The position numbers and the translations under genes were made by a program. The notes beneath the pieces are model-generated. The model ran no database searches and was not told the origin of the DNA. It worked only from the letters and a program-made list of their open reading frames with translations. From Siphonodentalium dalli (lineage: Eukaryota > Mollusca > Scaphopoda > Gadilida > Siphonodentaliidae): DNA of 64,000 bases. This document shows, piece by piece, positions 1-64,000 of this stretch (positions are counted from its first letter, which is position 1; each line of letters starts with the position of its first letter). The stretch is from the NCBI GenBank assembly GCA_032622095.1, contig CP136064.1:177648247-177712246 (forward strand), written 5' to 3'.

Positions 1-7
1 GCCTGTG

Positions 8-228
8 GTGTTTTCAATAAACAAATTTACACAAAGTACATTTTAGAATTGGGGGAGTGCTTTCTATTAGGCGAAGACCGGTAGGTATTCAATAAACCAA
101 ACAAAGTCCATTTTAAAATTTGGGCAGTGCTTCCCGTTAGCAGGCCAGAAGATGTTTTCAATAAATAAACCACGGAAAGTTCATGTTCAAATTTGGGCAG
201 GCCACAGTAGATGTTTTCAATAAATTTA
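8..228. repeat. degenerate tandem repeat, about four ~60-80-bp units
   Basis: Four imperfect units each start with a TGTTTTCAATAAA-like stretch (near 8, 91, 151 and 210). Most go on to a segment resembling AAGTCCATTTTAAAATTTGGGC. Unit length drifts between about 59 and 80 bp, so this is an old, decaying minisatellite. The array probably extends left beyond the window edge. No coding function is claimed. Confidence 0.7.
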
Positions 229-1020
229 TGAATATAGCAATTTAGACCAGTATTGGTGACATGTCCCATTTGAGATTTCTTTTAAGCCATGAATGCATTG
301 AAGATCCTGATCGATTACAATGATATCTTTGGTTTTATTATAGTAAGAATATAGGCAAAATATACCAACATGACAATTGATCATACTAACCTTGTTCAAA
401 GTCCCGTGTTTCAAGTCCAAATCCCTGACAAGATAGGTTTTTCATATATTTGAGCAGAATATCTCTGAATCAGGTAGCTATTGTGATCTTCTTTCTTGAG
501 TTTCATTTTCTGCGCTTTCTCATATATTCTTCTCCATTTGGCGTTGGAGTATCGCTGGTAATGACTTTAAGCCACATAGATTTTCAAGCTAAAGAGCCAC
601 ATCTTTATCACTAATACCTGAAACCAATGAAGGAGATGTCCACATGTCATATTGTGTTAAATTTATTTTAAGCTAGCACTAGAGGAGAAATTTTATTTTT
701 CTAGAGAGTAAAATGTTTCTCTGAAAAACAATTGTTAGTTCTATGTCCCAAACTATCTCTTTATCGCCTTTAGTGCATGCCTAATTTCAAAACCAATTGA
801 CCATAAAATGAAGAATAAATATTGGGAGAAAATAATTCATATTGCAAGCCATTTTTAGTAAAAAAAGAATGACAATGTATATATTTATATAAGTCCGGTT
901 CGCTTCAACCATGAAACTGCTATTATAAAATAGCATCATCACACATGACAAAACAATCACTGTATGTACCCTGTATGTTTTAATGCACATATTCTAGGAC
1001 GGCCGGGTGACGTGTAATAA

Positions 1021-1149
1021 ACACAGAATGACAACTGTGTTGATGCGTTTGTTGATACGGTACTTGTGACGCGTCTCTCGTTCTGCCCTTCCGCGCTAGC
1101 ACTCGCGTCGTATCAACAAACCCATCCTCACACTGGTGTCGTTCTGTGT
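1021..1149. repeat. GC-rich imperfect inverted repeat (hairpin)
   Basis: The left arm 1021-1060 (ACACAGAATGACAAC...GTTGATACG) pairs with 1108-1149 (CGTATCAACAAAC...GTCGTTCTGTGT). The loop is about 47 bp and is rich in CpG compared with its AT-rich surroundings. The arms are imperfect but clearly related. It could be a small foldback element; no target-site duplication was identified. Confidence 0.65.
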
Positions 1150-1562
1150 ATGTACTGCATGTACACATCTAAGTATGATACCGAAATATATTGGGACAAA
1201 AATCACCAATTCGAGCCAGTGTTACAATGACGGAATGACAGAGTGGACAAAATCGTGGGTATGGATCAACTTCGAAAAACGGGCTGACAGCTATGCTAAC
1301 TGATGATTGCTTAATCGTATATGGCTAGTTTGAAACTAGAAGATATGCGCACAGAATTTGGTAGTGCCGACAATATATGTTGACAAATGAAATTGACCGG
1401 TAAATAACTATAAAATAAATGCTCTTTAAATGTAAACCAAATTGAAATGTCTGCTTTTTAGTCTGTTTTATTAAACGAAGTGATATTTGATATGATTTCA
1501 TTGCGCCTTATTGGCAAATATAAAGTTTGACGAATATTTTCTAGTATTTATCAATCTATTTT

Positions 1563-1630
1563 TATACCAGGAAAAATTGGAGAGCGAATATTACTATGTG
1601 AATTTTTAGCACAAATCGCCATGGGACTTT
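1563..1630 (+). repeat. dispersed repeat fragment, copy 1 of 3
   Basis: This matches 3325-3397 and 52518-52589 across a shared core resembling AGCGAATATTATTATGTG followed by CACAAATCGCCA. The order and spacing of the conserved blocks are the same in all three, so they are copies of one interspersed repeat. The copies end near the CGCCA block; the family is not identified. Confidence 0.6.
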
Positions 1631-2097
1631 ACTATTCTAAAATTGTATCATACTGATAACATAAGTACCTTTCTTTTTCAATGCTGCTAATTCATAGAGT
1701 ATTCCATTTGTTAGTTTGTTGGTGTCAATGTGGAAGTCATTTCTCTGAAGATTAATGAAATCCAGCCCAGCATTCTGACAAAGCTCCAAATATACGAGAC
1801 ATCTGTAAATATAACCGCAAAGGAAATTCAGCATCAAGAAATATACCTTTCCTAATTTCGTTGTGTGTTGGTTTGTTGTGGTTTGATATGCTTATAGGAG
1901 TATTGAAGGTGTATGACTGAAAGCTAAATTTGATTTTCACAAATGGAAAAGCAATAGAAGTGTTTGAAGTTTGCTAGTCTCCCCCCCCCCCCCCCGCCCC
2001 CCAACAGTAAACTCATAATTATTCATACAAAAGTTATTTTTCATTTGATTAGTTATCTACACTCCCCAACTTAACACATTGTGCTATATCACTAGTT

Positions 2098-2530
2098 GTC
2101 CCCCGAAATAATTTTTTCGGGGGACTATTAAAATAGCCGGTGTCCGTCCGTCCGTGTGTGCGTCCGGAAATGGTTTCCGGATGATAACTTTAGTTTCGGT
2201 TATTAGATAAAAGCAAATTTCATAGGTGGAGTATATCAGACCAAAATACAGGTCAAGTTCGAATATGGGTTTGCTCCGACCATTTTTGCGAGAGTTATGG
2301 CCCTTTTTTTTTTTAACTTAGAATCTTGTAATTTTCTGGTTTCCGGATGATAACTTCAGTTTGTGTTCTCATATCTGAATCAAATTTGGTATATGAGTTT
2401 ATCAGCCCTATATACAGGTCAAGTTCGAATATGGGTACAATCCACACATTTTTGTCTGGTTGCTTCGGATTTAGGGTCCTTGTTATTTTTTTCAGAAAAG
2501 CTGATGAAGCCACTTTTTCGGGGGACACTG
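2098..2530. mobile_element. pearl/Helentron-like element with hairpin end and ~166-bp core repeat
   Basis: It starts with a hairpin at 2098-2125 whose arms are GTCCCCCGAAA and TTTCGGGGGAC. A (GTCC)n-like microsatellite follows at about 2139-2169, then two copies of a core that begins GGTTTCCGGATGATAACT at 2172 and 2338, 166 bp apart. A matching half-hairpin, TTTTCGGGGGACAC, lies near 2514-2526. A terminal hairpin, a microsatellite and ~160-bp tandem core repeats are hallmarks of molluscan pearl elements and Helentron-derived non-autonomous elements. No protein is encoded. Confidence 0.55.
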
Positions 2531-4233
2531 TGGCCGGACGACCTTTTATTATAAGTTTAAAATAGTACAATATTTGGCCATATGGAATGGCAATTGATGG
2601 GGTGGGAGTCGGGGCAAGCCCTTGTTCACTGTCAGACATCCCAATAGCCAGGCCTATCCACAATGAATTTAGTTTTAGCTTAAAATTATTTAATTGATTT
2701 TATTTTCTTTATACATTGATATATATATTTTAAGTTTAGTCTGAAGCTAAACAATAATATCAATACAATATGCAGAGAAATAGATTTTCAAGTCTCAACA
2801 TCTTTGAATGAAGAACAAATATTTTTTTATATCCAACTCAATGAACATCATCGACAGTCACAACTTATGATGGAGTTACTTCTCTTCCATTGGAAGTAGT
2901 CTTGTCGCGCGCAGGATAAAGTCGTCGACTGAAGCGCACTCGCACAATCCAGTTTATCTGCATTAAACGGACATGGCTTTTTCTAACCTCCAATTTTTGT
3001 CTACGTAATTTGGAGCGACGGACACGATAGGCCGATACATAAACGAGCTATTGATATACCGGCTTCATGTGCTCCGAAAAAACACTTGCCAAAGTCACAG
3101 CCATTTTTCAGCCGTTTTCAACTTTTCGCCAGAAGTCAGACAAACGCTCTTTATTGCTACCATATCAGGAATAGACGCTCTTTTCTGTTCCACGTCGTGC
3201 AAATGGCTGTTTTTGTTTGGGACCCAAACACCTTGTTCATAGTTGCATTTTCATTATTTCAATGCGTCTTTTTGGGTCACAGAATTCTCGTAGAAAAGTA
3301 GTTAAGATATTTATCGACACATTTCGATACTGAGAAAAATTCAAAAGCGAATATTATTATGTGTATTTTAGAGCACAAATCGCCAAGTGGCTTTAGCTCG
3401 TAGATTCAAACCCAAATTATTATAACACGGTTGAAATCGAACATTTGATGTCGATATACGAGTGCAAAAGCGATCATTTGTCGCTAAAATAGTATTTTTA
3501 TGCATAATAAGGAGTAAGCGTAATTGACGGAATAGCCAGCAAAACAGCGCGAAGGGGGGGGGGGGGGGGGGGGGGTACTAACAGCGTTATGAAGTATGGC
3601 TATTCCGTTATCTAAGCACCCTCTGACCTTGGAAGTGTTTAGTTTACCAAAAATACCTGTTATTAACATTACAGAAAAAAGGGGATTCTGTCTTATCTAA
3701 CTATTAAAGGCCAACTTAATTTTCGAACCACCAGATCACATTATATACAACCTATTCTATATTATATACCATTTGAAAGAGGAAGCTCCAAATCATTGTA
3801 TTATCAACTGATCCGGTTGAATAAACTGGGAACATTGTTTTTGTTAAGGTACTGAGTTGTGTTCTGTGATTAATTTTGATCCAGGCTGTACTATAAAGTC
3901 TATTATTCTCAATGGAAGGGGAATAACTCTATCTCTTAGTTTGAATTCCGATGCATTCTGGGTTAACAAGGGGGGAGAGGTATTGGAATGAATCTGAGAA
4001 CCTGTATCACTTGGTGGACACTCCAAGGCCACAGCTGTTCCGTATTGTGGTGGAATATATATATTTTTGGTTCCTCTTCCAAATGGTATATAATATGGGA
4101 TATATTGTGTATAATGTAATCTGGTCATTCGGAAATTAAGTGGGCCTTTAAAGTTGGGCACTCGTTTCCATTTTGATACTTGATTAACTTACCAATAACG
4201 TATGGAAAGAATTAACGTTCTTTCTGTCTTTAG
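2531..4233. other. no confident gene; scattered repeats and a 22-G tract
   Basis: Open frames here are short and unconvincing. A pure G tract of about 22 bases occupies roughly 3554-3575. At 3142-3193 two related motifs lie in tandem: AAACGCTCTTTATT followed by CCATATCAGG, then GACGCTCTTTTC about 31 bp later. They match a motif pair in the MITEs near 20.3 and 30.5 kb. A ~70-codon plus-strand frame covers this motif pair (3086-3301) but has no other support. Confidence 0.45.
3325..3397 (+). repeat. dispersed repeat fragment, copy 2 of 3
   Basis: Same family as 1563-1630 and 52518-52589. The core AAAGCGAATATTATTATG and the downstream CACAAATCGCCAAGTGGC are conserved. The 5' limit is uncertain. 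Confidence 0.6.
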
Positions 4234-4366
4234 ATTTGATGAAGGACGACGTCCCAAATCGCCGTTGTTGACGTCTTCAGATATCATTGCGGAAAGCGAA
4301 CGACACAACAAACACGAGGTCGGGCGCAAAGAAACCGCTGGCCGATTAGTTTCGGCAAAAAAATAG
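4234..4366 (+). CDS. candidate 3' terminal coding exon of a host gene
   Basis: A strong pyrimidine tract and acceptor (TTCTTTCTGTCTTTAG, ending at 4233) precede a frame that stays open for 43 codons from 4235 to a TAG at 4364-4366. One base (4234) would complete a codon begun in the previous exon. The peptide is polar and charged, running FDEGRRPKSPLLTSS at its start and ending in AKK, and the local GC content rises compared with the flanks. No upstream exon was recognised in the first 4.2 kb and the protein family is not identified. The acceptor quality and base composition make it more likely than a chance frame, but a single short exon is weak evidence. Confidence 0.4.
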
Positions 4367-5300
4367 AATTGACATATTTGAATGGAGAAAACAATAGTTT
4401 CATATCCCGGGTGTCGACTTTCGATTTTAATTTTGTTTTAATGGGGGTTTTATACTTGTTTTCGTACTTTTATTGATCATCTCACCTGTGTAGTGGGACC
4501 CTTGAAACGGCACCTGTCAACTTACTCAATGGGTTTCCTCAAATATATGGTTAAATATTTGGGAAGGTCAAGTTCAGCGGAAGACGTTCGGAATTCGTGG
4601 TAAAATCAAAACGCATGGGAGTGATGGGACTTTTGAGAGAAGAAAAAACGGTACACGAAACTGTTAAATTCGTGGATTTACCGTTGACCGGTGTCACGAA
4701 GAATAACAAAAATATATTTACTTGCGCCAGTCTATGCTGGACGTAAGTAATGTTTTCGGTCCGGATCTCTGTTTATTTGTCTGTTTATTTGTCTGTCTGT
4801 CCTTCCGCGAATATGTTACGTCATACCGGAAGTACAAAATGTAAAGATTGCACATGCGCTAATATGAACTGGTTGCATCAATTGTAATTTGAATCCACAT
4901 ATATACTTAATTTGCATTATTATCTGGTTTTATTTTGGTAATAAATCGTTCATAAATGAAAAATATTGAACTAATTATTTCTGGAAACCGATAAAGACGA
5001 CATGGCGTCACGGCGCACATAAGGACGTTACAAGCTACATGGGCGCGCAAAACACCAGACATGATTGCGTCGATGTCCAGACAGCTGAGATCGTATTGCA
5101 CAGGCAGGCTAAACCATTTTAACTGCCAACAACTTCGTGTTCTATTATTATAAATATATACATACTGCATGCAAATAAAAGTGGGCAACAGTACTGCCCA
5201 TTAGAAGCCTATTTTATGTAACTTGAAGTCGGAAAATGTGTTGAGATCATGTCTAAAAGATGCGCGCGGAATCGTTTTTTTTTTTCGCAGAGACAGTGAT
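4367..5300. other. no confident gene; small pearl-like hairpin
   Basis: Nothing gene-like was recognised. Near 4719-4748 the arms ACTTGCGCCAG and CTGGACGTAAGT form a hairpin, followed by a (TGTCTGT)-rich tract and CCGCGAATATG. That layout resembles the ends of pearl-like repeats. A minus-strand 93-codon frame (4907-5188) has no supporting motif. Confidence 0.4.
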
Positions 5301-5304
5301 GTGC

Positions 5305-6790
5305 GTATGGGAGGCCAAATTCACATTTATTAATAATTGCGCTGAAGCGCAATTCAATTGAGCTGAAGCGCAATTCAATTGAGCTGAAGCGCAATTCATA
5401 ATTAATTGCGCTGAAGCGCAATTCAATTGCGCTGAAACACAATTAACTTTTCATATATGGCTAAACCCCCCAGTTAATTAATGAATAAATCCAATAAAAA
5501 AAATAATTGCGCTTCAGCGCAATTATTTTCCCAACTAAAACAGAAGGTACCGGTATGAATAAATCCAATAAAAAAATAATTGCGCTTCAACGCAATTATT
5601 TTCACAACTAAAACAGAAGGTACCGGTATGAATAAATCCAATAGAAAAATAATTGCGCTTCAGCGCAATTATTTTCCCAACTAAAACAGAAGGTACCGGT
5701 ATGAATAAATCCAATAGAAAAATAATTGCGCTTCAGCGCAATTATTTTCCCAACTAAATCAGAAGGTACTGGTATGAATAATTCAAATAGAAAAATAATT
5801 GCGCTTCAGCGCAATTATTTTCACAACTAAAACAAAAACAGAAGGTACTGGTATTGCGAGTCGCCCCAACTAATACAGAAGCTAATTAATGCTATTGCAA
5901 GTCGCCCTGACTGAAACAGAAGATAATTATATTGTGAGTCTACCCCGACTAATACAGAATATAATGCTATCGCGAGTCGGCCCAACTAAAACAGAATGTA
6001 ATGCTATCACGAGTAACACCGACTAAAACAGAAGGAAATATGCTATTGTGAGTCCCCCTGATTAATACAGAAGGCAATGCTTTCACGAGTCGGCCCGATT
6101 CATACAGATTATAATGCTATCATGAGTTGCCCCGACTAAAACAGAAGGTACCGGTGTCGCAAGTTACCCCGACTAATACATAAGGTAATGCTATCGAGAG
6201 TCACACCGACTAAAACAGAAGGAAATGTTTTGTGAGTCGCCCTGAAGGGAACGCTATTATGTGGTGCCTTTATTCCTTCTGTATGTGACTCAAGACTTCT
6301 GAGATGTGGTTTTAAACGAATAAAAATGACTCAGTCCATAAGTCATTTGATATTATCCTCTCAGCCCTTAATGTAAAAGGTAGGGGTGCTCTCATGATTG
6401 TTTACTGTCTTTAGTTAACTCATAATACTCATGATAAGAGGCAAGGAAGCAGTCCGAAGCGCAATTGGTTGCTATCGCATATGAATTTATGATAATGGAA
6501 TAACCCACATATTCAGGGAGCAAATTACTTTTGAAATTTTGATTATCAAATAACCTCATAATGACATAATTAGATAGCATTGTTCTGAAATCATATAAAA
6601 TTCATACCAAATTGCATAGCTATTATCCAAATTTGGGTAGGAATAACCTATCTATTCAGGGGTGTAAGCTTGTAACAATAATTGCGCTTCAGCGCAATTG
6701 ATATGAATCAAGCTGGATTGCGCTTCACAGCAATTGAATTGCGCTTCAGCGCAATAATTAATAAATGTGAATTTGGCCTCCCATAGGTGC
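5305..6790. repeat. composite satellite flanked by inverted repeats, based on AATTGCGCTTCAGCGCAATT
   Basis: The outer arms 5305-5440 and 6672-6790 are inverted copies. Both contain the boundary block TATGGGAGGCCAAATTCAC (reversed on the right) next to clustered 20-mers. Between them lie five head-to-tail ~73-bp units (about 5480-5870), each carrying the 20-mer (9-bp inverted arms around TC), CAACTAAAACAGAAGGTACC and ATGAATAAATCCAATA. A second, more degenerate array of ~50-bp units with ACTAAAACAGAAGG and GCGAGTCGCCC continues to about 6250. There is no coding capacity. It may be a non-autonomous element with an internal satellite. Confidence 0.75.
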
Positions 6791-7224
6791 GAACATATTA
6801 CTGGAAACTTTCTTTGAAGTTCAAAACATTTTCGAAAGATCATGGTACATATAAATCATGTCCAGCCAAACAGTCGAGCGTGTGGTTCAATTGAGAAACA
6901 ATTGCACTGAAAATAGTGAATGTTGAAACATATTGATACAATTAACTTACTCTATATATGCGAACATACCTTCTCAACGTTTGATATATTTATTTAGTTT
7001 ACTTGAGAGCAAGATAGTACAAACACCCTTTCATGAGAATTGCTCAGTTGGATCTAGTACTCGACGCAAATTCGGTGGCATCCAAGTTCGCGTCAAGTGC
7101 AACTCACTAACAATTGCCCATGACAGGAAATGTGTTGAAATGAGAGCTCAACCACGCAATCGAAGGGAAGCTCATCATATATTAACATTGTATTATTATA
7201 GAAACGCTCTTCATACCTGAGAAA
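6791..7224. other. no confident gene upstream of LINE-A
   Basis: A 95-codon plus-strand frame (6933-7220) ends just before the LINE-A leader. Its composition gives no family signal. It could be the 5' part of LINE-A or chance; it is not called a gene. Confidence 0.35.
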
Positions 7225-7340
7225 ATTAAACAAATAAATAAACCTCTACCAAGACCCCTAGCTCCATATATAAATAAACAAATAAATAAACCTTTACCAA
7301 GACACCTAGCTCCATATAGCCGTTCATTGAATGCATATAA

Positions 7341-8252
7341 ATGACATCCAATGAGAACAATGAAACTCAACTCACTATGAGATATACAACATGGAATGTA
7401 CAAGGAGTCTGTCAGAAGCTAACGGACCCTGAATTTATAAGTCAATTAATAGATTATGATTTCATAACCTTAGTAGAAACGTGGCATCAAGAAATATCTT
7501 ATATCAAAATACCTGATTACGAATGCATACACTTGTTTCGAACAGGTGGTACGAAGAAAAAAGGCGGTATAGCGTTCTGCTACCGTTCGAAGTATAACAA
7601 GTTTTTTCGAGCAAGTAACAAAGTAAATGACTACGCAGTGTGCGCTGAATTTTCAGGAAAATTGCTCAATTTGTCTTCTGATATTGTTTTTGTATCTGCT
7701 TATATACCGCCCAGCAATTCTTCATTTTGGAAATCGAATCATAAAGATGAAAATGCGTTCTCAATTCTAGGGAACGCCCTTTCAAAATATAATTCGAATG
7801 AACTGATTATTCTCGGAGGGTATTTGAACGCACGCACAGGAGAACTGCCGGACTACGTTGCCACGGGCAGTGATAATCATATTAACCTACCTGATTATTA
7901 TTTATTAGATACCGATAAACCAAGGCTTAATATGGACAGTGCCGTCAACGCATTTGGCAGGCAACTTTTACAATTATGCCAGAGTACAGGCATTAGAATA
8001 GCTAATGGCAGATCAGCTGGGGATAGGATAGGCCACTTCACGAGTTATCAGTATAATGGTACAAGCGTGGTCGATTACATAATATTAACGGATAGATTTC
8101 TGCACACAGTAGATTATTTCTGTGTTAAACTACCTACCGAGTATTCAGACCATTGCCAACTAGCTCTTCACTTTGTGTATCCCTGTTCAACTCCAATTCA
8201 CAAAGCTGTAACTACAAAATTTACTTATGAAAAACAAAAAATCAAACTATAA
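7341..8252 (+). pseudogene. LINE-A ORF2, endonuclease domain
   Basis: Residues ~13-275 form an APE-type endonuclease. The visible blocks are TTWNVQGVCQK at the start, LVETWHQE (catalytic Glu region), VSAYIPPSN, SVVDYIILTD and the terminal SDHCQLALHF holding the catalytic Asp-His pair. The usual GDFN motif reads GGYLN, so a catalytic Asp is lost. The frame stops at 8250-8252 after KIKL, where one-base drift shifts the reading into the linker frame. The Met at 7341 is the first in frame, but a Met 12 codons later, just before the domain, is equally possible. Confidence 0.85.
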
Positions 8253-8689
8253 AGTGGAATAGCTTAAGTAAATACAAATCGTGCCATTTAATTAATTCAC
8301 CTTCCGTGAAGCATGAATTGACTCAGTATCGATTACGCACATACTCTAAGGACAAACAGGGAATAACCGAAGCGTTAGATGATATAATGTGTATTATAAA
8401 CAAAATAAACAGGCACGCCTGCTCCAAGGTTACCGTGAAGAAAACACATGTACGCAAAAGAAATGGTTTGATAACATGTGTAATGATTTGAAAATGAGTT
8501 TCGACAGTATCGCGAGAGAAATTAGAAATAATCCATTTAATACAAACCTAAGAACCAAATTTTTCATAATAAAAAAATCATATAAGAAGGAATTGAAAAG
8601 TAAAAGAAGAAAATTCTACGCGGAACTCCATAATAGTTTGGACGAATTAGAAACAGGTGACCCTCAACAATATTGGCGAATTATAGATG
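8253..8689 (+). pseudogene. LINE-A ORF2 linker between endonuclease and RT
   Basis: Reading continues in another frame (KWNSLSKYKSCHLINS...), then shifts again near 8460 into KKWFDNMCNDLKMSF, giving two frameshifts. The segment ends in QQYWRIID at the insertion point; the first codon past the insertion continues the same frame (DLKNKNN). Such linkers with a tryptophan-rich KKW.D motif are normal in ORF2 proteins of this LINE group. Confidence 0.75.
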
Positions 8690-9048
8690 AGTAGTAGTAC
8701 AGGAGGCTCGTTGACTGCACATCAACAAATAGATTTTTTGGCGGTAAAATTGTTTGTACTAAAATATTAAAAAAAAAAAAATTCAAAACCTAATTTATTT
8801 TTTCCAAAATTTTCAAATTTTTTTTAAAAAAATCTCAAAAATTTATGAAGCTTCGAGTTTTCGGTCTCTTACCCAAATATCGGCCGACTATTAAATGTCG
8901 AATGTTTTTTAATTATTTGCGTGTAATATCTTTTGTTATTGGCCAACTATTTTTGTTCAAACAAATTTTAAATATTTTTCAAGAAACTTTGTTAATTTTA
9001 TTAATCGATGTTTAGAAATAGCTTTATACCAATTATATGTGTAAAGAT

Positions 9049-9267
9049 TCAAACAGTATGAAAATAATCTTGGCCATTGACACTATAGGTATGAATGCAT
9101 ACATTCCAGTGTTTATCATCAGACGCAGTCTCGTCTATTACATCATATAATTGTCTCCACAATACCTGAAATAATTTGACACCATTACTCTTACATAAAT
9201 AATAATGAGCGTTTATTCTTTACTTCTCTATCCTAATGAAGTTATTGAGTATATGACACGTGTGCAT
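9049..9267 (-). CDS. terminal ORF with an in-frame TAA, left-arm copy
   Basis: Mirror copy of 16128-16346 with the same length (219 nt) and the same internal TAA after codon 15. The start codon overlaps the stop codon of the preceding 62-aa ORF (TAATG arrangement). The downstream part has clear coding character, with acidic and aromatic residues (YDVIDETASDDKHWN). Because both arms retain the TAA, it either predates the duplication or is functional. Confidence 0.4.
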
Positions 9268-9455
9268 TAGCGCGAATTATTGGAAGAATTATTGAGATAT
9301 TGTACTATTTTGAAAGCAGTCACGATCGGACGAAGAGCGTGATGCGAAATTACAACCCGAATGAACTGACATATTCTATGGAACAAATTTTCAATTATGT
9401 ACACACGCATAATCACACGCGTCAATAGGGTATCTTCAATCGTAAAATTGGGCAT
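9267..9455 (-). CDS. 62-aa orphan ORF, left-arm copy
   Basis: Mirror of 15940-16128 with one amino-acid difference (V/L near residue 18). It is basic and hydrophobic, starting MPNFTIEDTLLTRVIMR and ending NNSSNNSR. No family is recognised. Retention in both arms supports a real gene of the element. Confidence 0.5.
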   Translation of the reverse strand: MPNFTIEDTLLTRVIMRVYIIENLFHRICQFIRVVISHHALRPIVTAFKIVQYLNNSSNNSR

Positions 9456-9683
9456 AAGTGTATTTTGAGTATGTTAGTACTATAGTACTATATATTTTGA
9501 GAATCGTTGATAAAAATGGGCGTAAGTATATTTTAGATATTTGAGCGTGTCCAAAAAATTTCAAAAACTTCAAAAACTTCAAAAACTTTCAAAAATTTCA
9601 AAAATTTCAAAAACTTCAAAAATTTCAAAAATTTCAACAATTTCAAAAAACTTGAAATATTTCAAAAACTTCAAAAATTTCAA

Positions 9684-9869
9684 TATAATGAAGATGACGA
9701 GCAACCAATTTTCGACTGGCCTGAGGCATTACGTTATGGAATGAATAACGACAGCGGATCAGAATGTGATCATACACGCAATAATAGAAGTTACTTTGAT
9801 GTTGTTGTTATGAATAGAATTTTATCAACCTTACGTATTAACAGTTTATTGAGTTATGCATACATATAG
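9684..9869 (+). CDS. 61-codon acidic orphan coding segment, left-arm copy
   Basis: This frame continues from a minisatellite that encodes Phe/Lys/Gln-rich repeats (9541-9683) into YNEDDEQPIFDWPEALRYG and ends at TAG 9867-9869. It runs toward the centre, opposite to most genes of the arm. Indels in the TTCAAAAACTTCAAAAATT repeat have thrown the upstream Met out of frame, so the true start is probably near 9541. The identical segment exists at 15537-15722 on the other arm. No family is recognised. Confidence 0.5.
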   Translation, partial: YNEDDEQPIFDWPEALRYGMNNDSGSECDHTRNNRSYFDVVVMNRILSTLRINSLLSYAYI

Positions 9870-10082
9870 TACGTCACCTGGACATTTTATCAGTTTATCA
9901 CGTGATCACTAAATGTAGCAATCAGGTATCCACCGATGCCTGCAATGTATTATTTATAATAATTGGACTAATTTATCTCACGTAAATAATACTCTTAGTT
10001 GTTCCAATAAAATAGTTATCAAATTCGATCACCAATAGATTTGACTGTGGAATATAACGACCTTTAACTTATTTATCGATCT

Positions 10083-10262
10083 ATGTTAGAACATGGTCTT
10101 AACAAAAAACATGACCATAAAAAAAATTACCTTACCTTTATGCATGAATCTAATTTGACCATGCGTAAATATTGTCAGCTTATCATTGGATTTACTAATC
10201 AGCCGATAAGCTCAGGTACAATTGTATCATGTTTACATGGACTGACTGCGGTCATAGTGTGA
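10083..10262 (+). CDS. 59-aa orphan ORF with hydrophobic C-terminus, left-arm copy
   Basis: A complete ATG-to-TGA frame of 59 codons. The N-terminus is rich in His, Lys and Asn (MLEHGLNKKHDHKKNYLTF). Residues ~35-59 are hydrophobic with Cys residues and could form one membrane segment. The mirror copy at 15144-15323 differs at three noted sites: two silent changes and one Lys/Asn change. It converges on and overlaps the ORF at 10233-10439 by about 30 bp. No family is recognised. Confidence 0.5.
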   Translation: MLEHGLNKKHDHKKNYLTFMHESNLTMRKYCQLIIGFTNQPISSGTIVSCLHGLTAVIV

Positions 10263-10439
10263 CGAGCAAAATGTGATGTTTACACACTTAAGCTCTGGAT
10301 AAACAATACATATCGCATCTGAATGAATTTCTGGAATGTAGGTTAGCCATGCGTTCACAGACACTGGAATAAAATAGTCACTGTCTATAGAGAAGTATGA
10401 CCTTGTACGTAAATAATAAAGCGCGTTATCGAATATATG
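10233..10439 (-). CDS. 68-codon open coding segment without ATG, left-arm copy
   Basis: Mirror of 14967-15173, open for 68 codons. It begins with a NALYYL peptide at the CGCGCTTTATTATTTACG motif and continues DYFIPVSVNAWLTYIPEIHS to a TAA. There is no in-frame ATG before the upstream stop, so it would need splicing, a non-AUG start or readthrough. Two substitutions relative to the other arm (E/D and D/H) leave it open. Confidence 0.45.
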   Translation of the reverse strand, partial: HIFDNALYYLRTRSYFSIDSDYFIPVSVNAWLTYIPEIHSDAICIVYPELKCVNITFCSSHYDRSQSM

Positions 10440-10516
10440 TTACACCATATCTCCCCTCCCCACTTATAGATATATAACGAAAACGAGAATAATATGTTGA
10501 TGAAGTTTATTGAAAT

Positions 10517-11068
10517 TTAATCATTGTCAGAATCTTCGACCGTTAGATTTATTTCTAACAGTTTCTTGAATTTTCTCATCGCTTCATCTGCAGCCCATTC
10601 ATTATCATATCCGTGTTTGGTCAGTTTGACCATTTTCTTCATGATCATGTTATGTAGGGGTGATGTTTTCAATCGATACTGGTATTCTATTAATCGTCTA
10701 TAACTTTTGAGAAAGAGAGCAAACTCTGTGTCGATGGTAGCCTCTTCTCCCGACATGCTCTCTTCTCCTTTCGCATCATTGGTGACGCGTTTCATCATAC
10801 TTTTGAATGTGTCCATCTCGTTGACACATCGCGCAGCTTTCTTACGACCGAATACCGTTCTACTACCGGCGACAGTATTATCTTCTGAATCTGACGAAGC
10901 GGTTCTAGATTCAGATTCAGATGAACGGGGAACGATATCAGATTCTAGGTCATCGGTATCGTCTCCGAAGAAATTTGTCTCGGACATAACTACGTGTTTA
11001 AGCTGTTTATGTCTTTGTAGATTGTAGTTCGTCGATAAAATAATTCCGCATAAATGACACCCGTGCAT
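10517..11068 (-). CDS. 183-aa C2H2 zinc-finger protein, left-arm copy
   Basis: A single N-terminal finger has C4-C7-H20-H25 spacing (CHLCGIILSTNYNLQRHKQLKH region). An acidic Ser/Asp/Glu-rich stretch follows (residues ~35-65), then a Lys/Met-rich helical C-terminal half. Only one residue differs from the right-arm copy (T/I near residue 64). It may bind DNA or RNA of the element, but that is inference from the finger alone. The start codon lies in the shared TTCCAATAATTCGCGATAATG motif. Confidence 0.75.
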   Translation of the reverse strand: MHGCHLCGIILSTNYNLQRHKQLKHVVMSETNFFGDDTDDLESDIVPRSSESESRTASSDSEDNTVAGSRTVFGRKKAARCVNEMDTFKSMMKRVTNDAKGEESMSGEEATIDTEFALFLKSYRRLIEYQYRLKTSPLHNMIMKKMVKLTKHGYDNEWAADEAMRKFKKLLEINLTVEDSDND

Positions 11069-11256
11069 TATCGCGAATTATTGGAAGAACGATCACTCTT
11101 ATAAGTAGCGATAAAAAGAGAGAATAAGGTGTGGTATACAACACTCACGTTAAGAGTGCGTTCGTCCCGGGTCTAGGGTATAGATCTTTGACCGCCGGTG
11201 ATTCAATTAATGCCAATTTATCAGTATGGTACTCTATGTATTCATTCATGATTTGG

Positions 11257-11580
11257 CTAATCGTATGACACTTTTCTTTTCATTTTCTTCTTATTATTAG
11301 ACAAACCTCCAGCTAACACTCTCTTGTTGGTTTGTTTGGACGCTTTACGTGTGTTTGTCAACTTATTTGCTGCAACTTCGGCCTTAGCCATTTCAATCGC
11401 TTGACCGATGGGCGTCACTACATTAATATGTGGTTTTAGAACGTCTTCTTCACTATCACTATTTTTAGTTCTGTCAATAAAGTATCGACCCTTATTATCT
11501 GGCGTTAACTTCCCATCAAGCATGTCTCTGAAATGTTTTCTCCACGGTTCAATATCTGCTGGAATATACGGGATCGATAT
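11257..11580 (-). pseudogene. 105-aa basic orphan protein, left-arm copy with lost start codon
   Basis: Mirror of 13843-14160. The start codon is ATA (11578-11580) instead of ATG, and the stop is displaced by a one-base change so the protein ends KVSYD instead of KVS. The rest (DMLDGKLTPDNKGRYFIDR...) is intact. Translation could begin only at an internal Met (11523). Confidence 0.6.
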
Positions 11581-11771
11581 GTTTCTTCAAATGTAGTGTA
11601 CAAGTCACTCTTTTTTCTGCATTTTATTTTAGAAAGTTTATCGACTCTTATAAAAATCGATTATCTGGATATTTATTAATCGAATCGTCGCTAGTCAGGT
11701 ACAGATAATAATTATCCATATGACTATAGTTTCTAAAAAAAAACAATTCAAAGAGAATCATTATTCTTCTT

Positions 11772-11995
11772 CTCTTATAGTTTTATTGATATCACTGAAT
11801 ATATGCTTGAAGATTGACCACTGGTTCAAATTTAACGGAATACCTATAATCGTCGGAGTGTTATACACAACTCGCCTAATGTCTGTATAAATGTGTCCTT
11901 GATTATTACATAATGTAACAGTAATGTTTGATCGTATTGTCCACTTTTTTCACGAAAACACACGGGTGTTGTTCGTAATCATTGGGGTGTGACAT
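11772..11995 (-). pseudogene. 74-aa orphan ORF, left-arm copy, frameshifted
   Basis: Mirror of 13438-13662. The MSHPND start is retained, but a short insertion (encoding YEQHPC-like residues) and a one-base change near 11950 break the frame. The downstream part (NQGHIYTDIRRVV, NLNQWSIFKHIF) is recognisable. Confidence 0.5.
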
Positions 11996-12230
11996 TAGTA
12001 TGAAGTAATTCATAATCAACCGACTCACGCGGTATCTTCTTTGGAACTAAAATAAATGGTAGTGACACAGTGATTACCATAATAGTAATTCCTATCCATT
12101 TAAGGAGATTCATATGTGGACGACCACGTTCTGTTTGAAACGTATTCGTCAAGGTACCTGTTCTATTATCCATGATTGTAATTGTTCTCGTGTACAACTT
12201 ACTCTTATTAATTTTGATATCTGGCGACAT
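11979..12230 (-). CDS. 83-aa single-membrane-segment protein, left-arm copy (intact)
   Basis: A basic N-terminal ~40 residues (MSPDIKINKSKLYTRT...) is followed by one strongly hydrophobic segment at ~43-62 (KWIGITIMVITVSLPFILV) and a short tail. It resembles a type II or tail-anchored small membrane protein. Small membrane proteins are common in virus-like DNA elements, but no homologue is recognised. It overlaps the next gene slightly. The right-arm copy is broken after the membrane segment by a 2-bp deletion. Confidence 0.55.
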   Translation of the reverse strand: MSPDIKINKSKLYTRTITIMDNRTGTLTNTFQTERGRPHMNLLKWIGITIMVITVSLPFILVPKKIPRESVDYELLHTNVTPQ

Positions 12231-12347
12231 CAGACTCTAAAATCCATGAATTAAATTTGTCTGGCCATGAATGCCAAATGCACCATGATAGTTATCGATG
12301 TCAATAATGCGTTTCGTTGAGATCTTGATTGAGTATGCACCAATCAA

Positions 12348-12659
12348 TTAACAATGACACAGAATATCACCCAAAGTATATTCAAAGGGGGTGAGAAAAA
12401 GAGCAAATGAGCAAAAAAATGAGCAAATGAGCAAAAAAATGAGCAAATGAGCAAAAAAAATGAGCAAATGAGCAAAAAAATGAGCAAATGAGTGTTGTTG
12501 TTGTTGTTGTTGTTGTGGCTGATGATACTGTTGTTGTTGTTGTTGTTGTTGCTGATGATACTGTTGTTGTTCTGAAGGCTTGTGTTTAACTTTGATATGA
12601 CGTTTCAAACTATCTTGCCAAGCATAGACACTTGAGCATTCTTCACATTGATACTTCAT
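12348..12659 (-). CDS. single-copy C2H2 zinc-finger protein with polyglutamine, in the palindrome spacer
   Basis: The N-terminal finger has C5-C8-H21-H26 spacing (CEECSSVYAWQDSLKRH). It is followed by Gln/His-rich repeats from ~30 to 55, then a hydrophobic Phe/Leu/His stretch encoded by a GAGCAAAAAAAT-type microsatellite, so the C-terminus is probably an artefact of repeat expansion. It is the only gene of the element present once. The finger resembles that of the 183-aa protein, suggesting an old duplication. The start is the first ATG, 12657-12659. Confidence 0.6.
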   Translation of the reverse strand: MKYQCEECSSVYAWQDSLKRHIKVKHKPSEQQQYHQQQQQQQQQYHQPQQQQQQQHSFAHFFAHLLIFFAHLLIFLLICSFFCSFALFLTPFEYTLGDILCHC

Positions 12660-13020
12660 TTTCCTATATAATCAGTGAAATCGAGCGTTCTTCTATGCAC
12701 CTATATTTATATAGAACAGAAACAAGGGCAACGTGGTGGACTAGTTAACTAGTTCAGGCTGTCGTTCACAACGTCTCTTCGTGTTGTTTGTACTGGATAC
12801 AAATTTGTCACATTGGCTACAATACAACCTACCTATCCAAATGTCGATGCAATTATGAGTGATTTCAATATGAGCACTCTATTATATAGATATGTGTAAC
12901 CTGGTGACATGATGAAATCGATTGTGATACAAAGCTAAAGTACCGACCATAGGGTAGATACATAGCTAAAGTACCGCTATAGAGCAGAAGCTAACGGCTC
13001 ATAGAGCGGTATTTTAGCTT
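12660..13020. other. rest of the palindrome spacer; no gene seen
   Basis: This is unique sequence between the arms. Near 12943-13018 short repeats of AAAGCTAAAGTACCG and an inverted pair (AGCAGAAGCTAACGGC / TTTTAGCTTCTGCTC) could form a hairpin at the loop of the palindrome. This is a natural place to look for the fold-back junction. Confidence 0.5.
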
Positions 13021-13202
13021 CTGCTCATTTGCTTTTTCTCACCCCCTTTGAATATACTTTGGGTGATATTCTGTGTCATTGTTAATTGATTGGTGCATAC
13101 TCAATCAAGATCTCAACGAAACGCATTATTGACATCGATAACTATCATGGTGCATTTGGCATTCATGGCCAGACAAATTTAATTCATGGATTTTAGAGTC
13201 TG

Positions 13203-13406
13203 ATGTCGCCAGATATCAAAATTAATAAGAGTAAGTTGTACACGAGAACAATTCCAATCATGGATAATAGAACAGGTACCTTGACGAATACGTTTCAAAC
13301 AGAACGTGGTCGTCTACATATGAATCTCCTTAAATGGATAGGAATTACTATTATGGTAATCACTGTCACTACCATTTATTTTAGTTCCAAAGAAGATACC
13401 GCGTGA
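13203..13406 (+). pseudogene. membrane-peptide gene, right-arm copy, frameshifted
   Basis: Mirror of 11979-12230. The N-terminal 56 residues match. A 2-bp deletion in the CACTGTGTCACTACC stretch (CACTGTCACTACC here) shifts the frame inside the membrane segment, so the protein ends early in SSKEDTA. Confidence 0.6.
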
Positions 13407-13437
13407 GTCGGTTGACTATGAATTACTTCATACTAAT

Positions 13438-13662
13438 ATGTCACACCCCAATGATTTCGTTTTCGTGAAAAAGTGGATAATACGATCAAACATTACTGTT
13501 ACTGTTACATTATGTAATAATCAAGGACACATTTATACAGACATTAGGCGAGTTGTGAATAACACTCCGACGATTATAGGTATTCCGTTAAATTTGAACC
13601 AGTGGTCAATCTTCAAGCATATATTCAGTGATATCAATAAAACTATAAGAGAAGAAGAATAA
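13438..13662 (+). CDS. 74-aa orphan ORF, right-arm copy
   Basis: It starts MSHPNDFVFVKKW and ends NKTIREEE, with a beta-strand-like composition (Ile/Val/Thr alternation). It overlaps or abuts the membrane-peptide gene. The left-arm copy has a short insertion and a frameshift, so this may be the better-preserved version or one that lost residues. No family is recognised. Confidence 0.5.
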   Translation: MSHPNDFVFVKKWIIRSNITVTVTLCNNQGHIYTDIRRVVNNTPTIIGIPLNLNQWSIFKHIFSDINKTIREEE

Positions 13663-13842
13663 TGATTCTCTTTGAATTGTTTTTTTTTAGAAACTATAGT
13701 CATATGGATAATTATTATCTGTACCTGACTAGCGACGATTCGATTAATAAATATCCAGATAATCGATTTTTATAAGAGGCGATAAACTTTCTAAAATAAA
13801 ATGCAGAAAAAAGAGTGACTTGTACACTACATTTGAAGAAAC

Positions 13843-14160
13843 ATGTCGATCCCGTATATTCCAGCAGATATTGAAACGTGGAGAAAACATTTCAGAGACA
13901 TGCTTGATGGGAAGTTAACGCCAGATAATAAGGGTCGATACTTTATTGACAGAACTAAAAATAGTGATAGTGAAGAAGACGTTCTAAAACCACATATTAA
14001 CGTAGTGACGCCCATCGCTCAAGCGATTGAAATGGCTCAGGCTGAAGTTGCAGCAAATAAGTTGACAAACACACGTAAAGCGTCCAAACAAACCAACAAG
14101 AGAGTGTTAGCTGGAGGTTTGTCTAATAATAAGAAGAAAATGAAAAGAAAAGTATCATGA
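13843..14160 (+). CDS. 105-aa basic orphan protein, right-arm copy
   Basis: N-terminal block MSIPYIPADIETWRKHF, a middle acidic patch (NSDSEED), and a C-terminal Lys/Arg-rich tail (KKKMKRK) that looks like a nuclear localisation or nucleic-acid-binding tail. Basic, small and compact, it could be a core or DNA-binding protein; that is speculation from composition. It keeps its ATG, unlike the left copy. Confidence 0.6.
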   Translation: MSIPYIPADIETWRKHFRDMLDGKLTPDNKGRYFIDRTKNSDSEEDVLKPHINVVTPIAQAIEMAQAEVAANKLTNTRKASKQTNKRVLAGGLSNNKKKMKRKVS

Positions 14161-14318
14161 ATGAATACATAGAGTACCATACTGATAAATTGGCATTAAT
14201 TGAATCACCGGCGGTCAAAGATCTATACCCTAGACCCGGGCCGAACGCGCTCTTAACGTGAGGGTTGTATACCACACCTTATTCTCTCTTTTTATCGCTA
14301 CTTATAAGAGTGATCGTT

Positions 14319-14343
14319 CTTCCAATAATTCGCGATAATGCAC
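14319..14343 (+). promoter_or_regulatory. conserved start-site motif, zinc-finger gene
   Basis: CTTCCAATAATTCGCGATAATGCAC spans the ATG (14338) of the 183-aa gene, and the same motif with C for A recurs at 16109-16133 across the ATG of the terminal ORF. Both arms carry both copies, so four occur in the element. It is either a shared cis-element at the start site or the trace of a gene duplication (both proteins begin MH.CH). Confidence 0.5.
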
Positions 14344-14889
14344 GGGTGTCATTTATGCGGAATTATTTTATCGACGAACTACAATCTACAAAGACATAAA
14401 CAGCTTAAACACGTAGTTATGTCCGAGACAAATTTCTTCGGAGACGATACCGATGACCTAGAATCTGATATCGTTCCCCGTTCATCTGAATCTGAATCTA
14501 GAACCGCTTCGTCAGATTCAGAAGATAATATTGTCGCCGGTAGTAGAACGGTATTCGGTCGTAAGAAAGCTGCGCGATGTGTCAACGAGATGGACACATT
14601 CAAAAGTATGATGAAACGCGTCACCAATGATGCGAAAGGAGAAGAGAGCATGTCGGGAGAAGAGGCTACCATCGACACAGAGTTTGCTCTCTTTCTCAAA
14701 AGTTATAGACGATTAATAGAATACCAGTATCGATTGAAAACATCACCCCTACATAACATGATCATGAAGAAAATGGTCAAACTGACCAAACACGGTTATG
14801 ATAATGAATGGGCTGCAGATGAAGCGATGAGAAAATTCAAGAAACTGTTAGAAATAAATCTAACGGTCGAAGATTCTGACAATGATTAA
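14338..14889 (+). CDS. 183-aa C2H2 zinc-finger protein, right-arm copy
   Basis: Same protein as 10517-11068: finger C4-C7-H20-H25, Ser/Asp/Glu-rich middle, Lys-rich helical end (KKMVKLTKHGYDNEW). It is the longest intact gene of the element. CAATAAAC follows the stop within 10 bp and may be the poly(A) signal. The stem of related words (CAATAATTCGCG) upstream links it to the distal ORF. Confidence 0.75.
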   Translation: MHGCHLCGIILSTNYNLQRHKQLKHVVMSETNFFGDDTDDLESDIVPRSSESESRTASSDSEDNIVAGSRTVFGRKKAARCVNEMDTFKSMMKRVTNDAKGEESMSGEEATIDTEFALFLKSYRRLIEYQYRLKTSPLHNMIMKKMVKLTKHGYDNEWAADEAMRKFKKLLEINLTVEDSDND

Positions 14890-14966
14890 ATTTCAATAAA
14901 CTTCATCAACATATTATTCTCGTTTTCGTTATATATCTATAAGTGGGGAGGGGAGATATGGTGTAA

Positions 14967-15173
14967 CATATATTCGATAACGCGCTTTATTATTTACGTA
15001 CAAGGTCATACTTCTCTATAGAGAGTGACTATTTTATTCCAGTGTCTGTGAACGCATGGCTAACCTACATTCCAGAAATTCATTCAGATGCGATATGTAT
15101 TGTTTATCCAGAGCTTAAGTGTGTAAACATCACATTTTGCTCGTCAGACTATGACCGCAGTCAGTCCATGTAA
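14967..15173 (+). CDS. 68-codon open coding segment without ATG, right-arm copy
   Basis: Open from 14967, just after an in-frame TAA, to TAA at 15171-15173. It begins at the GCGCTTTATTATTTACG motif, read as NALYYL, then continues with strongly protein-like sequence (SVNAWLTYIPEIHSDAICIV). There is no ATG; a pyrimidine-rich acceptor-like ACTTCTCTATAG lies inside at ~15023. Either it is an exon or it starts elsewhere. Its tail overlaps the opposite-strand 59-aa ORF. Confidence 0.45.
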   Translation, partial: HIFDNALYYLRTRSYFSIESDYFIPVSVNAWLTYIPEIHSDAICIVYPELKCVNITFCSSDYDRSQSM

Positions 15174-15323
15174 ACATGATACAATTGTACCTGAGCTTAT
15201 CGGCTGATTAGTAAATCCAATGATAAGCTGACAATATTTACGCATGGTCAAATTAGATTCATGCATAAAGGTAAGGTAATTTTTGTTATGGTCATGTTTT
15301 TTGTTAAGTCCATGTTCTAACAT
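15144..15323 (-). CDS. 59-aa orphan ORF with hydrophobic C-terminus, right-arm copy
   Basis: Intact mirror of 10083-10262, with one amino-acid change (N for K near residue 13) and two silent changes noted. It is convergent and overlapping with 14967-15173. The compact, overlapping arrangement is more like a virus-type element than host DNA. Confidence 0.5.
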   Translation of the reverse strand: MLEHGLNKKHDHNKNYLTFMHESNLTMRKYCQLIIGFTNQPISSGTIVSCLHGLTAVIV

Positions 15324-15536
15324 AGATCGATAAATAAGTTAAAGGTCGTTATATTCCACAGTCAAATCTATTTGTGATCGAATTTGATAACTATTTTATT
15401 GGAACAACTAAGAGTATTATTTACGTGAGATAAATGAGTCCAATTATTATAAATAATACATTGCAGGCATCGGTGGATACCCGATTGCTACATTTAGTGA
15501 TCACGTGATAAACTGATAAAATGTCCAAGTGACGTA

Positions 15537-15722
15537 CTATATGTATGCATAACTCAATAAACTGTTAATACGTAAGGTTGATAAAATTCTATTCATAACA
15601 ACAACATCAAAGTAACTTCTATTATTGCGTGTATGATCACATTCTGATCCGCTGTCGTTATTCATTCCATAACGTAATGCCTCAGGCCAGTCGAAAATTG
15701 GTTGCTCGTCATCTTCATTATA
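15537..15722 (-). CDS. 61-codon acidic orphan coding segment, right-arm copy
   Basis: Mirror of 9684-9869 with the same sequence from YNEDDEQPIFDW to the TAG. The upstream Met at 15889 starts a frame (MIKMGVSIFSIFERV then (FKN)n repeats) that an indel in the minisatellite has shifted. The gene is thus a repeat-containing N-terminus plus this acidic C-terminus. Confidence 0.5.
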   Translation of the reverse strand, partial: YNEDDEQPIFDWPEALRYGMNNDSGSECDHTRNNRSYFDVVVMNRILSTLRINSLLSYAYI

Positions 15723-15939
15723 TTGAATTTTTTGAGTTTTTGGAAATTTTTGAAATTTTGGAAGTTTTTGAAATTTTGGAAATTTTTGAAGTTTTTGAAA
15801 TTTTTGAAGTTTTTGAAATTTGTGAAAGTTTTTGAAATTTTTTGGACACGCTCAAATATCGAAAATATACTTACGCCCATTTTTATCAACGATTCTCAAA
15901 TATATAGTGCTATAGTACTAACATACTCAAAATACACTT

Positions 15940-16128
15940 ATGCCCAATTTTACGATTGAAGATACCCTATTGACGCGTGTGATTATGCGTTTGTACATAA
16001 TTGAAAATTTGTTCCATAGAATATGTCAGTTCATTCGGGTTGTAATTTCGCATCACGCTCTTCGTCCGATCGTGACTGCTTTCAAAATAGTACAATATCT
16101 CAATAATTCTTCCAATAATTCGCGCTAA
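15940..16128 (+). CDS. 62-aa orphan ORF, right-arm copy
   Basis: Mirror of 9267-9455. It has a basic/hydrophobic amphipathic pattern (RICQFIRVVISHHALR). It ends in TAATG, so its stop overlaps the next start, an arrangement suggesting coupled translation or simply compaction. Confidence 0.5.
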   Translation: MPNFTIEDTLLTRVIMRLYIIENLFHRICQFIRVVISHHALRPIVTAFKIVQYLNNSSNNSR

Positions 16129-16346
16129 TGCACACGTGTCATATACTCAATAACTTCATCAGGATAGAGAAGTAAAGAATAAACGCTCTTTATTATTTAT
16201 GTAAGAGTAATGGTGTCAAATTATTTCAGGTATTGTGGAGACAATTATATGATGTAATAGACGAGACTGCGTCTGATGATAAACACTGGAATGTATGCAT
16301 TCATACCTATAGTGTCAATGGCCAAGATTATTTTCATACTGTTTGA
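16128..16346 (+). CDS. terminal ORF with an in-frame TAA, right-arm copy
   Basis: ATG 16128-16130, fifteen codons (MHTCHILNNFIRIEK), TAA at 16173-16175, then the same frame stays open for 56 codons to TGA 16344-16346. The second part begins RINALYYL over AAACGCTCTTTATTATTT and reads like genuine protein (QLYDVIDETASDD). Splicing, readthrough or an old nonsense mutation shared by both arms are the options. An AATAAA overlaps the region just after the TAA. Confidence 0.4.
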
Positions 16347-16702
16347 ATCTTTACACATATAATTGGTATAAAGCTATTTCTAAACATCGATTAATAAAAT
16401 TAACAAAGTTTCTTGAAAAATATTTAAAATTTGTTTGAACAAAAATAGTTGGCCAATAACAAAAGATATTACACGCAAATAATTAAAAAACATTCGACAT
16501 TTAATAGTCGGCCGATATTTGGGTAAGAGACCGAAAACTCGAAGTTTCCTAAATTTTTTAGATTTTTTAAAACTTTTTTTGAAATTTTGGAGAAAAAAAA
16601 ATTAGGTTTTGAAAATTTTGTTGTTGAATATTTTAGTACAAACAATTTTACCGCCAAAAAAATTATTTTTTGATGTGCAGTCAACGAGCCTCCTGTACTA
16701 CT
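16347..16702. other. right terminal region of the palindromic element; no gene seen
   Basis: AT-rich terminal ~350 bp ending in the TIR terminus. It contains homopolymer A/T runs and the block TTGATGTGCAGTCAACGAGC. The mirror is 8690-9048. It is a likely site for terminal recognition signals. Confidence 0.6.
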
Positions 16703-18126
16703 TAGATGACTTAAAAAATAAAAACAATAAACCATCGGATGATTTGGATGATGACTCAGCTACTGACTTTTTCAAAAATCTGTACTGCCCTACTCAACCT
16801 AATTCTTCAGGAAATGGTCCACCAATATGTCGATCTAAAACACCAGACATATCTCTCAATAATGGTCCAATCAGTGCGGATGAAATTCTGTCCGCCACGT
16901 GTGAGCTTAAAACAAGAAAGGCGGTAGGCCCGGATCAGATTTCGAATGAATTTCTCAAATGTGCAGTACCTCTAATGACTGCCGAATTTGTTCAAACATT
17001 CAACAACATTTTACAATCCGGATATTACCCACCTGAATGGAGTCAGTCTGTTCTCAGTTTAATACATAAAAAGGGAGCAAAAGACGATCAAAATAATTAT
17101 CGTGCAATAGCACTGAGCTCGTCAGTAGGGAAACTATTCAATAAAATTATTAATCACAGATTAGCTACATTTATCGATGCTAACAACATAATCAGCGAAA
17201 ACCAATTCGGGTTTTTTACTGGCAAAAGTACAGCCGACAGCACCTTTGTCCTACATGCGTCAATACAGAAATATAAATCCTCTAAGAGACCTGTCTATGC
17301 AACATTTGGCGATTTTATGAAAGCTTTTGATACTGTTAATCGACAAAATCTTTTTAGAAAAATGGAAACAGTTGGCATTTCAGGATTTTCATTGGAAATA
17401 TTAAAATCACTATACAAGTCAAGTCTTTATAGCACAAATATAAGTAAAGGTATCAGTCCTTCACATCTCTCCACAATTGGAGTACGCCAAGGATATATAT
17501 TATCGCCCTTACTATTTAAAATATCCATTGATGACATTAAGGACATTTTTTTCGATGACAAATGTGAACCGTTACGTATTGGATCTAGCGCTCTCAATCA
17601 TTTGCCCTTCGCAGATGACTTAGTTTTTGTCTCTGAGAGTCCAGAAGGACTTCAGCGATGTTTAGACAAACTCCAGTCCTTCACGCGACAAAATGCCATG
17701 TCGATAAACACGGAGAAGACGAAATGCTTGATTTTCAGAACGAGGAAGCCAAAAGTTAACCCACAGTTTTTTCTCGAAGATAATCACTTGGATCTGGTTA
17801 ACGAATATACCTATCTCGGAATGACGTTTTCCAGCACAGGAAAATTCACGCAGGCCGTAAATAATTTGAGTGGCAAAGGACGAAAAGCTATTTATTCAAT
17901 ATCTCGTACGTGTGCAAATAAAGCGCCCCTCCCTCTAAAAACTTCCCTTAAACTGTTTGATAAGTTAATCAAGCCTATACTTCTATATGGCAGTGAATTA
18001 TGGGCAAGTGAATTAACAATCAAAAATCACGAACCTTATCCGTGTGAGAAACTTCATATCACACATTGCAAACAAATATTTGGAGTCGGTAAATACGTTT
18101 CAAACAATGCAGTCAAGCCGAATTAG
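16703..18126 (+). pseudogene. LINE-A ORF2, reverse transcriptase domain
   Basis: It resumes the frame interrupted at 8689 (DLKNKNNKPSDD). RT landmarks in order: TRKAVGPDQISNEFLK, LSLIHKKGAKDDQNNYRAIAL, ISENQFGFFTGKSTADST, GDFMKAFDTVN (first catalytic Asp block), GVRQGYILSPLLF, and LPFADDLVFV (the YADD-equivalent, FADD). The domain is nearly complete and open for more than 470 codons, so this copy decayed only recently. The frame ends at TAG 18124-18126, where a frameshift leads into the C-terminal part. Confidence 0.9.
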
Positions 18127-18843
18127 GGAGCTACCCGTTATATATTGACGCTTTATGGCTTCATATGCGGTTAAAATCTCATCCAGCTGTACGAGTGACA
18201 TATTAAGTGATGCAATGCGCGAACAGCGCAGCGGGGTAGCTGGGAATTCGATATTCAAAAGTCTGGAGTTATTTGGTTTGACTATACCCTCCGACATTAC
18301 TAACAACAAGCCTCTAATTAACAAGCTTCTAAAGTCATTTAAACGCCATCTTAGAGAAAATCACACCTGAACACTGAACACATCAGAACGAGTATGCGCG
18401 ATGGTGTTTCAAAACCTGGTAAAAATAAATTAAGAACATATCGACTTTTTAAAAGAGATATTGTCCTAGAACACTATCTTAAATACAGCGTCGCTAGCTG
18501 ACCGCTCAGCATTTACACGTCTAAGAATAAGTAATCATTCTCTTGCCATTGAAAAGGGTCGTCACGCCCAACCACCGATTCCTTTAGCCATAAGATTTAT
18601 GTGTTATGTGTAATGACGAAGCCATCGACGATGAGAGGCATTTCCTAATTGATTGTCCAACATTTCTTCCTATACGGAATGAACTCATTAAAATTATGGG
18701 TGACAATTTTATCAATTTTCGATTGATGATAGTAGATTGGACCAACTCACACATATATATATATTAGCCAATGACACAGCTCATATATGCTCCCAAATCT
18801 GCAACGTAGTCAAGCGGTTATTCGAGGCCAGATCACAGCTAAA
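18127..18843 (+). pseudogene. LINE-A ORF2, C-terminal region with CCHC-type motif
   Basis: Several frame changes are needed. AELGSYPLYIDALWLHMR follows immediately, then KLRTYRLFKRDIVLEHYLK near 18430, RLRISNHSLAIEKGRH near 18520, and CVMCNDEAIDDERHFLIDC near 18600-18655. The last has the C-x2-C-x8-H-x4-C spacing typical of the zinc-like C-terminus of such ORF2 proteins. The frame ends near ARSQLN before TAG at ~18843. Confidence 0.75.
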
Positions 18844-19059
18844 CTAGACAAATTACGTGTGTTGAATCATGTATGATAACTCACTCTACAGATAAAAATA
18901 TACGCAATTAATGAATATATATATATATATTATCACTATTATTCAATGTATGTAATGTCAATATATTGTATGATGTCACATGATACACTTAATATTATTA
19001 TACATGGCAACCTGTCTCTATAATAGGGCGTCTTTTGCTGAATAAATCTATCTATCTAT

Positions 19060-20049
19060 GGATTATTATATGCCTTATTAATTAACTGGGAAAACTAGCT
19101 TTCTCATTCTCAATGCAATAGACATTTTGATGATATGTTCCCGAAAATCAGTCGCCAAGGGCGTGCTCACATTGACACACTGTTAATCAAAGACGAGCCA
19201 ATGGTCGCGTGTCTTTTATTTATTTGTATCGGTATTTGTAATTTACTTTGATGTTTTTTGCCGCTGAAGTGCAATGGTATATACACACTTGATATTATTC
19301 TAGTCAAACTAGTAATTTAACCCAATTGGTATATAATATATATTGGCATCATCGGCAACCAATCGTCTTTACACCCTTCATATGATCGATGTCTATATTG
19401 TTCTATAAATATGCAAAACAACTCCTACGTATTGCTAAGACTATCATTAGTGTAATAGATAAACTTGAGATATTATGTCCGTAAACACAAATATTTCAGT
19501 GATGGATGAACTGAGATTTGATATCTATATTTGTTTTTATCGATCTCTCAAACGAGGGGCCAGCACCCGTGGTTCTAACTGTTGCTGGTAAGACACCACA
19601 AAACATGCCGAATGTGTGATGGGCGCAAGTATTCTAGTTATGTTATGTTTTCAGTTTTGATGACAATATTTTTTCGCAAAATTGCAATGTTAAAAGCTGA
19701 GTATTCAGTTATTCGCTATTCGCCGGTTACGTGAAGCATGACGTTACGTTGTCTGAACTCTACTTCGAACTTCGAACATCATCTCCGTTTTTCGTCAATA
19801 ATTAAGTATCCTGCCATTACACGAGTTGATATCTGCAGACTTGCATGACAGGCCCACGCGACATGACTTAGTGGACATCCTAATAGCTGATAACTATAGT
19901 GGAAACTGATATATTCCAACTTGGTCCACCAACGATTAACAGCAGACACATTACCACCAACGGTGCATACGAATGCAGATATCACGTGTACTGGGACATC
20001 TCAGGCTGATAAAGTGAAAAAATCCTGGGAAATATTCCATTTGCTACCG
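19060..20049. other. no confident gene; weak minus-strand open frame
   Basis: After the LINE-A tail nothing is recognised up to ~19780. A minus-strand frame runs from a Met inside the adjacent MITE to 19779, broken by one TGA (~20002), and includes GGNVSAVNRWWTKLEYISFH. It may be decayed coding sequence, but part of it lies in the MITE, so it is not annotated as a gene. Confidence 0.4.
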
Positions 20050-20554
20050 TTAAAGATACGGGCGCCGCTGGCGGTGGGTATGGTGTTCAAAACCGTCATA
20101 AATAGTAAAATATAGACATACCTTGTTCTTATATCAATAAGAACTATGGCATAAACAGCACTTATGTTATTGTAAATGTTTTCCATTTGTTATGTAAACA
20201 AAGGCAAAAAAAAGTTACAGAACCTGGCTTTTGTTTAGATCCGGATATGGTAAACATTAAGAGCGTCATTTGTTACTGTTTTCCTGATATGGAAATAATA
20301 AAGAGCGTTTATATCATTTGTGCGTGATTAACCAATATAATTGCGCTGTGTTATGTAAACAGAAGCAAAACTTCAGTAACACGAGCAGGTTCTTGTTTAC
20401 GTACACCATCGTACGTCTTGGTGACAATATACTATTTACGCGCTGACTATGTTTGGCATATGAACAAAACTATACATATTTTAATATTCCTTCTGTTGAT
20501 GGCGATTTGAACAAATATGAATATTTCTGCAACGAACGCCGCCCGTGCCTTTAA
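20050..20554. mobile_element. TTAA-type MITE, copy 1 (497 bp)
   Basis: TTAA target duplications (20050-20053, 20551-20554) bound related ends AGATACGGGCGCCGC and AGGCACGGGCGGCGTT (inverted). A second copy lies at 30302-30831 in the same orientation. Inside are a ~70-bp direct repeat (TTATGTAAACA...GTTTAGATCC) and the paired motif AATAAAGAGCGTTT. TTAA duplications suggest a piggyBac-type source. Coding-like frames crossing the ends (NAARAF, IPTANAARIF) come from the TIRs and are not taken as genes. Confidence 0.75.
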
Positions 20555-21897
20555 ATGTGACATGCAACGGTTTACATCATTTGGCTAAACTTAATTTAAT
20601 TGGTAGCTGGTTTGTTCAGCAAAAATATCCCACAAACGCGACATTTCACCAAAACGCCTATCTGTCGATACTCGGCATCAACGTTTCAGCATTTTGAGAT
20701 AGTTTTCGCGTTTGACAGAAAACGTCATGACTTATCTCCACATGTTTTGTGACGTTACGGATTTACAACAGAAAGTCGAGTTTTTGAACTGAACTGAAGT
20801 GATTTTTATTGATAAATTAAATTATGCATATTATACACAATAACAACGAGGCTCTGTAGAAGGCATGGCTTATGGGCCTGGGCCCTGTTTCATGGAGGCA
20901 ACTTATGACATAGTTGGGACTTAAGATGGTCATAAGTTCAAACTTCAGTCATAAGTGCGTTTCACGAACAAAGTCTTAACCTAAGATGGTCTTAACTTTG
21001 GTCTTAACTTTAAGACTGGTGTGAGGTGTCATAAGATAATCTTAAAGTTAAGACCTACGTTGTGATCCGCGGTTGGTCCGAAATGTGGATGGGATCTAGT
21101 TCATGTATATATTATTATAAACACATTTAACTGAATAACACCTTGCTAGCACGGAGGAGTGTTTCAGAAATGGTAGTAATTAATAACCAACTGGTAAGCT
21201 ATACCAGTGACGTGGCCAGTGGTTGCAAGATTGGCGGGGTGCCACGGTCCGCTACTAACTGTAAACCGCCAAGACCGGACTGTATATACATTTCTAATTG
21301 CTGTTACAAAAAGAATATATTTACATAGAGTTGAACATCATTTGCGATTCAAATCACACAATCGCACTGTAGACAATAATCACGTTGAGACAATTAGTCC
21401 GAACATTTTCACATCGAGGATAATAGTGAATGATTTATACTCAGTTTTTTTTTATAAATGCTTATGTCAGCTATTATTATTATTATTTACTTGCCTTTCT
21501 ATATTATTATGTTATAATTTGATTGTAAAAATGCATTGTATATGTACCCCGTATATATCAACAAGATAATAATACATAATATGTGTTATTTTATTATTAT
21601 TATGTATATTATCATAATCTATTAACTATGAAATAAAAAGATATATAGCATGTATATAGTATACGGACCACCCGGGCACACCGGGATCCGCGAAAGAACA
21701 TATAATATCACTGTGAACTGGCCCACAGACCCCTGTGTGAATTACTAAAATACCAATATACACGTACCAGTGGTATAGTCTATATTGGTATTTAGTAATT
21801 TTCCCCAGGGGCCTGTGAACCGGCCGTCTGTTCACGTGTTGTTAATTATAAACGCTCTTTATTAGAAGTCGTTGATTTGGTTTTTATTAAAACATAT

Positions 21898-22052
21898 ATG
21901 CAGAATGTCGTTCAACGTAACGTACTTTCGAAGTTCATACGCAGTTTGTTAATTATAACAGGCGTTTAGCACATTTGTCAACAGAACCAGAGCAAATGGC
22001 ACTGGCATCATTTATATATGGCTTCTACAAGTGTGTCTCAGATTGGAAATAA
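21898..22052 (+). pseudogene. ~51-aa small ORF in the 1.94-kb element, one frameshift
   Basis: ATG 21898 starts MQNVVQRNVLSKFIRSLLI. After a one-base shift near 21961 the reading continues RRLAHLSTEPEQMALASF and ends at TAA 22050-22052. Both halves have coding character. It is followed by AATAAAGAGCG at 22101. No family is recognised. Confidence 0.35.
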
Positions 22053-22187
22053 GTCTATTTGGAGCACGATATGAAGTCCTATTCACATTATAGCAATATA
22101 AATAAAGAGCGTTTTGTGTTAGTATTCTATGAATGTTGGCAATCAATAAAGAGCGTTTAGCTCAGTGCTTCCATTGTGGTGTATTGT

Positions 22188-22352
22188 ATGTGTATGCCGT
22201 GTTGGCGACATATTCGGTTTCCTGGTATTATAGATCCTTCAAAGACGTATAGTGTATTAGAACCTAATATCAGCATTGAAACGATCGAACATATGTCTCG
22301 CGTCGCTTTAATGGCATGTTATATGGGTGAAGGTTCACATTCTGAGTTATAA
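22188..22352 (+). CDS. 54-aa orphan ORF in the 1.94-kb element
   Basis: ATG 22188 to TAA 22350-22352. The sequence is clearly protein-like (RHIRFPGIIDPSKTYSVLE, IEHMSRVALMACYMGEG). It lies 30 bp downstream of AATAAAGAGCGTTT and converges on the minus-strand ORF, overlapping its end by about 34 bp. No family is recognised. Confidence 0.45.
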   Translation: MCMPCWRHIRFPGIIDPSKTYSVLEPNISIETIEHMSRVALMACYMGEGSHSEL

Positions 22353-22516
22353 GTCCCTTTAATAACTGCAATAATATATTTGAGCTCGATACGTTTGTAT
22401 AAAATAGGCATTGGAAGCACGAAGCTATGTGTGGATGGGGTCTGACGCGAAAACACAGTTAAAAAGCGCGCTCGTGCAGTTAAGTATGCACCAGTCATTA
22501 TACTGATTATCGCCAT
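22319..22516 (-). CDS. 65-aa orphan ORF in the 1.94-kb element
   Basis: Intact frame MAIISIMTGAYLTARARF...YNSECEPSPI with good codon character. It is tail-to-tail and overlapping with 22188-22352. Overlapping convergent small genes are unusual for a MITE and suggest a virus-like or captured segment. Confidence 0.4.
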   Translation of the reverse strand: MAIISIMTGAYLTARARFLTVFSRQTPSTHSFVLPMPILYKRIELKYIIAVIKGTYNSECEPSPI

Positions 22517-23098
22517 TGCATTAAAATATCATAATTATTCTTAGACACGCCCTAGTATATGTCACCAGACACTGTACCTAGGCATATAACACACACAGAA
22601 CCAACATTTTCTGTGCATAGCTGTAATAAATTGTCGAGAGCCAGTCTAAACGCGCGCGAACTTAAATTACTACTTAAGTAGGACTTAATCTTGTTTTGTG
22701 AAACGCGTTCTTGAAACGGAAAAGTTACATCATAAGATCCACCTTAGATCTTAGATTAAGTCCATCTTAAGATAATCTTATGACATTGCTTCATGAAACA
22801 GGCCCCAGAGCCCTATAATAGCATGATAAATACAATAATGAAGGCTTGGGGAGAGTTGGGACTGGTGGGGGGGGGGGGGGGGGGGAAGACGCAAGATTAC
22901 ATGGTGTGCATAATATGTTGGGTGATGCTCATAAAGTATATATATTAAGTCAACCGTTCCAAGAACAATTTAAAATGTTTTATGTGAATGTCAAGGATGT
23001 GGCTGTACAATCAGTGGACCTCATTTAGTTTGAGATATGTGGTAGTTTAGTTTATACTTTCAGATTTAAGTTTAGAATTGGCCATTGATACGGCTGAA

Positions 23099-26000
23099 TT
23101 ATTGTACTCGTTTTCTTATAAAGTAATCTTTTAAATATTTAAGGTATTCTGGGCTACTAATTTTAATGCGTAGTGTGCAGTCTGCGGGGAGGCTATTCCA
23201 TAATTCTCGCGCTTTGTTTGAGATTGCACTTTTTGAGTTTTTAGTCCTTTTGAATTCATGATAAAGATTACCTTTTGTTTTTGCGCGGGTATTATAGCTA
23301 TGGATATCTTCAATATGTTTGAATAATTTTGATAACGAATCCGGTAGTGCATGCATATGATAATCATGTAGTATTCTAATGAGCTGCATGTTACCAATAT
23401 CATCAAATATTAGTAGTTTGTTTAGTTTATAATAAGTCATAATATCACTTGTATCATTTGAGATAATTTTAAGGGCATTCTTCTGTAGTTTTCTGATTTT
23501 GGTTAGTTTCTTTTTGGTAGTTGAGCTCCATATTGCGTTACAATAGGTCAAGTAGGGGATAATTAGTGATAAGTATAAGGTTTTCAAAGTTTTTGCAGGA
23601 ACAAATTCACTGACTTTCCTCAGGATTCCAACATTACTGGCAAGTTTAGAGCATAATGAATTTATGTGTTTGTCCCAGGATAAATTGTCTTCAATAGTGA
23701 TGCCTAAAAATTTGGTTTTGCCACTCTACTAACATTTTTATTGTTTATAGTTAGGACTGGTAATACCTCAGGTAGTGAACAATTAGTGAAAAGCATGTAA
23801 TTTGTTTTATCAATGTTCAATGACAGTTTATTAGCAGCAAACCACTGATTCATATAATCCAGTTCAGTGTTAACTCTGTTAAATAATTTGTGGATATCTC
23901 TATCAGAACAAAATGCATTTGTGTCATCTGCAAAAAGTATCAATTTAGCATCCTTGCATATACTTGGTAAGTCATTCATATAGATTAAAAATAAGAGTGG
24001 CCATAAGATTTAGCCTTGTGGGACCCCACAGGTAATTTCATTGAGTTCTGATATATGGCCATCATATTGAACGCATTGTTTTCTATGAGTAAGATAATCC
24101 TTGAACTAGTTCCGTGCAACCCCTCGACATCCATAGTGCTCTAGTTTTTGAAGCATTATTCTATGATTGATTGTATCAAATGCCTTAGATAGGTCGAGGA
24201 ACACTCCAATTGTGTGTTCGTGATTGTCTAAGGCACCAGTTATTTTCTCTATAAGGTCAGTCAAAGCTAGAATTGTGGAATGATTCTTCCTAAAGCCATA
24301 CTGGCTGCTGTATAAAATCTTGTGTTTTTCTAAGTATTTATTTAATCTATTATACATGAGTTTTTCAAGTACTTTTGAAAAGATAGGTAGCACAGATACA
24401 GGTCTGTAGTTACTGACTATACTTGCATCTTTAGATTTGAAGATTGGGGATACTTTAGCAAATTTCATTCGTTCTGGGAATACACCTTGGGAAAGAGATA
24501 GGTTACAGATATGTGTCAATGGTACGATACAGGAATCTGCACATTGTTTTAAGATGCCACATTTAAGTTCATCTAAGCCAGCTGGTTTTTTGAGTCCTTA
24601 TTTTTCAGTATGTATATTATTTCTAATTCTCCAGCAGGTTCAACAAATAATGAAGATGGGTTGGGAAGGGGAAGAAATTCCTTTGGGTCATTGGTTGAAT
24701 TTATCTTTTTTGCTAGATTATGACCTATATTTGTAAAAAATTCGTTGAATTTTTCTGCAATTTTGTTTTTACCACTTATATACTTATTTTCATGTTGAAA
24801 TTGTGTCACATTAGTTTTGTTTTTATTTCGATTAAGTATTTTTTTCAGAACAGTCCATGTTGATTTCATGTCACCTTGGTAGCGTTCAATTTTTTTGTAA
24901 TAGTAATGTTGTTTGGCCATTCTTATTATGAATATTAATCTGTTTTTATATGACTTGTACCTTTCATTGTTAATTTTAGATTTGTTTTCTATAAATTTTT
25001 TATATAGTTTATTTTTTCTTTTAATGATTTAATTATTCCTGTTGTTACCCAGGGATTGTTATTCTGAGTTCTGATTTTCTTTCTACATTTAGGAAAGCTA
25101 TAGTTGTAAGCATCAGTCATCATATCAATGAATGTATTATAAGATGAGTTGCAGTCGGTGGCGTTGTTCACATTGCTCCAGTCCATAGTTGATGTCATGT
25201 TGATGAAGGTTTGAATATTTTGTATTGAAAATTCCCGTTGGAAGATGTACGTTGCTTTGTTTTGGTGTTGTTCTTTATCATGACCTCTAATTATAAGGAA
25301 TATTGGTAGGTGATCAGATATATCTTCAACAAAAATTCCTGAGTATTTCGGTGATGAGTGGTGACAGTTGGTGAAAATGTTGTCTATCAGGATTGCACTG
25401 AACTCAGTTATTCGTGTTGGCTTGGTGATCATTGGGAGGAACATAAATGATTTCAAGAGATTGGTAAAGTGTTTCTCTGCATTATTCTCTGAGCCTAGGT
25501 TAATATTAAAGTATCCCATAAGGATACAATTCCTTCTCTCTTTGGATATCTTTGACATGATTGATTCCATTTTTTCCATAAATTTCTCAAGATCTGAGTT
25601 TGGGGGCGGTATATACATCCTACTATTTGTTTTTCCCTGTGTTATCTTCTACTTCGGCGAAAATACTTTCCAGATAGTCAGTGTTAGTAGTTAAGTCAGA
25701 TCGGATTTCAGCTTTTAATGATGTGTGAATATATAGTCCAACTCCCCCTCCGCCTTTATCATTTCTATGTTTTTCTACTAAGTTATATTCATTAAGTTTC
25801 ATGAGGTTCATTGGTGAGTTATCAGCTAACCAAGTTTCAGTAATACCTATAATGTGAAAGTTGTGCTTACAATTGTTGAGGAAGGTTGATAATTTATCTA
25901 TGTTTTTATTTATTGATCTTATGTTAAAATGGATCAAAGATGCTGATATACTGCTTTCGATATCTTTGATTTTTTCATTGAATTCTTCTAGTAATAGATA

Positions 26001-26381
26001 ATTGGAGGAATTTTGTTGGTTTAAGGTGTCTAGTAAGTTGTCATCATCATTAAATTCATTTTGAAAATTATCATTCAGTGTAAAAGGGTTTGTTATAAGT
26101 GGTTTTATATTTGGTAGTTCTAGGTGGTTAAAATCTTGATTCATGTCATATTTTGCTAATTTGAAAAGGGCTTCTTCATCAATGTTGTTGAAAGGGAAGA
26201 TTTCCTGGATACAATGATAGCAGAACCAGGGTGAGTTATCTTCATCTAACCTTTTTAGATCAGTTTTTGTTAATTTAGAGAATTTCAAATGAATCCACTG
26301 GTCACACAAGTCACATCCCAGAGCATCTTGCTTGTTTCTTACTGATTTGTTACAGGTTGAGCAAGGATATTTTATCGGCAT
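23099..26381 (-). pseudogene. LINE-B ORF2: PHD finger, endonuclease, RT
   Basis: MPIKYPCSTCNKSV starts at 26381. PHD finger follows with one zinc ligand changed (WIHLKF where a Cys is expected). Endonuclease: LIHFNIRSINKNIDKL, ITETWLADNS, then a frameshift near 25620, MYIPPPNSDLEKF, MGYFNINLGS (GDFN altered to GYFN) and SDHLPIFLI. Frameshifts near 25015 and 24580. [48 protein letters not shown], stop and shift near 24106, LILFADDTNAF at ~23930. C-terminal LYLSLIIPYLTYCNAIWSS and WNSLPADCTLRI near 23200. It cannot encode an active protein. Confidence 0.9.
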
Positions 26382-27682
26382 TGCAGTTTGTGGTTGGGGT
26401 GGGTGGGGGTAGGGGTTACAAAGAGAGTAAAGTAGAAGAGAGCAGCGTGGAGGAGGTGCAGTTGGATGAAACAAATACAAAAAAAAGAAGAAAAAACAGA
26501 CAAAAAGATCACTTGTATAGTTATCTGTTTTCAAAGCTATGCGTGTTGTAAGCTAAATATATGAGATTTCATAGTTTCAGAGGTTTAATTTATTTTTCAC
26601 TACATGTATGTTTATATACAGTGCATTTTGAATTTTTTATTTATTTTTAATTTTTAAGCTGTAGGATTATAGAGTACCGGTATGTGAGACCAATCATTGT
26701 AGACTAATGAGGGTAATTTAATTTGATGTCATAAGTATGAGCTTATATGTTCTAGGTTCTAGTCAAGCTGCTCATATACCTAGTGTTATAAAAGAAAAAA
26801 ACAACTTTGAGTGAAGACAAGAAATATAGTTTCACGCAGACAAGAAATTTTGTTTCATGCAGGAAGAGAAAGTGGTCATAAAAATAATAGGAATTGGGAA
26901 ACAGAATTATGACAAGAGATATGATTTCATGCAGGAATAGCAAGCATAAATATAATAAGCATACATGAATAAAGATATTAGAAATATTTCATGCAATATG
27001 CAATACATTTTACAAGTTAGGCTTTAATATGGGCCTTATTTGTTCAACTACTATTGTCATTTTATGACTTAGTAAGTTAGTATATTTGAATTTAGATTTG
27101 CACTGATATCATCTGAATTAAATATTCTAGTAAGGTACGTCATCAGTGCTATGGTGGGATGATACCATTATATCCAGATCATGGTCTGGACCTACACTCA
27201 CATCGTTATTCAATTCAGATTATATTTAGTAACTAATGAGTATTTCAGGTGGAAATAAATACGCTTAAGTGTATAAAGGCCTAACACTCTAATTCAACTT
27301 ATAAGTTATGATCATTTAGATCGGGTCTAATATTCTAATTCAAATTATAAATTATGATGATTTAGATAGGAAGACAAACATAAATGTGGTATCATGCAAT
27401 AAGAAAAGATAGAACATGATTTGCACTGGATGTTAAAGCTATATACATTTAGCATGCAGATAACATGAGATGATATTTGTGTAAGCATACCAGGACAACA
27501 ACATTGATTCATACAATCAAATCACACTGGACAGTGTAAGTTGGTTACAGATAGCACACCATGAGTAGATGGGGGACACTGAATACATAAGCATAGACAA
27601 ATTAGGAATAAACAAACAAACAGGAACAAAGAAGAACAGGTAGATGTACATGCAAATTAGGCTTATGAGCCAACTTGTCTTT
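26382..27682. other. LINE-B inter-ORF region; no gene seen
   Basis: About 1.3 kb separates ORF1 and ORF2, longer than usual for CR1-type elements. It is AT-rich, with loose repeats of TTTCATGCAGGAA / ACAAGAAAT between 26815 and 26990. Either the ORF1 3' part has decayed beyond recognition or another insertion sits here. Confidence 0.5.
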
Positions 27683-28439
27683 TCAGATTTTCTCAAGATC
27701 ACTTAATTTCCTTATGTGAATTTTTGAGTCATTTTGCGTCAGGGCAATTATTTTGCCATCCAAGGTCCATGTGTTTTTCACATTAACATGCTTGTTGGTT
27801 AATTTGAGGAGCTCCATATTTTTCCATGTTAGGCTTTCCGTCACCACCAGTTTGGTGTCATTGCCATACATCTTGGAATTTTTTAACGTTTACCCATGAA
27901 CAGTTCGTGTTTCTGGTCATGTCGCGTCAGTCTTACAATAATTGGTCTCGGTCTTTATTTTTTTGCATCAAATTTCCCCATCGTGCGGCCAATATCCTTC
28001 TCATCAGTCGCAATTTTCAGAGCCTTTCCAAAGACATCCAAAGCTTTATATTAGTGTTCTCATCTTTTTGTTCAGGAACACCATGTATTAGTAGACAATT
28101 TCGTCTGCTATATTGTTCGAGGTTATTTACTTCCTCCATTAGTTTAATATTATCGTCCTTGAGTTTTCGCATTTCCTTTTCAAGGTTTTCTATACGATTT
28201 ACAAGAGGGTTGTTTGTTGGTTCAACAATGGATTTGAAGAATTGTTCATTTTGAATGATTGCCTTCACAATAGTTGATTTCGTATCTTCATTAGATATTA
28301 TTTCTTGGACAATCTTATCGGCCAATTTTTCAACTAAAAGCTTAAGAATATTATCATCCTTCAACAGTGTATTAGTTAATGTTTTCTTAAGATCATCATC
28401 ACCAGAAGATGCACTGGTTGACTTTCTCCCTGCTGGCAT
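27683..28439 (-). pseudogene. LINE-B ORF1 (coiled-coil nucleic-acid-binding protein)
   Basis: Intact for 140 codons from MPAGRKSTSASSGDDD at 28439. Then a coiled coil (NRIENLEKEMRKLKDDNIKL, VNNLEQYSRRNCLLIHGVPE) is followed by frameshifts. The C-terminal part is readable at 27871-27683 (VTESLTWKNMELL, WTLDGKIIALT). The SRRNCLLIHGVPE and WT.DGKI blocks are the usual signature of ORF1 proteins in this LINE group. Confidence 0.8.
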
Positions 28440-28744
28440 TATTACGTTTTGTTTCTATGTAAACAACAGAACAACTTCCCTAATTTCGTGATACGACGAT
28501 GGCATTTGATGGAAAAATCGAATAATTTATCAGTTAGGTTGTATAGTTTGTAGATTATTGGTTTATGGCCTGTCTCGAAATTACTTACAAAATCTTATAT
28601 CCACCCAAAATGAAGTCAACGCATTGCTCGTGCATTAAATTCCCAGTTTCAAGTATACACTTTCACACCATCGGTCACAAAACAGAACATGAAAGACAAA
28701 CTCAGACTTCAACATATCCTTGCTGAAATTCGCACTTAATCTAT

Positions 28745-29585
28745 CTATGATATAAGCAGATAATAGACTCTTAACCGCTATTTCGTTTTATGGCGGGGGC
28801 CGCAGTAAAAACACCTGTTAAAGAGCGTACACATGAACACTCGTGAGTTGGCTTATTTGTGTCATTGTCCGCACATATTCTGCTTAGAATGGCCTCATTA
28901 TGCGTCGATAATGTGAACAGAATGTTCTCATTTCTAGCACATTATCGACTACAAATGAGACGAATATAAGCAGATTATCTGCCTAAAAGATGTTATATTT
29001 TAAGCAGATAATGTGCTTTTCTCTGGAGAAGAGGCTACTGACTCAACTAATTTAGTATAACAAGCACGATGTCAAATCTTTGATTATCATTTGTCAACGT
29101 GCTCAATCACTGAGCTGCTGTTCTGTTTTGGGGAAATGTCAAATGTCACTTATCCCTGTAATTAATGAACATTAGAAAAATTCTGACGGAATTCTGGTTG
29201 AGAAAGCTTGTTCTAATGAAATTGCAGCCTTGTTCTCACGAAACATACACATCTGCTCATAATATAACTTGATTTAGGTAGAAAAATCTGCTTAGAATCG
29301 CCTCATTTTGAGTCGATAATGTGCTGAAAATGAGAGCGTTTTAGTCACATCGACTCATAATGAGACGATTGTAAGCATATAATGTGCGCGGACAATAACA
29401 AAAATAAGCCCACTAATGACTTTTCAGATATACGCTCTTTAACGTATGTTTTGAATGTGGCCCGCACCATAAAACGTGATAACGGATATGACTCCATTAT
29501 CTGCTTATTTCAGAATCAAATAATCACATTATGTACCTATTTCACATTATAGGTCAATTATGTACGTATTTGTATTTGCGCGAAC
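28745..29585. repeat. multi-hairpin foldback element, copy A
   Basis: Outer inverted arms: TAAGCAGATAATAGACTC...CGTTTTATGG near 28755-28800 against CCATAAAACGTG...ATTATCTGCTTA near 29470-29510. Nested inside are TTGGCTTATTTGTGTCATTG / GACAATAACAAAAATAAGCC and two or more hairpins around CTCATTATG.GTCGATAATGTG. The word AGCAGATAATGTG or its reverse recurs throughout. Related sequence at 61545-62385 confirms it is a family. There is no ORF. Confidence 0.7.
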
Positions 29586-30045
29586 ATATGTTAATGAGAT
29601 AATTAGGACGGCAATTTAATAATCTGTGTTCGAAAATATATAGGCCTATAATGTCCTCAGTAAAATTGTGCTTCCAATGGAACCACCGTATCAAGATTGA
29701 TATATACTTTTATTGTGGTCACACAACGATTCAACATATGTGGCTGCGGGAAATGTTTTGATAAAACGAATATAAATATTAACATTTCGAGCCAATCTGA
29801 TGTTTGTTCTATGCAACAGACAAACATGTGGTATTATAACATTTTCTATATTCCTACACGAAGCCTAATTTACACAAGATGTGTTTCACATGATTGCCTA
29901 ATATTTGAGTATAGGCTTACATACGACACGTACACATACCATTCAATTTGCCGCCTCTGGCCGCCTATCTGGCTATAGCTTTGTTTTATCAAATGGAAGC
30001 TCGCAAATACAAATCGTTTGTCAGATAAGCATCCATGCATGCTAG
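29586..30045. other. no confident gene
   Basis: AT-rich sequence. A 93-codon plus-strand frame (29697-29978) has no family signal. CTAG at 30042-30045 precedes the coding-like segment that follows. Confidence 0.4.
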
Positions 30046-31059
30046 AAAGTTGACATATCGAATGTTAGGTTTGGTGTTGATTTGGTTCAATATTTGAAGG
30101 ACACGATGCGTAGGCAATCCGATATGGCATCGAATGCTGATAGCAGCACCATGCCACTTGTGTCACCGTCAAACTTGAGAAGGAGGGTGATTGCCAATAC
30201 CCTGGGGATACCGTTTCTGGTGTAAACAGGTGCCCAAATGTGCGGGCGATTGGATAACACGGAAAATGAACTTGGTCTGTGTGTAGGATGTGGTAAACTG
30301 ATTAAAGATACGGGCGGCGTTGGCGGTGGGTATGCTGTTAAAATATTCACCTCCGTCAAAAACCGCCATAAACAGAACGAATAGTAAAATATAGACAGAC
30401 CTTGTTCTTATACCAATCAGAAATATGGCATAAACAGTATGTTATTGTCAATATTTTTCTCCATTTGTTATGTAAACAAAAGCAAAAAACGTTACGTTTC
30501 CTGGCTTTTGTTTAGATCCGGATATGGTAAAAATAAAGAGCGTTATTTGTTAATGTTTTCCTGATATGGAAATAATAAAGAGCGTTTATATCATTTTTGT
30601 ATGATTATCCAATAGAATTGCGCTGTGTTATGTAAACAGAAACACAACTTCTGTAACACGAGCAGGCTCTCGTTTACGTACATCATCGCACGTCTTGACG
30701 ACAATATACTATATACGCGCTGATTATGTTTGGCATATGAACAAAACTATATATATTTTAATATTCCTTCTGTTTATGGCGATTTGAACCAATATGAATA
30801 TTTCTGCAACGAACGCCGCTCGTGCCTTTAAGAGAATACCCTGTGAATACCTCGGTGCACGCATACTGCATTGGTTTGGTCTGGTTATCAACAGCGGACA
30901 TAAAGAAGCTTCAAATACTGGTGCCCGACGCATATGCGTGACCAACTGAAATTGGCCAAGGACAAGGACGCGGCCTTTGAGACCGTATATACTAATTCTG
31001 AGGATAAAGGCAAACAGCCGGTTAAGGGCAAAGGTGTAGTCAAGAAAACTAAAAAGTAG
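30046..31059 (+). pseudogene. decayed coding region interrupted by a TTAA MITE
   Basis: From 30046 the plus strand is open for 59 codons (VRFGVDLVQYLKDTMRRQ, SNLRRRVIANTLGIPFLV), then a TAA at 30223-30225. The same frame continues (CGRLDNTENELGLCVGCGKL, with a C-x2-C) to the MITE at 30302. Beyond the MITE coding character resumes (NTSVHAYCIGLVWLSTADIK), shifts once near 30940, and ends with a Lys-rich tail (KGKGVVKKTKK) at TAG 31057-31059. The opposite strand is also unusually open across the same span once the MITE is removed, so the coding strand is not certain. No family is recognised. Confidence 0.45.
30302..30831. mobile_element. TTAA-type MITE, copy 2 (522 bp)
   Basis: TTAA at 30302-30305 and 30828-30831 bounds ends AGATACGGGCGGCGTTGG and AGGCACGAGCGGCGTTCG (inverted). 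It is collinear with 20050-20554. It carries AATAAAGAGCG twice (30532, 30574), here with CCATATCAGG/CCATATCCGG partners on the reverse strand. It sits inside the coding remnant above, so it post-dates that gene. Confidence 0.8.
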
Positions 31060-31267
31060 AAATTAAACTTTTCAATCAATAATATCTCTGATAATCCTAA
31101 ACGCATCTTATTTCAACATTCATTGGACAATACTTTTATTGCGTTTAACACATATTTACCTGCTCAAGTTTATCAATGTTTCTACATACAGTGACCAGTG
31201 CTCTTTGGTTGGCACACCAGGGGATACGAAAAATTTTATACGTCTATTTTGGGATTCAAGAATGAAA

Positions 31268-32122
31268 TCACGTCACCATCTTCTCCCGCACTATGACTCC
31301 CGGATTGAGAATTGTCATGTGGCTGTCCATGAAATCGGCAATCCCTTTAGGTCGTTGTACTCTCATTGATAAGTATCTTGTGAGCAATTCTCTATAGTTT
31401 GGCATGTTATATCGTATAATTTATTAAGTGAAGTTAACATGGCTTCACAATTGTCCCGGTGCTTCCTGACCTGAACAAATGAAGAGCCAAACACCAGAAT
31501 TTCTCATATAAAGTGTCAACATTTCATCGAACGATGCGCATACAAAAAATTACCTGCCATGACATGTGTGCTTAAGCGCCACTTTATACGTTTTCGTAGC
31601 ATTGGCAGAGCGCTACCCTAGCATGTCTGCCAGATCCTTCAACACAACGTCCCAAATAAGTTAAAACATGTCACGCACGAAATTTATTTCAACGTGTCCC
31701 AATCCTGGCACTACCAATACATTTTTCAAGACATCGGTTTCAATTTATCTATAACCTTTGATCCATTCACATATGGCGATCCGTCGCAATCAATTATGGT
31801 CCATTTGTGGTCAGTATTTGTAATGGAGTTCTGCACAATATCGCGGAATACATTTTCTACCGCCATAAAACGGATCTATTTATCAATAGGATCTCTGATC
31901 ATGATTTTCGGTATTACTGAGAAATGTCTATGTTCGATATCCGAATATTTCGAACTAGTCAACTGATGTTTCGAGAACACCTGTTTGTCTTTAACGAACG
32001 TTACCAATGATGAACTGTGTCCAGACGAAAAATCAGATAAATTGCTGTCAATATGGTCACAATACTTTCCATCAGAACATATTTGTTTTACAGCCCCCTC
32101 TAATCTTTCTTTAAACTTATCA
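31268..32122 (-). pseudogene. decayed transposon-associated protein gene
   Basis: Minus strand from ~32122: FKERLEGAVKQICSDGKYC, HSSSLVTFVKDKQVFSKHQL, then a TAG near 31880. The same frame continues NTDHKWTIIDCDGSPYVNG, TGA, a frameshift near 31710, VVPGLGHVEINFVRDMF, two more stops, then SANATKTYKVALKHTCHG, where a CAG/GTAATT donor-like site occurs. A further open piece (RPKGIADFMDSHMTILNPG) lies at ~31365-31268 after an acceptor-like TTCATTTGTTCAG near 31480. The GLGH.E.N block recalls an uncharacterised protein family common in marine-invertebrate genomes and linked to transposons; this match is from memory only. Confidence 0.5.

Positions 32123-32124
<2 letters not shown>

Positions 32125-32178
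<54 letters not shown>
32125..32178. repeat. (TC)n microsatellite
   Basis: A nearly pure CT dinucleotide run, preceded by CCCCCCCC, at the 5' edge of the decayed gene on the minus strand. It borders the pearl-like array. Confidence 0.9.
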
Positions 32179-32212
32179 ATTCCCTCTCTATATCTATCTC
32201 TATATATATATA

Positions 32213-34790
32213 CTAGAAGGTGACCCGACTTCGTCCGGGCTTTGACCTTGAATTGACCATTTTGAAGGTCAAAGTCAGGTGGGGTCAAACACCAACACCC
32301 CAAAAATGGTGGAAATCGGCCCAGCGGATACCGGGAAATCGGCCCAGCGGATACCGAGATACCCTATGCATCAAATTTCGTCCGTAAAACTCCGCCAGTA
32401 TAACCCGATTTGATTTCCACTCAAGTATATAAACGCGCCTCATATACACACGCTCATTAATTATCAAGTTTCAACGTAAAGATAAATATTACCATCGGTG
32501 CCCGAGATATCGCCAAGACGTCTGAAACAGTCAAATGCATCGGCCGGTTAAGCGTTAACGTGATCTAACGTTATGACCTCTAACGACGTCATAGAAATTA
32601 CGCATTGTTTTTATCCTGATGGAAGATAGTACCACTTCTTCTTGATAATTGAGGCAGATAACTAAAACGGATACATACGCATTATATATCGTTGGAAAGA
32701 GGAAACACGAAAGATTCTCACAGTGTCATTATTATGACTGGCATTTTATTATTCGCGCTGTTTCGAATCGATTTGTAAGCACCGAACTCAAATGAAAGTC
32801 CCGTAACACAGCGTAAAAACAGATTTGACCTCGGCACGTGAAAAGTTGACATCGGATCTGAAAATTAATATGCCTATGATACTCCCCGGCCGAACATACC
32901 CCCACATACCAAGTTTCATCGAAATCGGCTCGGCCGTTTTCGAGTTCATCGATTACAGACAGACACACACACAGATCTTCCAAAATATATAATAGACTAG
33001 AAGGTGACCCGACTTCGTCCGGGCTTTGACCTTGAATTGTCCATTTTGAAGGTCAAGGTCAAGTGGGGTCACGATTTGACCAGTCGAAACACTGCCCCGA
33101 CAAACGTGCCAGTCGAAATCCATCCGGTATTACCCGATTTGACCTTGAATTGATCATTTTGAATGTCAAGGTCAGGTTGGGGTCACGATTTGACCCGCCC
33201 AAAACACTCAGTGGACAAAAGTAACCCTATGTATAACATTTCGTCGAAATCCCGTCAAATTTGGCGATTTGACCTTGAATTGACCCGATTTCAAGGCCAA
33301 GGTCATGTCGCACGGGAAAATTAATATGCTTATGAGACTCCCCATATGAAAGTACCCCCACGTACCAAGTTTCATCGAAATCCCGTGATATTCGGGCGTT
33401 TGACCTTGAATTTGGCTTGAAATGACCTGATTTCAAGGTCACGCCGCACGGGCAAATTAAAAGATTATGCCACTTCCCGACCGAAGGTACCCCCACATAC
33501 CAAGTTTCATCGAAATCCCGTGATATTCGGGCGTTTGAAATTACCCGATTTTAAGGTCAAGGTCACGTCGCACGGGCAAATTAATAGGCCCATGTCACTC
33601 CCCGGCCGAAAATATCCCCACATACCATGTTTCATCAAAATCGGCTCGGCCGTTTTCGAGTCCATCGATTACAGACAGACAGACACACACACAGATCTTC
33701 CAAAATATATAATAGACTAGAAGGTGACCGACTTCGTCCGGGCTTTGACCTTGAATTGTCCATTTTGAAGGTCAAGGTCAAGTGGGGTCACGATTTGACC
33801 AGTCGAAACACTGCCCCGACAAACGTGCCAGTCGAAATCCATCCGGTATTACCCGATTTGACCTTGAATTGATCATTTTGAATGTCAAGGTCAGGTTGGG
33901 GTCACGATTTGACCCGCCCAAAACACTCAGTGGACAAAAGTAATACTATGTATAACATTTCGTCGAAATACCATCAAAATTGGCGATTTGACCTTGAATT
34001 GACCCGATTTCAATGCCAAGGTCACGTCGCACGGGAAAATGAATATGCTTATGAGACTCCCCTTATGAAAGTACCCCCACGTACCAAGTTTCATCGAAAT
34101 CCCGTGATATTCGGGCGTTTGACCTTGAAATGACCCGATTTCAAGGCCAAGGTCACGTCGCACGGGCAAATTAATTTGCTTATGAGACTCCCCATACGAA
34201 AGTACCCCCACATACCAAGTTTCATCGAAATCCCGTGATATTCGGGCGTTTGACCTAGAAATTACCCGATTTCAAGGTCACGTCGCACGGGTAAATTAAT
34301 AGGCCCATGTCACTCCCCAGCCGAAAATACCCACACATACCAAGTTTCATCGAAATCGCCTCGGCCGTTTTTGAGTCCATCGATTACAGACAGACACACA
34401 GACAGACACACAGATCTTCCAAAATATATAATAGACTAGAAGGTGACCCGACTTCGTCCGGGCTTTGACATTGAATTGACCATTTTGAAGGTCAAGGTCA
34501 GGTGGGATCACGATTTGACCCGTCCAAAACACTCCCTGGAAACAATTACCACTAAGTATCAAATTTCGTCAAAATCCGTCTGGCAGTTTACCAACACCAA
34601 CACCCCAAAAATGGTGGAAATTGGCCCAGCGGATACCGGGAAATCGGCCCAGCGGATACCGAGATACCCTATGTATCAAATTTCGTCCGTAAAAATCCGC
34701 CAGTTTTACCCGATTTGATTTCCACTAAGGTATATAAACGCGCCTCATATACACACTCTCGTTAATTATCAAGCTTCAACGTAAAGATAA
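32213..34790. mobile_element. head-to-tail pearl-like elements with ~120-bp core repeats
   Basis: Units start TAGAAGGTGACCCGACTTCG at about 32215, 32997, 33717 and 34437, and end in (ACAGACAC)n then AGATCTTCCAAAATATATAA. Between are ~120-bp core repeats: TTTGACCTTGAATTGACC, AAGGTCAAGGTCACGTCGCA, GAGACTCCCC and CCAAGTTTCATCGAAATCC. Tandem cores, a CAGA microsatellite and a fixed head match the pearl architecture known in bivalves. The 33001 and 33721 units are near-identical, ~720 bp apart, so they arose by tandem duplication. Confidence 0.65.
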
Positions 34791-34821
34791 ATTAGCATTG
34801 TGTAGTAAATTTTAACTAATT

Positions 34822-35064
34822 ATGTTCTCGCCGTCAAAGTTGAACAATGTCGATGTTGTTGGCATTGACGGTTTGTGGCCACCGGTAGATTCCAACAGCG
34901 AAATAGCATTTCAGCTAAATGGATTCTTGGATGAGATTCCAGACCCGCGGGGTAAATGTAAACAACTTGAGCCTATGCGTGGTGTAAATATACAAAAAAT
35001 AAATCTATCGACAATAGACCTAAGAGTATCAGCTGTAACAAAATTTATATGTCAGAAATTGTAA
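34822..35064 (+). CDS. 80-aa orphan ORF downstream of a repeat-borne TATA box
   Basis: Intact frame MFSPSKLNNVDVVGIDGLWP...TKFICQKL, with plausible protein composition up to about residue 50 (LNGFLDEIPDPRGKCKQLE). It lies ~90 bp downstream of GGTATATAAACGCGCC, a TATA-like element carried by the adjacent repeat family. The LDEIPDPR block faintly recalls the N-terminus of ISAs1-type transposases; this is not strong enough to name it. Confidence 0.3.
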   Translation: MFSPSKLNNVDVVGIDGLWPPVDSNSEIAFQLNGFLDEIPDPRGKCKQLEPMRGVNIQKINLSTIDLRVSAVTKFICQKL

Positions 35065-35211
35065 ATGATTTATTTTGGGATAGATACACGATTCTTAATA
35101 GCCTGAAAATTGACAATATATATTGTAAATGTTATAATTTTGGGGAAAATACACGATGCGTAATTGCCTGCAAATTGCCAACGTTCGTCAACGTATGGAT
35201 ATAGAGTTATC

Positions 35212-37125
35212 CTCCCTGCATCGCAGTGCTAAATTCTGGCGTGTTAGCACTGCGGATCCCGAGATGTGAGTTTTGAAGGTCAAGGTGACGCCGCACGGAC
35301 AAATGGACGGGCCCATGTTCGTTCTCGGGTCGAATTACGTGTCGGTACCAAGTTTGGTCGAAATCGGTCCAGCCGTGTTCGAGTCCATCGCGAACACACA
35401 CACACATACAGATCTTCCAAAATATATAATAGACTAGAAGGTGACCCGACTTCGTCCGGGCTTTGACCTTGAATTGTCTATTTTGAAGGTCAAGGTCAAG
35501 TGGGGTCACGATTTGACCCGTCCAAAACACAGTGCCCGAACAAAAGTACCCGACAAAAGTACCCGTCGAAATCCATCCGGTTTTACCCGATTTGACCTTG
35601 AATTGATCATTTTGAAGGTCAAGGTCAGGTGGGGTCAAACACCAACACCCCAAAAATGGTGGAAATCGGCCCAGCGGATACCGGGAAATCGGCCCAGCGG
35701 ATACCGAGATACCCTATGCATCAAATTTCGTCCGTAAAAATCCGCCAGTTTAACACGATTTGATTTCCACTGAAGTATATAAACGCGCCTCATATACACA
35801 CGCTCATTAATTATCAAGTTTCAACGTAAAGATAAATTACCATCGGTGCCCGAGATATCGCCAAGACGTCTGAAACAGTCAAATGCATCGGCCGGGTAAG
35901 AGTTAACGTGATCTAACTGTATGACCTCTAACGACGTCATAGAAGTTACGCATTGTTTTTACCCTGATAGAAGATCGTACCACTTCTTCTTAATAATTGA
36001 GGCAGATAACTAAAACGGATACATACATATTATATATCGTTGGAAAGAGGAAACACGAAAGATTCTCATAGTGTCATTATTATGACTGGCATGTTATTAT
36101 TCGCGCTGTTTCGAATCGATTTGTAAGCACCGAACTGAAATATATTAGCGCAAAACGGCGTAAAAACACTCCCTGCATCGCAGTGCTAAATTCTGGCGTG
36201 TTAGCACTGCGGATCCCGAGATGTGAGTTTTGAAGGTCAAGGTGACGCCGCACGGACAAATGGACGGGCCCATGTTCGTTCCCGGGTCGAATTACGTGTC
36301 GGTACCAAGTTTGGTCGAAATCGGTCCAGCCGTGTTCGAGTCCATCGCGAACACACACACACACACAGATCTTCCAAAATATATAATAGACTAGAAGGTG
36401 ACCCGACTTCGTCCGGGCTTTGACCTTGAATTGTCTATTTTGAAGGCCAAGGTCAAGTGGGGTCACGATTTGACCCGTCCAAAACACAGTGCCCGAACAA
36501 AAGTACCCGACAAAAGTACCCGTCGAAATCCATCCGGTTTTACCCGATTTGACCTTGAATTGATCATTTTGAAGGTCAAGGTCAGGTGGGGTCAAACACC
36601 AACACCCCAAAAATGGTGGAAATCGGCCCAGCGGATACCGGGAAATCGGCCCAGCGGATACCGAGATACCCTATGCATCAAATTTCGTCCGTAAAAATCC
36701 GCCAGTTTAACACGATTTGATTTCCACTGAAGTATATAAACGCGCCTCATATACACACGCTCATTAATTATCAAGTTTCAACGTAAAGATAAATTACCAT
36801 CGGTGCCCGAGATATCGCCAAGACGTCTGAAACAGTCAAATGCATCGGCCGGGTAAGAGTTAACGTGATCTAACTGTATGACCTCTAACGACGTCATAGA
36901 AGTTACGCATTGTTTTTACCCTGATAGAAGATCGTACCACTTCTTCTTAATAATTGAGGCAGATAACTAAAACGGATACATACATATTATATATCGTTGG
37001 AAAGAGGAAACACGAAAGATTCTCATAGTGTCATTATTATGACTGGCATGTTATTATTCGCGCTGTTTCGAATCGATTTGTAAGCACCGAACTGAAATAT
37101 ATTAGCGCAAAACGGCGTAAAAACA
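35212..37125. repeat. 957-bp perfect-looking tandem duplication of a pearl-like composite
   Basis: Sequence 35212-36168 recurs at 36169-37125 with an offset of 957 bp and very few differences (for example AAGGTCAAGG against AAGGCCAAGG near 36440). Each unit contains CTCCCTGCATCGCAGTGC, one pearl-like head (GGTGACCCGACTTCG), a TATATAAACGCGCC promoter-like segment and ACGTAAAGATAAATTACC. Near-identity implies a recent duplication or an assembly artefact. An older, diverged version of the 3' half is at 32220-32830. Confidence 0.85.
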
Positions 37126-39588
37126 GATTTGACCTCGGCACGTGAAAAGTTGACCTCGCACGGACAAATTAATATGCCTATGTTCGTCCCCGGCCGAACA
37201 TACCACCACATACCAAGTTTCATCGAAATCTGGTGGGACGTTTTCGAGTTCATCGCGAACACACACACACACAGACCACAGACACACAGATCTTCCAAAA
37301 TATATAATAGATATAATATAATATAATATATATATATATATATTTGCCACCCCTCTAACTCACGTTGTCCCAGTTCAAGATTCACAATGCTCAGTAAAAA
37401 TTTCGAGGCACCTCATTGAAACACTCGTGGTTTATGTCATGGTTGCCAATGTAGCCCGTACATTCAAACTAGTGCATTTACATTGGAATTTCATTAAGAA
37501 TGTACCATTAAGCCGGGCATAAATGCAGCCAATCAGATTTGAGCTTAAAAACGGCGTTGTCTTTCATAGTTCGTACTGTCCATTTTGAATTTTTGCCCGA
37601 CCTGATCAAGGTGAACCTAATATCCCCTCATCATCTGTCAGTAGATCTAAATTCGCATTTGTCAATATAGTAGGCTAGAATGAGGACAGCGAATTGAGAG
37701 GTGATGAGAAAGATGGGGGAGAGATGCTGTTTCCAATGCGTTGTAGCCATCAGATCAACATGACGGTATGTGAGCTGAGTGCGTTGTGAGGCGTAACGCC
37801 GTTTTCATGCCTCTTGTGTGTCCATGTACAGACATTTTACATGTAAAACATGCCAAATGACTTATCAGTTTTTTAGTTCTATATTTCATGAAATCTGTAC
37901 AATTATATGAGGCATTTGTGTTACAAAAATAACTTTTTGTGTATGTGGACGATACAAAATTAGACCCGGTCAAGTTGGATACCTTTCTATAGGATCAAGT
38001 ATTGTTGGGGTGGGGCAATTTTTGTTCTGGGGACCCGTGTGAGTCCCTACTGTAGGTATATCACTCTGGCGTTCAAAACATGCAGGAAACATATTTTATA
38101 CATTCAACGTGCCTTAATACCTACGGTGGCGATTAACAACTTGTTATCACAATGACCATTAATACTGTAGTAGAGTACGTTACCGTGGTATAAAAACCAT
38201 TATAAACAATATATTGAAATCAACACGTATCACGATAAGGGAAACTTGTGATTTTTTATGTATGTATATTCAACTTCACAACAAATTTCATGTAGCAGGC
38301 AGGTTATTAATTTTGTGATGGTGCAGACATTGCATGTACAACGCCAAGCCATTGCCCATTATGGAGTGATGTTAGCAGAGTAGAGCTCTACTCACTACAT
38401 TTGATTTTCAGGGGCTGCCGATTTTTTTTTAAGGCATCTTGTGTTCCTTTGCCAGCCCAATTAAATGTTGTTGCTACAGTTGGGTTTAATAAAATAGCCT
38501 TATTATTATGTTCGCTGTCTCTTTTTGCAATTTTTCCACTGACAGTTCTAAGATCCTTCGCTTAAAAATAACATTTTTTTTAAATTTGAAAACGCATAAT
38601 TTTATTTTTTATCAAGTATTGGAACTGGGTACATAACTACAATGATGACCTGCGAATAATATATCTACTACATGCAATTGATTGTAGATTCGATGCCAAT
38701 ATCGCCAATTGTAATACAGTGTCAATACTAAATCGGACGCCCCAATTCGAAATTTTCGAATATCAAATATGTCCTCATTTAAAAAAAAATACAAATTGTT
38801 GAATATTTTGTGCAGAGTGATGGTGGACTAAGGAAAGGATTCAATTGCGACATTAACATGGCTATTTCACATTGAATATGCAGGGTTGAGATTTGTATTT
38901 GTACAACACCTGTGCCTAGATTGAAATTGCATTCACTATTTTGACTCTTTTTATAAAAAGACACCATTGTTTCTGCTGAGCAACCATATTTCACCCCTAG
39001 TCTACATATGTTATTTAGATCTAAGTTTAAATGGCAGTTTGTTTTGCACACTTCAAAAATTATTAATGTTAAATGAAATTCAATTATACTTGAGACCAAT
39101 TATTTAAGAAATGTGAAAACGGCCTCCCATTGCAGCGCAAATATATACTCATGAAATGGCTAACCCGCCTCCAATTGTAATTAAATATCCAACTTACTTG
39201 GTGAATATCATATCGATAGTCTGGTCTTAACTAAAATGGCTTCGGTAGAGCTTGGCCTGTTACTAGTCGTGTGGCAGGCGGGCGGACAGGCATATACAAA
39301 CATCATTTTGACTAAGGGTTTGAAAACAATATTGGTCAGCCATGTTTGTTCATATTTTCTCTTGACTACACTCTTGCAGTCTCTTGGACAATGTTGTTAC
39401 TTTTACATGTTACCGTTACACTTGGCCAAATTAACCCACGCAGACATAAAGCAGGTGCGATGGTGATACAACCGTCTCCTTATCGTGTCGCTTCCGTTTT
39501 GGAATACTAGGAATCTTATGATTATAATATTCATAAAATTCAATATTAATTTATTATTTAGTATCTCCGATTTGCCTGGAAAGTGATA
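37126..39588. other. no confident gene; end of pearl-like repeat then unique DNA
   Basis: 37126-37320 is a last pearl-like segment ending AGATCTTCCAAAATATATAATAG and an AT dinucleotide run. From 37350 to 39588 the sequence looks unique and AT-rich. A 76-codon frame at 39236-39466 starts MASVELGLLLVVWQAGGQAY, signal-peptide-like, and could be a first exon, but no donor or downstream exon is evident. Confidence 0.4.
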
Positions 39589-39734
39589 TTAATCTTCATC
39601 AACTGGATATTCGCTACTGGGGGTAATGTTTACTCTATCCCTTTCATTCAGACGGTGTTCACCAAAATACACACATGTCATCGTCATCCAGTCATCAATA
39701 AAAGTGAATGAATTGGAATCCATATGCTGTTTAC
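39589..39734 (-). CDS. 3' terminal coding exon of a small host gene (gene B)
   Basis: On the minus strand a strong acceptor (TTATTTTTTTGCAG) ends at 39735. Two bases complete a split codon, then 47 codons are open to TAA 39589-39591: MDSNSFTFIDDWMTMTCV, then YFGEHRLNERDRVNITPSSE and an acidic end. Phase fits the exon at 40685-40802 (one leftover base plus two), so the two can be spliced directly, although further exons may lie between. Composition is clearly coding. The function is not recognised. Confidence 0.5.
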
Positions 39735-40684
39735 CTGCAAAAAAATAACAATCGAATGTACCAGAATAATTTTCAAACTAATTTAAATTTTAAAATCTGT
39801 TAATAATTTTTTAGATATAATATGCATGTATGTCATACAGATTAGTTTTTCATGTCTGAAGCGAGCGACCCTGAACACCTGATAAAATTAATTCCCTTTC
39901 CACATTTAATGTTCTCGTGACCAATGACATGCAAGTATCATTGGTATGAAGTAGAAAAACATGTTAATGGTATAGTAAACAGGAAGCACATTTTTATTCC
40001 AACAAAATTATCTCTGTTCATCAGTTCGTTGTACAGCCTAATTAATTTGTTTCGTGATATAATTATAGGTTGTCGCAGACGCTTGATAGAAATGTGGGCA
40101 AATAACACCACGGCACAATTTTGTTGCGTACATTGTATCATTAAAAATCATGAAAACGGCCAATATGCAATGACAGAAGTATAGTTAATTCTTCGCGCTG
40201 AACAGAAACACGCAATATATTCATCAATTAATTTGAAGAAAAATGTTGCTAACATTGAGTTTTCTCGTTGCTTAGTTAGAATGGTCCAATTTGGAATTTG
40301 CATGAGATAAAAATTTCATGGAATTGGAGTCAAGCAATATTTAACATAATTTCTTGCTATTTGGTATGTAGATCATATTTGAGAATTCACATGTCAAGTT
40401 CGATATTGGTCGTGCTCGGATGATATTTAACTGAGAGTTATGTCCATTTTTGTTTGTGTTGTCATGTTGAGAACTTGAAATACAATTTTGTTGGAAGATT
40501 TTTGCCTGGATTCGATGTTTTTGGCCAAACGAAACCAACTCCCACCACCACAATAAAAAAAACATTTTGGGGGACGTGGTGTCAGCATCATTTTTATATT
40601 CAAATCATTGTTCCTTCGCGCAATAAACAAAACACTGTTGGAACGCCTGCATCTGTATTTGCATGACACTGTTCAAGTTCTTAC

Positions 40685-40802
40685 TGTCAGGCCAATTATC
40701 TGGTGGTCTGGAACACACGTTGCCGTCCATGTTTAGCCAGGTGATTGTCACGACTTTCACCTCGTCACTATTGGCAAATTCCATCACTGCAAAGCGGCGC
40801 AT
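40685..40802 (-). CDS. first coding exon of gene B
   Basis: ATG at 40802, 39 codons, then one base before a consensus donor (A/GTAAGA; GT at 40683-40684). The peptide MRRFAVMEFANSDEVKVV then WL and RPPDNWPD resembles the FAVVEF....VEVVP..WL..C.WPP N-terminal block that I recall from metazoan uncharacterised, often BEN-domain or transposon-linked, proteins. The family link is inference from memory. Its neighbours are the phase-compatible terminal exon at 39589-39734 and, upstream, an opposite-strand pseudogene. Confidence 0.45.
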
Positions 40803-40887
40803 AAAACACCATAAACACCAAATTTATAAAACTCACTACTCTCTTAGCTCATGATATACCTGTTTAGGAACTGAAAGTCATTTAGAA

Positions 40888-41165
40888 ATGGAACATAATA
40901 CGGAACTAGAACTTTATAATAATTTGTTCGGGCACCGTTAAAACACTTAGTGATTCCTACAACTACAACAACCGCAAAACCAATTTCCGAACCAGATCCC
41001 ATACTCTCCGCAATGAAAGAAGCATATAAATCACTTAGACAATATAAAGTACAGAAAGCCGAATTTTAAAGACAGCAAGTCGAACGAACAGCTGATATGG
41101 AAACATTTAGAACAATATTGGTAGCAAAAGGTCTTCTCCATCCATCAGAACCACCGGTAAAATAG
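40888..41165 (+). pseudogene. ~92-codon orphan gene remnant with one frameshift and one stop
   Basis: ATG 40888 starts MEHNTELELYNNLFG. A +1 shift near 40932 leads into a long coherent frame (APLKHLVIPTTTTTAKPISE, DPILSAMKEAYKSLRQYK), a TAA at about 41069 inside QKAEF*RQQVERTADMETF, and a final stop at 41163-41165 after LLHPSEPPVK. The helical, charged middle suggests a coiled coil. It is divergent to gene B. A small processed or viral/transposon-derived gene is possible; no family is recognised. Confidence 0.45.
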
Positions 41166-41216
41166 AAAAAACATAACAACAACTAACAAATCCATATCGC
41201 CTTACCTCCAGTCAGC

Positions 41217-41339
41217 ATGCGCACATACAGCCACCGCCATCATGACCGATCTTCATCAAAACAAGTTAGGGTGAAGGTAGCTGCACATTGCAGTCTGAAC
41301 ATCCTGGTCGGCCTCGACTGGAAACAACTTAACAATTAA
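41217..41339 (+). CDS. 40-aa small ORF
   Basis: ATG 41217 to TAA 41337-41339, starting MRTYSHRHHDRSSSKQVRVK and ending in LDWKQLNN. It sits just downstream of the previous pseudogene and may be part of the same decayed unit. Short, so chance is possible. Confidence 0.2.
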   Translation: MRTYSHRHHDRSSSKQVRVKVAAHCSLNILVGLDWKQLNN

Positions 41340-41440
41340 CCCTCAAGCTGCGTAATCGGTAAGTAGATAAACTTTCAGATAAAAAAGTGCATACCTGACG
41401 CACATGTACTGAGTCAGCATTGCTATGTTTTACATACTTG

Positions 41441-42236
41441 CCAGATTCGTCATCTCCGGTTTAAACCTCCGAGTTTAAAACCTGGTTTAAACCCCCATTG
41501 GCGGTCCAGCCAAACCGGGTCTAAGTGGGCGTTTTTGTCGTTTAGTGGTCAGCTGATTGACAACTCCAGTCGGTGATATGGGCATGCAGTCAAACTACCC
41601 TGTTACCAAGCAGAACAAAAGGCAGGCTGATGTAATGCTTACTGACACGTCCTTAATTATCGCGTGCGAATGAATCAACTGTGAAATGATAACACCAGTC
41701 TGAAGTCGCCACTTAGATACGCCCTCACGCCAGATTATTTACAGCTCCACCCTTTGACTGATTGTTTGACAATTCTAAACCGCGATGAAGAACAGACGGA
41801 TTCGTCATCTCAGGTTTAGCCTCGGTAAAGATGGTTTAGCTGGACCGCCGAATTAGATGGTTTAGTTGCCGGTTTAAGCTTATAAAACACAAAAACAATA
41901 TCGATATTGACAAAAACTTATCCCCACACACTTTATAGGTGTGAGTGCTTCTCGCATGTACATTTTCAATCAAAATATGCTCGCTGTCGTTATTATTGAT
42001 TTTCGCAATCAATTAAACGAGGCGGTCCGCATTAGGAAAGTACGATTAATTATCTCGACGATACAGAGACGCTACTACTAAACCGCTGGTCTGGCTGGAC
42101 CAGGTTTAAACCAGAGATGACGAATGTGTTGCTTAGACCTGCGGTCTCGGCTTTAAACCACGGATTTAGCTGACTCACGGTGGTTAAACCTAGAGGTTTG
42201 CGTAGACCAGGTTTGAACCTGAGATGACGAATCCGG
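41441..42236. mobile_element. nested TIR element with GATTCGTCATCTC ends and GGTTTAAACC motifs
   Basis: The left end CCAGATTCGTCATCTCCGG pairs with the right end (CCTGAGATGACGAATCCGG at 42218-42236). A second pair lies inside (41797-41816 and ~42106-42125), so one element is nested or the TIR is duplicated. The subterminal parts are packed with variants of GGTTTAAACC and GCTGGACC. A related TIR (GGTCCGAATYGGCATCTC) bounds the 57893-60346 element. There is no transposase ORF. Confidence 0.7.
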
Positions 42237-42669
42237 CCACAAAGTTTGAAATTTGTGATAAAAATATGAATCTTAAACATGATTTGTATGGGGAAATTTG
42301 ATCAAATTGCTTACCACATTGAGCCCATGGTTATAACTGACTTTATTGGTGAAAAAATATCAGATGATATGTCGAACTGAAATTTGATTAATCTGATAAA
42401 TACTATATAATAACTTCATATATATTAATCGATTAACGACTGTCTGAATCAAAACCATCACGAAATTTCTTATAGCTTTCGAGTTGGAGTCCTCTATAAA
42501 AATGAACTGCAGATGGGTTTTCTTTGAAGTTGTTAATGCTGAATCAGTATTTTTTCGAAAATAGTTTCCTCGGTTTGTGTACATTAGTTCAATCACTGCT
42601 GGTTTTTGACATTGCATACATCCAACTAAATATGGTGCGGCGGTTCGATGACAATTTCATCTCCCAGGC

Positions 42670-42837
42670 CTATAAAACTGGGTCCTCTGCTTGATTAGAT
42701 TCGATATGAACTAATGGCTGGGTAGCTTCGCGCGACATTGATCGTCCCTCGGCTCTGTCTGACCGTTCAACATTTACACTGTTATCTTTGAACACATTCC
42801 ATCTGAATACAGATGACAAGGCGTCTGGTTTCAGCAT
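42670..42837 (-). CDS. candidate 3' coding end of a host gene (55 codons)
   Basis: Minus-strand frame MLKPDALSSVFRWNVFKDN... ending SNQAEDPVL at TAG 42670-42672. It is polar and Ser/Glu-rich like a cytoplasmic C-terminal tail. A good acceptor (TCTATCTCTTTAG) lies ~30 bp upstream, but the frame has a TAA between it and the Met, so the exon start is unresolved: another acceptor (GAAACCAG near 42826) or an old mutation. The protein is not identified. Confidence 0.4.
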   Translation of the reverse strand: MLKPDALSSVFRWNVFKDNSVNVERSDRAEGRSMSREATQPLVHIESNQAEDPVL

Positions 42838-43269
42838 AGCTTACTGTCTCTTTGTCTAAAGAGATAGAAAATAGACCATCACAGTGGAGTAGCTTAATGC
42901 AAAATCGTTCACTGTAGGATTAAAGCATGAAAACTTTCAGGGACGGTTGGGTATGTGGTCCACCTCAACCAGTTAGCTGGTTCCAAGATTTTGGTGACCC
43001 CTCGACCTTCAAATGGACCTCGACATTTCGAAAATTAGAGATTTAGGGGTATCTATTTTGTATCAAATATAATGGCTACATTAAAGGATATATAGACACT
43101 GTAGAACACGTTCTTTCACTAATATCTTTAAGATCAGTTTCTGCTTTTTTGGAACTGGTTGATAATTTCATTTTATTCAATTTCTTATGAATATTCCAAC
43201 TCGGTGGTACCGAAATAATCAAAATGGCGGCCACAATATGGGAAATTGTAAATATTGCCCAGCGTGCCA
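42838..43269. other. no confident gene
   Basis: Contains the block AGATTTTGGTGACCCCTCGACC and AT-rich flanks. It may be an outward extension of the 43270-43880 inverted-repeat arm, but the match to 49020-49350 is too weak to claim. Confidence 0.4.
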
Positions 43270-43880
43270 TGCAACCGCATACAAGTTGTGGTTGATGAAA
43301 GAAAAATGACTATTCTGTCTTATAGACATTGAATACTAACATTTCTGATGCACCTTGGTTAATTGTTACTATTTTAAACACTGACATTACCAGAAGTATT
43401 GAAATTTTCTATCACAAACTTGACATCAAAATCGGCAAAAATTCACTTTTAAGGTTAAGACCATTTTTTTCAAGTAAAATGGAACTATCTGGTATCGAAG
43501 GTGTTTTTTGTTTCGATCTGTCTAAAATGTGTCACACTGATGTGTTTTTAGACAAAAATACTGATGGTTTGCAAAATGGCAACCAAATGTAGTAAAAAAA
43601 ATGTAGATTTTTCACATATACCGAACATTATTCTCAGATGTTCCAAAAAGGTAGCAAAGTGTGACTTACTTTATATTAACCATATTACTTAATCAACTGA
43701 CATTTAAATGTTCTATTCTGGTTTTCCATGTACCTTGTGAGGCATGACAAATTCAATTTTAAAGGATTCAGTATGGAATTTTGCCAAACACTTCTTTTGG
43801 GATTCTGACCATTTTTGTACGGAAATGGACCGAACATTCACACTGAACTGAAAGGTGCCATATTATGTGGCTACGCTGAC
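43270..43880 (+). repeat. left arm of a ~5.7-kb inverted-repeat structure
   Basis: Inverted partner of 48480-49015. Shared blocks include TGACTATTCTGTC, GACAAATTCA.TTTTAAAGGA and CAGTATGGAATTTTGC, in the same order with moderate divergence. The arms flank the minisatellite and pearl-like region, so this may be an old foldback transposon filled with later insertions. Frames inside (87 codons at 43329) are not convincing. Confidence 0.65.
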
Positions 43881-44039
43881 CCAATAACATCAAAATGCTG
43901 GGTCGTTGGTATCGAAATTTATTTACTGATGTCAGGAAAACGGCCCCTCCCCCAGTGTGCATATAAACCACCATCAAGATGTAGAACTCTGACATTACCT
44001 CTCTAGTGATTAACATATCCAGGAGTTATTGTGGAAAGC

Positions 44040-44270
44040 GATATCCACCCAAATGTACAACCACACCTATGACGATACACTTGCTCCACACAAATGACCA
44101 TGTCGCCACTCGATTTTTAACATACACCTCACCAATTGCCATACAGTCGTATACTTCATCTTGGTATACACGTACAACACACACTTGACTATTCAGCCAT
44201 GGGTCACCGTGCAGGCACACCAGGAATACTTCTACACCTCAACCATGACCGTATAGTCAATATATATATC
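44040..44270 (+). repeat. ACACC/CCATACAGTCAC minisatellite, part 1
   Basis: Degenerate ~50-60-bp units of the type CACCTCACCAATTGCCATAC...GTATACATACAC. The same units continue at 47100-47640 and 48150-48420; two pearl-like elements split the array. Confidence 0.7.
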
Positions 44271-44271
44271 T

Positions 44272-47088
44272 ATATCTATATTTGCGAATGTCTGTCTGTC
44301 TGTCTGTCTGTGTTCTATAGAAATTCACAGGGGACCATCTAAATGATGCCAAAGGGGTCTATTAGGAGTAGCTTTTTACGAGAAAGATAATGGTCGGGGT
44401 TAGAATTTTCTAAAGTGACGCCGTTGTTGTCAGGGGCAGAAAAGGGGGAGGGGCCGAAAAAAAAATGTCGCCGATTGCCACCAAACTTATATATAATCAT
44501 CCCCATAATATGAGGAATCAAATGGCGTGGTTTAAATATGGCAAAAGTCGCGCCGTTCGCGTCAGGGGTGCAGGAAGGTGGGGGCAGAATTTTGTTTCTG
44601 TCGCCGATTGCCACGAAACTTACATATAATCATCCCCATGATATAAAGAATCCAACGGTGTGATTTAAATATGTCAAAAGTGGCGTCGTTTGAGTCAGGG
44701 ATGAACGGAAGTGGAGAGGGGCACCAAAATTGATAAAACTAATTTTAGCGCCGATTTCCACCAAATTGATATATATTCTTCTTCATGATACAAGGAATCT
44801 AATTGTGCGATTTAACAACGCCAAATTGTTGTTTTTGGATGAGAGATATTGGGAGGGGGTGGGCACTAAATTTGATAAGTCGCCGATTGCCACCACACTT
44901 ATACAAAATCATCCCCATGGTATGAGGAGTCTAATGGTGTGGCTTTCATCTGTCAAATGTGGCCTCATTCGAGTCAGGGTTGCATTGAAAGGGACAGGGG
45001 CACCAAAATTGATGCACAATTTTTTTAGCGCCAATTTCCACCAAATTGATACACGTTCTTATCCATGATACGAGGAATCTAATCGTGAGTTAAAGACGCC
45101 ATAGTGGTGCTGTTTGGGTGAGAGATGGAGAGGGGAGGGATTGGCACCAAAGTTGATAAAAAAAAATTGTTTAGTCGCCCATTATCACCAAACTTATCAA
45201 CAATCATCTCCATGATATCAGGAGTGAAACGTGTGGTTTAAGGATGTCACAAGTGGGGCCATTCGAGTCAGTGGTGTATAGAGATGAGTGGGACACAACA
45301 AATTATATATATATGTTTAGAGCAGATTTCCACCAGATTGATACATATTCTTCTCCGTGATATGAGGAATCTTATCGTGTGGTTTAGATACACTAAATTG
45401 GTGCCCTATGGGTGAGAGATAGGGGGACCTTAAATTTGATACGAATTTGTATACTCGCCAATTTTCACCAATTTCATATATATATGCATCTCTAATCTCT
45501 AATGAGTCTTAGTGTGTGCAGCTTGAGTCCGAAATAGGGACGGGAGGGTCACCAAAACTGATACAAAATATTTTAGTACCAATTACCATCAAATTCAGAC
45601 ACGTTCTTCTCAAATGATACAAGAAATAAAATCGTGCTGTCTGTCTTTTTGTCTGTCTGTGTGCGTTCTATATATAACATCACGCGGTACAATCGAGATG
45701 GCACCAAGGAGGGGTAACTTTTTACAAGGAAGATAATGGTGCGGGTTAAAATTTTCTAAAATGACGCTGTTGGTGGGAGGGGGGATTTAAAAAATATGGT
45801 GAAATAGTTTTGTCGCTGATTTCCATCAAACGAATACATAATCACCTTCGCAATATGGCGTTGTTCGAGTCAGCATTGCATCAACAATTGATTTAATAAA
45901 CCAAATTCCACCAAATTCATACACGTTTTTCTCTAATGATATACCATGAATTAAATCACATTTGGTGTCGTTTGCGTCATGGATGGCGAGCGGATATGCA
46001 CTATCATTGATAACATTGCTATTCGCCGATATCCACATATAAGTTATATACAGTCACCAGGCCATCTCCATATCATTTTAAGTAGTTGGACGTTCACATT
46101 TCACAATCCGGACATATGGTGACCCACATAAGTCACTTGAACAATTATATCTTCTTAACAGTAATATTTATATGGGAATGGCAATCAAGGCATTCACACA
46201 ATGAGCTAGCATAAGAGATAACTAGAAGAAGCATTAAACGTATATTTATCATTCTATTGAAGAGATACATATATTCGTGCAAACTGAGAGACCTCGAACC
46301 GTCAGAGGATTGCATATATATAATAACAAAATTTAGTCTGTTCCATTCAATACAGTTTCCACAAAAAGTTACAATTTGTCAAGAGATATGGAAGGCCTGT
46401 TCAAAAATAGTGGTCACAGTGTGCAGTCAAATGTAGTTTCTTCTGATATACAAGAAAATGCAGTTAGTAGCACAAGACTTTTCAGGATCCTACCAATACT
46501 GACATCTGACAAGTGTTTTAGAACAGACTCATCGACTGACATAAACAACTCAAAATCTCGCTATGTGCACATGTAGCTGATACATATGCCCAGCAACATT
46601 TCGTTTAAACTAAGAATATTTAGCCAATATATAGCACCATGAACAGAGGAGCACCTGGAAATTTCTTTGAAACATCTGTATCTTCATGGAGATATGATAG
46701 CCAGGTGTCCTCGAGATCTTAGTCCAACCCACTAGATTGATTGATACATCTCAATATGTAAAACCCAATTATCATCTGTTATCGAACTAATGTGTTTATG
46801 ATGTTCATGTATCATATTATAACGTCTAATGTATACCCAGTTGTAAATAAATAAATACTTCATTATTGGTGGAACGGATTAATCGCGATAAACAGAATGA
46901 CAATTGACAAGGTGAGCCACTACTTATATTCCATGACTGTAATAAATCATGTTTTGTGATGCTATTTGAATATACAATTTATGAGAAAACGTATAACACT
47001 TTAAGCAAGAGCATTCTCTATTCCCAACAAATATCCACAGCATACATTAACCTGGGCAACGCCGGGTAACCCTGCTAGTATATATATA
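44272..47088 (-). mobile_element. pearl-like element, ~2.8 kb, with ~140-bp tandem cores
   Basis: One end has (GTCT)n (44288-44311, then TGTTCTATAG). The other has GGGCAACGCCGGGTAACCC followed by TGCTAGTATATATA at ~47053-47085. Between 44344 and 46070 about a dozen ~135-150-bp units each carry GTCGCCGATTGCCACCAAAC, CATCCCCATGATATGAGGAAT and a G-rich stretch (GGGGAGGGGC). Tandem cores, a GTCT/ACAG microsatellite and a fixed head are classic pearl features. It lies inside the minisatellite. Confidence 0.7.
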
Positions 47089-47099
47089 TATCTATATAT

Positions 47100-48420
47100 A
47101 TATATATATATACACCACATTCATGATCATACAGTCACTATGTGTATACATATTGGCCACACCATTGGCCATACAATCACTACCTGTATATATATTTGCC
47201 ACACGCTTGGCCATATAGCCACCACAGATATACATATACACCACATCCATAATATAGAGTCACTCCAAGTGTACACATACACCTCACCAATGGGCATACG
47301 TCCGTTCTATATATATCGTCACCCCGCACACATGGCCATTCATACACTCCAGTCTTGCATATACATGTACAGCTCGCTCTTGACAATGCAGCCACTCGCT
47401 GTGTACTCATAACCACATTCGTTGTCATATTGTCAATCCTTGTTCACCATTCACACCCCACTAATGACAATATATCAACATCAAAGATGCATATACATAC
47501 CATATACACCTATGATCACAAGGGCGCTTCCAATATACCCACACGCATGTATACATATACACCCATCCATGGCAATAAAGCCACCCAATATATACCTGCA
47601 CATTCCACACATGACCATGAAGTCACGCCTTATATACATAAACTAGCAGGGTAACCCGATTTCGTCCGGGCTGTTGCCCCTCTGCTTTCGATAACAATCG
47701 TTGATCTAACAACGAAAGCCGCGATTTGACCATTTTGAAGGTCAAGGTCAGGTCGGGGTCACGATTTAACCCATCCAAAACACTCCCCGGACAAAAGTAC
47801 CCCTCGGTATCAAATTTCGTCGAAAGGCGCGATTTTACCTTGAATTGACCATTTTTAAGGTCAAGGTCATGTCGGGGTCACAATTGACCCGTCCAAATCA
47901 CTCCCCGGACAAAAGTATCCCTAGGTATCAAATTTCGTCGAACTCCCGTAGAAAGGAGCGATTTGACCTTGAATTTACCATTTTTATGGTCAAGGTCGGG
48001 TCGGGGTCACGATTTGATCAGTCCAAAACATTCCCCGGACAACAGTACCTCTAGGTATCAAATTTCGTCGAAATCCGCCCGGCAAGTTTCCCGGCCATTG
48101 CTAACAAACAGACAGACAAACAGAAATCCCAAAATATATAGTAGACAACACACATATGACCATGTAACTACTCTTGTTATAACCATACACCACTTCAATG
48201 GCCATACAGTCACTCCATGTATACATATTCACCTTACCCAACAGCACTGCTTGTATATCTCCATCTCACCATGAACAGCACACACATCTATGACCATGTA
48301 GACACTTGTTTTACTATTCACACCATTCGTGATTATACTTCATGTGTATCTATTCAACATTCACCTCACCTATGACCACAAATTCACTCCCTGACTACCA
48401 TTTTACATACACAATGTATT
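47100..48420 (+). repeat. minisatellite, parts 2 and 3, split by a pearl-like insertion
   Basis: Units such as CATACAATCACTACCTGTAT and CACCTCACCAATGGGCATAC repeat every ~50-60 bp at 47100-47640 and again at 48150-48420. The intervening 47641-48146 belongs to a different element. Long open frames here (for example 47355-47654) are by-products of the repeat. Confidence 0.7.
47641..48146 (+). mobile_element. short pearl-like element in the minisatellite
   Basis: Head CTAGCAGGGTAACCCGATTTCGTCCGGGC, three ~120-bp cores (TTTGACCTTGAATTGACC, AAGGTCAAGGTCAGGTCGGG, CACTCCCCGGACAAAAGTA, TCAAATTTCGTCGAA), (ACAGACAA)n, then CCCAAAATATATAGTAGAC. It is the same family as the 32-37 kb array but a separate insertion. 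Confidence 0.7.
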
Positions 48421-48479
48421 AATTGATCAATGTGATCAAGTTTAATGCTAATTTGCGAGAGTAGCCACATAAATTGGTA

Positions 48480-49015
48480 CCACTCAGCTCCGCTTCGAAG
48501 TTCTGCCCATTTCGGTTCACAAACATGGCCAGAATTGCAAAATTCCATACTGTATCCTTTAAAATGAATTTGTCATGACAACCATAATAGAACATTTAGT
48601 TTTCACTTGATTAATTAAGTAACATGTTTAATTATCAAGTGAGTCACAATTTGCTACTTTTTTCTGAACAGCAGAGAATAATGTTTAGGATATATGTGAA
48701 AAGTCCACTTTCTAAAACAAATATGGTTGCCACTTTGCAAGTCATCTTGAGTATTTTGTGTGTAGAGAAACACCGTTGTGTGACTAATTTAAGACAGATC
48801 AAAACAATGTTCACGTATGCTACCGAAGATAGTTCCAGTTTACTTGAACAATTGTCCAAACCGGACAGGAATTTTTGCAGGTTGTGTTGTCAAGTTTGCG
48901 ACGGATACTTCCAATAATTCTGGTAATGTCAGTGACTACAATAGTAAAAATTAACAAAGGTGAATCATAAATTAGTATCAATGTATGTGACAGAATAGCC
49001 AGTTGGATTCATCAA
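48480..49015 (-). repeat. right arm of the ~5.7-kb inverted-repeat structure
   Basis: Inverted copy of 43270-43880 (see that entry). Open frames in this arm (97 codons at 48624) read through the repeat and are not taken as genes. Confidence 0.65.
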
Positions 49016-50477
49016 CAACTTGTAAGCGAAATATGACTAGAATCCCAAGTGCGATTTCGGGTGAAATTTTATACCACGTCCATGAAAATTGTAAATAATA
49101 AATAACAGTTTTATATAGCGTAATATCCACCGAAGTGCTCCAAAACACTTGACATGTTAAACATAAAGCATAACAATTAATTTTAAAAAAAGTATGAAGG
49201 TTGTAAGTGTGATCTAGCTATTCTTCCAAGAAAAATGTAATTATTTCAAATATGGACGCCATTTTTACGGACATCTTGGATCATAAGTGGCCAATATTCT
49301 ACTCTCTTATATAGCGCATGGTCTTTTGAGAGCTATAGCAATGATCTTTTATTCCACACCCATTGACGTGAGTTACATATATTCAACGGAATCCCAGCCA
49401 TTGAATACATAGTAGTGTATACCTCTAGTGGAATACAAGCCGGAACTATTCTTGTTGACGTTGTCGCCAAGAAAGATGACGTACATTACGTCGGTCACCC
49501 GCTTCCGGATATCCCCCATAATTACTGGCTATTTGTCAGACTTAAATCACAATAAAGGTGGCTATAGTAACAATGGATATGACATTCATGGTTTGAACTT
49601 ATCTGACTGAACGGTGTAGAATAAATACAGAACACAACGTGCATCATAATCTCGAATCTTTTATCGAACTCGTGGCGGACAGCGCAAAGTTATATTTCGC
49701 TCTCGCTATATATATCCTTGCGCCATCCGCAACTCATTTTATAAAAGATTATCGATTAAGATGCGCGTTGTGTTCTGTCTATTTCCCATATATGTTGTTT
49801 AAAACCATATTTAATGGACACGCTGGGTCGTTTTGGGGGGAGGGTTAAGTTTTCCCCCGGAATTTTGACCCCACGAACTCAACTCCTAATATATCTGAAA
49901 TAGCGAATACACTCTACTTTACGGGATATTAAATTTATATACGAGTTTCCAACTATAGTGCCGCTGGTACAACCGAAATTCTTCATTTTTGTGAATCAAC
50001 GAGAATGTTTATTACGCGTCATCGTTGGACGTACATTGATTGACATGACGTTTCATTACTTTTTAACGGTTACTGTCTAACTTGAAGTCAGTCGTCAATT
50101 CCGGTCACTAAAAAGTGGATACTAGCGTGCTTCAATGTATACAATCTTCGAGTAAGGTGATAAGAAATAAATATATGTTGTGCAAAAACCCTTTGAGATG
50201 TCATTGGAAAGTAAATTTAGCCACACGCAATTTGTATACACAAATAGAATCAGAAACTAAAATAATTCTCCAACAAGAAAAGACTAGTCGCACAATTTCA
50301 CCTTTTTTCCGGAAACCCCTTGCATTTTTCGCCCCTACTATTTCTTGTACTCGACCAAATTGTGATGAAAAATCATATTTTGCCCGGTATCATACACTTT
50401 TCACCACAAATTGTACTCGTACAAGAACAACACATCTTTTAAACAACAATGTATAATAAATTGATAACGTGAATAAT
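49016..50477. other. no confident gene
   Basis: Contains a 113-codon plus-strand frame (50115-50456) and a 69-codon one (49639-49848). Neither shows a motif, splice context or codon pattern strong enough to call. Around 49665-49755 CGAATCTTTTATCG and ATAAAAGATTATCG form a small inverted pair. Confidence 0.4.
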
Positions 50478-50830
50478 TTAAAGGTACACAATTGGATTCG
50501 ATGGTCTCCGTATCAGATTCCAACAACAACAACAACATTTCTTCAAAAGACGCTTTAGTAATCAGAATCGACTAATTACCAAAAAAATAATGCTAACCAG
50601 TGTCAATTCTAGTATAACATTTTCCAAAACTTGTCATATATCAACAAATTGTTCAACGCAATCTGGTATCAGGAGTATGTCGGTCGGCTCGTCGAATATT
50701 TGCTCGGCCGCCAGGTGATGAAAAATAACATATTTCAAAAATCGATATCTGATAACTCTGAGCTTTGATGCGTGTGTTCCTCGACTCGAATAAAATATGT
50801 TTTACCCCCCGAAGTCAAAGAAATTGTAAT
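50478..50830. mobile_element. TTAA-type MITE, partial copy
   Basis: Begins TTAAAGGTACACAATTGGATTC, then AACAACAACAACA, and ends near CCTCGACTCGAATAAAATATG...AAAGAAATTGTAATTTTGG. It is related to the full copy at 57135-57611 but lacks the second terminus. Confidence 0.55.
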
Positions 50831-53100
50831 TTTGGAGCGTTAATTCGGATTTTCCATCTTTTAAGTAAATAAATTAGATTGTGTGTCGTGAGCTGCTTGA
50901 TGACTACTCCTCTCGCTGAGTTGTTTGGGTAATCGATATAGTCTGCCCCCAACATACTAGCAAAACTAAAACGCTGACACATGTATAAAGTAAGCAATTA
51001 AAATAATCTGCCAAGAAAGTTTCATCTGGAAATGTGAAGCCTGACTATACCAGAGCAAACTATAGGGTTGTGATGGCAGCTGGGTAGCGAATCTGGAATA
51101 ATAACCACAAGTGGATTACACCGCATAATTTGCGTGTAATGGACGCAACGTGTGCAATCAAAGCAGCCACGTGCTATGTGCGGTATCGAGAACTCTGTGT
51201 GGCGCGGTGGTTTATGCAAGGAAAGGAGCCATCAGGCTCAGCTAACAGGAACCATGGTAGCAATAAATCCACCGGTGGCAGTAATATAGCTATCATAGTT
51301 CTAGACCAATCCTCCCGTTACACCGCATGCGATGCCTGTGTTCGTGTCTTAGTTGCCATGAACTTTCTACTCTTTTTAAATACGCTTCAAATCTGATTAT
51401 AAAAGAGAAGCTTTGTTGTTCCCGTCAGCGAGCGTCTTGTTTCTGTTCAATTTGCATGCGGATCTTGAACGATTTATTGAAAGTTATTGTGAGCTAAAAT
51501 ACGTCACGTGTCTCACTCCAGAGCCGAACACCAGACTTGAGTCCCAAACATGTTAATTATTTATTTAACCCATTGACACCCCGTGTGTTATACATTTCAG
51601 TTCCACTCGGTTCGTATGCACTTATGCTCACACCAGCTAATGGTTTGTTAACGCATTGAAAGTGACACATAATTTCAAAGTCTCCGATTGAATCTGGTAA
51701 TTACAACCGGAAATTCAGATAGATCGATAAATACACGATATACATATAAAATATATGCCGAGTTACGGACACTATTTATTTTCAGTTCTCATACGAAATT
51801 CCTGTATTTTGCCGAAACGGGGGGGGGGTGCAAGACTTGTTTCCCTTTCTGAGACAATTATCTCTAATGTAAATGACTATTTTCTTTCCCGAGCATATAC
51901 TGTCCGTATTGAAGTATGCTACATTTGTAGGTGTTTATTTACTTATTTTAGTACTGTGCTTAACGCTTGTGTTACTGTCGTGAATTGGAGAAATTGAACG
52001 TGCAGCCGTTTTCAAACGACGTTCAATTTTAATAGCTTTCCAACAATGTTGGTAGTTTTCATAAGTTAAACAAACATGGCTCGTTTGAAATTACGTATAT
52101 ATAAGTTGGTAAAAGGTATCTCAAAACATACCAACGCGAAAGATTTTCGAACGAATTTGTCGATAAAGCGCTGAAAATACTTGTTTGTTTCTAAGATTTT
52201 TCGTTAAAAGTGAGATCGTTTTGCACCTGTAGACCATGGGAATAAAATCTAGAACTGTCGTCGCCTTGAAACGTTTAAGGCACAACGTAATTGTCCCTGA
52301 TTGAAATGAACAAAGCTGTGAGAGAAGTTTGTTTTTAATAGTTTTTTGTTTCTCCGTTTCCGATTTCAGAATTCCAATGAATAAACATGGCACAGTTTTT
52401 GTTCGGGGTCCGAACATTGTGTTCGAATATGTATGTTTTACGACGTCAGTGCGTCTTTCTGTTACATATATATTGCTCGGAGAAAGGTGCACAGTTAAGG
52501 CATTTATCTACCTATTCCGATACCAGGAACAATTTTAAAGCGAATATTATAATGTGTATTTTGGAGTGCAAACCGTCATGTGATTTCATATACATGTATC
52601 TTTGTGAAATATCTTACTTCAATAATTATAGTGAGAATAATCGCAGTTAGGGTATATAAATGTGTGTATGGAAACTACCCAAGGGCACCCCGTTCGTTTT
52701 TTCTAAAGCTATATACATATACTATATTTAGAACATTTTGGTTATCCTCCTGTAATATATGGGGTTGGTACACGGGTCTGTCCAAGTTCAATATCTCAAT
52801 AAGTGCACAATTTTCTCCGACACCAATTAAACGAGGTCAGCCTTTAAACTACAATAAGATATAATTACCTGTCAATTAAGCGCGAGTGGACGATTTTGAC
52901 CGCAATTAGGGGGTCAGCAATTGTGGTGTTGACATATGTTGATTGTATAATTTGATAACTTTCGTTATTTAGACATGTTTGTTATGAAGAGTGTCGATAC
53001 TGAGTGCAGTGTCAGTATTCCGTAAGTCATATATCTATGGCAAAGGATTTGTGATATTGCAGTATGTGAGTTGCTGGTAAGTGTTTACAGTTGATAATAC
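50831..53100. other. no confident gene; dispersed repeat copy 3 at 52518-52589
   Basis: Frames at 51130-51396 and 52121-52492 have no family signal. 52518-52589 is the third copy of the AAAGCGAATATTATAATGTG repeat. A G9 run sits near 51820. Confidence 0.4.
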
Positions 53101-53623
53101 ACACCTTTCGCACAATGAACTAGTACTGATAAGAATTACCAATAGGGTACTACGTCACTAGAATTTGTGTTCTCTCCATCAGTTGTCGTTTTTCCATATC
53201 TGTAGTTGCGACTATGGTTTCGGGTTTTCAACAAAACTCACAACTACATCATATATATGGTAATAATGTCGATATGTCTGGGTCATCGATGTTGGAGTTG
53301 ACTCTCAGATTGTGTCCTTTATTGCAATCGCCGTGTGGTCTTAATTTCTTTTGCAATCAAATAATTCGTCTCCGTGAAACACAATTAACTAAGCTATGAC
53401 CCTATAATAACATAATTAAATACAAAATGATCACGGCAAACATAAACATATCACCTTACTGCGAGTAGCAAGCAGATTGAACGGCACAATTTTCTCACAA
53501 ACTGACTCGTGCATGGTAATCAATTCTCCGAAAAGTGTTTGGACCGTCCGAAAAATGTGGGACTATACTATCAGCTATTCGCAAGTTTTTTTTACAAGCA
53601 GTAGTTCATTGTGCGAAAGGTGT
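53101..53623. mobile_element. 523-bp MITE with ~28-bp TIRs
   Basis: Left end ACACCTTTCGCACAATGAAC and its inverted partner GTTCATTGTGCGAAAGGTGT at 53604-53623. The TIR matches for about 22 bases then diverges. There is no transposase. No target duplication was recognised. Confidence 0.65.
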
Positions 53624-55214
53624 CTAATGTATGAATTCGTGTTGTTCATTTTGAATGTTTGGTTTTAGGATTATACAGAGAAGCGAGGGTAGGTTTCAGT
53701 TTATATACTATTTTGTCAAATGATTGGACAATATAATATGCAGATACGCATCAGCAAACAATTCGAGAAAGTTCAAAAATAGCAAAAACAAAACAGAACG
53801 GTAAGAAAAAAAAAACAGTTTAAAGTGGAACAAGTAAAACAATAAGAAAACAATATTCAGAGCAGAATCAAACAAGCGAAAAGAAAAACTATTTGATGAA
53901 ACGTCACTCTTCGTTCATTCACCAAAAAGCAGAGAATTTCCACTGGTATATATATAGGTTCTGACTTGGACGAACACTTAAAGATTCTGTGTCCCATTTG
54001 ACATAATAAAACCACCATTTGCAGATTTTCTATACCGGGAGATATTAGACCGTCCATTAATGGGAGGTTTTCATTGCCAAAAATAATGTCGACTTTCAGG
54101 AGAGGAAGTTCAACAAATTTTGAAGAAAAATACAACGATAGCGCGATTTAGTAATGTAATGCCCTATAATATAAATATTGAATAGCCCCCCCCCCCCTCA
54201 CACTGAAAAACCCTTTTCCACTGTTGCACACCATGCATTGTATTGTATTGTATAATTATGTATTATCTTCTCATAATATCATGTAACATGATTTACTTGA
54301 GAAATAAACATTTGAACTTTGTCTCTTTGACAAAGAGCGTCCACACGCCCGCGTCGTCAAAAAGTGTAAGACAATAAAGTGGGTAAAAGGTAAATCACAC
54401 ATAAATGCTACGACGATAGATCTGCTGTGCACTGACTCAGAAGCAGGACTGGTCTGGTAAAGGCATCGTTTTTGCACCCACCCCCCAACAAAAATTCGGG
54501 AAACTATAGAAATGATCCGTGGCCCTTCGTCCACCCGTTTGTCAGCCCGTCTGTTCTGCACTCTTTGACATGCGAGAGAAAAAACTCTTATAGCAACCAC
54601 AAGCGCGCGTTGGTGATTATACCTTGGGCGCAGGTGGATGATGACGTCATATAATTTTTCTATACACACTGGTCATCCCCGCTGCGGTCAGCAAACCCCG
54701 GTACGGGCGTCAGTAAACCGCATATCGGGCCATAACATAATTTTCCATACTAGGGTTAGTCTAATTTGACAGAAGTAGTCAATTTAGAAGTTATACTAAC
54801 CAATGGAAGACGTATATGATATAGGCAATGCCTATTTATAGTGTGACAGTAGTTCAGAGAAAATTCAGATATCAGTTCTCGAGAAAAACACAATCTTAGT
54901 CGAGCACATTCAGAATGTCTGGGTAAATTTAAGTCTCATGCAGCAAAACTTTCACTGCAGACACTTCTCGAGAATGTTTTTGAAAATGTTGAGCAGTCTA
55001 TATTGGACACTATCTTTGACGTGTTTTGGTACTAAAACCCCAAATCCTATATCCTGTAACTCGAATAAAGACATCTTTCCAAACATACCGTACATCGGTA
55101 AAGTAAAACGTAATGCGGGCATGAGTAAACTCGGACGTGGGCAAACTTCATGCTCGCAATGGGTTTTACTCCAACACCGTGGAGTGTCTCATGCAATTGT
55201 CAATATTTTCCTAC
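53624..55214. other. no confident gene; left half of an inverted pair
   Basis: 54668-54715 (ACTGGTCATCCCCGCTGCGG and CAAACCCCGGTACGGGC) is an inverted relative of 55893-55975 (GCCCGCAACGGGGTTTACTC, GCCCGCAGCGGGTATTAC, GGATGACCAGCGTG). The pair encloses ~1.3 kb and overlaps the TTAA element below. A minus-strand 132-codon frame (54271-54669) is unsupported. Confidence 0.4.
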
Positions 55215-56523
55215 TTAAAGTGATGTGAAACACTCTGGTAGGGTGATCAAATAGAATAATCTTAATTGAGAATAATCTTGCTCAAAGTAGTTATTTTTTA
55301 CGAATACTAATCAAAATTGACAACACACACCGTCATTTTCATATATTAATTAAATGCAATGACTTTCGAAGGCGAAATCAATTGCGTTAGTTTATCGCCA
55401 AAAGTTGCGTCCCGAATCGAGATGTAAATATTTACAATTGATCGTAGTTCAGACGATGTTTTCGATGGAGTTGTATGGTTGAATTTTCGGCGACGTTAGT
55501 AGAATGCTACATTCCCCAGGTTGGCATATCGCATAGGCATTAACTTATCAATGTCACACACCCGAACAAGTCCATAATATGTCTTTAAATGCAGCAAATT
55601 CCAATGTGAATGTGCATTTAGTTTCCTAAATTATCGGTATCAATGGAACGTTGACAATGTTGTCCAAATTTATCACCACGCACTCATCTTGGAGCTGAAA
55701 ACACACCAAATTGAAACATGGAAGCTTATTGTCACACTTCATCGAGCACTACGCCACTTGATGGAGCTTTATTCGTCGAACTGTTGACATTTAGTTGAAG
55801 CTGGGTTCACGATGCACCTCGTGGATCCTGAGTTGTGTCTGAAGATAAACAATTAATAAAAAAAAATTCCCTCAAACCAAACCCACCTGTACCATTCACT
55901 GGTGCCCGCAACGGGGTTTACTCAATATTTGCCCGCAGCGGGTATTACAGGATGACCAGCGTGCTATAGCGGTGAGCCAAATTCTGGTGGCGTGTACGTT
56001 TTTTTGTGAAATTGACACGTGACTTCCGGTTTAGCAACTGTCTGGAGATCGGAAGTGTACAAACGAGATGAAAATACAATTGTCAACTTCACAACTTCCC
56101 AAGAATTCCCATGATTTATGGAAATCAGTTCCATTTAGACAAATTTCATTAGTTAGACATATTATGGACTTGTTCGGGTGCGTAGAACTGACAAGTTAGT
56201 ATCATGGCTATTCCAACTATGGGAATGTAGCATTATACTAACATCGCCGAAAAACTCAATGAAATCGACCATCCCACTCCATAGAAATCATCGTCTGAAC
56301 TACGCTTAATTGTATATATTTACATCTCGATTCGGGACGCAACAATCGGCGATAAACTAACGCAAATGACTTCGCCATCAAGAGTCATTGCATTTAATTA
56401 ATATATAAGAATGACGATGTGTGCTGTAAATTTTGATTAATTTCGTAAAAATAACTACCTTCAGCAAGATTATTCTCCATTTCTATTTGATCACCCCAAA
56501 CGGAGTGTTTCATATCACTTTAA
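55215..56523. mobile_element. TTAA-type element with ~390-bp TIRs
   Basis: TTAA (55215-55218 and 56520-56523) flanks AGTGATGTGAAACACTC and its inverted partner GAGTGTTTCATATCACT. The TIRs continue as clear inverted repeats through TCCCGAATCGAGATGTAAATA and AACAAGTCCATAATATG to about 55590 and 56140. Internal ~550 bp has no transposase. It is a piggyBac-type non-autonomous element by its TTAA duplication; the superfamily is inferred only from that. Confidence 0.75.
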
Positions 56524-57134
56524 TGAACATAAGAGCAGACGTTATGGCATGGTTCATGACACCATTTACGTCATGTTGGCTTTGTGGGTCAGAATCCAGA
56601 CAAGATTGCAAAATCCATTACTATACTTGTCATGTCGTATCCACCGGGGCCATTGGATGTTGTTACATAAACTATTTTTAGCGTTATGTCCCCTATAAAA
56701 AAAAAATTCGAGGCACATCGTGTGTGGTTGCTCCACTAAGTGTCACGCACGATTAATATTCGTCAGATGGATAGATTATTGGGGTGTATCGCGTTTTGAA
56801 CAGTCGCTATGTCAGATCGCGACGTCAGTTTTATGTGTGAAGGAAAGACCAAACATAGGGTTAATTTCGCCTGGAAATAACTATACTGCACGTAGTTACC
56901 ACACAAATCCGCGTTTGTCGGGATTAGAACCAGCTTCCGCGGCTGTCACTGGGTTACCTGGGGCCATTGTATAGGCAGGCTAATACATGTGTATGTGCAT
57001 AGCTAGCCACGTGTAGCTACATGTATGGCGTACGCATGCATTTTGGCATGTCGATATGATATATAGAGATGCATCTGATCAAAATGGCGGAATACGACCT
57101 ATAGACAACTGAATGAGTAAACTGAGCCAAGTTA
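56524..57134. other. no confident gene
   Basis: An 84-codon frame at 56720-56974 (CLCQIATSVLCVKERPN region) has higher GC than its surroundings but no start or splice support. Confidence 0.35.
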
Positions 57135-57611
57135 TTAAAGGTACTCAATCCGATAAAACTCCTCTCAATTACTATTTCAATGGCTTCGAGGGTCAAAAAT
57201 ATTTGATTCGAGTCGAGGAAGTCACCCATCAAAGCTCAGATTTGTTAGATATCGATTTTAGAAATCTATTATTTTTCATTATCGGGAATACTATCTGGCC
57301 CAGAACTCAGTCAAAATTGCGTTAAAATTACCACTTGATTTTAGAGTTATCCATCCTTGTCTGTTTGAATAGATTTGGAGTACACATCCAGAGCAGATTA
57401 CGGCAGTTATTAGTACTCATCTCGAGTTAATAACAAATTTCAAAAATCAATATCTAATAACTCTGAGCTTTGTTTGATGGGTTCCTCGACTCGAATCAAA
57501 TATTTTTTACCCCCAAAGCCAAAGAAATAGTAATATAGGACCCTCTGATCGGATTGTTGTTGTTGGAATATGTTGATATGGGGACCCTCTGTTCGGATTG
57601 AGTACCTTTAA
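57135..57611. mobile_element. TTAA-type foldback MITE, full copy
   Basis: Ends TTAAAGGTACTCAATCCGA and its inverse TCGGATTGAGTACCTTTAA. The arms are long inverted repeats (GATTCGAGTCGAGGAA / TTCCTCGACTCGAATC) spanning almost the whole element. GTTGTTGTTGG lies in the right arm. The 70-codon frame 57113-57325 is a by-product. A partial relative is at 50478-50830. Confidence 0.75.
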
Positions 57612-58394
57612 ATCATAGATGCATTGGTTGACTAATAATGTTAGTAGTCGCTGTTCACAATAAAGATAGCTACATGTGAGTTGATTAATGGAAGGCGTTA
57701 AGCTAAATAAATTAAAGGCATATTATGGACTTGTTCGAGTTCGTGAAACTGATAAGTTAGTATTCAGGCGTTATGCCAACCTGGAGAATGTAGCATTCTA
57801 CTAACATCGGCAACAATTTCAAAGAAATAGACCATACCACTCAATAGAAAACATCGTCAAAACTACGGTCAATTGGAAACTTTATGGTCCGAATTGGCAT
57901 CTCTGGTTTAGACTAGGTTTTATTCTAGACCAGGTTTAACTCCAGTTTAAACTAGGTTTAAGTAGGGTTTAAACTTGGTTTTACAGTAGTTAAACCAGGT
58001 TTATGGGAGTAAAACTGGGTTTTAGCGTACTTAAACCAAGTTTTGTGATAAACTCAGTTTAAGTTGAAACTAGGTTTTATTAACGTGATAAAGTTATGGT
58101 AATATTACTAATTGTTTGTGGTGAATTGGCTATATAATCATCAGTATAAGCTTATGTATATATGTTTTATACGTACCATACGTCTCGCCTCGAACATACA
58201 CCTTTAAATATACTTTGAAACAAATTCAAAGTTAAACCACCCTACCCCAGGTTTGACTAAAACCTAGTTTTTTGGGTTTAATTATTCGGCCGATATTTTT
58301 CGCCCAATATTGGTGTTGTTTCTTCGTGAATATGGGAGTGTTTATTTTGAATTGGGGGAGGCGTTTATGCGCGGGCGTTTGTCACTCAATGTAG

Positions 58395-58868
58395 ATGCAG
58401 GAGAGTCTTAGTGGAATTCGGGGAGGCGATGTCGGTACTTATGAGATAAATTCTAACAAAATATGTGCCAGTGTGATGGACGATTTCTTGCTATATATGT
58501 CTGTTTACAATTCGCTCGTTCGGATGTCGATTTGGCGGCTGAGAGCATGGCGGGATCTGACTGATCAGATTGACACGTTAGACACGAACATGACTTTTGA
58601 AACTGATTCCTTATTCACAAAAAGGTCTCTTTCGGTCAATTTGACGCATGGGTTGGTGGCCCGCCCAAATACCTATCAGAGACACCCCAGCCTTCAACCG
58701 GGGGAGGGTAACGGCCACCCTGAGGGGGTGGAGTATGGACTATTTTGGAGAACTGTAAGGATTTCGGCCAATTTGATAGTATGGGTGGGTGGCTCGCCCC
58801 AAATAACCCATAGAAACACCCCACCCCTCACATCCGGGGGGGGGGGGGGGGTACCACCGAGGGGGTGA
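58395..58868 (+). CDS. 157-codon ORF: coding-like N-terminus running into minisatellite
   Basis: The first ~80 codons look like protein (MQESLSGIRGGDVGTYEINS, SVMDDFLLYMSVYNSLVRMS, WRDLTDQIDTLDTNMTF). An acceptor-like AATGTAG immediately precedes the ATG. From ~58640 the frame is minisatellite-derived (HRNTPPL, GGGGGVPP). The ORF could be a fragment captured by the TIR element. No family is recognised. Confidence 0.3.
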   Translation: MQESLSGIRGGDVGTYEINSNKICASVMDDFLLYMSVYNSLVRMSIWRLRAWRDLTDQIDTLDTNMTFETDSLFTKRSLSVNLTHGLVARPNTYQRHPSLQPGEGNGHPEGVEYGLFWRTVRISANLIVWVGGSPQITHRNTPPLTSGGGGGVPPRG

Positions 58869-60010
58869 ACGTGGGATATGGACCATTTTCGAGACTGGTA
58901 AGGATTTCGGCCAATTGACGGCATGGATGGATGGCCCGCTCAAATGTCCCATAGAAACAGCCCACCCCTGAACGCTGGGGGAACCACCCCAGGAGGTGAA
59001 AATGGGGGTATGGACCATTTTCGAGAACGGTAAGGATTTCGGTCAATTTGACGTCAGCAGTGTGGGTAGCCCGCTCCAACTACCCCATAGAAACATCATC
59101 ACCCGGAGGTACCACCCCGAGGGGGTGAAAATGGGGTATGGACCATTTTCGAGAACGGTGGGTGGCACATCCCAAATGCCCCCCATAGAAACACCCCAAC
59201 CCCACCCGGACCCCATTTTCACCCGTGGTAAGGGTGGGGTGTTTCTATGACTATATTTGAGGGCGGGCCGCCCACCAATGACGTAATATTGGCCGAAATC
59301 CTTACCGTTCTCGATAACGGTCCATACCCCATTATATGGGGTATTTGGGGCGGGCCACCTACACATGCCGTAATATTGACCAACAGAGGCATGTTTTTGC
59401 GAATAATGAATAAAATGCTCCATACCCCATTTTCACCCCAGCAGGGTGGTACCCTCCAGGGATGAGGGTAGGGTGTCTATATGGGATATTTGGAGCGGGC
59501 CACACACCCCTGTCGTCAAATTGGCCGAAATCCTTACCGTTCTCGAACATGGTTCATATCCCATCTTCACCCCTCGGGTGGTAACCCAACCCACCCCGCC
59601 CGGATGTGAGGGGTGGGGTGTTTATATGCGTTATTTGAGGTACCCTTCCCCGGGGGTGAGGGTTGGGGTGTTTCTATTCGGTATTTGGGCGTACCCAATT
59701 TCTACCTCCTCTGGTGGTACCCCCCCCCCCCCGGTGAGGGTGTGTAGGGGTGGTTCTATGGTGTATTTTGATCGTGCCACCCACTCCTGCTGCCAAATTA
59801 ATTAGCCTAAATCCTTACCGTCCATACCCCTGTTATCCCGGGGTGAGGTTTCTATCGGGTATTATGGGCGAGCCACCCATTCATGCCGTCAAATTCGCCG
59901 AAATCCTTCCCGTGCTCAAAAATGGTCCATACCCCATTTTCACCCGTCCGGGTGGTACCCCCGGGGTGGTGGTGTTTCTATGGGGTATTTGTGGCGGGCC
60001 CCCACCCATG
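58630..60010. repeat. ~130-bp minisatellite with an internal orientation switch
   Basis: Left half units read GGTATGGACCATTTTCGAGA, ACGGTAAGGATTTCGG, then CCCATAGAAACACCCC. From about 59210 the same units run in the opposite sense (GGGGTGTTTCTATG, CCGAAATCCTTACCG, ACGGTCCATACCCC). The two halves form a ~1.4-kb palindromic satellite centred near 59215. G and C homopolymer tracts occur at ~58839 and ~59720. Confidence 0.85.
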
Positions 60011-60479
60011 CCCTCAAGAGATATTTTTGAGTTCCAAAAGTCACGTTCGTCCATGATATTAGATAATATCTAACCGTTATACAACAGACCGTGCATTCGT
60101 CGTGATTTCTCAAAGCGCACGGGTTATTCCCCTGATTAGGAGATTATATAGCGACAACAGGTCGCGTGACCGGACAATGAATTGACAAGTAGCGATAATA
60201 AACAGACAGACCACGCCTCCTATTCTTGCAATTGGACAAGTGAGGCCCACAGGTAACGCAATCGACCAAATCTATGTCGTCCCAGCGGTGGAGAAAAACT
60301 GGTAGTTTAAACTAGGTCTAAACTGGAGATGCCGATTCGGACCTATACATCTGGTTTCGGGAAGCAACAATCGGCGACAAACAAACACAAATGATTTCGC
60401 CATCCAGAGTCATTGCATTTAATTAATATATCAGAATGACGGTGTGTGTTGGCAATTTGGAATCAAGATAACAATGCAG

Positions 60480-61110
60480 GTTGAGTAATCAATCATGTTC
60501 ATAAGATTATTAATGAAAATATTAATTATTTAGTTGTCGCAGCAGTTCACAGTACGATAGCTACACGTTTAATGATTAATGAAAAAACTACGCTAAGATA
60601 ATTATATTAATAAGCTTAGTTTCTGTTTATTTAACAATTATTGTAAGATGTTGATTTATCAAGTTAATAAATCGCGCAATCAAGATAGCTATAATTTGAT
60701 CCATAAAGTAAATCAGTTGATTAATCAAGATAGCCAAGCAAGTTGGTGAATTAAGATAGCCATACCAGTTGAGTAATCAAGTTCATAAGATTATTAATGA
60801 AGATATTAATTAGTTTTATTTGTCGCAGCAGTTCACAGTAAGATAGCTACACGTGAAATGATTAATGAAAAATCTAAGCTAAGATAATTATATTAATAAG
60901 CTTAGTTTTTATTATCTAACAAGGACTGTAAAATGTTGATTTATCAAGTTAATAAATCGTTCAATCAAGGCAGCTATAATTTGATCAATAAAGTAAGTCA
61001 GTCGATTAATCAAGATAGCCAAGTATACGTTGAATAATCAAGATAACGAACCAAGTTGATGAATCAAGATAGCCCAGCTAATTAATAAGATTTTTAATGA
61101 AGGTATTAAT
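60480..61110. repeat. ~302-bp tandem repeat, about two units
   Basis: GGTTGAGTAATCAA...GTTCATAAGATTATTAATGA starts near 60478 and again near 60776, with the same internal order (TTGTCGCAGCAGTTCACAGT, AAGCTTAGTTT, GATTTATCAAGTTAATAAATC, AATCAAGATAGC). A third partial unit begins near 61028. AATCAAGATAGCC recurs within units as a shorter repeat. Confidence 0.8.
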
Positions 61111-61127
61111 TAGTTTTCGTCGCGGAT

Positions 61128-61316
61128 TTACGTTACCGTACACAAGACATGGAAAACAGTACACAAACCTGTGGAATCTGATACAAATGAGGGCGTCACC
61201 CCTCCCTTTTGTTGGTAAGCGGCATTCATGCCATTGTCAGGCGGTACGCGGAATTCATATTCCCTTATACTGTTAGCTGGTATAAAGGATGAATTCCCCG
61301 TATGCATGGTATTCAA
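61128..61316 (-). CDS. 62-aa ORF with coding character
   Basis: Frame MNTMHTGNSSFIPANSIREY...VFHVLCTVT. The middle (FRVPPDNGMNAAYQQKGGV) is rich in Pro, Asn and Gly and has higher GC than the flanking repeats. It is possibly an exon or a small gene; no splice sites or family were recognised. Confidence 0.3.
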   Translation of the reverse strand: MNTMHTGNSSFIPANSIREYEFRVPPDNGMNAAYQQKGGVTPSFVSDSTGLCTVFHVLCTVT

Positions 61317-61708
61317 GATTTAAATAAAAGACCCAACTTTGAAGGCGAAAATTTATTAATTTAATTTATTATTTAATGCTATAGACTGGAACTTTTTAGC
61401 CATATTTTCCTTTTTCGTGCTCGTTCTGTTAATCGGCCGCAGACAGACACTCACAGATTAACCGCGTCGCATCCGATCATTACTGTGTCGTAAAATAGAG
61501 TAAATATCTCAGCCTGTTTTTTCAACAACAAAAAAACCGCACATTATCTGCTTATAATAGAACTTGGTTTAGTTAGATAATCTGCTTAGAATCGCCAAAT
61601 TTTGAGTCGGTAATGTGCTGAAAATGATAACGTTTTTGTTACATTATCGACTCATAATGAGGCGATTCTATGCAGGTTATGTGCGGACAATGACACAAAT
61701 AAGCCAAA

Positions 61709-62230
61709 TCACGACTGCTGGAGTTGTGGTTTTGGGGGCTAACCCCGGGATCTTCGAAAGGGCCGAGTGGCCCTTTCCCTAACCCCTTATTTTTAGCTTT
61801 TATTAGATGAATATTTTTATCTGCTGATGGAGTATCTTTTTCTTTTTTTCTTTGTCAACTCTTTCTTTTTCACGACAATCCCCCCTTGTGATGTTCGCCG
61901 TATCTGCCAATACTTCCTCTGAACGCCGCAAAGGTTCAACTATTCTTGGTGGAAGGGATGATGCGGATGATCCAGAAGTCTCCGGCTGATAGTATTCCGG
62001 AGTCTTTGGTGTGGTGAAATAATCAGATGGATCTAAGATCATTTCCGCCTGGACCATGAAGTCGGCAACAGGGACGTCCGGGGTGACGTTAGCGTCCCTG
62101 TAGTTTCCGCTGGTGGTGGCAGGTACATCCACTGCAGAGGCTGTCTGGATGTCATCAGTCGGCCTCTGAGATGTTGTGTCAGTGGATGTAGACCCGGGAT
62201 GTTGGTCCTGTCCAGGGGGAAGTCACGACT
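61709..62230 (-). mobile_element. 506-bp insertion with 8-bp target duplication TCACGACT
   Basis: TCACGACT at 61709-61716 and 62223-62230 flanks the insert, and copy A confirms the empty site. On the minus strand the insert opens directly into a coding frame, then has a short 3' region with the hairpin AAAGGGCCACTCGGCCCTTT and CCCGGGGTTAGCCCCC, and ends ACAACTCCAGC without a poly(A) tail. A 5'-truncated retroelement that ends in a structured 3' tail is the simplest reading; alternatives are a DNA transposon fragment or a retrocopy. Confidence 0.6.
61803..62222 (-). pseudogene. 5'-truncated 140-codon C-terminal protein fragment in the insertion
   Basis: Open from the very first base of the insertion to TAG at 61803. 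Pro/Ser/Thr/Asp-rich (TTSQRPTDDIQTASAVDVPA, DYFTTPKTPEYYQPETSG), ending in a Lys/Glu-rich helix (EKERVDKEKKKKILHQQ). Codon use is GC-rich compared with neighbours, so the source gene is foreign to this locus. It could be the ORF C-terminus of a retrotransposon. No family is recognised. Confidence 0.5.
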
Positions 62231-62389
62231 TCTCAGGTGTACGCTATTTAACACGTGTTTTCACTGCACATGTAGCCCGCGCCATAAAACGAAATAACAG
62301 ATATGACTCCATATCTGCTTATTTGAGAACCCAATAATCACATTATGTACCTATTTCACATTATAGGTCGATATGTGCGCGTATTTACT

Positions 62390-62886
62390 CAGAGATAGGT
62401 TGAATAGCTAGCTATCGGGACTTTTTCTCTTCATTTGCATGGTCTAAGTGCAGTGTAAAATTAATGTTTTCTTAACGGGTATTCAGTATTCACTCCCTCT
62501 GTTAACTGGCATTTAAGTATTCACCCCTATGTTAACAACATGCAGTATTCATTAATCAGGGGAGGGTGACACCATCACAAATGAGTGACAACTCATCAGT
62601 CTGTAGACTGGGTATGCATTTGTATCACGATCGGCACCCTATAAATACCAGAACACGGAAGCTGTGTCTGGGTTTTGTGCTGATGATGGGTGGGTGCATT
62701 TTTTTCGACAATATTATAAACAGAATTGAAATTTCCATAAAGATCTATTAATGAGTCTAATGGATAGGGTGAAAACGTTATTTTTCGGCTACAGTTCCTA
62801 TTCATATATATGCCGATGTTGCTACAATGAACATGTTTAACATTACACAATATCATTGACAGATAGGTGTTTGGGTTTAAGTTATT
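62390..62886. other. no confident gene
   Basis: Short related blocks (GTTAACTGGCATTTAAGTATTC, GTTAACAACATGCAGTATTC near 62500-62550) suggest a decayed minisatellite. Frames of 61 and 86 codons at 62566-62856 overlap on opposite strands and are unsupported. Confidence 0.4.
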
Positions 62887-63384
62887 TTAAATATTGAAGA
62901 CCACGACACAAAGAGTAGGAAGCGCTAAAACATCTTTCATATTTAGCATGTGCATGACAACTTCGATTGATGTCAAATCAGGAAGCACGATTGATGTGTG
63001 ACACAAACCCGTTTTGGACCTGTCACTCGTTCTGTAGGACACACTTTCAATTGTCTGGGAAACCTCAGTGCCAATGCTTGTTTGGACCGATTCGTGTCTA
63101 TATAGTCCCGCTTAACCGTTTTCCATTCGCTCAAACCGTCCAATCGCTACTCAGTTGGCATCAAATGAAATCCAACAACGATAAAATTCCTCAGCGCGAG
63201 AATAAAAATGTTCATTTGAGATTTTGATCACAGCGACGGCGTCTGATTCGTGTATTGTAATATTCGGCGTTTTATTATGGTGTGGACTATAATGCCAGTC
63301 CTTCGGCTCTAATGTGAGTATGCATGTGCTATTAAAGAATTTATTTGGCGTGACCTCGCTGTTATATTCTCGCGATATCAGCAT
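62887..63384 (-). pseudogene. 166-codon minus-strand open stretch with two stops
   Basis: From a Met at 63384 (MLISREYNSEVTPNKFFNST, HNKTPNITIHESDAVAVIKI) the same frame runs to TAA at 62887-62889, broken only by TGA (~63151) and TAA (~63112). The later part (SYRTSDRSKTGLCHTSIVLP) also looks coding. It may be a decayed single-exon gene or two exons with a small retained gap. The family is not recognised. Confidence 0.3.
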
Positions 63385-64000
63385 GTCAAGAATGGTTGCG
63401 TATACTTACTTAAAGTGACTAATAAGCATTTTTATTAGACTAAACAGCAATTTTCTGCTTGCGTTCATCGGACCAAAGCCAGTAGATAAATATGTCGCCT
63501 TGGCAAACAAAAAAAGAATCACTTTTACCGCAACCTGTAACAGTAAAGATAGCTGCCTGTCAGGGTTCTCCGCATACGGTAACAATGAACCGTTCATTTA
63601 AACTATGTGTGGAACGTTGAAACTAAGCAGACAATACATTTACATGATTTCAGTAAGTCTTGCTGGGTCATGTACGTAGTTGATGTATGTATACATTGAT
63701 TGAGGTTATTCGCCTTGGAGACCCGATTGACACATTAAAGCTATAGGCATTATTTCCAATGTGCAGGTATTTACATTCATAATTTTGCCCAGCCGTGAAT
63801 CTCTTTTCCACGATATTATAGGGTTCTTTTACGTGCACATAATACCTCGGGGTGTGTAGTACACGGGACAGCCATTAACGTCAGAATCGGATCCGACGGC
63901 GACACACTAGCACCGATCTCCACACAGCACTAGGGGATGCGTTCCAACACGCGGTGTGGTCTGTCTAGACACAGCTAATAGAGTGTTACAACCCCGGGTA
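63385..64000. other. no confident gene; SINE/LINE-tail-like segment at ~63795-63990
   Basis: Around 63819-63866 the block ATTATAGGGTTCTTTTACGT and ACACGGGACAGCC resembles a widespread marine-invertebrate interspersed repeat known from memory. The GC-rich end (CACTAGCACCGATCTCC, GCGGTGTGGTCTGTCTAGAC) runs off the window. Confidence 0.4.

Follow-up and report, generated by a model that had tools for sequence, protein, structure and literature searches.

The genome of the scaphopod Siphonodentalium dalli carries, in the 64,000-nucleotide stretch of DNA analysed here (contig CP136064.1; hereafter the window), an 8-kb palindrome inside a LINE, which raises the question of how such a structure was formed, inserted and maintained. 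A preliminary description took it for a Polinton-type element that had folded back on one terminus and been integrated as a single snap-back product.

Structure and insertion of the palindrome

The element occupies positions 8690-16702 (8,013 bp). It and its surroundings are organized as follows (strand given where one applies):

7341..18126, + strand: host LINE with endonuclease and reverse transcriptase pieces, split by the element
8684..8689: left target-site duplication, TAGATG
8690..8698, + strand: left terminal motif, (AGT)3
8690..12416, + strand: left arm
12396..12492: GAGCAAATGAGCAAAA minisatellite, within which the second arm rejoins
12417..13018: segment of ~600 bp without a partner in the window copy
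12982..13026: centre hairpin, 13-bp perfect stem and 19-nt loop; its second stem strand is the second-arm stub
13019..16702, - strand: right arm, an inverted copy of the left arm
16697..16702: right terminal motif, (ACT)2
16703..16708: right target-site duplication, TAGATG

The two 6-bp copies of the target-site duplication are identical, and they lie directly outside (AGT)3//(ACT)2 ends, consistent with the duplication and AG/CT ends of the preliminary description. The left end reads AGTAGTAGTACAGG... and the right end, in reverse complement, AGTAGTACAGG...; the two are copies of one terminus, as expected for the inverted duplication that had been proposed. These ends are of the same type as the (AGT)2//(ACT)2 ends of vertebrate Mavericks (PMC8097293). 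Removal of the element joins the flanks (...GDPQQYWRIIDDLKNKNNKPSDDL...) and restores the LINE frame as claimed; apart from the insertion, the LINE frame is also broken between 8252 and 8383. Given that the (AGT)n tips are precisely where both arms end and that a single LINE lies on either side, the element appears to have been integrated as a pre-formed palindrome, in line with the original proposal.

The arms (8693-12416 and 13019-16702) share 96.8% identity over 3,733 aligned columns, which bears out the two ~3.7-kb inverted arms described before. With two AT-rich tracts set aside, 34 mismatches remain in 3,445 positions compared (0.99%); within the tracts, differences affect 19 of 100 positions (8756-8855) and 18 of 127 positions (9554-9690), and there are 11 gap events in total. 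A wider internal duplication, suggested by a 39-bp repeat within each arm (90%), was rejected because the extended alignment (55.5) scored below the shuffle maximum (59.5).

The unpaired segment at 12417-13018 contains most of the palindrome centre (12982-13026) together with sequence that has no second-arm copy. It had been described as a ~610-bp unique loop; an unpaired stretch of ~600 bp is indeed present, but the proposed turn of the fold is the hairpin, on which a more complete ancestral palindrome was centred. Much of the segment is found in both arms of two related copies (L010 and L011), indicating that its second-arm copy is missing in the window element, and it is best read as the remnant of a deletion in one arm. 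The second arm of a further copy, L015, also rejoins within the minisatellite, with a junction sequence that differs from that of the window element.

Gene content and a full-size Polinton with matching ends

The arms encode small proteins:

10517..11068, - strand: 183-aa C2H2-type finger protein (match below the Pfam cut-off, E 0.0044), open, left arm
11257..11586, - strand: lysine-rich gene, left-arm copy, without an ATG at the corresponding start
11764..12236, - strand: membrane/PC4-like gene, left-arm copy, broken like the right-arm copy
12348..12659, - strand: second C2H2 finger ORF followed by polyglutamine, spanning the boundary between arm and unpaired segment
13200..13662, + strand: gene with a membrane segment and a PC4-like part, split into two frames, right arm
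13843..14160, + strand: lysine-rich small protein containing LAGGL, right arm
14338..14889, + strand: 183-aa finger protein, open, right arm, one residue unlike the left copy

The longest stop-to-stop frame within the element is 186 aa. No match to a polymerase, integrase, capsid, protease or packaging ATPase was obtained in the frames scanned, which included part of the small ones, and the element can be classed from its sequence as a non-autonomous relative of Polintons, as anticipated. Differences between the arms (2/552 in the zinc-finger gene versus 32/2,893, p 0.15) gave no support for selection on this gene. A longer open version of the lysine-rich gene occurs in L022, and three copies (L020, L022 and L026) have the membrane/PC4-like gene as a single 158-codon open frame.

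The LAGGL of the lysine-rich protein resembles adenovirus-protease sites. As a protease site it is a weak candidate: such a motif also appeared in 102 of 2,000 shuffles. A scan with the adenovirus-protease Pfam family was uninformative, as it matched nothing, the controls included. The PC4-like character of the membrane-gene product is a weak prediction as well. Its Pfam matches to PC4 (E 0.004-0.05) were below the cut-off and none was seen in L026, and DUF4971, an unrelated family, outscored PC4 in two of the three open copies (L022 and L026). A PDB sequence search gave E 0.3-0.5 for a 74-aa PC4-like piece and no match for the 156-aa form, and a search with a single-sequence structure model (pLDDT 60) returned Pur-alpha, Sub1 and T5 PC4, all at E of at least 0.26, with unrelated folds further down. 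None of the three proteins (183-aa, PC4-like, lysine-rich) had relatives in protein searches outside the genome, and PHROGs and NCBIfam gave weak matches only. Among viral contigs, one stretch, given without a locus and perhaps from the window's own genome, encodes a relative of the 183-aa protein; they contained no relatives of the PC4-like or lysine-rich proteins and no exact match to the tips.

Ends of this type also delimit a 16.1-kb element elsewhere in the genome (C3:147031684-147047771). A 34-base tip pattern occurred 207 times in the genome versus 0 times in a reversed control, and one tip pair (C3:147031684/147047738) encloses PF03175 polymerase matches in a 923-aa open frame as well as an integrase (rve, E 6.2e-13; chromodomain, E 5.8e-6). 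This C3 element is flanked by the 6-bp duplication GACGTT, and its terminal inverted repeats (TIRs) span 1,280 aligned columns at 98.2% identity. Its ends are 87-93% identical to those of the window element, which strengthens the assignment to the Polintons, and 89-95% identical to those of other family copies over 1.0-1.5 kb among the 20 longest matches listed. One gene is common to both elements, a membrane protein with 86% protein identity over 56 residues. The adjoining 1.6 kb of the C3 element, holding most of its integrase ORF, is missing from the palindromic unit. The membrane gene points towards the terminus in the palindromic unit and away from the left end in the C3 element, which implies an unexplained rearrangement between the two.

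A full-length element sharing the ends, the small genes, polymerase B and integrase had been named as the one to look for; the C3 element supplies the ends, both enzymes and one gene, but not the zinc-finger gene. No element with both polymerase and zinc-finger gene was found, nor an immediate parent with the zinc-finger block: the 29 listed zinc-finger loci keep a distance of at least 642 kb from any of the 69 polymerase loci scored, and among 29 listed tip pairs just one has a polymerase locus inside it. Matching ends are established for the C3 polymerase element, not for most polymerase genes of the genome.

A family of palindromic copies

The zinc-finger gene is present at 29 listed loci, of which 23 have an inverted second arm and at least 15 have the gene in both arms. 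Twenty close copies, including the window element, were defined as group A. Perfect 6-bp duplications lie directly outside AGT...ACT ends in 12 of these (the window and 11 of the 19 others). L029 also has a perfect 6-bp duplication with such ends, while L016 and L018 have duplications with one mismatch. Arm lengths in group A range from 0.4 to 3.7 kb, one arm being shorter in most copies, and the second arms rejoin at varied positions of the unit, from about 9091 to 12994.

The window element, L010, L013, L016 and L023, all inserted separately, have an identical 27-base centre string, CATAGAGCGGTATTTTAGCTTCTGCTC; this identity suggests that the palindrome has been propagated. The arms also meet at the centre hairpin in L011 and L018, L011 passing into its second arm there with no intervening core, and centre stubs are kept in copies with shorter second arms, e.g., L016 and L023. 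The second stem strand is absent in five of ten loci matching the centre probe (L014, L015, L019, L020 and L024). On this evidence, the window element is one copy of a propagated family rather than the one-off snap-back product first envisaged.

Some members are less clear-cut. The second arms of L019, L023, L024, L027 and L028 (1.1-1.5 kb) are close in length to the C3 TIRs, so these loci could have ordinary TIRs, with L023 retaining a centre stub despite its short arms. L036 belongs to a diverged subgroup; its arms, 3.7 kb long, are 99.5% identical, and its centre is apparently a different one. Four loci have no second arm within the fetched 10 kb, among them L022, which ends before the hairpin. 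The sequences past the unit at these four have nothing in common except one repeat, which is near the L026 junction and 4.6 kb beyond that of L022.

The tips vary between copies and are mostly alike within a copy. Of 11 copies that could be tested, 9 had tips whose nearest relative was the other tip of the same element. Among 29 convergent tip pairs, 25 showed no difference in a comparison of 20 bases; the differences numbered 5, versus a shuffled mean of 136. L013 has one deletion junction in both arms that is unseen in the rest of the 20 group-A loci. In the mid-arm region 10385-11250, none of 9 elements had its two arms as nearest relatives of each other, with one tie, so that it is the tips that speak for re-copying between arms.

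Origin of the palindrome and comparison with known systems

We consider it probable that the family goes back to a molecule that folded back during protein-primed replication and turned into a helper-dependent, two-headed Polinton satellite, whose genome consists of two inverted copies of one Polinton terminus. A nascent strand would start at one (AGT)n terminus during protein-primed strand-displacement replication, meet a small hairpin within a repeat-rich stretch and fold back, the 13-bp stem hairpin at the centre being the candidate turn for self-priming. With itself as template, the folded strand would be extended as far as its 5' terminus; the resulting palindrome, with functional termini on both sides, could then be replicated and inserted using the polymerase and integrase of full-size Polintons in the same genome. 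Shorter arms would reflect deletions beside the centre, leaving the ~600-bp unpaired segment in the window copy. We infer the fold-back, as well as the mechanism that matches the tips within a copy; no replication intermediate was seen. A more specific version, possible rather than probable, is that of a heritable two-headed satellite, born by fold-back on a protein-primed terminus and replicated and inserted many times over as a palindrome by polymerase and integrase acting in trans, whose arms or tips are re-copied from each other in each cycle; new tip variants would then reach both ends together.

Two alternatives dispense with either the fold-back or the propagation. The copies might be ordinary products of internal deletion in a Polinton lineage with TIRs lengthened by recombination, considering that the parent-type C3 element already has 1.28-kb TIRs, that several second arms measure just 1.1-1.5 kb and that arm lengths in group A vary so widely. 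However, the direct passage of L011 into its second arm and the centre stubs of shorter-armed copies such as L016 and L023 argue against this, as do the TIRs of 46-1,447 bp of intact vertebrate Mavericks (PMC8097293), and we regard it as unlikely. About equally doubtful is that a single-armed parent snapped back independently at the same hairpin for each locus, the palindrome itself never being propagated. The varied rejoining places, the tips that differ between elements and mostly match within them, and the apparently different centre of L036 would fit such repeated events, yet the same 27-base centre recurs in five separate insertions, and no single-armed parent with the block continuing past the hairpin was found among the four single-armed loci.

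The remaining explanations carry far less weight. Palindromes can form in the chromosome by break repair or inversion, but such an event after insertion would be expected to include host flanking DNA in the copy, whereas the arms stop at (AGT)n; the one LINE and one 6-bp duplication around the element refute it for the window copy, 12 insertions have duplications right outside such ends, and this origin is very improbable. Palindromes are also prone to chimeric reads. A read chimera is nevertheless unlikely in view of the continuous LINE, the differences between the arms (1% outside the AT tracts plus the gap events) and the related elements with other duplications elsewhere in the assembly; with inverted second arms at 23 of 29 listed loci, an assembly or library artefact of any kind is extremely improbable. 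The long inverted arms with internal repeats could likewise recall a transposon of the Foldback/Galileo type or another DNA transposon with long TIRs, an assignment hardly tenable given the Maverick-type ends and duplication and the polymerase/integrase Polinton in the same genome with matching ends and a shared gene.

Gene content and terminal repeats are the grounds on which protein-primed replication of Polintons has been inferred (PMC8097293). Integrated palindromes whose tips match, whose centre is common and whose second arms vary may serve as a natural record of extrachromosomal Polinton DNA, implying that linear inverted-dimer molecules are integration substrates and that the two ends of one molecule change jointly. 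They offer a testable case of defective-genome parasitism among DNA transposons. No earlier report of palindromic Polinton derivatives was found in the literature searched, largely without subscription papers.

In the inverted duplication of one terminus and the proposed helper dependence, the element resembles copy-back and snap-back defective viral genomes. Snap-back defective genomes were reportedly found in adenovirus by Daniell in 1976. RNA copy-back genomes are not known to be integrated; the window element differs from copy-back genomes in that it is DNA with putative protein priming, has been inserted into the chromosome with a target duplication and has been propagated as a family. 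With Foldback/Galileo elements it shares long, internally repetitive inverted ends and length variation. Those elements have a P-superfamily transposase, which was not seen in the window element, and other ends and duplications. Teratorn (PMC6431247) combines a herpesvirus with a piggyBac transposase; the window element showed no relationship to it in either termini or gene content. Compared with vertebrate Mavericks (PMC8097293), the window element is small (8.0 kb versus 12.7-24.6 kb) and its arms are long (3.7 kb versus TIRs of 46-1,447 bp); it also departs from Polintons/Mavericks in that both termini are copies of one end and that the scan yielded no polymerase, integrase, capsid or protease matches. 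What it has in common with them is the 6-bp duplication, (AGT)n//(ACT)n ends suited to jump-back protein priming as outlined in that source, and a family-mate in the same genome with a protein-primed polymerase and an integrase.

The inserted element and its genes

The palindromic element occupies positions 8690-16702 (8,013 bp), where the preliminary description had placed it, and is flanked by the 6-bp target-site duplication TAGATG at 8684-8689 and 16703-16708. Its left end is AGTAGTAGTACAGG and its right end the complement of AGTAGTACAGG. Consistent with the earlier claim that removal of the element restores the host frame, a single LINE frame spans the insertion site once the flanks are joined. 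The inverted arms described there were likewise recovered, with 96.8% identity between them. When AT-rich tracts are excluded, the arms differ at 34 of 3,445 positions (~1%); two such tracts differ from their partners at 19 of 100 positions (8756-8855; 19%, no length change) and at 18 of 127 (9554-9690; 14%). One duplication and one LINE surround the element, and its arms both end at the (AGT)n tips; a ready-made linear palindrome was therefore inserted at this site.

Features of the window element
8693-12416: left arm
13019-16702: right arm
12982-13026: hairpin, 13-bp perfect stem and 19-nt loop
12348-12659: second finger ORF with polyglutamine, extending from the arm into the unpaired part
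One per arm: gene for a 183-aa protein that has a C2H2-type finger; both copies open
One per arm: gene for a lysine-rich small protein, left-arm copy without ATG at the matching start
One per arm: membrane-segment/PC4-like gene, broken in both window arms

The two copies of the finger protein differ by one amino acid. The membrane-segment gene, whose PC4 likeness is weak, is a single 158-codon open frame in three related loci (L020, L022, L026). No polymerase, integrase or capsid was matched in the scanned frames of the element. Elsewhere, the window holds a second, decayed LINE on the minus strand (23099-26552; PHD-finger, endonuclease and reverse transcriptase pieces) and related repeat blocks common to 32200-37340 and 47720-48150.

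Two-armed copies and the palindrome centre

A search of the Siphonodentalium dalli genome (2.23 Gb, 9 contigs) for the zinc-finger gene gave at least 45 matches, a lower bound because scoring covered 40 of the 1,681 first-look candidates. The matches were grouped into 29 loci, all examined: 11 outward-pointing inverted pairs and 18 single matches. Twenty are close copies (group A: the window, L009-L016, L018-L028), and nine lie outside this group (L017, L029-L036). Altogether, 23 of the 29 loci carry an inverted second arm, since one of the same terminus was found in 16 group-A loci, and inverted arms or symmetric blocks in seven of the other nine (L017, L031-L036). A second arm was absent from L020, L021, L022 and L026 within the 10 kb examined; L029 has short terminal repeats only, and the examined sequence of L030 contained neither inverted arm nor terminal repeat. 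The zinc-finger gene lies in both arms of at least 15 loci (the 11 pairs plus L031, L034, L035 and L036). Loci seen incompletely, the examined stretch ending inside them, include L017, L032 and L036. Five diverged copies with inverted arms (L031, L033, L034, L035, L036; zinc-finger gene 87-92% identical; arms of 3.7 kb at 99.5% in L036) are apparently arranged around other centres.

A perfect 6-bp duplication with AGT...ACT ends was present in 12 of the 20 group-A loci, the window included, with 12 different duplications and element sizes from 4,141 to 8,171 bp. TATATA and TTTATT are low-complexity cases among the family duplications. Those of L016 and L018 have one mismatch each, that of L010 is present only if the right end is taken one base short, and none with an AGT...ACT end pair was found in the rest of the group (L014, L020, L021, L022, L026). 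In L029 (6,470 bp), whose ends match and whose 6-bp duplication is perfect, the terminal repeat measures just ~150 bp. L024 has two right-hand tips 0.6 kb apart (contig C3:147688504 and 147689070), an arrangement resembling a partial duplication of the end.

The point at which the second arm joins differs among loci, from about 9091 to 12994.

Second-arm junctions by alignment, as positions in the terminus-to-centre unit in window numbering
L025: about 9091
L028: 10511
L027: 10547
L023: 10562
L024: 10787
L014: 11194
L016: 11482, preceded by a 67-bp centre stub
L012: 11593
L009: 11743
Window: 12416
L015: 12420
L010, L011, L013, L018: second arm starts at 12982-12994

L011 runs through 12999 and then returns from 12994. 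Given this turn-back and the junctions at 12982-12994, the window hairpin (12982-13026) is the centre of the palindrome. The 101 nt around it have a z of -5.9, and its stem is one of eight of this kind in the 64 kb, five of them in one tandem array. Further out from the centre, the second arms of L010, L013 and L018 have gaps or repeats. The centre string CATAGAGCGGTATTTTAGCTTCTGCTC is identical in the window, L010, L013, L016 and L023. A centre probe matched 10 loci; L014, L015, L019, L020 and L024 break off within or before CATAGAGCGGTATTTTAGCTTCTGCTC, and unit alignments did not reach the centre in L009, L022, L025 and L028. With the hairpin as centre and the string common to separate copies, the ~610-bp unique loop of the preliminary description, although unpaired in the window copy, is thus mostly a stretch whose second-arm copy is missing. 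The second arm of L015 rejoins in the same minisatellite as that of the window element, with a different junction sequence.

A full-size element with matching ends

The tip pattern matched 207 times in the genome and never in a reversed control. Pairing by position, which drew on the first 100 matches, yielded 29 convergent sets; six are zinc-finger loci. Tips were identical over the 20 bases compared in 25 of the 29 pairs, with five differences in total against a shuffled mean of 136; the pairs comprised 24 tip variants.

Just one pair, C3:147031684-147047771 (16,088 bp), encloses a polymerase among the PF03175 matches listed, a 923-aa open frame. This C3 element has the duplication GACGTT and terminal repeats of 1,280 columns at 98.2%; its ends are 87-93% identical to those of the window element and 89-95% to other family ends over 1.0-1.5 kb (20 longest rows). 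A 3-kb inner piece encodes an integrase (rve, E 6.2e-13; chromodomain, E 5.8e-6) and a P-loop ORF with AAA matches below cut-off, and an inner gene shares 86% protein identity over 56 residues with the window's membrane segment. Window 12006-12288 and 12289-12334 align to the inner piece at 93% identity on either side of a 1.6-kb gap, within which the bulk of the integrase ORF lies. The unit and the C3 element differ in how their genes are oriented towards the terminus. The full-length relative envisaged earlier is matched in ends, polymerase, integrase and membrane gene, but not in the zinc-finger gene. Two other convergent pairs with identical tips are candidate full-size elements, C3:195207624-195230604 (23.0 kb apart) and C1:108247962-108264168 (16.2 kb); neither contains a listed polymerase match.

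Genome-wide, at least 69 protein-primed polymerase loci (PF03175) were scored, nearly all open frames, mostly of ~950 aa with a second class of ~1,312-1,330 aa; the genome carries a large and seemingly young Polinton load. The closest scored polymerase and zinc-finger locus are 642 kb apart, so no element holds both genes among the 69 polymerase and 29 zinc-finger loci. Most of the 69 are not linked to ends of this type.

Origin of the palindrome

The simplest source of the palindrome is fold-back of a nascent protein-primed strand, which would turn at the centre hairpin. The common centre indicates that the palindromic form, once made, was propagated, and the varied rejoining points indicate frequent shortening of one arm next to the centre, either before insertion or afterwards. 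As the main rival, ordinary terminal repeats may have grown and the core been deleted; because a listed polymerase lies within only one of the 29 tip pairs, the weight shifts slightly from fold-back towards such growth.

In the tip region (8866-9432), an element's own arms are mutually nearest in nine of 11 elements with both arms aligned, at 0.2-3.4% distance against means of 4-7% to other elements; L015 and L019 are the exceptions. In the arm middle (10385-11250), where copies differ by ~1% on average, own arms were nearest in none of nine elements, with one tie. One deletion junction occurs in both arms of L013 and in no other group-A locus. Any terminal-repeat element of recent origin would be expected to have matching ends; such ends are evidence of homogenisation or youth and do not on their own show fold-back.

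Inverted-duplication genomes exist in adenoviruses, and we found no report of palindromic Polinton derivatives among the papers listed in the literature searches. Published Mavericks measure 12.7-24.6 kb and have terminal repeats of 46-1,447 bp, the repeats being interpreted as enabling jump-back during protein priming (PMC8097293). They have a 6-bp duplication and (AGT)2//(ACT)2 ends (PMC8097293), so that the window element has both its duplication length and its AGT-type ends in common with Mavericks.
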